NCBI GenBank assembly: GCA_016783145.1 | Contig: JADHXD010000044.1 | Coordinates: 1 to 32,289, forward strand | DNA from: Anaerolineae bacterium | GTDB lineage: Bacteria; Chloroflexota; Anaerolineae; JAFGEY01 | Direction of reading: 5' to 3' | Length of the DNA stretch: 32,289 nt | Part shown: positions 1-32,289 of the stretch, one piece after another | Layout of the letters: every line of letters starts with the position of its first letter | Position numbering within the stretch: the first letter of the stretch is position 1 | Notes under the pieces: generated by a model | Database searches by the model: none | Told to the model about the DNA's origin: nothing | What the model saw: the letters and a program-made list of their open reading frames with translations, nothing else | Position numbers and translations under genes: made by a program

Positions 1-66
1 TTGTCCGATCATACCTGTGGATAGACTGTGTCTAGCTTACCACAAAGTCGATGTCTTGTATGGGAC

Positions 67-1884
67 TTATGTCACATTGGCAAAAACCCGGATTCGTGCT
101 CTTGGGAAACTGGTTCTCCCCAAGATTTTGAGAAGATACCGATACCCAACATAGATCCCTTCCCCGTACACGACTCGGCCGAACTCCCCTGGGAAGTTCA
201 GGCAGGATGGTGTGTCCTGGTACCGCCTGGGGAAGGTCAGAGGCAGCTTGCCCGACGGGTTCTCGTCTCCGGACAGGAGCGCAGCGGCGGCGTGCCCAAG
301 CTCCATCCCGCCTAACCAGATGATGAGCACGGCGTCCACCTCGTCGATCCAACCGTGCATTTCGACGGGCCCACAGACGTTGAGCACCACGATGGTCTTG
401 ATCCTTCTGCGCCGGCACGTCTCTGCCGTCTCCAGGATCAGCGCGGTGTCCTCGTCCGCCAGCGCGAGGGACGCCCTGTCGCTTCCCTCACTGCTGGTGA
501 CCCCCACAGAGATGACGACGCAGGAGGCATTCGCGGGGATCTCGCCAAAGCGTACCGCGTCCGCACCGAACCGGGCCTCCAGCCCTTCCAGGAGGGAGAC
601 CATGTACGGAGACACGACCCCTGCACTGCCGCCGCCGGTGGCAATGGGGTTCTTTGCGTTCTCCCCCACCACGGCGATGACGCTGCCCTCCTCGATCGGC
701 AAGGCTCCGTCCTCGTTTTTCAGCAGCACGGCACCTTCCACCGCAACCCGGCGAGCGACTTGACTCGAGTAGGCGCGGTCGATGGCGGCGCGCTCCCTCC
801 CCGTGAAGGCAGGCAGTTTGACCAGCACGCCCAGGATGTTCGAGACTCGCTCGTCGAGGGTGGTCTCCCCAAGCTCGCCCCGTTCCACAGCATCGATGAC
901 CTCTTGAGGGTTCTGAGGCCCCGGCATCTCCAGATCGTTTCCGGCGTTGAGCGCCTGGATCCGGTCATAGGCCGCTCCCCAGTCGGAGACCACAAAGCCC
1001 GCGAATCCCCACTCCCCGCGCAGGATGTCGGTCAGGAGGCGCTTGCTCAGGGCACAGTCTTCGCCGTTGATCTTGTTGTAGGCACTCATCACCGTCCAGC
1101 AGCCCCCCTCCTGGACGGCGGCCTTGAAGGCCGGCAGATAGATCTCGCGCAGCGCCCGTTCGGGGATGACCTCGTCGATCCCCTGGCGCATGTACTCCTG
1201 GTTGTTCGCCGCATAGTGCTTGACGTCGGCGGCAATGCCCTCTCCCTGCACCCCCTTCACGTAGTCGATGACCGTCTGCGAGGCCAGGTAGGGATCTTCG
1301 GAATAGCTCTCGAACGCCCGGCCGCACAGGGGGTCGCGGTGGATGTTGACGTTGGGGCCGAGGAGCACGTCTACCCCGAACGCCTTGGCTTCCTTGGCCA
1401 CAGCGCGTCCGCACTCGCCGACGAGCTCCGGATTCCACGTGGCGCCCATCACCATCCCGGGCGGGAAGCAGCTAGGCAGTCCTCCTTCGGGGAGGGACTC
1501 TTGCACTGCCTGGCTCAGATCGCGCAGAAACGCGGCGTTCTCTGGAGATAGGCTCTCAATGTTCGACGGGTCCAGGTTCCCGGCGAGCAGGTTGCCGATG
1601 CCCGCCATACCAACGTCCGACATGGTACGAAACGGATCTCTCAACTCTCCAGCACTCTGGCCTCGCTTGGCGAGGACCTTGGGGATGATGTTCCCCAAGA
1701 GCTGGAAAAAGTTGATCCCGTTGTGCCCGTCCGCAGGCACAAAGGCCGGGATGCCCAACCGATCGACCGGGCCGGTCTCAAAGGCCCTGGCCCCAGCCAC
1801 AAAGCGGGCCTTTTCCTCCAGGGTCATCGCTTGGACGACCTCGGGGATCGAGGACGCGTCCGTCAGAATCGCACCCTTTGACAT
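67..1884 (-). CDS. GH3 beta-glucosidase-like, C-terminally truncated
   Basis: Retaining glycoside hydrolase of family 3, expected to release beta-linked sugars from oligosaccharides or glycosides. No signal peptide is visible, so it is probably cytoplasmic. Family landmarks are KHYAANNQE (222-230), MSAYNKING (266-274) and the nucleophile motif VVSDW with Asp301. The second domain carries SSEGSDR with the likely acid/base Glu466. The ATG at 1884 was chosen because AAGGAGGT lies just upstream; the frame is open further upstream but without family sequence. It is last in the minus-strand operon, 25 bases after the sulfatase. Homology runs to YVGYRY (Tyr583). Family members then normally continue with a YDKR-type segment and a fibronectin-III-like domain. 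Here 22 unrelated residues and a stop follow, and no other frame resumes the family sequence. It is therefore a short variant or a 3' truncation. GH3 assignment is secure; activity is uncertain. Confidence 0.9.
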   Translation of the reverse strand: MSKGAILTDASSIPEVVQAMTLEEKARFVAGARAFETGPVDRLGIPAFVPADGHNGINFFQLLGNIIPKVLAKRGQSAGELRDPFRTMSDVGMAGIGNLLAGNLDPSNIESLSPENAAFLRDLSQAVQESLPEGGLPSCFPPGMVMGATWNPELVGECGRAVAKEAKAFGVDVLLGPNVNIHRDPLCGRAFESYSEDPYLASQTVIDYVKGVQGEGIAADVKHYAANNQEYMRQGIDEVIPERALREIYLPAFKAAVQEGGCWTVMSAYNKINGEDCALSKRLLTDILRGEWGFAGFVVSDWGAAYDRIQALNAGNDLEMPGPQNPQEVIDAVERGELGETTLDERVSNILGVLVKLPAFTGRERAAIDRAYSSQVARRVAVEGAVLLKNEDGALPIEEGSVIAVVGENAKNPIATGGGSAGVVSPYMVSLLEGLEARFGADAVRFGEIPANASCVVISVGVTSSEGSDRASLALADEDTALILETAETCRRRRIKTIVVLNVCGPVEMHGWIDEVDAVLIIWLGGMELGHAAAALLSGDENPSGKLPLTFPRRYQDTPSCLNFPGEFGRVVYGEGIYVGYRYLLKILGRTSFPRARIRVFANVT

Positions 1885-1909
1885 CTGTGCACCTCCTTGA
1901 TGCTCATTT

Positions 1910-3304
1910 CTATTCGGTACCTCGAGGTTCCAGCCAGGGATCGCTCGTCCGCTGCAGCCACACCTGGAGTTCATCGGTCAGCCGACGCACCACCCCCGGT
2001 CTTGTAGCAGAGATCTCCCGCAGTTGGTACGGGTCATCGACGCGGTCATAGAGCACGCACCTCTCGGGCTCACCAGGCATGCGGTCGACCACAAAAGTGT
2101 ACCGGCAGGTGCGTATGCCCCGCCGTCCCCAGGCCGGCTTGTCGTAGGGGATCCGCTGGTAGAGCTGCGATCCAGGGCGTTCTCCTTCGCCTCCCAGCAG
2201 GATCCCGGCGTGACTCGTGCCCTCGACGGAGGCAGGAAGCTCTTCGCCCAGCCCCAGCAGGTCGATCAGCGTGGGGTAAAGGTCTGGCGCGGAAAAGAGC
2301 AGGTCATCCCGCCGCGGCGCGATGCGCCCGGGCCAGCGAATCATCAAGGGCACGCGCATCGACTCTTCGTAGGGGTTGTTCTTGGAGATCAGGTTGTGGA
2401 TGCCCAGGCAGTTCCCGTGGTCCGAGGTAAAGACGACGACGGTGTCCTCCGCGAGCCCTTGCTCGCCCAGAGCGCGGAGGATGCGCCCGAACTGCTCGTC
2501 CACGCCGCTGACCATCCCATAGTAGCCGCGAACCTTCGCCCGATAGTAATCGCCCCACTCGGTGCCCGCCGGTGGGATGTTGGGCCGCCTGCAGAGATCC
2601 TCGATCCCCACGTCTCCGTACAGGTCCACGTACCGCTGCGGCACCAGGTCATAGGGCATGTGGGGCGGGTTCATTGACACCACGAGCGCAAAGGGCCGGT
2701 CTGGATCTCGGTACCGGCCGCCCGCATTCTGGAGGTACTCGATGGCCAGGTCCGCCTCGTGCTCTGGGCCCCACTGGTCGACATAGTGGAACCCGTTTCG
2801 CGTTGCATCTGTGTCCCAGTACATCGGCCGGGTGTGCACGTCGTACGTGCCATAGGAATACCAAAAGTCAAAGCCGTGACGGCGGTGCGGCGGACACCAC
2901 TCGTTCCACTTGAGGTCCCCGCGATTGTTGGCGCAGTCGATGTACGGCGCTCGTGGGGCATCCAGGTGCCACTTGCCGAAGTAACCCAGGCTGTATCCGC
3001 GGTCGTGCAGGATGTCAGACCAACACCGATCGCCCTCCTGCAGTTCCACACCATAGGGTGCCGACCGGCTGGTACAGTTGCCGGTCACGTGGTTCGCGTG
3101 CGCGTACATCCCGGTCATGAACATCGCCCGGCACGGACTGCACACCGGGTAGTTGGCCACGGCCTGGGTCGAGACGTATCCCTCGCCGGCAAAGCGGTCG
3201 AGGTGCGGTGTGAGTACCGGCTCCTCGCCCAGAAAGCCCATGGCCTGTCCGCGCATCTGATCGGGGAAAACAAAGAGCAAGTTAGGCCGGCGCACGTCGC
3301 TCAT
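1910..3304 (-). CDS. S1-family arylsulfatase-like sulfatase
   Basis: Type I sulfatase of the alkaline phosphatase superfamily, hydrolysing sulfate esters, here probably from a sulfated sugar or glycoside. The formylglycine motif is Cys55-Ser-Pro-Cys-Arg59, so Cys55 would need conversion by a formylglycine-generating enzyme, which is not encoded in the window. The N-terminal RPNLLFVFPDQ supplies the first metal-binding Asp15, and VVFTSDHGN holds the second metal-binding Asp-His pair. At 464 residues it has the usual length. The ATG at 3304 follows a GGAGG ribosome site; the longer open frame upstream is low-complexity and unrelated. No signal peptide is visible, although many glycan sulfatases are periplasmic. 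It lies 37 bases after the exporter gene and 25 before the GH3 gene, which points to processing of a sulfated glycoside. The substrate cannot be read from sequence. Confidence 0.92.
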   Translation of the reverse strand: MSDVRRPNLLFVFPDQMRGQAMGFLGEEPVLTPHLDRFAGEGYVSTQAVANYPVCSPCRAMFMTGMYAHANHVTGNCTSRSAPYGVELQEGDRCWSDILHDRGYSLGYFGKWHLDAPRAPYIDCANNRGDLKWNEWCPPHRRHGFDFWYSYGTYDVHTRPMYWDTDATRNGFHYVDQWGPEHEADLAIEYLQNAGGRYRDPDRPFALVVSMNPPHMPYDLVPQRYVDLYGDVGIEDLCRRPNIPPAGTEWGDYYRAKVRGYYGMVSGVDEQFGRILRALGEQGLAEDTVVVFTSDHGNCLGIHNLISKNNPYEESMRVPLMIRWPGRIAPRRDDLLFSAPDLYPTLIDLLGLGEELPASVEGTSHAGILLGGEGERPGSQLYQRIPYDKPAWGRRGIRTCRYTFVVDRMPGEPERCVLYDRVDDPYQLREISATRPGVVRRLTDELQVWLQRTSDPWLEPRGTE

Positions 3305-3341
3305 GGATCGATCCCTCCAACTCTGCGGTCCACACGATGTC

Positions 3342-5138
3342 TCACGTCGTCTCCCCTTCCCACAGCCGCTGCATCTCCTCGCACGTTTCCAGCAGCTCGT
3401 CCAGCCTGCCCTCGGCCTCCACCCTGCCCTCCTTGAGCACGATGATGTGATCCGCGCGCTGGAGGGCCGCGCGGCGGTGCGAGACCACCAGGCATGTGAA
3501 CGAGCCCTCTCGCTCCCTTTGCTCGAACATGCGCTGCCAGAGCACCTGCTCTGTCTGGACGTCAAGCGCACTCGACAGATCGTCAAAGACCAGCAGCTCG
3601 GGGTCGCGCACGTACATGCGCGCCGCGGCGGTCCGCTGCGCCTGCCCGCCGGACAGGCGAATGCCCCTGGGACCGACGATGGTCTCCAGCCCGTTGTCTA
3701 GCTCTGCGACGTCCTGCTCCAGGACTGCCGCCTGTACTGCGGCCCGCACATCTACACTCTCCTCCGGCAGCCCCATCAGGATGTTGTCCTTGAGCGACTC
3801 GCTGAACAGCGCGGGGACCTGCGCCGTGTAGGCGCTGCGAGGTGGTACGAAAAAGGAGGCCGGGTCCTGGACGAGCCCTCCGTTCCAGCGGATCTCTCCC
3901 GCCTCCCCTGGCAGCAGTCCGAGCAGCACGCGCAGCAGCGTGGTCTTGCCCGAGCCGATGCGACCCGTGATCACGGTAAAGGAGCCACGGCGCAGGTCGA
4001 GGTCCATGCCCTCGATCCCACGTCCCGAACCCGGGTACTTGAAGGTCAAGCCAGAAGCTTGAAGGCACTCAAGCCGATGTTTGTCCTCCTTGGCCACGTG
4101 TGGCACGGCAGGCCCTGGGTCCGCCATGTACACCGGCCCGCGAGCCACCAACGACTCGGGCGGCGCCCCAGGCTGCAGCTCAAGCATCCGCCGGATCGAG
4201 ACTGCTTGTGTCTGATAGTCGGCCAAGAAGCCGCCCAGCGTGGCCGGAAGGTCGATCACATATGGAAGATAACTGACAAACAGTGTGAAATCGCCGATGG
4301 TGAATGCCGGCCCACCCGCAGGCGAAACAGCCCTCAAGGCTGAACCGGCCAGGAGCAGCACAATCCCTCGCCCCAGGTCGGCGATATTGCCAAAGGCCCA
4401 CTGCTCCAGCTCCCAGAACAGCCGACCCTTGACTTCCGCCTTGCGCCGGGCCTCGCTCAACTCGTAGAAGCGGGCGACCACGTCCCCCTCTGCGTCGGCG
4501 ACCTTGACCGCTTGCACGGCGTCCAGCGCCTCACCGAGGAATCCGGTGACGGCTCCGGTGGCGTCCCGGCTGGCGTGGTAGTAGCGCAGCATTCGATCCC
4601 GGCTGAGCTGCACGATGACGACGACCGCGATCAGGGGCAGCACCACGGCAAGGGTGATGGTCGGATGGATGGAGAACATGATGAGCAGGGCGACCACGGC
4701 AAAGACAGCGTGTCCCAGCAGGTACGGGAGCCACGAGGGCCAGTCGGCCACCTCCATCACGTCCCCCCGCAGGCGGCTGATGGCGTCCCCAGACGAGAGA
4801 GGCAGGGAGGTTGCACCGGGACGGCGGAGCACGTTGGCCACGATGTTCCTGCGCAGCAGGGCCCAGGCATAGCAGCGAAAGGTCTCCTCGCTGTAGACCC
4901 GGGTGTAGTCCGCCACGACGCGCGTCATCTCGGCCGCGACGAGCAGGGCGACGAGGCTCCAGAACCCGAGTCCTGCCGGGGCAGCGCCGGTAAGCCCGTC
5001 AAAGAGCGCCTGGAGGACCAGCCCGGGCAGGAGACGGCTGGACAGGCCGACTACGTACAAGATAGAGAAGGACAGGTAGTGCCCGGGACGGAACCGGATC
5101 AGCTCCCACGTCGCTGTCCAAGTCGGCAGCATCTTCAT
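3342..5138 (-). CDS. ABC exporter half-transporter, degenerate Walker B subunit
   Basis: Fused membrane and ATPase half of a type IV ABC exporter. About the first 310 residues form the membrane domain with hydrophobic spans, and the ATPase domain follows. Walker A is GRIGSGKT (392-399) and the signature LSGGQ (495-499) is canonical. Walker B is LLVFD (515-519) followed by Asp520 where the catalytic Glu belongs. The switch His554 is present. The ATG at 5138 overlaps the previous gene's stop as ATGA, with GGAGGTG upstream. The upstream partner has the opposite combination (poor signature, good Glu), so the two almost certainly form a heterodimer like TM287/288 or BmrCD. The pair lies between a methyltransferase and a sulfatase. 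The cargo is unknown; lipid, drug or glycoconjugate export are all possible. Confidence 0.93.
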   Translation of the reverse strand: MKMLPTWTATWELIRFRPGHYLSFSILYVVGLSSRLLPGLVLQALFDGLTGAAPAGLGFWSLVALLVAAEMTRVVADYTRVYSEETFRCYAWALLRRNIVANVLRRPGATSLPLSSGDAISRLRGDVMEVADWPSWLPYLLGHAVFAVVALLIMFSIHPTITLAVVLPLIAVVVIVQLSRDRMLRYYHASRDATGAVTGFLGEALDAVQAVKVADAEGDVVARFYELSEARRKAEVKGRLFWELEQWAFGNIADLGRGIVLLLAGSALRAVSPAGGPAFTIGDFTLFVSYLPYVIDLPATLGGFLADYQTQAVSIRRMLELQPGAPPESLVARGPVYMADPGPAVPHVAKEDKHRLECLQASGLTFKYPGSGRGIEGMDLDLRRGSFTVITGRIGSGKTTLLRVLLGLLPGEAGEIRWNGGLVQDPASFFVPPRSAYTAQVPALFSESLKDNILMGLPEESVDVRAAVQAAVLEQDVAELDNGLETIVGPRGIRLSGGQAQRTAAARMYVRDPELLVFDDLSSALDVQTEQVLWQRMFEQREREGSFTCLVVSHRRAALQRADHIIVLKEGRVEAEGRLDELLETCEEMQRLWEGETT

Positions 5139-6916
5139 GCCAGCACCTCCGCCAATCCGGTCTGCAGCAGATCGTGAAACCGCGAGCCCGGATCGCGCGC
5201 CAGGGCCACGCGGGAACCCCATTCGCGGATGCGCCCATCTTCCAGCACCATGATCTCGTCGGCCCGCTGCACCGTAGACAGCCGGTGGGCGACAATGATC
5301 GCCGTTCGGTCCTGCAGCAGGCGATCGATGGCCCGCTCCAGCAGTCGTTCAGTGGCCGGATCCAGGCGCGACGAAGCCTCGTCGAGGACCACCAGGCCGG
5401 GGTCCTTGAGGTAGACCCGAGTGAAAGCCAGGAGCTGCGCTTCTCCCGCCGAAAGACTGCTCCCGCCAGCATGCAGCTCGGTGTCCAGTCCATCTGGCAG
5501 CGACTGGACCCATTCCCACAGTCCCAGCTCTGACAGCGCGTCCTGGATTTGCTCGTCCGAGACGCGCTTGCTGAACAAGCTCACGTTGTCGCGGACGCTG
5601 CCCCGGAATAACTGCACGTCCTGGGTGACCAGTCCCACGCGCCCCCGCAGGTCGCTCAGGCGCAGGTCAAGAAGGTCCGCATCCCCCAGGCGGATCGCGC
5701 CCCTCGTCGGATCGTACAGTCGGAAAAGCAGCCGGGTGAGGGTCGTCTTGCCGCTTCCTGTGCGCCCCAGCAGCCCCAAGACCCCGCCCTGCTCCAGCGC
5801 GAACGAGATGTCGTCGAGCACACTCTCGCGCCCGTTGTCGCCGAGTCCATCCTCGTATCGAAAGGAAACCCCGTCGAAAGAGACGGACAGTGCCCCAGGC
5901 GGCAGCGCGGCCCGCGGGATCTCAGACAGACCGGAACGCGAGTGGAGCAGCGTCTCCACGCGCTCGATGCTGGCGCTCGCCTGTTGCAGGTCATCCACCT
6001 GGTGCCTGATCCGCATCAAGGGCGCGCGCAGCCGGCTGAGATAGTGGATCAGCAGGTAGACCGTGCCGATGGTCATCTGGCCCCGCACAAACAGCGAGCC
6101 ACCGATCGCCAGCACGCCGGCATAGGCTAAAAGGTAGACAGTGGCCTCCAGGGCCCGGCTCAGTCCCTGAGTCATTGTGGCCCGGCGCCACGCGTGGAAC
6201 ACGGCGCGCATCAAGCGGTACAGCCGCGCCATCACGTACTGCTCGGCCCCATTTGCGCGGATGTCCTCAGTGGCCGTCAGCCGCTCTCCCAAGAATCCGA
6301 ACAGATCGCCGTGCGCCTGGCGCGAGTCCCCCCACGCCGAGACCGCCCTCTTTTGCACAGTGCGCAAAGAGATCGCCATCAGACAGACGTAGGCTACACC
6401 CACCCCTCCGATGCGCGGGTCCTCGTAGGTCAAGGCGATCAGGATGCCCAGCGCCAGCAGGCCGTTGCTCAGCACCTGGATCGCCATCTGCGAGAAAAAG
6501 TTGGCCAGCCGGTTCACGTCACCGTCAATGCGCTCGATCAGCTCTCCGGGTGTGTGCGCCTTGTGGAACGACATGTCGAGCTTGAGGCAGTGCAGGGCCA
6601 GATCGCGCCGAAGCGCATTCGTCGCCGTCCAGCCCACCGTCTCGCTCAAGTACGTGCTAGCCAGGGACAGGCCCTGGATGGTCGCGGACACGCCCAGATA
6701 AGCCAGGGCAGCGGCGGTCAGTTCTCGTCCCACGCCCGGACGAGATTCGCTCGCACTGGCAACCACCGTATCGATGAACGTGCGGATGATCTGCGGGCTG
6801 ACCAACTGCAGCCCAATGCCCACAGCGACCAGGCAGGCCAACAGCAGGACCCTGGGCCGCTGAGGCTGGAGGTAGTCGGCAAGCAGTTGCCAGTAACGCC
6901 CCAGCGGTACCTTCAC
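5135..6916 (-). CDS. ABC exporter half-transporter, catalytic Glu subunit
   Basis: Second half of a heterodimeric type IV ABC exporter: an N-terminal membrane domain (about 1-315) then an ATPase domain. Walker A is GRTGSGKT (384-391), Walker B is LVVLD (508-512) with catalytic Glu513, and the switch His544 lies in VAHRLSTV. The signature reads LSAGE (488-492) instead of LSGGQ. In the dimer, this weak signature would face the partner's Asp-substituted Walker B, giving one degenerate site, while this subunit's Glu and the partner's LSGGQ form the consensus site. The chosen start is a GTG at 6916 with AGGAGG five bases upstream. A further GTG at 6973 is in frame but adds a poorly ordered, arginine-rich stretch. 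The gene overlaps its partner by four bases. Confidence 0.92.
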   Translation of the reverse strand: MKVPLGRYWQLLADYLQPQRPRVLLLACLVAVGIGLQLVSPQIIRTFIDTVVASASESRPGVGRELTAAALAYLGVSATIQGLSLASTYLSETVGWTATNALRRDLALHCLKLDMSFHKAHTPGELIERIDGDVNRLANFFSQMAIQVLSNGLLALGILIALTYEDPRIGGVGVAYVCLMAISLRTVQKRAVSAWGDSRQAHGDLFGFLGERLTATEDIRANGAEQYVMARLYRLMRAVFHAWRRATMTQGLSRALEATVYLLAYAGVLAIGGSLFVRGQMTIGTVYLLIHYLSRLRAPLMRIRHQVDDLQQASASIERVETLLHSRSGLSEIPRAALPPGALSVSFDGVSFRYEDGLGDNGRESVLDDISFALEQGGVLGLLGRTGSGKTTLTRLLFRLYDPTRGAIRLGDADLLDLRLSDLRGRVGLVTQDVQLFRGSVRDNVSLFSKRVSDEQIQDALSELGLWEWVQSLPDGLDTELHAGGSSLSAGEAQLLAFTRVYLKDPGLVVLDEASSRLDPATERLLERAIDRLLQDRTAIIVAHRLSTVQRADEIMVLEDGRIREWGSRVALARDPGSRFHDLLQTGLAEVLA

Positions 6917-7053
6917 GAGGCCCTCCTGGGGGCGCGAGGGTTCTCCATCCCTCCTGCCGCGCGGTGGTCCCACCTGTCTCTGCCAGTGAGGATCATAGGC
7001 TCATCTTCACTACACGAATGAGAGGGACGTGGAATCGGGACAGAGCGATCACC

Positions 7054-7908
7054 TCAAGGCTTCCGAACCACCGCGATCAGGTGCGTGCCCATATTCAGAG
7101 AGCCCTCCTCCGCGCTGGCCTCTAGCTCTATCCGCAGGAGCTCGCCCCACGCCTCGGGATCATCTCGGATCTGCTCCAGTGCCCCTTCCCATCCCACAGA
7201 CAGGCAGCCCGAGGCGGATAGGTCGAGGAGGGTCACCCCGGTCCGAGCCAGCCACTCTTTCAGTTCCCCCGCTCGGAACAGGTGCATAAAGCTCCCCTCC
7301 CGCCCCGGAAAGGTCTCGGGCAAGAGGTCACCCGTCTCGATGATCCTGCGGTTGGCCTCCGCGGGGACGGCAAGCACGCCCTGCAGGTGACGATGTGCGC
7401 TGCCCCACAGGGACATCACGCTGGACAGCAGAGCGCCACCGGATCGCAGCACGCGCAGGCACTCACCCAAGGCCACGTCTCGCCGGTCCAGCACATAGCT
7501 CAGCGGTCCGCCATAGGCCACGACCCGGTCAAAGGAACCGTCCCCGTAGCGGCTCATGTCACAGATGTCCACCTGCTGCCAGTCCTCGACCGCGTCCGCA
7601 AAGCCATACTCGTGAGCGTGGCGCTTGTTCAGCTCTAGCTGCACGGCCGAGATGTCGGCGACCAGGACCCGCGCTCCCAGGTCGGCAAGGACCTGCGTGA
7701 AGCGGCCCGCCCCGGCGCCGATCTCCAGCACCCGTGCGCCAGCCAGGACGTGTTTCCGGAGGTAGTGGGTGTGAATGTGCAGGCTCACTTCGTCCACCGG
7801 GGTCTCTACCAGCCGCTGCCACTCGCGATCGCCGTACTGGCCAAAGTACCCCTCGATCGACTCAGCGCTGTATCGCGTGGCCTCCCCTGCTTCCGTTTCT
7901 CCTGACAC
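7054..7908 (-). CDS. class I SAM-dependent methyltransferase
   Basis: Rossmann-fold methyltransferase using S-adenosylmethionine. Motif I is VLEIGAGAGRF (60-70), and the acidic residue at the end of strand beta-2 is Asp85 in VLVADIS. A later stretch (YGDGSFDRVVAYGG) matches motif IV, and a LRSGG turn matches post-motif III. The acceptor substrate cannot be inferred; the fold resembles UbiE/UbiG-type small-molecule methyltransferases. The start is GTG at 7908, the only start that keeps the domain; an ATG seven bases upstream is in another frame. A GGAAGGGGA stretch can serve as ribosome site. It lies 151 bases after the rhamnosidase gene and 137 before the exporter pair, same strand, so it may modify the exported compound. 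Confidence 0.88.
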   Translation of the reverse strand: MSGETEAGEATRYSAESIEGYFGQYGDREWQRLVETPVDEVSLHIHTHYLRKHVLAGARVLEIGAGAGRFTQVLADLGARVLVADISAVQLELNKRHAHEYGFADAVEDWQQVDICDMSRYGDGSFDRVVAYGGPLSYVLDRRDVALGECLRVLRSGGALLSSVMSLWGSAHRHLQGVLAVPAEANRRIIETGDLLPETFPGREGSFMHLFRAGELKEWLARTGVTLLDLSASGCLSVGWEGALEQIRDDPEAWGELLRIELEASAEEGSLNMGTHLIAVVRKP

Positions 7909-8059
7909 TGCTCATCCCCTTCCCTTGGCGGGACCAGAGATCCCGATGTCCCTGCTCAGGCACCCGTTTCGATCAGGGCATCCGGACCATGCCCAGTCCG
8001 CCAGGCGCGACTTGGCCGGTCAGCGGGTCCAGCGTACTTTACATTGTACGTATCGTGCT

Positions 8060-10231
8060 TCACTTCTCCCTCCAACTCACCTGCCCCCCCGAACCCAGCA
8101 AGAACAGGTAGGGAGCGGTGGACCAGGGATGGCAGAGCGAATCCAGCTCGTCTCCTGCAAAGCTCTCCCACGCCGTCGTCGCCCCCCGCTCCAGCATCTC
8201 TCCCCACTCCTGCTTGATCAGCGCGATAGCCTCGCCCTCCAGTCCGGCCACCCGCAGCGCGGGCAAGAAGTAAAAGTGAAAGTAGGGAGAACAGCGGCAC
8301 AGGCGGTCATAGCCCGCCAGCATCGCGCGCATCGCACGCGTCGCCTCCTCTCCGCCGAGGAGGCCAAAGCACACCGCCAGGGCATTGGTCTGCCACGAGG
8401 TGCCCTCGGACAGGAGGTCACCCTTGATCGCATCGTGGAACACCGTCCCGTCATAGAAGGCGCGCCGGATCGCCTCCCGCGTGCGCTGCGCCTGCACAGC
8501 CAGGGAAGATGCCTCCTCCATCCCCAGATATGCAGCGATCGCCGACAGCGTTCGGAGGTAAGCGTAGAAAAAGAGGTTGAGCGGGCAGCTTGTACCATCT
8601 CGATCGATCCCGGGATGCGGGAAGTTGTGCCAGCCCACACCCGGATGGTCGATAAAGTTCCGCAGCCCCTGCTCGGCGTACGCATGGGAGTCAAAGGAGA
8701 CCAATCCATCTCCATCCAGTCGGTCGTCGTACCACCGCTTCAGGCGCATCGCCCGGGCATAGGTCTCCGCTGGCTTATAGTACGACCCGGTATGCTGTTT
8801 GTACAGGTCCTGCCCGAGCAGGGGGATCAGCGAGTAGTCCAGCAAGGTGATGTGTTCGCCCGGGTAGGTGCTCGAGATCTGCCCACTTTCCTTGAACGGC
8901 ACGTGCAGGTAGCCCTCCAGGTACCATTCCAGGTACGATCGCTCCCCATAGCCTGCCCACAGGCTCTCGGCGATGAACAGCGCATCCCCCCAGTACTGCG
9001 TCTGCTCGCGCGTGGGGCAGTCGATCAGGTGCTCCTGCGCTCCCACCTCGAGCGTGTACTGGCACAGGTCGTACACCCGCTGCAGTTCCGCATCTTCGGT
9101 GCGATAGGAGCGGAGGCGGGCCAGCGGTGCCTTGCGCTCCAGGCACCCGATCTGGTGGATGCGGAGCCCTGCCGTGCTTCCCCGCACCACCAGGTGCAGG
9201 TAGCGGAACCCGTTCCACCCAAACGAGGTAAAGCGCTGCCGCCCTTCCCTGGTCCGGTAGCGCAGAGAGTAGCGGGTGCGCTTGCGGTAGATCCATGGAC
9301 GCCCCTCGCGAAGCATCCCTCCCTCGTCGAGGGGAACGCGCAGCAGCTCAGCGCCTGACAGCTCGATCACCAGCCCGGCGGGCGCTTCGATCTCAAGGTG
9401 ATAGAACCCGACGTGCTCGCGCCCCAGGTCAAAGGTCAGCGCGTTCGCCACCTGCAGGACATCGTTCACCCGTTCGGGGTCAAAGGGCACTCTCTCACCG
9501 ACGGGACCCAGGTCCTCTTCGTCGCTGTAGCGCGAGATCTCGCCAACGTCCTCCGCCCCCTCCTCCGGCGCACGGAAGGCCTGGACGCTTACCGGTTCCA
9601 CCAGGCGGCGCACGAGGGGAGGAGTCATCCGCACCTGGTACCCTCCCCAGATCGCGTCCGCGCCCTCGACCGGTGTCGCTGGCTTCCAAGAGCCCGTCGT
9701 CTCCGGAGAAAAGACCTTGTCCTGCCACCCGCCGGGTTCAAGCCCGGCGTCATAGTCCTCGCAGTAGTCCAGTGCCCATCCTCGGGCAGGGACATCTGAC
9801 CGCCACATCGGCAGGACCAGGCACACCCACGACGCGTCCGTGCCCAGGCACAAATCCCCCGCTTGGAACTCGGCGATCAAGCCGCCCGGCGCCGGCAGCA
9901 GGTAGTGCAGGTGTGTGCCGCGGGAGTGATGGACCAGGATCGAGATGCTCAGCTCGTCGCAGGCGTCCTCCGTCTCATACACGAGCTCGTCGTACTGGCA
10001 CCACCGTGGGTCTCCGTGGACGGGCCCACGGGCGATGAACGAGCCGTTGATGTAAAGCTCATAGTGATACGAAGCCGAGATGCGGACGCCCACCGGCATC
10101 CCGGGCGCGGGCAGATGGACCGTCTTGGCGAACATGACGTATGCGTTCTGACTTGTTCCCTCGCACCAGATCCACCGTCCCACCGAAAAGGGACTGCGCG
10201 CAGTTGTCACCTCGACAGCGGTCGCGTTCAT
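8060..10231 (-). CDS. GH78-like alpha-L-rhamnosidase, (alpha/alpha)6 barrel
   Basis: Predicted inverting alpha-L-rhamnosidase or related six-hairpin glycosidase. Residues about 15-210 form N-terminal beta-sandwich modules (YHYELYINGSFIARGPV is typical of family 78). A second beta region follows to about 365, then the helical barrel. The barrel carries DCPTREQTQYWGDA (404-417), the family's acid-rich catalytic segment. The C-terminus returns to beta-sandwich with a SLCHPWSTAPY motif. At 723 residues it is at the short end of the family. The ATG at 10231 overlaps the NUDIX stop as ATGA; its own ribosome site is weak, so translational coupling is likely. No signal peptide is visible. Rhamnose release from plant or microbial glycosides fits the neighbouring sulfatase and GH3, but that link is inference. 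Confidence 0.88.
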   Translation of the reverse strand: MNATAVEVTTARSPFSVGRWIWCEGTSQNAYVMFAKTVHLPAPGMPVGVRISASYHYELYINGSFIARGPVHGDPRWCQYDELVYETEDACDELSISILVHHSRGTHLHYLLPAPGGLIAEFQAGDLCLGTDASWVCLVLPMWRSDVPARGWALDYCEDYDAGLEPGGWQDKVFSPETTGSWKPATPVEGADAIWGGYQVRMTPPLVRRLVEPVSVQAFRAPEEGAEDVGEISRYSDEEDLGPVGERVPFDPERVNDVLQVANALTFDLGREHVGFYHLEIEAPAGLVIELSGAELLRVPLDEGGMLREGRPWIYRKRTRYSLRYRTREGRQRFTSFGWNGFRYLHLVVRGSTAGLRIHQIGCLERKAPLARLRSYRTEDAELQRVYDLCQYTLEVGAQEHLIDCPTREQTQYWGDALFIAESLWAGYGERSYLEWYLEGYLHVPFKESGQISSTYPGEHITLLDYSLIPLLGQDLYKQHTGSYYKPAETYARAMRLKRWYDDRLDGDGLVSFDSHAYAEQGLRNFIDHPGVGWHNFPHPGIDRDGTSCPLNLFFYAYLRTLSAIAAYLGMEEASSLAVQAQRTREAIRRAFYDGTVFHDAIKGDLLSEGTSWQTNALAVCFGLLGGEEATRAMRAMLAGYDRLCRCSPYFHFYFLPALRVAGLEGEAIALIKQEWGEMLERGATTAWESFAGDELDSLCHPWSTAPYLFLLGSGGQVSWREK

Positions 10232-10689
10232 CGCTCGCCGTGCCCCGGGTAGCTGATCTCGTTCCCCCAGCTCTCGACCTCGTCCAGAAAGACGCCCACC
10301 CCCAAGAGTCCCGCGGACCATACGAAGGCACGATCCCGCTCCGGGACCTCCGACATGCTCATCCAGCGCACGTCGGCGATGACCTGGTCCGCTTCCCCAA
10401 ACTCTGGGTCGCTGCCCTGGTGCACCTCTTGATCGCCGATGTCGATGAGGAAGGTACAGCTTGCGTCGACCCCAGCATACCAGGCGCGCCCGGTCTCACG
10501 GAGGATCGTCCCCTCGACGCCGCACTCCTCCCTGAGCTCTCGGAGCGCCGCCTGCCCCGGTGTCTCCCCGTCCTTAATCCCCCCGCCGGGAAGGCACCAC
10601 CATACCTCGCCTCCCTGCCGGTGCTGGACCATCAGCAGCCTATCCCCCCTGTGAACGATGCACTGTGCCCTGATCATGCCTCCCGTCAC
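10228..10689 (-). CDS. NUDIX hydrolase
   Basis: Small pyrophosphohydrolase of the NUDIX superfamily, cleaving a nucleoside diphosphate linked to another moiety. The NUDIX box spans about residues 36-58, with the diagnostic G-x5-E-x7-REL-x-EE-x-G-V pattern and Mg-binding Glu residues in RELREECGV. The protein is essentially the bare domain (153 residues). Its start overlaps the stop of the upstream aldo/keto reductase as GTGA (GTG at 10689). An ATG at 10677 is also in frame, but its nearest purine-rich site is only one or two bases away, so GTG is preferred. It overlaps the rhamnosidase by four bases downstream. The substrate is unknown; nucleotide-sugar or cofactor clean-up would suit the context. 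Confidence 0.9.
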   Translation of the reverse strand: MTGGMIRAQCIVHRGDRLLMVQHRQGGEVWWCLPGGGIKDGETPGQAALRELREECGVEGTILRETGRAWYAGVDASCTFLIDIGDQEVHQGSDPEFGEADQVIADVRWMSMSEVPERDRAFVWSAGLLGVGVFLDEVESWGNEISYPGHGER

Positions 10690-11705
10690 TCGCTTCCCAG
10701 GTAGGTGACATAGTCGGCGAGCATCTTTTTGAGCAGCGCGGGCGTGTCCAGGTCATATGGGCATCGCTCGCTGCACTCTCGGCACTCGAGACAGTCCTCA
10801 ATCCGCCGCATCTGCTCCTGCCACTCTGGCGCCAGGAAGCGAGCACTCGGCGATCGTCGCAGCAGAAGGCCCAACCGGGCCGCCATCGGAATCGGGATCT
10901 CTACCGGGCAGGGCAGGCAGTACCCGCACCCGCGACAAAAGTCTCCGGAGAGCTCGACCTTTTCCCGCTCGATCGCCCCCCGCATGTCGTCGTCCAGCAT
11001 CGGCGGGTCGGCTTCCAGCGCCAGGAACTCGGCCAGCTCGCTCTCCCGCTGAATCCCCCAGATCGGGACCACGTTCTCGTACTGGCGCAGCGCGGCAAAG
11101 GCCAGCCGGGCATCGGTGAGCAGGCCGCCGGACAGGGCCTTCATCGCGATCAGCCCCACGTCATTCTCCCGGCACACGCCGATCAGCTCCAGGTCCACGT
11201 CCGCCGAGATCGCGCTGAGCGGAAACTGGACGGTGTCGTATAGACCGGAACGAGCAGCCGCCAGCGCGTTGGCGATCTGGTGGTTGGTGATGCCGATGTA
11301 GCGGGCCATCCCTCTGCGCTTGGCTTCGAGAAGCCCGGCATACAGCGAATCCGGGTCATCCGGGTCGGGCAGCGTGCGCGGGTTGTGCAGTTGCAGGAGG
11401 TCGACGTGGTCCGTTCGCAGGTTCACGAGACTGATCTCAAGGCGCTCCAGCAGAGAGGCCTTGTCCTGGGCCCCGCTGCTCTTGGTCGCCAGGACGATGC
11501 CCCCTCGCACGTCAGACAGGGCATAGCCCAGCTTCTCCTCGCTGTCCGAATAGCCCCTCGCGGTGTCGTAGAAGCTGATCCCGCCCTCGTATGCCTGCCG
11601 GAGGATCGTCCTCGCCTGCTCAAAGCTCACGCGCTGGATCGGCAGCGCGCCAAAGGCCGTCCGGCTGACCCACAGGTCGGTCCTTCCCAGTCTGGTGTGT
11701 TCCAT
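10686..11705 (-). CDS. Aldo/keto reductase with C-terminal 4Fe-4S ferredoxin domain
   Basis: AKR TIM-barrel oxidoreductase with a C-terminal iron-sulfur extension. The catalytic tetrad is recognisable: Asp and Tyr in FYDTARGYSDSE, Lys in LATKSSG, His in LLQLHNPRT. Eight cysteines follow the barrel: C257, C260, C263, C266 and C305, C308, C311, C315-Pro, consistent with two 4Fe-4S clusters. This suggests electron exchange with a ferredoxin-like partner as well as with NAD(P)H. The ATG at 11705 has GGAG six bases upstream. It is the first gene of the minus-strand operon and shares a back-to-back promoter region with the reductive-dehalogenase-like gene, itself an Fe-S redox protein. The physiological substrate is unknown. 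Confidence 0.92.
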   Translation of the reverse strand: MEHTRLGRTDLWVSRTAFGALPIQRVSFEQARTILRQAYEGGISFYDTARGYSDSEEKLGYALSDVRGGIVLATKSSGAQDKASLLERLEISLVNLRTDHVDLLQLHNPRTLPDPDDPDSLYAGLLEAKRRGMARYIGITNHQIANALAAARSGLYDTVQFPLSAISADVDLELIGVCRENDVGLIAMKALSGGLLTDARLAFAALRQYENVVPIWGIQRESELAEFLALEADPPMLDDDMRGAIEREKVELSGDFCRGCGYCLPCPVEIPIPMAARLGLLLRRSPSARFLAPEWQEQMRRIEDCLECRECSERCPYDLDTPALLKKMLADYVTYLGSE

Positions 11706-11728
11706 GCATGCTCCAATCTGCTCTAGTC

Positions 11729-11756
11729 AGTATCACCATCTCGATCGGCTTGGCAA
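11729..11756 (-). promoter_or_regulatory. Predicted sigma-70 promoter for the AKR-led operon
   Basis: On the minus strand, TTGCCA (11756-11751) and GATACT (11734-11729) are separated by 16 bases. They lie about 25 bases before the AKR start. The -35 element overlaps that of the opposing promoter, because TTGGCAA read on the other strand is TTGCCAA. Confidence 0.5.
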
Positions 11757-11778
11757 GAAGCCCGTTCGTGCGTATAAT
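11750..11778 (+). promoter_or_regulatory. Strong sigma-70 promoter for the RdhA-like gene
   Basis: TTGGCA (11750-11755), a 17-base spacer and a consensus TATAAT (11773-11778) lie 42 bases before the TTG start. This is one of the best promoter matches in the window. Confidence 0.7.
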
Positions 11779-11820
11779 GGCACTCGAGCCCAGCCCACCG
11801 CCACCACAGGAGTGAGAGAC

Positions 11821-12825
11821 TTGATCACGAAACTGGACCACCCCCCATATACCATCGACCCCAACGTCCACGCCCGCTTTGACGAGAGAAAGACGATACT
11901 CGCCCGCCGGTCGTGGGAGGCCAGTGCCGACTTTTACGGCCAGCCCCTTCACCAGAACGCTCCCCACGTGATCGCCACAAACCGGCGCGGCTACTCTCGG
12001 CTGGAATACGCTCGACTGCGGGCCGCCTGGACCGTGCACGATCACTTTGGCGGCGCCTTCGCTTGGGACGCACTGGACGCGCCCGACCCCGTCGCCCAGG
12101 AGCTTGGGAGGTACCGCCCGGAGAGCCCGGCGCAGATCAGCGCACAAGTCAAAGAGACCGCCAGGATGTATGGCGCGGCTCTCGTTGGGATCTGCGAGCT
12201 GGACCGCCGCTGGGTGTACTCGCACGATCGGGAGGGAAACCCGATCGATATCCCTCCCGAATACCGCTACGCGGTCGTGATGGCGATCGCTATGGACGCG
12301 GAGGCGATCCTCCGCTCGCCCACATACCCGGCTGCGGTCGCCACCGGGATCGGGTACTCGCGCATGGCATTCGCGACCGGGTGCCTGGCCGAGTTCATCC
12401 GCAGCCTGGGCTACAAGGCGATCCCGATGGGAAATGACACCTCCTTGAGCATCCCGCTGGCCATTGACGCCGGACTCGGCGAGCTGGGAAGAAGCGGGCT
12501 CCTGGTCACGCCACAGTACGGCCCCTGCGTGCGCCTGTGCAAGGTGTTTACGGATCTGCCCCTCGAACCGGACCCACCCATCGAGTTCGGCATCACTCGC
12601 TTCTGCAAGGCATGCAACCGCTGCTCAGGGAACTGCCCTGCGGACGCCATCTCCACCGAACGAGAGCCCTCCTACCAGGTCGCGTGCCGGTCCAACAACC
12701 ACGGGATCTTGCGCTGGGCGGTGAACGTCGAAAAGTGCTATTCGTTCTGGCTGGAGAACGGGGCATCGTGCGCAAACTGCATGCGCATGTGTCCCTTTAC
12801 TCGTCGCGCTCTGCGAGCTAGCTGA
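11821..12825 (+). CDS. Reductive dehalogenase-like (RdhA-type) 4Fe-4S, probably cobalamin-dependent protein
   Basis: Related to the catalytic subunit of reductive dehalogenases, and more distantly to epoxyqueuosine reductase QueG. Family stretches are GIGYSRMAFATG (176-187), IRSLGYKAIPMGND (193-206), GLGELGRSGLLVTPQYGP (218-235) and TDLPLEPDPPIEFG. The first cluster motif is C262-x2-C265-x2-C268-x3-C272-Pro. C306, C317, C320 and C324-Pro supply a second. There is no twin-arginine signal and no adjacent small RdhB membrane anchor, so a soluble, non-respiratory role is likely. The chosen start is TTG at 11821, with AGGAG about nine bases upstream and the strong promoter before it. GTG at 11812 is in frame but sits on the ribosome site. 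At 334 residues it is short for an RdhA. Its 3' end overlaps the convergent enolase-superfamily gene by eight bases. The substrate is unknown and need not be halogenated. Confidence 0.82.
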   Translation: MITKLDHPPYTIDPNVHARFDERKTILARRSWEASADFYGQPLHQNAPHVIATNRRGYSRLEYARLRAAWTVHDHFGGAFAWDALDAPDPVAQELGRYRPESPAQISAQVKETARMYGAALVGICELDRRWVYSHDREGNPIDIPPEYRYAVVMAIAMDAEAILRSPTYPAAVATGIGYSRMAFATGCLAEFIRSLGYKAIPMGNDTSLSIPLAIDAGLGELGRSGLLVTPQYGPCVRLCKVFTDLPLEPDPPIEFGITRFCKACNRCSGNCPADAISTEREPSYQVACRSNNHGILRWAVNVEKCYSFWLENGASCANCMRMCPFTRRALRAS

Positions 12826-13918
12826 CCCGGTACTTTATCACCTCAGCGTGGTTCAGGGCCATGCCCAGCCCTGGATCGGTGGGCAGCGCAATGTGTCCGT
12901 CCTGGACAACGTGGGGTCTGTCCACCAGGTCGTCGCGCCAGGGCACATCTCCCATCTGGTATTCCAGGATGCGAAAGTTGGGGATACAGGCGCACAGGTG
13001 GACGCTTGCCATCGTCGCCACCGGACCCATCATGTTGTGCGGCGCGATGGGCACATAGTATGTATCCGCATACGCGGCGATCTTTTTCATCTCCAGGATG
13101 CCGCCTGCTCGCGCCAGGTCTGGCATGAGGACATCCGCCGCCTGCTCCTCCAGCATCTCGCGAAAGGCAAAGCGCGTCTCAAGCACCTCTCCCGTGCAGA
13201 TAGGAACTCCTGCCTCGGCCCTCACTTTGGCCAGCGCGGCCACATTGCCCGAGGGGATCGGATCCTCGAGCCACATCAGGTCATAGGGCTCCAGTGCGTG
13301 ACCGAGCTTGATCGCCGTCGCCACGTCGAACGCCCAGTGGCAGTCCATTGCCAGGTCCACACCCTCGCCAATGGCACAGCGGATGGCATCCACCGTCTCC
13401 GTAACGTCCCGCAGCTCGGTCGCGCTCATGCCCCGGTTCAGCGCCTTGCCGGATCGCAGAAAGTCGTCCACGTCCATCTTGAGGGCGTCATAGCCCAAGG
13501 CGACGGCCTCCACCGCCTTTTCGGCATAGGCGTCTGGGGTCGGCTCTCCCTCGCGAAAGAAGCCGTCCACGTACACGTGTATGCGGTCGTAGCAGGCGCC
13601 CCCCAGCAGGTTGTAGATCGGCGTGCCCAGCGCTTGTCCGACGATGTCCCACATCGCCGTCTCCAGGGCGCTGAGCGCCGGCAGGTCGGCGCCTCGCCGG
13701 AAGAGCTGCTCCCAGTGGGACTCGATCTGGAAGGGGTTCGCCCCTCGGAGCGCTTCCCCAAGCTGGCGAAGCGACTCGATCACTCCGGTTGCCTGGTAGG
13801 GAAGGGCCTCCCCCAGTCCGGTCAGGCCTTCGTCCGTGTGTACCTCCACAAAGACCATTGGGAATCGCGGCCAGTGACGTCCCTTGACCGGGATCACTTC
13901 CACGTCCGTGATTTTCAT
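12818..13918 (-). CDS. Mandelate racemase/muconate lactonizing (enolase superfamily) enzyme 1
   Basis: Enolase-superfamily enzyme, likely an acid-sugar dehydratase or epimerase. The N-terminal capping domain begins MKITDVEVIPVKG. The barrel carries Lys147 (LKMDV), metal ligands Asp192 (MDCHW), Glu218 (WLEDP) and Glu244 (TGEVL), with His194 after the first ligand and His294 (APHN) as the general base at strand 7. The D-x-H plus late His arrangement resembles sugar-acid dehydratases of the mandelate racemase subgroup. Length (366) is normal. The ATG at 13918 has GAGGAG eight bases upstream. It follows the isomerase/epimerase-like gene by 19 bases, suggesting that an epimerised acid sugar is then dehydrated. 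The exact substrate cannot be read from sequence. Confidence 0.92.
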   Translation of the reverse strand: MKITDVEVIPVKGRHWPRFPMVFVEVHTDEGLTGLGEALPYQATGVIESLRQLGEALRGANPFQIESHWEQLFRRGADLPALSALETAMWDIVGQALGTPIYNLLGGACYDRIHVYVDGFFREGEPTPDAYAEKAVEAVALGYDALKMDVDDFLRSGKALNRGMSATELRDVTETVDAIRCAIGEGVDLAMDCHWAFDVATAIKLGHALEPYDLMWLEDPIPSGNVAALAKVRAEAGVPICTGEVLETRFAFREMLEEQAADVLMPDLARAGGILEMKKIAAYADTYYVPIAPHNMMGPVATMASVHLCACIPNFRILEYQMGDVPWRDDLVDRPHVVQDGHIALPTDPGLGMALNHAEVIKYRVS

Positions 13919-13937
13919 CAGCTCACTCCTCGCACGC

Positions 13938-14717
13938 TCACTTGCCCATCCGTTTCAGGGCTTGCAGGCTTCGCGCGGGCACGCTGAATCCGAGCCCGCC
14001 CTGCTCGCCTTCCTCGACCACGTACCACTCGGGATGGTGGCTGGTATCGCAGAGGCGAAAGATCTCGTCCCAGTCCGCCACGCCCTCGCCGATCACCGAT
14101 CCTGGCGCTCCGCCATAGTCCTTGAGGTGCACCGACCTGGCACGCCCGGGGAACTTGACCAGCATGCCGATCGGATCTCCTCCGCCGCTGGCGCAGTTGC
14201 CGATGTCCATCTGCATGACCACGTCCTGGCGCGTGTTGCTGAACAGGATCTCCCAGGCCGTGACGCCATCGAACTGCACAAAGTCAGACCCGTGCGCGTG
14301 ATAGCCCGTGAGCATGCCCAGCGGCTTGAGCTTTTCCGCCGTCTCGTCCAGGATCCCAGCCAGCTCCATGATCGTGTCCACAGCGCTCATGCGGGCCCTG
14401 TCGATGGCGATGATCAGGAACTTGTTGCCCAGCTCCTGGTTCAGCTCGACCGTCCGGGCCAGGTTGTCGCCCAGCAGCGCCTCAGTGCTCAGGTGCATGC
14501 CGCAGCACTGGAGACCATTATCGTCCAGCAGGGCCCGGAGGTCGCGGGCACCCCATCCCATCCACTTGAGTTCCTTCCCGCCATAGCCCCACGGCTCCAC
14601 CCCCACGTAGCCTATCTCAGCGACGGCTTGGAGCGTGGCGGGCAGGTCCTTTTCACACTCGCCTCGCACAACGAAAAGCTGAAGCCCAATCGGTACCTTG
14701 CTCGCTTGCTCGGTCAC
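13938..14717 (-). CDS. Sugar phosphate isomerase/epimerase-like TIM barrel protein
   Basis: AP endonuclease 2/xylose isomerase-like TIM barrel, a family that includes sugar epimerases and inosose or 3-keto-sugar enzymes. The opening IGLQLFVVR is the family's first strand. GYHAHGSDF resembles the GYHNH motif of the inosose/keto-sugar branch. Likely metal ligands are Asp in VMQMDIGN, His in SVHLKDYG and Glu in WYVVEEGE. The start is GTG at 14717 with AGGAGGG seven bases upstream, preceded by a predicted promoter at 14806-14835. It is the first gene of a two-gene unit with enolase-superfamily enzyme 1. Acting before or after the dehydratase on a keto or acid sugar is plausible inference. Confidence 0.87.
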   Translation of the reverse strand: MTEQASKVPIGLQLFVVRGECEKDLPATLQAVAEIGYVGVEPWGYGGKELKWMGWGARDLRALLDDNGLQCCGMHLSTEALLGDNLARTVELNQELGNKFLIIAIDRARMSAVDTIMELAGILDETAEKLKPLGMLTGYHAHGSDFVQFDGVTAWEILFSNTRQDVVMQMDIGNCASGGGDPIGMLVKFPGRARSVHLKDYGGAPGSVIGEGVADWDEIFRLCDTSHHPEWYVVEEGEQGGLGFSVPARSLQALKRMGK

Positions 14718-14805
14718 AGTACACCCTCCTGTTGTGAGATTCGTTGCCAGAATCGGACAGATTCTCCCCTTTGCCTGCTGAAGCCAGGCGCAAAGGCCAG
14801 AGGCC

Positions 14806-14835
14806 AGTATACCACAGGCCAGGTGGGAGGTACAA
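14806..14835 (-). promoter_or_regulatory. Predicted promoter for the isomerase-dehydratase pair
   Basis: On the minus strand, TTGTAC (14835-14830) and TATACT (14811-14806) are separated by 18 bases, about 90 bases before the GTG start. The position lies between DinB and the isomerase gene and suggests independent transcription of the pair. Confidence 0.5.
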
Positions 14836-14849
14836 ACGCGCCCCTGGCC

Positions 14850-15356
14850 CTACTCATTGTAGCCAAGCCATGGGACGGCCTCGCCGGCCCCACGCTTGAG
14901 CATACAGTTCATGTGCCCGACGTGATGCTGCACGTGGCGGATCTGCACCAGGATCCTATCCGCGACGGTCCACACTTTGCCAAAGAACTCGGACTCTTGG
15001 ACCAGCATATCAGGCGTCAGCTCGCCAAAGAAGGCCGCGCACCTGGCGTCGACCTGCGCCAGGTAGCCCTCGACCTGCTCGCGAGACAAGGTCACCGAAG
15101 GCGCCAGGCCCGTCTCCAGCAGCGCATCCCGATTGTGAAAGGGAGGAGGCAGGAAGCCCTCGGGAGAATCGCGCAGCCAGACGTCCAGCCAGAAAATCGC
15201 GTGGTACGCGTGCTGCCAGAAAGCCGCTCCCTCGCGGCGCGCGTCCCACAGATCGTCCGGACACCTGCGAACCGCCCTGCGCAGCATCTCGATGGTGGGC
15301 GCATAGTGCCGCCTCAGGACCTCGACCAGGCTCAGGTCATCCTCGGGCGTCTGCAT
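14850..15356 (-). CDS. DinB/YfiT-like four-helix bundle protein
   Basis: Member of the DinB/YfiT superfamily, metal-binding four-helix bundles that include mycothiol- or bacillithiol-dependent transferases and many proteins of unknown role. The expected histidines are in HAYHAIFWLDVW and in HVQHHVGHMN near the C-terminus. Length (168 residues) fits. The ATG at 15356 has GGGAGA eight bases upstream; a GTG one codon earlier is possible. It lies 102 bases after enolase-superfamily enzyme 2 on the same strand. The family link is clear but a function cannot be assigned; thiol-dependent detoxification or isomerisation is one possibility. Confidence 0.85.
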   Translation of the reverse strand: MQTPEDDLSLVEVLRRHYAPTIEMLRRAVRRCPDDLWDARREGAAFWQHAYHAIFWLDVWLRDSPEGFLPPPFHNRDALLETGLAPSVTLSREQVEGYLAQVDARCAAFFGELTPDMLVQESEFFGKVWTVADRILVQIRHVQHHVGHMNCMLKRGAGEAVPWLGYNE

Positions 15357-15458
15357 CACGTCGTCTCCCTTCGGTGTCAGGACACACCATCCTGCACCCA
15401 GAGCATCCCCATCCAGCCCTCGCAGCCTTGCGCCCCCCTGAGAAGGGACGCCACGCTG

Positions 15459-16592
15459 CTAGTCGGGCACGAAGCGGTGTTCCGCTGCCGCGCGTTCGTC
15501 CAGTTCCACTCCCAGACCTGGCCCCGTCGGCGGCGTGATATAGCCCTTCTCGAACTGGATGGGCTCCACCAGGAGCTCACCGTGCAGGGAAGTCGCGTTG
15601 TACTCCTGGATGAGAAAGTTGGGCGAGCAGGTCGCAAGTTGAATCGCCGCCGCCGCGGCAACGGGGCCGCAGTACATGTGGGGGGCGATCATCGCATAGT
15701 GAGCCTCGGCCATCCCGGCAATTTTCTTTGACTCCAGGATCCCGCCGCAGTGGCCGACGTCCAACTGGAGGATCTGGGCCGCCTGCTTTTGGAGGACCTC
15801 GACGAACTCGTACTTTGTGAGGAGACGCTCCCCTGTGGCGATGGGAATACTCGTGTGCGCCGCCACCCGGGCCATCTCATCCACGTTCTCCGGGGGCACC
15901 GGCTCTTCGAACCAGAACGGATCGTACTCTTCCAGGGCCTTGGCGATGCGGATGGCGCTGTAGGTGGTCAACTGCCCGTGGGTGCCGATGCCGATCTCCA
16001 GCTCGTCTCCCACGGCATCGCGAATGCATCGAAAGATCTTGGCCACGTGCTTGATCGTCTTCAGAGGAACATCGCGCGGGAGGGGAAAAATGGGCATGAA
16101 CGGATCCAGCTTGCACGCACTGTTTCCCTCCTCAAGCAGTTGGGCGGCGATCTCGCCGGCCACCTCGGGCGACTCCCAGATGCCCCGGGTGGGCATGTAG
16201 GCATAGGCGCGCAGCTTTTCGTGATACTTGCCCCCCAGCAGGTTGTAGACTGGCTGGTTCAGCGCCTTGCCGACGATGTCCCAGCAGGCCATCTCGATCG
16301 CGCTCAACGCGGGCGTGGAGTTGAGCCCAGGATGCCGGTAGTCATGCTGCTCTGCATAGATGCGCTGCCAGAGCAGTTCGATGGCGAACGGGTCCGCTCC
16401 GATCACAAACTGCTCGGCCAGCGCCTTGATGAGCTCAACCTGCGCGCCCTCCCTGCCCAAGTGAGCCGTCGACCACTCCCCGATTCCCTCGATCCCCTCA
16501 TCCGTCACCAGCTTGACGAACAGCCAGCAGCGTCCTCCGTGATAGGGCGGCACGTTCCTGACCAGGAACGTGCGTACATCTACGATTTTCAC
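15459..16592 (-). CDS. Mandelate racemase/muconate lactonizing (enolase superfamily) enzyme 2, galactonate dehydratase-like
   Basis: Enolase-superfamily enzyme similar in layout to D-galactonate dehydratases. The capping domain begins VKIVDVRTFLV. Barrel landmarks are Lys161 (CKLDPF), His205 (GTHGQLT), Glu229 (WFEEPVPPEN), Glu255 (TGERL), Asp278 (LQLDVG) and His305 (APHMYCG). In galactonate dehydratase the residue two before the strand-3 His is a metal-binding Asp (DFHGR); here it is Gly203. The DNA was re-read and supports Gly. Either another residue completes the Mg site or this is a distinct subgroup. The start is GTG at 16592 with GGAGGAGG close upstream; the ORF extends 11 codons upstream without family sequence. 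It follows a VOC gene by 51 bases in the same transcript. Confidence 0.9.
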   Translation of the reverse strand: MKIVDVRTFLVRNVPPYHGGRCWLFVKLVTDEGIEGIGEWSTAHLGREGAQVELIKALAEQFVIGADPFAIELLWQRIYAEQHDYRHPGLNSTPALSAIEMACWDIVGKALNQPVYNLLGGKYHEKLRAYAYMPTRGIWESPEVAGEIAAQLLEEGNSACKLDPFMPIFPLPRDVPLKTIKHVAKIFRCIRDAVGDELEIGIGTHGQLTTYSAIRIAKALEEYDPFWFEEPVPPENVDEMARVAAHTSIPIATGERLLTKYEFVEVLQKQAAQILQLDVGHCGGILESKKIAGMAEAHYAMIAPHMYCGPVAAAAAIQLATCSPNFLIQEYNATSLHGELLVEPIQFEKGYITPPTGPGLGVELDERAAAEHRFVPD

Positions 16593-16643
16593 GCTTTCCT
16601 CCTCCTCGCAGCGCGTAGGGCCCAACCGCCAGACAGCGGCGGA

Positions 16644-17030
16644 CTAGCCCGTACGCTGGATCAGCTCGACGCGCACGCTCTCTGGCGTCTCGACAAAGGC
16701 GATGCGCATCGTCGGTGTATCGCGGACCTCAAAGATCTCCAGCCCTTGCTCTCGCAGCCGGGCCAGATCGGCATCCAGGTCATCGGTCGCCAGGCCGATG
16801 TGTTCCAACCCATAGTGGATGGCGGCATCGCCCTCACCCATCTGTCCCGCCTCCGCCGCGCTTGGGCTGGAAATGTTGATCTTGACCCCGTCGATCTCGA
16901 TCGGGGCAAACAGGGTCGCCCCACTGCGAAACTCGGGCAGGAGCTTGGCCCCGAACGTATCGGCCCACCACTGGGCCGTCTTGCGGGGATCTCTGGACTT
17001 TATATGTCCGTGATCGAAATGGTGTGCCAC
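16644..17030 (-). CDS. VOC (glyoxalase/dioxygenase fold) protein, metal ligands kept
   Basis: Vicinal oxygen chelate family protein of two beta-alpha-beta-beta-beta modules. A typical metal triad can be traced: His9 in HGHIKSRDP, a second His in LEHIGLAT at the start of the second module, and Glu in VRVELIQ near the C-terminus. Glyoxalase, dioxygenase or epimerase roles are all possible. The start is GTG at 17030 with AAGGAGGT about five bases upstream; an upstream in-frame ATG would put that ribosome site inside the coding region. It is the first gene of the unit reading into enolase-superfamily enzyme 2 and DinB, behind a clear promoter at 17105-17133. Confidence 0.88.
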   Translation of the reverse strand: MAHHFDHGHIKSRDPRKTAQWWADTFGAKLLPEFRSGATLFAPIEIDGVKINISSPSAAEAGQMGEGDAAIHYGLEHIGLATDDLDADLARLREQGLEIFEVRDTPTMRIAFVETPESVRVELIQRTG

Positions 17031-17066
17031 TGTGACCTCCTTTGCCGATAGCATGCCTGCGGGTCG

Positions 17067-17085
17067 GTCTCTCCCAATGAGAGAC
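17067..17085 (-). promoter_or_regulatory. Inverted repeat in the 5' leader of the VOC transcript
   Basis: GTCTCTC and GAGAGAC, perfect 7-base arms around a 5-base centre, lie between the predicted -10 element (17105-17110) and the VOC start. It could be an operator or an mRNA hairpin. The half-site TGAGAGACTCC recurs at 18732-18742, on the far side of the alcohol dehydrogenase gene. Confidence 0.5.
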
Positions 17086-17104
17086 TCCGCGGCACTGTGC
17101 AAGC

Positions 17105-17133
17105 ATTATACCATCGCCCTGTGACGCGGACAA
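17105..17133 (-). promoter_or_regulatory. Strong predicted promoter for VOC-dehydratase-DinB
   Basis: On the minus strand, TTGTCC (17133-17128), a 17-base spacer and consensus TATAAT (17110-17105) lie about 75 bases before the VOC start codon. Confidence 0.65.
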
Positions 17134-17209
17134 AGTACCCATATCGAGATCCGATCACAGTTTGTCGCTGCTACCGGGTGGCTGTTCACCCTATGTATCA
17201 TCTATCGTA

Positions 17210-17275
17210 TCTTCTCAATGATTCGGGGGAAAGACTTCGGAAGTCTGGAGCCAGTTCCCCCACTCTCTGAGAAGA
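17210..17275. repeat. Nested inverted repeat (MITE- or REP-like)
   Basis: Three nested complementary pairs are visible: outer TCTTCTCA (17210-17217) with TGAGAAGA (17268-17275), middle GGGGGAA (17225-17231) with TTCCCCC (17255-17261), and inner AGACTTC-G-GAAGTCT (17232-17246). The transcript of either strand could fold into a long hairpin. No transposase is nearby. Confidence 0.7.
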
Positions 17276-17302
17276 CACCATCTATCTATGTGATTCGGGG
17301 GA

Positions 17303-17335
17303 AGACCTCCGAAGTCTGCTAGACTTCGGAGGTCT
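17303..17335. repeat. Perfect 15-base inverted repeat with 3-base loop
   Basis: AGACCTCCGAAGTCT (17303-17317) and AGACTTCGGAGGTCT (17321-17335) are exact reverse complements around GCT. The same core appears in the first repeat, and both copies follow TGATTCGGGGGAA. It may be a repetitive extragenic element or a terminator-like structure; no T-tract follows it. Confidence 0.75.
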
Positions 17336-17452
17336 GGACTTGGTCCGTCACACTCTATATCATATCGCACTATATCTATACCGATAGGGGCTTCTCACAA
17401 CGCTTGGCTGCAGATCCTGGCAGAGTGGCGCGCGGAGTGCCCGTGCCGGGGC

Positions 17453-17480
17453 TTGCGCGCGGAAGGGAATCGAGTACAAT
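17453..17480 (+). promoter_or_regulatory. Predicted promoter for the alcohol dehydrogenase gene
   Basis: TTGCGC (17453-17458), a 16-base spacer and TACAAT (17475-17480) lie 47 bases before the ATG at 17528. Confidence 0.45.
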
Positions 17481-17527
17481 GGGCGTGGTCGGGAGAACAG
17501 AGATCCGTGAGAAAGGAAGGGATCGAG

Positions 17528-18673
17528 ATGCGAACCGTTACCCTGCTCCAGCCGCCCAAGATCGTGTTTGGCCAGGGGTGCGCGACCCAATGCGCCGAGG
17601 ACATCGCGGCCCTGGGCCTCAGGCGAGTGTTCATCGTCACCAGCCCACCGATCGTCGCGCTGGCTGAACCTTTGGCTGGCGCGCTCAGAGAGGGGGGCGC
17701 GTCCGTGACGATCTATGCCGAGATCGCGACCGAGCCGGAGACGAGCACCTTCGAGGCTGCGGTGGAGGCCGCGCGCCGCGTCGAGCCGGACGCCGTGATC
17801 GGCCTGGGCGGCGGCAGTGCGATGGATGTCGCCAAGCTGATCGCGGCCCTCTACGACGGACGACAGAGCGTGCAAGAAGTGTTCGGCATCGGCCAGGTCG
17901 CCTCGCGCGCCCTCTACCTGGCGTGCCTGCCGACCACCGCCGGGACCGGCAGTGAGGTGTCTCCGATCGCGATCCTGCTCGATGAGGCCCAGCTGCTCAA
18001 GCGGGGCATCGTCAGCCCACACCTCGTGGCGGATGCGGTCTATGTCGATCCGATGCTCACTATGTCCCTGCCACCTGCGGTGACGGCAGCGACCGGCCTG
18101 GACGCGCTCACGCACTGCATCGAGGCTTACGCCAACCGCTTCGCCCACCCAACGGTGGACCTCTACGCCCGGCAGGGCATCCAGCTCATCGCCGCCAACG
18201 TCCTGCGAGCAGTGGAGCACGGGAAAGACGTAGAAGCGCGGGCCAATATGGCCCTGGGCAGCCTGTATGGAGGCTTGTGCCTGGCTCCTGTGAATACCGC
18301 CGCCGTGCACGCGTTAGCCTACCCACTGGGAGGCGAGTTTCACGTGGCCCACGGTGTATCGAACGCGATCCTCCTGCCCCACGTGCTGCGCTTCAACCTG
18401 CCCGCCGCTCCCAGGCGCTACGCCGAGATCGCGCTGGCCCTGGGAGTAGGACCAGCAAGCTCCGACCAGGAGACCGCCGAGCGTGGCCTGGACCGGCTGT
18501 TCGAACTCTGCCGCCAGTGTGGGATCCCGGGAAGCATGGCTGAGCTGGGCGTTCCGGAGGGTGCCATCCCCAGGATGGCGGAGGCGGCGATGAAGGTGAC
18601 GCGACTGCTCAAGAACAATCCCCGCGAGCTGACCGCCGCCGACGCAGAGGCCATTTACCGGGCTGCCTACTGA
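17528..18673 (+). CDS. Iron-containing alcohol dehydrogenase (group III)
   Basis: NAD(P)-dependent, metal-dependent alcohol dehydrogenase of the FucO/AdhB/DhaT type, oxidising or reducing alcohols, lactaldehyde-like compounds or sugar-derived aldehydes. The cofactor-binding GGGSAMD lies at 94-100 and PTTAGTGSEVSP at 135-146. Metal ligands are Asp192 and His196 (GLDALTHCIEAY), His261 (VHALAYPLGG) and His275 (HVAHG). Length (381) is usual. The ATG at 17528 is preceded by GGAAGGGA; the open frame before it has no family sequence. It is transcribed alone, with a hairpin after the stop. With rhamnose or fucose breakdown nearby, a lactaldehyde reductase role is conceivable but unproven. Confidence 0.92.
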   Translation: MRTVTLLQPPKIVFGQGCATQCAEDIAALGLRRVFIVTSPPIVALAEPLAGALREGGASVTIYAEIATEPETSTFEAAVEAARRVEPDAVIGLGGGSAMDVAKLIAALYDGRQSVQEVFGIGQVASRALYLACLPTTAGTGSEVSPIAILLDEAQLLKRGIVSPHLVADAVYVDPMLTMSLPPAVTAATGLDALTHCIEAYANRFAHPTVDLYARQGIQLIAANVLRAVEHGKDVEARANMALGSLYGGLCLAPVNTAAVHALAYPLGGEFHVAHGVSNAILLPHVLRFNLPAAPRRYAEIALALGVGPASSDQETAERGLDRLFELCRQCGIPGSMAELGVPEGAIPRMAEAAMKVTRLLKNNPRELTAADAEAIYRAAY

Positions 18674-18706
18674 CAGACCGCGCGTCCGGCTTCCGCCCGA
18701 ACGCAG

Positions 18707-18743
18707 AGGAGCCTCTCAGTCTGGTCTGGCCTGAGAGACTCCT
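18707..18743. terminator. Hairpin between convergent alcohol dehydrogenase and LarA-type genes
   Basis: AGGAGCCTCTCAG and CTGAGAGACTCCT form a 13-base stem with one mismatch around an 11-base loop. It lies between two convergent stops. A strong T-tract is missing on both strands, so it is a possible bidirectional but weak terminator. Confidence 0.5.
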
Positions 18744-18776
18744 ATTGCGTACGCGCGGTGGGCTGTCTCGTCCGTC

Positions 18777-20048
18777 CTAGCCGTTCTCCAAGAAGGCAAA
18801 CGTGCTGCCCCCTACGGGCAGAACGATCGCATCCCGTGCGCCATTGGCAGACGCCAGTTCCGCCATCGCCTGCTCCACCGACGGCGCATAGCCAAACTCC
18901 ATATCGGCCAACTGCTGCGCACTCAGCCCGTCGGTCACGACCACCAGACGCTTGGAGGCCACCAGGGTGCGCAGCCGAGCAGCCATCGGCCCGCTAGAGG
19001 TGTTGGCCTGACCGCAGTCGATCCACTCGATGACTTGCTCCGCAGTCGGGTGCTGGCTCAGGGTCTCATAGACCATCGGGCCCGGGCCGTCGAAACACGC
19101 CGAGACAAGCACGATGGTCCCGCCTGGTCTGGTGACGGCGTCGGCAGCGAGGATGGCCTTGCCCGACTGAATCAAGTTCACCTCCAACGGGTAGCTGGAG
19201 GCGATGGTCACATCGGCCATCGCCGGCACGGCGACGCCATAGACCTCTTTCAGCGCTTCGATGGCGGCCAACTGCTGGGCCTCGACCTCGCCCCCGTAGA
19301 GCCGGTAGATCTCTTTTCCTGCGTTCACCACGGCGTCGAACTTGAATGTCAGGCGCGCCATGCGCGCTGCCTCCAGCATGTCCTCCCAGATAGGGTTGCC
19401 CTTTGTCACACCGGAAGCCGCGTTCGGATCACGGATCCAGACGTGGTTCTGCTTGACCGTCTCCCTGCCGCACACACCAGGCAGAATGAGCTTGGCACCG
19501 CCGCCGTACCCGGCAAAGTAGTGCGAGTTCGAGGTGCCGATGGCGATGATCAGCGCCGCTTCCGCCACCAACGGGTTCACCCTGACGTCAGTGCCCCGGC
19601 TGGTCTTGCCGATGAGGACCAGGTCATCGGCGTCTGGATCGTGCACGCTAACGCGCAGGCGATCCACAGCCTCCTGCCCCACCTTGGCGCGGATCTCCTC
19701 CTCCGTGGCGTGCCGGTGTGTCCCGCGGCCGATGATCACGTCGATGTCGTCGTCGGCCACGCCCAGGCGGTTCAGCTCTGCCAGCAGCGGCATCAAGATC
19801 TGGCTCACCGGCGTCGGCCGCGTCTGGTCTTCGCTGATAATGACCGTCTTGGCGTGGGGCAGAGCCTCGATCACCTCAGCCAAGGGGGGCATGCCAATGG
19901 GATGGGCCAGCAATTCCCGCACCCGCGCGCCAACGTCCGGCAGCCCGGGCACGTCCTTCGGCTCGGCCATGGCCAGCAGGTTCCATCCGGCTGGCAGATC
20001 AAAGGAGAACAGCTCCCCCTTGTAGTAACCCTTTCCCTTGATGCTCAT
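18777..20048 (-). CDS. LarA-type nickel-pincer racemase/epimerase (DUF2088 family)
   Basis: Homologue of the lactate racemase LarA, whose nickel-pincer nucleotide cofactor allows hydride-based racemisation of 2-hydroxy acids. Residues matching the LarA active site are visible: Arg77 (DQTRPTP), His111 (GTHRHATEEE), His176 (NSHYFAGY), the cofactor-attaching Lys186 (GGGAK) and His202 (KQNH). Spacing agrees with Arg75, His108, His174, Lys184 and His200 of Lactobacillus LarA. The ATG at 20048 was chosen for GAGGGA just upstream; other in-frame ATGs exist at 20060 and further up. It has its own promoter. No larB, larC or larE is in the window. Substrates could include sugar acids made by the neighbouring dehydratases. 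Confidence 0.9.
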   Translation of the reverse strand: MSIKGKGYYKGELFSFDLPAGWNLLAMAEPKDVPGLPDVGARVRELLAHPIGMPPLAEVIEALPHAKTVIISEDQTRPTPVSQILMPLLAELNRLGVADDDIDVIIGRGTHRHATEEEIRAKVGQEAVDRLRVSVHDPDADDLVLIGKTSRGTDVRVNPLVAEAALIIAIGTSNSHYFAGYGGGAKLILPGVCGRETVKQNHVWIRDPNAASGVTKGNPIWEDMLEAARMARLTFKFDAVVNAGKEIYRLYGGEVEAQQLAAIEALKEVYGVAVPAMADVTIASSYPLEVNLIQSGKAILAADAVTRPGGTIVLVSACFDGPGPMVYETLSQHPTAEQVIEWIDCGQANTSSGPMAARLRTLVASKRLVVVTDGLSAQQLADMEFGYAPSVEQAMAELASANGARDAIVLPVGGSTFAFLENG

Positions 20049-20099
20049 CCTATCCCTCATCTTTCTGTGGTATGGGTTCCGCGTCGCGAGACTGAGGCT

Positions 20100-20127
20100 A
20101 TTATACCCCAACAACTGCGCGGTGCAA
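20100..20127 (-). promoter_or_regulatory. Predicted promoter for the LarA-type gene
   Basis: On the minus strand, TTGCAC (20127-20122), a 16-base spacer and consensus TATAAT (20105-20100) lie about 50 bases before the ATG, in the gap after the membrane-protein gene. Confidence 0.62.
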
Positions 20128-20135
20128 GCGGACTC

Positions 20136-20651
20136 TCATCCCCCCACCTTCTCGAACAACTTGGCAGCCGGGCAGCCCAATTCCCCCTGCCTACAGTGGG
20201 CGCACAGCAGGCTTCCCCGCAGCACCCCGCTGACCCCAAACGCCAGCGCCGCCAGAAGGGCCATCCATACGATGCGAAGCCAGCTAAAGCCGAGGATAGA
20301 CAGCACAATGCCCCCAAGCAGCGGGAGAAGCGAGACCAGGAAATCGGGCAGCACGTCGATCCACGTCACCTCTTTCTCAGCAAAGGCCTGCGGATCGCCC
20401 TGCTTGAAGAGCAGCGCACACAGCTTGCCCTTGCCCGTGCCGCATCGCTGGCCATAGTAGGTACAGTGTGCACAGCTCCTTTTCAGCACCCTGAGCTCCA
20501 GCCACAGGCAGCCAGCCAGGTAGGCGAGGGAGGCCCACGCGCTGAACCCGTACAGGATGATCGCGCCAAGGACATAGATCGCGATCGAGACCGCGGTACA
20601 CACCCCGACGATCCAGGCCGGGTACCGGTCATATAATTCGGCCCTCTTCAT
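20136..20651 (-). CDS. Four-TM membrane protein with CxxC motifs, unknown function
   Basis: I do not recognise a named family. The 171-residue protein has two hydrophobic hairpins (about residues 12-55 and 98-145). A cytosolic-looking loop between them carries CAHCTYYGQRCGTGKGKLC, and a second cluster near the C-terminus reads CAHCRQGELGC. The repeated CAHC pair suggests a metal or Fe-S site, or a thiol redox pair close to the membrane. The ATG at 20651 has AAGGAGGT four bases upstream; a GTG two codons earlier overlaps that site. It is the last gene of the AKR/isomerase/enolase operon, 74 bases after enolase-superfamily enzyme 3. Transport or membrane electron transfer are untested ideas. 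Confidence 0.75.
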   Translation of the reverse strand: MKRAELYDRYPAWIVGVCTAVSIAIYVLGAIILYGFSAWASLAYLAGCLWLELRVLKRSCAHCTYYGQRCGTGKGKLCALLFKQGDPQAFAEKEVTWIDVLPDFLVSLLPLLGGIVLSILGFSWLRIVWMALLAALAFGVSGVLRGSLLCAHCRQGELGCPAAKLFEKVGG

Positions 20652-20725
20652 GGTCACCTCCTTGTGGTTCTCCTATGGATCGCTCCCAACATCCCCGGCG
20701 TTCCCGTCAAAGGCCAGGGGGTCAT

Positions 20726-21901
20726 CTACAGGTCGGGCGTCCGGTAGAGGGTCTTCCCACCCACACGGATCTCGACATCTACCAGGTACTTTACGATGGC
20801 CTCCGGGCTGGGCGTGATCCCGAGCCCGGGCGCATCCGGCAGGCGAATCTGGCCGGCGCTGTCCGGCAGAAGGTGCTCTTGGGTCAGTTCCACAGCAAGG
20901 GGTTTGGAGGCGATGGGATACTCGCACAGATGGTCACGCTCCACGCCTGCGTAGGCCTGCAGCGAAGCGCTCAGAGCGAGGTGTGAGGTAAAGGTATGGT
21001 TGACATAGGTCACTCCCTTGGCCTGAGCATAGTCCGCCACCTGCTTGGCGGCTGTGATGCCCCCTACGCGTCCGGCGTCGATCTGGATGTACCCGACGCT
21101 GCCGTGGTCGATCATGTGCGCGGCCATGTAGGTGTTGTGCGATCCCTCTCCGCCGGCCAGCCGGACGGTCCCGGACGCGGCTGCCAGTTGGCGATAGGCG
21201 TCGAGCGCCCCTGAGACAAAGGGCTCTTCCAGCCAGGTCACGCGGCAGTCCTGCAGGACGGGGAGACGCCGGCTGGCTCGCTCGACGTCATCCACCCAGA
21301 CTGTACCGGCGTCGATCAGCAGGACGCCATCCTCGCCCAAGCCCTCCCGGGCCGCCACCACTTGGTCGATGTCAGCCTGCAGGTCATCCCGGCCAAAGGC
21401 ACCCCAACCGAACTTGCCCGCGCGATACCCGAGACGGCGCATGTGCCGCGCCATCTCCAGGGTCTCCTGGGGCGTCTCGCCAAAGAGCACGGAGGCATAG
21501 GGCGTCTTGGGGAAGGCGCATCGGTACCCCAGCAGCTCGTAGACCGGAACGCCGCGCGCCCTGCCCAGCAGGTCCCACATCGCGGTGTCAATGCCCGACA
21601 GGGTGTGGTCGGCCTGCAAGAGATCCAAGCTGTTTTCGCGCACCAGGTCCCCAATGCGCGCGATGTCGTCCACACCACCCAGCTCTTGTCCCAGGACGGA
21701 CGCCTGGACGGGCTTGCACGCGCTGTGCGACATCGGGCAGACCAGGCTGGCGATGGAAACCAGCGGCGACGCCTCACACTCCCCCCACCCCACGTAGCCG
21801 CCCCCCGTGATTCGGACCAAGAGCGTATCCTGGCTCCCGTCCCCGATGTCCAGCACCTGGGGCATGGACAGGTAGAACACGTCTATCGACTCAACGATCA
21901 T
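20726..21901 (-). CDS. Mandelate racemase/muconate lactonizing (enolase superfamily) enzyme 3
   Basis: Third enolase-superfamily enzyme of the window, only distantly similar to the other two. Landmarks are the capping domain starting MIVESIDVFYL, Lys163 (GKFGWG), metal ligands Asp197 (LLIDAG), Glu225 or Glu226 (WLEEPF) and Glu252 (GGEG), Asp275 (IQIDAG) and His302 (VNHTF). The possible Lys and His acid-base pair on opposite sides fits a racemase or dehydratase. The ATG at 21901 overlaps the stop of the upstream AKR as ATGA, with a GGGAGAGGGGG purine tract upstream. Length (391) is normal. Coupling to the AKR suggests successive steps on one sugar or sugar acid. Confidence 0.9.
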   Translation of the reverse strand: MIVESIDVFYLSMPQVLDIGDGSQDTLLVRITGGGYVGWGECEASPLVSIASLVCPMSHSACKPVQASVLGQELGGVDDIARIGDLVRENSLDLLQADHTLSGIDTAMWDLLGRARGVPVYELLGYRCAFPKTPYASVLFGETPQETLEMARHMRRLGYRAGKFGWGAFGRDDLQADIDQVVAAREGLGEDGVLLIDAGTVWVDDVERASRRLPVLQDCRVTWLEEPFVSGALDAYRQLAAASGTVRLAGGEGSHNTYMAAHMIDHGSVGYIQIDAGRVGGITAAKQVADYAQAKGVTYVNHTFTSHLALSASLQAYAGVERDHLCEYPIASKPLAVELTQEHLLPDSAGQIRLPDAPGLGITPSPEAIVKYLVDVEIRVGGKTLYRTPDL

Positions 21902-22899
21902 CCTGCCCCCTCTCCCGCTGTCCCGCTCAGCCACTGGCACTGGTCTTTTGTCAGCCGGACCTCTGTGGCTCGGACACACGATGCCAGCTCGTCCCGCGTG
22001 CGTGGTCCGACGACCGGCACCACCGGGAATGGCTTGTGCAGTAGCCAGGCCAGCGCGATCTGCACGGCCGAATATCCGCCCAGCTTCTCGCCAAGCTCTC
22101 GCGCCCTCTGCAGCCGCTCCAGGTTGTCCCTTGTTCCATAGACCTCGACCATGCGCTGCGTGAAGGGATCGGGGTCGACCACTTCTCCTCCCTGCAGGGC
22201 GTGCTCTGTCGCCGGTGTGTAGCGGCCGGTAAAGAAACCGCGCGCTTGGGAGGACCACGACAGCAGGGGTATCCCGGTCCTCTCGTGCCAGCCCTCGCCT
22301 GCCCGGTCCGTTGAGATCAGGCGCGGGTAGAAAGCCTCTGCGGGCACGGCGAGGCTCAGGTTGTTGCTCACCACGGCGAACCCCTGTAGGCCGTTTCGCA
22401 GTGCATACTGGTTCGCTTCGGCCACGCGCTCGTACGTCCAATTGGACGCCCCCAAGACACGCACCCGCCCGCGAGCGACTTCCTGGTTCAGCCGCTTGAC
22501 GATCCTGCCCACCGGCACCGCCGGGTTATCGCGATGCAGCATGTACAGATCGATGGCCTCTGTGCGCAGATGCTCAAGACTCTGCTCGAGTTCACGGGTG
22601 ACCAGATCCTCAAAGTCCACGGATGGCAGGATCGCGTTCGCGCCGTGTGCACACTTTGTGACGAGGACCATCTGCTCGCGCGCCTGGCGGGTCTCCAGCC
22701 ACTCCCCGATGACAGCCTCGCTGTCGCCGTACTGACGGCCGCTGTCCACTACCGTGCCACCCATCTGCCGGAAGTCGTCGAGCAGCTCAAAGCACCGTTG
22801 GGCGTCGGCTAGGCGGAAAGAAGCGGTGCCCAGGGCCAGCGCAGAGATCGGCTTGTCGATCCCTTCGATCCACGACTTGCTGTCCAGCGTTGTGTTCAT
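21898..22899 (-). CDS. Aldo/keto reductase 2
   Basis: NAD(P)H-dependent oxidoreductase of the AKR superfamily. Tetrad candidates are Asp and Tyr in VVDSGRQYGDSE, Lys in LVTKCAHG and His in MLHRDNP. The C-terminal cofactor-binding region VVPVVGPRTRDEL is typical. It has no Fe-S extension, unlike the AKR at 10686. The chosen ATG at 22899 overlaps the isomerase stop as TGATG, with AAGGGGA about nine bases upstream; nine more in-frame codons exist upstream. It lies between the isomerase and enolase-superfamily enzyme 3. A role in oxidising or reducing a sugar intermediate is likely by context only. Confidence 0.92.
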   Translation of the reverse strand: MNTTLDSKSWIEGIDKPISALALGTASFRLADAQRCFELLDDFRQMGGTVVDSGRQYGDSEAVIGEWLETRQAREQMVLVTKCAHGANAILPSVDFEDLVTRELEQSLEHLRTEAIDLYMLHRDNPAVPVGRIVKRLNQEVARGRVRVLGASNWTYERVAEANQYALRNGLQGFAVVSNNLSLAVPAEAFYPRLISTDRAGEGWHERTGIPLLSWSSQARGFFTGRYTPATEHALQGGEVVDPDPFTQRMVEVYGTRDNLERLQRARELGEKLGGYSAVQIALAWLLHKPFPVVPVVGPRTRDELASCVRATEVRLTKDQCQWLSGTAGEGAG

Positions 22900-23738
22900 C
22901 ACATCATCCCCTTGGGTATGTCCCATCCCGTCTGCCTGAGGAGGCGAACGAGGATCTCACGGTCTCTCTGTGCCGTGCGCAGTGGATGCTCTCTCGCGTC
23001 GGGTCCGAGACACTCGAGTGTCAGCGGGCCGTCGTACCCGCCGTCGCAAAGCGCCCCGAGCACGACCGCATAGTCCGTCCACCCCACATCCAAAGGGTGA
23101 AAGCACCACCCGCCCGCAGCGTCGATCGTTCCATTCTTCAGATGGGTGTTGTATGTACGCTCTCCGAGGTCGGCGACGACCTGTTCCAGGTCGTCGCCTG
23201 CAAAGACCAGGTTTGAATAGTCGACCGTCAAGCCGACGACGTCGGCCGGAGCCAGCGTCATGAGTCGCTTGGCCGACGCCAGGGTATCGGTCAGTTGTCG
23301 CATGTGCGTCTCAAAGGCCAGCCGCACCCCGATCTCCCGAGCCAGGGGGATGAGCTCCGCCAAAGCTCGCTCCAGGCACCGCCAGTGCGCGGGTGTGGCA
23401 AGGGCCGAGCCAGGCGGGCCCGGGTTCACCTTGACCGTCTGCGTCCCGAACGTGGGAGCCAGACGAATAAAGGTCTCCGCTGCCGCCAGCTCATCGTCCA
23501 CGGTGCGAGGATCGGTGTAGCTGCTGAACGTGGACAGCGCAGAGACCGCCAACCCGGATCGCTCGATGGCCCGCAGGACACGCTCCGGATCGCGGCGTGC
23601 CATCTCCAGGTCAAAGTGAGGCTTGCAGCACGCCAGCTCGATGGCATCGAAACCCAGGGCAGCGGTCGCCTCGATCGCCTCCAGCAGGTCAAGGGCGAAC
23701 AGGCTCTGGCTGAACAGCGAGATCCGTGCTCTGCTCAC
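22899..23738 (-). CDS. Sugar phosphate isomerase/epimerase-like TIM barrel protein 2
   Basis: Xylose isomerase-like TIM barrel, same superfamily as the protein at 13938 but a different branch. The classic Glu-Asp-His-Glu metal set is visible: Glu in LAFETHMRQL, Asp in LTVDYSNL, His in YNTHLKNG and Glu in LTLECLG. This arrangement is shared by tagatose/psicose 3-epimerases and hydroxypyruvate isomerase. The GTG start at 23738 has GGGGGA about eight bases upstream; an ATG just before it runs straight into a stop. It overlaps AKR 2 by one base and follows the small membrane protein by 34 bases. Confidence 0.88.
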   Translation of the reverse strand: MSRARISLFSQSLFALDLLEAIEATAALGFDAIELACCKPHFDLEMARRDPERVLRAIERSGLAVSALSTFSSYTDPRTVDDELAAAETFIRLAPTFGTQTVKVNPGPPGSALATPAHWRCLERALAELIPLAREIGVRLAFETHMRQLTDTLASAKRLMTLAPADVVGLTVDYSNLVFAGDDLEQVVADLGERTYNTHLKNGTIDAAGGWCFHPLDVGWTDYAVVLGALCDGGYDGPLTLECLGPDAREHPLRTAQRDREILVRLLRQTGWDIPKGMM

Positions 23739-23772
23739 AGGTGCATTCCCCCAGGCACTTGTCCTCCTCGCC

Positions 23773-23985
23773 CTAAATCGGAAGCGGCGCGATCACCTGC
23801 GACGAGGCAAACATCCACGCCACCAGCATCGCGTTAGTGAGGTTGCTCACCTCCACCGCGCCAAAACCGCGCTGTGTCCACGAGACGAGCGTAGCCGACC
23901 CCAGCAGGACGAGCAGACAGAGGATCAGGGCGGCGATCACCTTACCGCGGTGCTTGGGTTGGAACAGCTCGCGGGTCGTCCTCAT
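23773..23985 (-). CDS. Small two-TM membrane protein, unknown
   Basis: A 70-residue protein with a basic N-terminus (RTTRELFQPKHRGK), one strong hydrophobic helix (about residues 16-36) and a second hydrophobic stretch (about 50-68). I do not recognise a family. It is supported by ATG at 23985 with GAGAGGA six bases upstream and by tight spacing: 25 bases after the VOC gene and 34 before the isomerase. It may be a small accessory membrane subunit. Confidence 0.65.
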   Translation of the reverse strand: MRTTRELFQPKHRGKVIAALILCLLVLLGSATLVSWTQRGFGAVEVSNLTNAMLVAWMFASSQVIAPLPI

Positions 23986-24010
23986 CGCTATCCTCTCCGT
24001 CCCGGAATGC

Positions 24011-24433
24011 CTAGCCCCCTGTGCACGGGGGCGCGTTGCCGATCACGTTGCCCTGTGCATCGCTGAGCAAGAGCCCTTTTCTGGCATCGAGGAGCACGAA
24101 CTCGTTACCCCACGGATCGCGGACCACGACGCAGCGCCCGATCTGGATGTCGAACGGTCCGGCGACCACCTTGCCGCCGGCCTCCTCAAAGCGGGCTGCG
24201 GCAGCATCTGCTGACTCTACTTTCAGATCGACCTCCAGTTCCCTCTGCTCGGTGTGCAGCACGATCTCGGCATCCGTACCGGGCAGGCGTAGGCCGATCG
24301 CGCTCTCTGCCCGCCAGATCAGTGGATGCCCCAGCCGGTCTCGATAGAACGCGAGGCCGGCTTCCAGGTCCGGCACATAGAGCCGTACACAGTCCACCTT
24401 CTGTATCAGCGGTCTCGGCAGTCTGTGGTCCAT
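24011..24433 (-). CDS. VOC family protein lacking the first metal His
   Basis: Vicinal oxygen chelate fold with one clear N-terminal module (VDCVRLYVPDLEAGLAFYRDRL) and a second ending VVVRDPWGNEFVLLD. The usual first metal His is Arg in VRLYVPD, as in many binding-type or non-catalytic VOC proteins, although a Glu remains near the C-terminus. It is thus probably not a classical metalloenzyme; binding or resistance roles are possible. The ATG at 24433 has GGGAA about ten bases upstream. It sits between AKR 3 (107 bases upstream) and the small membrane protein. Confidence 0.87.
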   Translation of the reverse strand: MDHRLPRPLIQKVDCVRLYVPDLEAGLAFYRDRLGHPLIWRAESAIGLRLPGTDAEIVLHTEQRELEVDLKVESADAAAARFEEAGGKVVAGPFDIQIGRCVVVRDPWGNEFVLLDARKGLLLSDAQGNVIGNAPPCTGG

Positions 24434-24540
24434 CCGACTTTTTTCCCAGCACGCCAGGCAGTAGACCTATGTAGCGCCCCCGGTGAGCCGTCCGTGGTTC
24501 GTGACCTCCATCGGTCAACCCACTACCTGGTGCGCCTGAG

Positions 24541-25347
24541 CTAACCCAGCTTGCCGTCTGCGCGCATCTCCGCGCCGTACGCCTCGAGCGCCTGTCGCTC
24601 CTCCGGTTCCAGCGTGTCCCGCTCTGACAGGGCGCGCGCCACGCGCTGAAAGCGATCCAGGTCGCGCAGGCCGATCACGGTCAGGTTCACTGCCGGGTGA
24701 CCCAACACGTATCGGTAGAAGGCCTCTGGTGCAGGTACGCCGTTGGGGTTCAAGAGCTTGTCAGTGCGGGTGGCGTTCATGATCACCACCCCGGTCCCCT
24801 GGGCTGCTGCCTCGGGAAAGAGCAGGTCCTCCGCCTCTCTCAGCGCGCAGTTGTACCAGCAGAGAACCGTGTCAAAGAGCCCGGTAGCGACCGCCTTGGC
24901 CACCTCAGGCCACTCGTGGCCCGTCACGCCGATGTAGCGCACCAGTCCCTGCTCGCGGGCCTTGACCGCAGCTTCCATCGCCCCACCCGGTCCGAGCACC
25001 TGCTCCCGTTCGGACTCCGTGTTCAGGTAGTGGATCTGCCAGATGTCCACATAGTCCGTGCCCAGCAGGCGCAGCGAGGTTTCCAGGTCCTTCCTGGCGC
25101 CCGCCGCGTCGCGCTCTCCGCTCTTGGTGGCCAGGATGATCTCGTGGCGACGACCGGCGATGGCCTGCCCGACCACGCGCTCGTCGTCGCCATCCCGGTA
25201 GGCCCGTGCCGTGTCCAGGTAGTTGACCCCACAGTCCAGCGCAGCGCGATAGCCATCGGGCGTCTCGCAGTAGGCCCCGCCGATGCCCAGGCGGGTCACC
25301 TCCAAGCCGGTCCGGCCCAGAATGGTCTTTGGCAGCTCGTACCTCAT
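24541..25347 (-). CDS. Aldo/keto reductase 3, first gene of a seven-gene operon
   Basis: AKR superfamily oxidoreductase of 268 residues, somewhat short. Tetrad candidates are Asp and Tyr in YLDTARAYRDG, Lys in LATKSGER and His in WQIHYLNTE. It opens with the family's usual MRYELPKTILGRTGLEVTRLG-type strand. The ATG at 25347 has GGAGGAGG five bases upstream. A candidate promoter and a perfect dyad lie at 25402-25438. The operon runs through VOC, a small membrane protein, isomerase 2, AKR 2, enolase-superfamily enzyme 3 and the Cys-rich membrane protein. It is probably a sugar or sugar-alcohol dehydrogenase by context. Confidence 0.92.
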   Translation of the reverse strand: MRYELPKTILGRTGLEVTRLGIGGAYCETPDGYRAALDCGVNYLDTARAYRDGDDERVVGQAIAGRRHEIILATKSGERDAAGARKDLETSLRLLGTDYVDIWQIHYLNTESEREQVLGPGGAMEAAVKAREQGLVRYIGVTGHEWPEVAKAVATGLFDTVLCWYNCALREAEDLLFPEAAAQGTGVVIMNATRTDKLLNPNGVPAPEAFYRYVLGHPAVNLTVIGLRDLDRFQRVARALSERDTLEPEERQALEAYGAEMRADGKLG

Positions 25348-25401
25348 TGTTCCTCCTCCACGTCCACAGGGAAAAAGATGTCCGTCCCAACCGTCCTGCC
25401 A

Positions 25402-25430
25402 ATGGTATCACCGAACTCACCTGCGTGCAA
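25402..25430 (-). promoter_or_regulatory. Candidate promoter for the AKR 3 operon
   Basis: On the minus strand, TTGCAC (25430-25425), a 17-base spacer and TACCAT (25407-25402) lie about 55 bases before the ATG. The -10 is a moderate match (four of six). Confidence 0.42.
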
Positions 25431-25438
25431 GTTGCACG
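25424..25438. promoter_or_regulatory. Operator-like dyad overlapping the -35 of the AKR 3 promoter
   Basis: CGTGCAA-G-TTGCACG, perfect 7-base arms around one base, covers the predicted -35 element. It is placed where a repressor dimer would block initiation. It lies immediately beside the A-tract of the L,D-transpeptidase terminator. No regulator gene is in the window. Confidence 0.5.
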
Positions 25439-25472
25439 AAAAAAGGAGCCTGGTGTACGTTCCAGGCTCCTT
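25439..25472 (-). terminator. Rho-independent terminator of the L,D-transpeptidase gene
   Basis: On the minus strand, GGAGCCTGG, an 8-base loop and CCAGGCTCC form a perfect 9-base stem (25470-25445), extended by A-T pairs and followed by six T residues (25444-25439). It begins 26 bases after the gene's stop. Confidence 0.9.
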
Positions 25473-25497
25473 CCACTCACCGCTGGGCTTCTCGGCC

Positions 25498-26607
25498 TTA
25501 CCGCAAGGCATCCTCAGCCGGTGCGCTGTAGACATAGACCCAGGTCCCCGGGTCATCCTGGCTGGCCAACACGTGGGGGTCCTCCCCCAAGAGGGTAGGC
25601 GTGCTCCAGTCAAAGAGCCACTTGGCATCGCGTGGGCTCAAGTTGACGCACCCCCGGCTCCGGGGATGACCAAACCCATCGTGCCAGTAGGCCGCGTGCA
25701 GGGCGTACCCCTTGTGAAAGTACATCGTCCACGGCACATCCTGAACCAAGTAGTAGACCACACCATCCTCGCCGCTGCCGCGCATATCGCCCGCACGAAT
25801 CTTGCGCTGGATCTGGAACAGGCCACCCGGCGTGGCCCACCACGGCAGCCCGGTAGACACGATCGTGGCATACACCGCGCGTTCCCCCTCGTAGGCCACC
25901 AGCGTCTGCTCGGCCAGGTCGATCGCGATCCACCTGTCGTCAGGAGATACGCCGTCGGGCCGCGGTGCCGCCGTTACCACCCGGACATAGTCACTGTGCA
26001 CGTACTGCCCTTCGCCGATCCGGTACCACGCTCCGTCCGCTGCACCCACATACTCGAGAACCCTCACCAGGTCATAGTACTGCAGCGTACCCACCGGCGG
26101 ATTGTCCCACGCCGCACCGGGCCGGGCGCGCACATTCACATCCTTTCCGACCACAAAGCCAGGCACCCACTCACGTTGGTCGCCGAGGGGAATGCCCTGA
26201 AACGCGGAGGGCTTGGCCAGCCAGAGGTCTTCCCCCCGCACGTATTCCTCTCTGCCAATGCCGTACCAGACCTCCTGCTCTGTACCCGTTTCTTCTACGA
26301 TGCTTACCCACATATTGGAGAACATAAAGCGGACCGGCGTCATCTGTGCCGGGTCGCCTGGCGCCGCATAGACGGGCGTGTCGTCGTGCCTCACCCACGC
26401 ATATCGGTAGGGAAGCGGGAGTCCGGAAGCATCGAGGCCTGATTCGTCGGCGTAAGCCGGCACCCCCGAAAGCACGAGCAGCGCGACCAGTCCTGCTGCG
26501 GTACCACACTTCCAGCCACAGCTTTTTGACCGCAGCTCTGTCTTGTTCTCAGCCCACGGGCCCCCCGAGTTCATCGCGCGGGCCGTGGAAGGTTGTCTTG
26601 AACCCAT
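25498..26607 (-). CDS. Secreted L,D-transpeptidase (YkuD) with SH3 domain
   Basis: Peptidoglycan cross-linking or remodelling enzyme acting outside the cytoplasmic membrane. An unusually long N-region of about 34 residues precedes a hydrophobic core (about 35-50) and an AYA cleavage site near residue 53. A bacterial SH3 module follows at about 152-211 (VNVRARPG, GQYVHSDYV), with a related segment before it. The YkuD domain spans about 225-335. The catalytic signature is His304 in HAAYWHDGFG and Cys320 in SRGCVNL, Arg replacing the commoner His of SHGC. The ATG at 26607 has AAAGGAGG about six bases upstream; the longer frame is unsupported. It is a single-gene unit with a strong terminator. 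Domain order resembles Chloroflexota homologues. Confidence 0.92.
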   Translation of the reverse strand: MGSRQPSTARAMNSGGPWAENKTELRSKSCGWKCGTAAGLVALLVLSGVPAYADESGLDASGLPLPYRYAWVRHDDTPVYAAPGDPAQMTPVRFMFSNMWVSIVEETGTEQEVWYGIGREEYVRGEDLWLAKPSAFQGIPLGDQREWVPGFVVGKDVNVRARPGAAWDNPPVGTLQYYDLVRVLEYVGAADGAWYRIGEGQYVHSDYVRVVTAAPRPDGVSPDDRWIAIDLAEQTLVAYEGERAVYATIVSTGLPWWATPGGLFQIQRKIRAGDMRGSGEDGVVYYLVQDVPWTMYFHKGYALHAAYWHDGFGHPRSRGCVNLSPRDAKWLFDWSTPTLLGEDPHVLASQDDPGTWVYVYSAPAEDALR

Positions 26608-26942
26608 CACACAGCCTCCTTTCAGCCCGATGGAGCCGTCAAGATCAACCCTCACCATCTACGCCAATCATAGCACGGCTGTACTGGGCCTGCATCGGCC
26701 ATATGGCCCATTTGAGACCTGGTCAGGCGGCTAGGATCGGGCGCAGCAAACGCTTCTGCCCTGTAGGAAGAGCAGCTACGCGGTATCGATGCCCCGCCCG
26801 GCACCAGGAGCACCCGGTTTGCGCATATCGGACATCGATGCTACCATTACGGCACAAAGCTCAGGCGCAGGCCGCACCGTACACCAGGCCCGCCACGTTC
26901 GGGCCGACGGCCATCGCAGGAGAGAGCGCGCGGACGCACACT
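26608..26942. other. 335-base intergenic region between divergent L,D-transpeptidase and NudC genes
   Basis: An open frame upstream of NudC crosses this region in phase but has arginine- and proline-rich, non-family sequence, so I treat it as non-coding. It holds the palindrome GGCCATATGGCC (26697-26708), a possible extended -10 TGCTATGAT for the transpeptidase gene, and a weak NudC promoter at 26819-26847. Confidence 0.55.
26819..26847 (+). promoter_or_regulatory. Weak candidate promoter for NudC
   Basis: TTGCGC (26819-26824), a 17-base spacer and TACCAT (26842-26847) lie about 95 bases before the proposed ATG. Confidence 0.33.
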
Positions 26943-27905
26943 ATGGACCACTATGCACGTTCCTTGCGGAACACATTCACCGGGGACTCCCTCAACCGCG
27001 CATCCCGTCGACGACGCGATACGCAGTGGTTGGCGTCCCGGCAGGAAGATGAAACGACCCGTTTCGTGCCCCTATGGAAGTCAAGGAACCTCTTCGCCGG
27101 AGACTCGTTCCTCCAGCCTGTCCTGCTCTCGCCATACCAGGCACGGGAGCACCTGCCCGAGGCCGAATCGATCACGTTTCTCGGCGTACGGGATGGGAAC
27201 GCCATGTTTGCCGTTGGACTGTCGTCGCCGGATGACACGCCACCACCTGACCTTGAGCAACTGGGCCAATTCCACGACCTGCGGCAGGTAGCCGCCCTGT
27301 TGGAGGGGCAAGACAGCGCCCTGCTGGCTTGTGCTCGGGCGATGACCTACTGGCATCGCCGTCACCGCTTCTGTGGCGACTGCGGAAGCCTCACCGTCAG
27401 CGCCGAGGGCGGTCACCTGCGGATTTGCGCGAGCGAGAGCTGCCGTCAGCGGCACTTTCCGCGCACCGATCCGGCGATCATCGTCCTGGTCACAAGCGGC
27501 GAGCACTGCTTGATGGGACGAAAGCCCATGTGGCCGACGGGCAGGCACTCGACGATCGCCGGGTTTGTCGAGCCGGGCGAATCGATCGAGGATGCCGTGG
27601 TTCGAGAGGTCCACGAGGAAACCGGCGTCCGGGTGCGAGAGATGCGCTATCACTCGTCGCAGCCCTGGCCTTTTCCTACCTCTCTGATGTTGGGCTTTAC
27701 AGCACGAGCGCACAGGGACCCGATCCGGGTTGATCAGGACGAACTCGAGCACGCCCACTGGATCACGCGGGGCGAACTGGAGCACGGCTTGCGGCGTGGG
27801 ACGCTCGGACTGCCGCCCAGCGTCTCTGTCTCCTACCGGTTGATCGAGGACTGGTTCGACGCCGGATCTGCGGTCCCACTGAGAGAGATCGATCCTGTCC
27901 TATAG
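26943..27905 (+). CDS. nudC: NADH pyrophosphatase / RNA deNADding NUDIX hydrolase NudC
   Basis: NudC-type NUDIX hydrolase cleaving NAD(H) to NMN(H) and AMP, and in known homologues removing NAD caps from RNA. The middle zinc ribbon has Cys144, Cys147, Cys162 and Cys167. The NUDIX box spans about 207-229, with the REVHEETGV core. The NudC-specific SQPWPFPTS follows at 239-247. The N-terminal domain (about 1-125) has the usual ALLEGQDSALLACARAMTYWH linker. Length (320) is slightly above the E. coli protein. ATG at 26943 gives a family-sized product but has no close ribosome site; GGAGAG is about 18 bases away, so the start is uncertain. It is followed by the FAD oxidoreductase after 51 bases. 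Confidence 0.92.
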   Translation: MDHYARSLRNTFTGDSLNRASRRRRDTQWLASRQEDETTRFVPLWKSRNLFAGDSFLQPVLLSPYQAREHLPEAESITFLGVRDGNAMFAVGLSSPDDTPPPDLEQLGQFHDLRQVAALLEGQDSALLACARAMTYWHRRHRFCGDCGSLTVSAEGGHLRICASESCRQRHFPRTDPAIIVLVTSGEHCLMGRKPMWPTGRHSTIAGFVEPGESIEDAVVREVHEETGVRVREMRYHSSQPWPFPTSLMLGFTARAHRDPIRVDQDELEHAHWITRGELEHGLRRGTLGLPPSVSVSYRLIEDWFDAGSAVPLREIDPVL

Positions 27906-27956
27906 ACCAGGGTCCTATTCACGCTCGGAAAAGCATGTTGACCAAAGGAGGGACGT

Positions 27957-29327
27957 GTGAACACCTACGTGGAACCCGCTCGACAGCTACCGGTACGGGA
28001 GTTCGATGTCGTCATCGCCGGGGGCGGCACGGCAGGCGTCGTGGCGGCCTTGGCTGCCGCGCGCCAGGGCGCGGAGACGGTCCTGATTGAGGCCAAGGGG
28101 TATCTGGGGGGGATCGTCGTCGAGGGAGGCACTGCCCTTCACAGCTACTACAACCTGTGGAAAGCCTTCCCAGGGGTCGAAAAGCGCCAGGTCGTGAGGG
28201 GAATCCCCCAGGAAATCGTCGATCGGCTCGCGGCGGTCGGAGGCACATCGGGGCACGCCGAGATGCTGCTGGGATACGACTATGACTCTGTGTGCACCGC
28301 CATCGACACAGAGATATATAAGCTCGTCGCCTTTGAGATGCTCGTAGAAGCAGGTGTCTCTGTGTACGTGAACACCTACCTCGCGGGAGCGATCGTGGAA
28401 GGCTCTCGGGTCAAAGGGGTGATCGCCGAGAGCCACTCTGGCAGAGAGGCCATTTTGGGCAGGTCCTTTGTGGACTGCACCGGGTATGGAGACCTCGCCG
28501 CCCATGCCGGCGCGGGCTACTCTGAACCGAACGACTATGCGGTGGCGAACAGCATCGGCGTGGGCGGTGTGAGCCTGGAGAGATACCACGAATTTCTCGA
28601 CTCGTACGACGCAGTCAAGGAGTACAGCACCGGCATGCGCAGTGGGCGGGACGGGCAGATCGTTCGGCTGATGGGCATCTCCCAGAAACTCCCCCCCGAG
28701 TTCATGGATGAGGCCCGGGCGATCGGTATGGCCACGGTCACGACCACCGTTCACGATGACTACTTTATGTTCGTCAAGCTCAACGTCAGGATGCCCACCA
28801 GCCCCACGAACCGGGATGAGGCCGCAAAGGCAGAGTTGGAACTGAGGCGGCGGCAAGCCAGGGCGATAGCGCTGTTCAAAAAGCACGTGCCCGGCTGCGA
28901 AAACGCATTCATCGCTCGCACCAGCCCGTCCCTCTGCATCCGGCGCGGCAGGCTGATCACCTGCGACTATGACATCACGCTTGACGACGTGTTGGGCGGA
29001 CGGCACTTTGCGGATGACGTGATGTCCTATGGCTTCCACGACAGCGCACCGCGCCTGCAGATCAAGGATGGCGGCACGTATGGAATACCCTACAGGGCGC
29101 TCTGCGTCGCGGGACTGGACAACCTGCTGGCTTCGGGGATGATGATCACCTCCGATCACGATGCCCACATGTCCACACGGAACACGGTGTGCTGCATGGG
29201 ACAGGGGCAGGCGGCGGGCACCGCCGCGGCGATCTGCGCCCAGCGGGGCTGCGGGACCCGCGAACTGCCCTATGCCGATCTGAGGCGGGCGCTGGTCGCA
29301 AGCGGCGTGTACCTGGAGAATGGATGA
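27957..29327 (+). CDS. FAD-dependent oxidoreductase (FAD_oxidored family)
   Basis: Flavoprotein with an N-terminal dinucleotide-binding fold: FDVVIAGGGTAGVVAAL with GGGTAG at 22-27, then Glu45 in VLIEAKGYLGG to bind the ribose. A C-terminal return of the FAD domain is seen in GIPYRALCVAGLDNLLASG and in STRNTVCCMGQGQAAGTAAA. The family is common beside glycosidases and in uncharacterised sugar-oxidation loci; substrates are mostly unknown. The start is GTG at 27957 with AAAGGAGG about six bases upstream. It is probably cotranscribed with NudC (51 bases before) and with the UroD-like gene (59 bases after). Oxidation of a sugar hydroxyl is a reasonable guess. Confidence 0.88.
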   Translation: MNTYVEPARQLPVREFDVVIAGGGTAGVVAALAAARQGAETVLIEAKGYLGGIVVEGGTALHSYYNLWKAFPGVEKRQVVRGIPQEIVDRLAAVGGTSGHAEMLLGYDYDSVCTAIDTEIYKLVAFEMLVEAGVSVYVNTYLAGAIVEGSRVKGVIAESHSGREAILGRSFVDCTGYGDLAAHAGAGYSEPNDYAVANSIGVGGVSLERYHEFLDSYDAVKEYSTGMRSGRDGQIVRLMGISQKLPPEFMDEARAIGMATVTTTVHDDYFMFVKLNVRMPTSPTNRDEAAKAELELRRRQARAIALFKKHVPGCENAFIARTSPSLCIRRGRLITCDYDITLDDVLGGRHFADDVMSYGFHDSAPRLQIKDGGTYGIPYRALCVAGLDNLLASGMMITSDHDAHMSTRNTVCCMGQGQAAGTAAAICAQRGCGTRELPYADLRRALVASGVYLENG

Positions 29328-29386
29328 CCTGGGCCAGGTTCCATCGCTCACAGCCGAAGCGAGGGCAAGCAGGAAGGAAGGCCGAG

Positions 29387-30469
29387 ATGACTCAAGCGCC
29401 CTTTGGCAACGACCCAGCCAAGATCGCGCGCTACAGGGACTTTTGGAGCCGCGCCGATGTGGACCGGCCTCTGATTGGCTTCACGCTGGTCGGATGGTTT
29501 CCCCTGCAGGCCTTCTCTGCCAGCCAACGCTGGGCAGAGAGCCGCTACCTCACGCCAGAGATGCTCGTGCCACAGGACCTGGTCGAGGACCACGTGCGCA
29601 TGATCCGCGAGGGCGATCTCATCGAGGATGATCTGGTCCGCGGCGTCGGCCCTATGCAGGTAGCGGTGCCCTTTCTGCCCGGCATGTTGGGCTGCAGGGT
29701 CAGGGTCTTGCCCGAGAACGTGATGGGCGAGGAGCAGCACCTTCCCTGGGATGAGGCGCTCCGGATCCGCGTCGACCGGCACAACCCCTGGTACCAGAGA
29801 TACCTCGAACTGGCAGAAGCGCTGGTCAGGGTAGCGGACGGCCAGTTCCCGGTGAGCCACGGTGCAGAGATCGGCCCCACGGATATGCACGCCGTACTGC
29901 GAGGACATAGCCAGAGCATCCTCGACTGCATCGACGAGCCACTCAGGACCGCGCAGCTCCTGGAATCCCTGGGTGAGATCTTTTGCCAGGTCACAGAGGA
30001 GGTGTGGGAGCGCATTCCGCTTTTCTGTGGCGGTTACTTTGACGCTCAGTACTCGCTGTGGGCGCCAGGGCCCATCATCCGCATGCAAGAGGACGCCACC
30101 GCCGTGTACTCGCCCGAGCTGTATCGCAGGTTGGTCCAGCCAACCGATCGCATGCTGGCCAGCCGCTTTGAGTGCAACTTTATGCATCTTCATTCCACCT
30201 CCATGTTTCTCCTCGACGCCTTCCTGGAGATAGAAGAGATCCGCTGCCTTGAGGTCAACAACGACGCCAGCGGTCCGCCCATCGAGGCTATGGTGCCCTG
30301 CTTTCAGCGCATCCAAGAAGCCGGGCGTCCCCTGCTCATCCGGGGCGCGTTCGAACCCGATGAGCTCCGGATGCTGGTGGAAGCGCTGGATCCAAGGGGG
30401 CTGTTCCTCCTGATCATGGTCAGAACGCTGAGCGAGGCCGACGAGAGAAAGGGAATCGTCGGGCTGTAG
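29387..30469 (+). CDS. Uroporphyrinogen decarboxylase-like (UroD superfamily) protein
   Basis: Probable TIM barrel of the UroD/MtaA superfamily, based on overall pattern. GPTDMHAVLRG in the middle of the barrel and FMHLHSTSMFLLDAFLEI near the C-terminus correspond to the segment that carries HxCG in corrinoid methyltransferases; here it is HLHS without Cys. A true heme-pathway role is unlikely given the divergence and context. Environmental bacteria often place such proteins beside sugar-degrading genes, function unknown. The ATG at 29387 follows GGAAGG; an earlier in-frame stretch overlaps the FAD gene and is not family sequence. It lies 42 bases before the glycosidase gene. Confidence 0.6.
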   Translation: MTQAPFGNDPAKIARYRDFWSRADVDRPLIGFTLVGWFPLQAFSASQRWAESRYLTPEMLVPQDLVEDHVRMIREGDLIEDDLVRGVGPMQVAVPFLPGMLGCRVRVLPENVMGEEQHLPWDEALRIRVDRHNPWYQRYLELAEALVRVADGQFPVSHGAEIGPTDMHAVLRGHSQSILDCIDEPLRTAQLLESLGEIFCQVTEEVWERIPLFCGGYFDAQYSLWAPGPIIRMQEDATAVYSPELYRRLVQPTDRMLASRFECNFMHLHSTSMFLLDAFLEIEEIRCLEVNNDASGPPIEAMVPCFQRIQEAGRPLLIRGAFEPDELRMLVEALDPRGLFLLIMVRTLSEADERKGIVGL

Positions 30470-30511
30470 CCCGCCCACATCAGGGTACGATAGTTGTTTC
30501 GGAGGAGTCCA

Positions 30512-32119
30512 ATGACCATCATCGATCGCGTGTTCACGGTACGTGGAGAGCCTTTCTTCCCCATCGGCGGACAGGCCCGCAACTCCAGCGGGTACAACGC
30601 CGCAGAGGCCGAGACAGCCTTCCGAGCGCTCAAGCTGATCAACGGCAATACCCTCGAGATCCCGGTGTACTGGGAGCAGATCGAGCCCGAGGAGGGCGTC
30701 TTTGACTTTCAGAGCGTGGATGCCCTTCTGGAGTGCGCGCGACGCAATGGCGTCCGGCTCGTCCTGCTCTGGTTCGCCACCTGGAAGAACGGCAGCATGG
30801 ACTATGCACCGGCGTGGGTCAAGACCGACCCAGGGCGCTTCAAGCGGGTCACGGCGCCGACCGGCCGCAGCATCTGGGTGCTCTCTTCCCACTGCCAGGC
30901 CACCCTTGACGCCGACCAGCGCGCCTTCACCGAGCTCTGTGCCTATCTCAAAGCACACGACAGCGCAGAGCGCACCGTGATCGCCCTGCAGATCGAGAAC
31001 GAGCCGGGCATCCTGGGCAGCGACCGCGACCATGGCCCCGAGGCCCAGGCCTGCTACCACGGGCCTGTGCCCGCAGAGCTGGTGGAAAGGATGAGGGCCA
31101 ACGGACAGGGACGGGTGTACGACCTGTGGCAGCAGGCCGGCGGCGCAGAGGCCGGCACCTGGCCCGAGCTGTTCGGCTGGTCCGCGGGCGAGGTGATGAC
31201 CTCTTGGTCGATCGCCAGCTACATCGACTGCATTGCCAAGGGGGGCAAAGAGGTCTACGACATCCCCATGTACACCAACGCCTGGCTGGGCGAGCGCGAG
31301 TGGGCGCTCGCCGGCGAATCCTACCCCTCGGGCGGCCCGATCAGCGTGGTGCTGGACATCTACAAGTGGTTCGCGCCGCACCTGGACCTGATCGCCCCCG
31401 ACATCTACATCCCGGACTCCAGGGGGTACGAGGCCATCTGCGCGGCCTATGCCCGCGACGACAACCCCCTCTTTGTCCCCGAGTCAGCGCCCGGGGGATC
31501 AAACGCGTGGAACATGTTCCGCGCTATCGCCGACTATGGTGCCATCGGGTACGCCTTCTTTGCCATCGAGCGCATCATCGCCGCGGATGGTTCGGTGCGC
31601 CCCGAGCACCAGCCGCTCGTGGACAGCTTTTGCGCGGTCGCTTCAGCGATCCCGCTCCTGCTCCGCTATCAGGGCACGGGCAAGGTCCACGCCGTGATCC
31701 AAGAAGAGAACCAGCGAGAGCAGTTGCTCGACCTGGACGGCTGGCTGGGCCTGGTCGAGTATGACGACGGGTCCACGCGGCAGCCAAAGGACTGGCGTCA
31801 CCGTCCCGGGGAGCATCGGCCTGAGGACCGCGGGCGAGGCCTGGTGATCCAGGCAAGCCGGCAAGAGCTCTACTTCCTCGGGGCCAGCTACCGGGTCATG
31901 CTTCGCCCCAAGCTGCCGCCAGATCAGGCGCGAGATGCCTCCCTGGCGAACGGCTTTCTGTGCAAGCACCAAGTGCCGTTCATCCACATCGACGAGGGAC
32001 ACCTCGACGAGCGCGGCGCGTTCATCGTCGACCGTCGTCGCAACGGCGATGAAGCGAACCACGGCGTGTGGGTCGAGGCGGACGTCGGTGTGGTCCGGGT
32101 GCTGCTCTGCGATCCATAG
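30512..32119 (+). CDS. GH35/GH42-type beta-galactosidase-like glycosidase (DUF5597-like)
   Basis: Clan GH-A (beta/alpha)8 glycosidase of 535 residues. The N-terminal RGEPFFPIGGQARNSSGY and LKLINGNTLEIPVYWEQIEPEEG-type strands are typical of GH35/42 relatives. The acid/base is Glu164 in ALQIENEPG, and the nucleophile is probably Glu324 in PLFVPESAPG. A C-terminal beta domain follows from about residue 385, as in DUF5597-bearing proteins. No signal peptide is visible. The ATG at 30512 has GGAGGAG four bases upstream; six more in-frame codons exist upstream but are unsupported. It ends the plus-strand unit with the UroD-like and FAD genes, giving a candidate sugar release-and-oxidation module. 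Galactoside specificity is not proven. Confidence 0.85.
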   Translation: MTIIDRVFTVRGEPFFPIGGQARNSSGYNAAEAETAFRALKLINGNTLEIPVYWEQIEPEEGVFDFQSVDALLECARRNGVRLVLLWFATWKNGSMDYAPAWVKTDPGRFKRVTAPTGRSIWVLSSHCQATLDADQRAFTELCAYLKAHDSAERTVIALQIENEPGILGSDRDHGPEAQACYHGPVPAELVERMRANGQGRVYDLWQQAGGAEAGTWPELFGWSAGEVMTSWSIASYIDCIAKGGKEVYDIPMYTNAWLGEREWALAGESYPSGGPISVVLDIYKWFAPHLDLIAPDIYIPDSRGYEAICAAYARDDNPLFVPESAPGGSNAWNMFRAIADYGAIGYAFFAIERIIAADGSVRPEHQPLVDSFCAVASAIPLLLRYQGTGKVHAVIQEENQREQLLDLDGWLGLVEYDDGSTRQPKDWRHRPGEHRPEDRGRGLVIQASRQELYFLGASYRVMLRPKLPPDQARDASLANGFLCKHQVPFIHIDEGHLDERGAFIVDRRRNGDEANHGVWVEADVGVVRVLLCDP

Positions 32120-32179
32120 AAACGCTTTGTCCGCTCCGCTGTTCTGTGCTATAGACCTTTCCGGATGAGTCAAAAACAC

Positions 32180-32215
32180 GTGCATAGTGTTGTTTTCGTG
32201 TTCTGACATATGCAC
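32180..32215. repeat. Short inverted repeat after the glycosidase gene
   Basis: GTGCATA (32180-32186) and TATGCAC (32209-32215) are exact complements around a T-rich 22-base spacer. The region is visibly more AT-rich than the genes. It may be a weak terminator or an element end; evidence is slight. Confidence 0.3.
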
Positions 32216-32216
32216 C

Positions 32217-32289
32217 TTACCAACTGAAACCAACCCGATAGCTGACCCCGTTACGTGTCAAAGTGATGGGCACATCGTACAGCCACCCA
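32217..32289 (-). CDS. Possible C-terminal fragment of a gene running off the right edge
   Basis: On the minus strand, the frame entering from the window edge reads GWLYDVPITLTRNGVSYRVG-FSW and stops at TAA (32219-32217). The 23 residues look protein-like (alternating hydrophobic pattern, aromatic end), and the orientation would be convergent with the glycosidase gene. No family can be assigned from so little sequence. Confidence 0.3.
   Translation of the reverse strand, partial: GWLYDVPITLTRNGVSYRVGFSW

Follow-up and report, generated by a model that had tools for sequence, protein, structure and literature searches.

A predicted heterodimeric type I ABC exporter with complementary ATP sites beside sugar-cleaving enzymes in an Anaerolineae bacterium

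Described heterodimeric exporters and the motifs of the pair

At each ATP site of an ABC exporter, one subunit supplies Walker A and Walker B and its partner the signature. According to excerpts of PMC7756269, every degenerate site encoded in the human genome has a changed NBD2 signature, and replacement of the Walker B Glu by Asp is the second most frequent change. Known heterodimers obey the same complementary-site rule (PMC7756269, PMC4997860 and PMC11109279, all in excerpt). TM287/288 from Thermotoga maritima and TmrAB from Thermus thermophilus are treated as heterodimers with a degenerate site; TmrAB has one such site, and its canonical Walker B motif is in TmrA (PMC7756269, in excerpt). 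OmrDE from Ornithinimicrobium cerasi is a heterodimeric multidrug exporter in which OmrE keeps the Glu and OmrD has Asp (PMC11109279, in excerpt). The pair reported here resembles all three, OmrDE as far as its description goes; unlike our pair, OmrDE is described beside a heliorhodopsin gene.

The DNA under study (the window) is an entire contig of 32,289 bases from a genome of 233 contigs. It contains two adjoining half-transporter genes, here called ABC_E and ABC_D (Table 1), each coding for a TMD and an NBD, the gene arrangement of a heterodimeric type I exporter; ABC_membrane and ABC_tran were identified in both (Pfam). The ABC_E reading frame runs from 5135 to 6973 and its likely GTG start is preceded by AGGAGG. 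The likely ATG start of ABC_D lies in a 4-nt overlap with the ABC_E stop. Numbered from the likely starts, ABC_E has GRTGSGKT, LSAGE at 488 and the catalytic Glu513; ABC_D has GRIGSGKT, LSGGQ at 495 and Asp520. Walker A, the Q-loop Gln and the H-loop His are intact in both proteins. As in a heterodimer, the altered signature belongs to the Glu-bearing subunit and the intact one to its Asp-bearing partner. This confirmed the original prediction, which had put two half-exporters at 3342-6916, Asp520 accompanying LSGGQ in one and Glu513 accompanying LSAGE in the other; both are on the minus strand. Read from the motifs, the split into a site with Glu and LSGGQ and a site with Asp and LSAGE is the textbook heterodimer pattern. 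A literature search found no paper joining an LSAGE signature with an ABC transporter, and none joining the enzyme combination of the window with an ABC exporter; a single paper links heterodimeric ABC proteins, Chloroflexi and export. Among the best 25 NCBIfam families for each subunit, of 179 and 178 (Tet(46), MsbA, CydDC, SmdAB and others), no curated cut-off was reached; ABC_D scored 180 of 1250 bits (Tet46 A) and ABC_E 300 of 602 bits (MsbA).

Table 1. Exporter genes and flanking enzyme genes in the window.
Feature	Position	Strand	Remarks
GH78-like hydrolase (Bac_rhamnosid6H, 55 bits)	8060..10231	-	stop 151 nt upstream of methyltransferase start 7908; overlaps NUDIX by 4 nt
Class I SAM-dependent methyltransferase (Methyltransf_11)	7054..7908	-	137 nt upstream of ABC_E start 6916
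ABC_E half-exporter (TMD+NBD)	5135..6916	-	Walker A, Glu513, H-loop, signature LSAGE; GTG start 6916; ORF open to 6973
ABC_D half-exporter (TMD+NBD)	3342..5138	-	Asp520 replacing Glu, signature LSGGQ; ATG start 5138; ORF open to 5222
Cys-type sulfatase (CSPCR at 55)	1910..3304	-	begins 37 nt past ABC_D
GH3 family hydrolase	67..1884	-	begins 25 nt past sulfatase; 3' end 67 bases from contig edge

Predicted fold and solved relatives

Each subunit was modelled as a single chain with AlphaFold (ABC_D, pLDDT 83, pTM 0.75; ABC_E, pLDDT 82, pTM 0.68). Foldseek placed a TmrAB chain first for both. ABC_D matched 6rai chain B at E 8.9e-29 with a TMq of 0.78; ABC_E matched 6rah chain A at E 1.8e-36, yet with a TMq of just 0.56 at 9.4 A. 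We take these chains to be TmrB and TmrA, respectively; TmrAB also has C-terminal zipper-like helices. With a pTM of 0.68 and this TMq to its best match, the domain placement in the ABC_E model is unreliable. ABC_D has the type I exporter fold by its TMq, and ABC_E by matching the same kinds of chain at the lower value. Further down, the Foldseek lists mingle MsbA and other homodimeric exporters with heterodimer subunits of either kind. Therefore, the fold could be assigned, the subunit type not firmly.

In the fold alignments, identity with TmrAB was 24-29% and with BmrCD (YheI/YheH) of Bacillus subtilis about 23-24%. Identity with TM287/288 was 25-28% for ABC_E and 19-21% for ABC_D. When solved structures were searched by sequence, the best matches of ABC_E and ABC_D were eukaryotic full transporters. 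Among the single-NBD bacterial chains in the matches listed for ABC_E, YheH ranked first, together with TM288 and 5mkk chain A at the head; TM288, one of its best bacterial half-transporter matches, was also the first bacterial half-transporter in the profile search. For ABC_D, YheI was the only single-NBD bacterial chain among the 60 matches listed, and the profile search gave no bacterial half-transporter among 60 matches listed.

Gene neighbourhood and its conservation

On the minus strand the genes run in the order AKR, NUDIX, GH78-like, methyltransferase, ABC_E, ABC_D, sulfatase and GH3; 4-nt overlaps join AKR to NUDIX, NUDIX to GH78 and ABC_E to ABC_D. The spacing would allow cotranscription of ABC_E, ABC_D, sulfatase and GH3. 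Over positions 1-12000, promoter-like and terminator-like sites occurred at chance level, and the promoter scan gave no promoter-like site in the 151-nt gap between GH78 and methyltransferase or in the 137-nt gap between methyltransferase and ABC_E. The contig further codes for three MR/MLE proteins, a lactate-racemase-like protein and aldo-keto reductases. The original prediction had placed the pair between a methyltransferase and a sulfatase plus two glycosidases. The genes are indeed present; more precisely, the methyltransferase is preceded by the GH78-like gene, and downstream of the pair the sulfatase is followed by GH3. Its statement that the glycosidases lack signal peptides agrees with hydropathy, by which the N-terminal 60 residues showed no hydrophobic stretch in GH3, sulfatase or GH78. 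It also states that no importer is encoded in the window; Pfam found no importer domain among the 25 ORFs scanned. In the source genome 9 SBP_bac_1 and 44 BPD_transp_1 matches were obtained, all on other contigs.

The source genome has 31 sulfatase-domain matches, including that of the window and fragments, and 6 FGE-sulfatase matches; accordingly, to find a sulfatase next to any given gene is no surprise. GC stays at 0.64 to 0.65 throughout the contig, close to that of the stretches around two further exporter pairs in this genome, on contigs C96 and C210, so there is no sign of a foreign insert. These two pairs have different neighbours. Upstream of the C96 pair are a CAAX-protease-like gene and a short-chain dehydrogenase, upstream of the C210 pair is a divergent ThuA-like gene, and in each case the opposite side reaches the contig end.

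Conservation of the gene order was examined at 64 other exporter loci: all 11 matches outside the source genome in the relatives set, the two other source-genome pairs, 11 of 17 loci from named relatives (six remote ones were dropped) and 40 matches, mostly the top ones, from the phylum search. For 24 loci BLAST matches above 60 bits were counted, for 40 those above 50 bits; many loci end at a contig edge and no relative compared is closer than class. BLAST detected homologues of the methyltransferase, GH78 and NUDIX at none of the 64 loci. Two weak matches to the sulfatase, scoring 72 and 56 bits, lie 5.4 and 7.9 kb from the exporter at one locus (L126), and a relative of GH3 lies 4.4 kb off on the opposite strand at another (L042). 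Of the other genes of the contig, all from large families, MR/MLE had relatives at five loci (L009, L027, L119, L126, L147), AKR at two (L009, L039) and ADH at one (L150). The order methyltransferase-exporter-sulfatase-GH was thus found at 0 of 64 loci, many of them truncated by contig ends. The original prediction had proposed conservation of this order, with GH3, as its check and had itself named a non-conserved order as speaking against it.

The neighbours of the family were also viewed without reference to the window. In the 25 largest clusters of neighbours within 4.5 kb, further ABC transporters recurred at seven loci, one unidentified family at four and all others at three or fewer. In two sets, a Pfam scan covered 150 ORFs that lie within 2.5 kb of the exporters on the same strand and code for at least 150 aa, from 58 of the 64 loci (4 ORFs were excluded by length or edges). 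The 25 families listed per set had at most three members each (ABC_tran, TetR and AAA_21 in one; MFS_1, Methyltransf_11 and related methyltransferase models in the other), and no sulfatase, GH3 or GH78 was among them; most single-member families fell outside these lists. Methyltransferases of other families made up 3 of 75 same-strand neighbours within 2.5 kb, and a Deinococcus plasmid pair has a methyltransferase about 1.9 kb upstream. Members of the exporter family may therefore sometimes handle methylated products. Searched from the other side, relatives of the methyltransferase itself (1e-40) occurred in 15 of 400 genomes, source genome counted, and an exporter of the family was absent from all 14 regions fetched around them. 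Five other genomes match both methyltransferase and exporter, always on separate contigs of draft assemblies, where distant linkage is possible.

These data bear on the proposal that the operon serves to build or clear a glycoconjugate that is methylated or sulfated and exported. Given the absence of its gene order from the other loci, the proposal is not supported, and what speaks for it is confined to this single locus. In its likelier form, an operon of this lineage would clear aglycones: a glycoside, e.g. a plant phenolic or terpenoid, would be imported, stripped by intracellular GH78, GH3 and sulfatase and capped by methylation, and the toxic core would be pumped out. Consistent with this, AKR through GH3 share one strand with 4-nt overlaps and gaps of 37 and 25 nt, the enzymes have no hydrophobic N-terminus, and other methyltransferases lie near some pairs. 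The best NCBIfam model of GH3 is an exo-alpha-L-arabinopyranosidase, though at 429 of a 1300-bit cut-off. A habit peculiar to this organism would also fit with relatives no closer than class and with close homologues of sulfatase (1e-100) and GH78 (1e-60) being limited to the source genome, 1 of 199 class genomes each. However, the arrangement recurs at no other locus, the contig has no importer, and the gaps on both sides of the methyltransferase leave room for separate promoters, even if the scan located no promoter-like site there. On balance we consider aglycone clearing unlikely.

The exporter family and the working of the pair

The family was characterised with 65 ABC_E and 61 ABC_D sequences, window included, which were picked by overall similarity and not by motif residues. 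The catalytic Glu is present in 63/63 alignable E homologues (two are gapped) and Asp in 58/58 alignable D homologues (three are gapped); the Glu/Asp pattern is therefore not due to chance. Among 63 E signatures, 46 read LSAGE, 7 LSAGQ, 3 LSSGE and 7 otherwise; of 59 D signatures, 57 read LSGGQ and 2 ISGGQ. The signature change in E is not universal since the homologue of Streptomyces clavuligerus has MSGGQ. At all 60 loci with both genes E precedes D, with a 4-nt overlap in 43, and the four loci without D are those truncated by a contig edge. E and D distances are correlated (r 0.88 over 58 pairs, a value inflated by shared genome descent; the highest of 2000 permutations was 0.21), and in 40 of 58 pairs the nearest neighbour is identical for E and D. 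Judged from these sequences, complementary sites characterise the family as a whole and offer no clue to the surrounding operon. Six other ABC half-transporter-like ORFs in the family loci had mixed patterns; L128 has a D/E pair and at L045 both have LSGGQ and Glu.

The family is common. Of 400 phylum genomes, 71 have an E homologue at 1e-130, and of 41 genomes in the relatives set 9 have one at 1e-90, each time counting the source genome; in the phylum search at most three candidates were scored per genome and copy numbers are lower bounds. Members occur also in Ktedonobacter, Anaerolineae, Paenibacillus and Bacillota MAGs, and on plasmids of cyanobacteria, Deinococcus and actinomycetes (12 records). 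At the plasmid loci examined, all four D homologues keep the Asp.

Taken together, ABC_E and ABC_D very probably form a type I (ABCB-type) heterodimeric exporter with asymmetric ATP sites and an amphipathic small-molecule cargo, recruited beside sugar-cleaving enzymes. The two proteins would assemble as the halves of one transporter. Walker A/B of ABC_E with Glu513 and the LSGGQ of ABC_D would constitute the consensus site, which is expected to hydrolyse ATP. Walker A/B of ABC_D with Asp520 and the LSAGE of ABC_E would constitute the degenerate site, expected mainly to bind ATP. One hydrolysing and one binding site should result in an asymmetric cycle as in TmrAB and TM287/288. The original prediction of one consensus and one degenerate site, should the two pair, is well supported by motifs and family conservation, and its heterodimer reading by motifs, tandem order and correlated divergence; physical assembly is deduced from these.

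We know of no member of this exporter family with a demonstrated cargo. Some pairs are located in or near biosynthetic genes and the neighbours vary between loci. In Gloeothece PCC 7424 genes for siderophore uptake and for an NRPS lie a few kb from the pair, in Picosynechococcus PCC 7002 a lone E has genes for a cytochrome P450 and a siderophore receptor nearby, and ketoacyl-synthase domains were identified in 2 of 75 neighbours of exporter pairs. Biosynthetic neighbours at some loci and otherwise varied ones favour diverse amphipathic metabolites as cargo. In the window, amphipathic small molecules, metabolites or xenobiotics, would most likely be exported, and recruitment would have placed the pair beside intracellular sugar-cleaving enzymes in a catabolic gene group.

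The lone E of Picosynechococcus PCC 7002, a plasmid gene with no D within about 6 kb (one of five plasmid loci examined), might suggest that ABC_E and ABC_D act as separate homodimers. With Asp in every alignable D and an altered signature in E, each homodimer would have two changed sites, and a tandem order without exception and a correlated divergence argue for partners; separate homodimers are very improbable. Next to no weight can be given to an operon for making a methylated and sulfated glycoconjugate and exporting it: the methyltransferase adjoins the exporter, but Pfam assigned neither a glycosyltransferase nor a sulfotransferase domain to any of the 25 window ORFs scanned, which instead include hydrolases, MR/MLE and lactate-racemase-like proteins and aldo-keto reductases, and the arrangement is not kept at other loci.

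The significance of the heterodimer reading lies mainly in annotation. It marks a common exporter family that passes no model among the NCBIfam families listed (best 25 per subunit). The complementary-site pattern says nothing on the operon; it belongs to the family, of which the two-part pump in the window is an ordinary representative.

Exporter homologues in other genomes

A solitary homologue of ABC_E, the half-exporter gene encoding Glu513 and LSAGE, was found on plasmid pAQ7 of Picosynechococcus PCC 7002 (L157). It retains both LSAGE and the Glu; a gene for its tandem partner ABC_D was absent from the 13.7 kb fetched. A siderophore receptor gene is located nearby. In Paenibacillus sp. 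CC-CFT747 (L045) two overlapping ORFs together make up the ABC_E homologue.

Relatives of the methyltransferase

In three genomes of one genus (loci L079, L080 and L081) one to three sulfatases are situated near relatives of the window methyltransferase; these sulfatases share approximately 27-31% identity with that of the window. At L071 and L072, two members of the methyltransferase family are separated by about 3 kb, and by eye NUDIX-like genes lie close to them.

Contig edge and remaining gene content

On inspection by eye, GH3 likeness is lost past the YVGYRY stretch, and a stop follows shortly after, 67 bases from the contig end. The odd 3' part is perhaps an assembly-end artefact. The gene content of the 10686-30469 region indicates that this is apparently a sugar-acid catabolism contig.

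Features and their positions
Feature	Number	Location	Positions
GH3		window	67-1884
MR/MLE (enolase superfamily) proteins	3	window	within 10686-30469
Lactate-racemase-like protein	1	window	within 10686-30469
Aldo-keto reductases	3	window	within 10686-30469
Xylose-isomerase-like TIM barrels	2	window	within 10686-30469
FAD oxidoreductase	1	window	within 10686-30469
Split ABC_E homologue		L045	9992-11745
Solitary ABC_E homologue		L157	6001-7710
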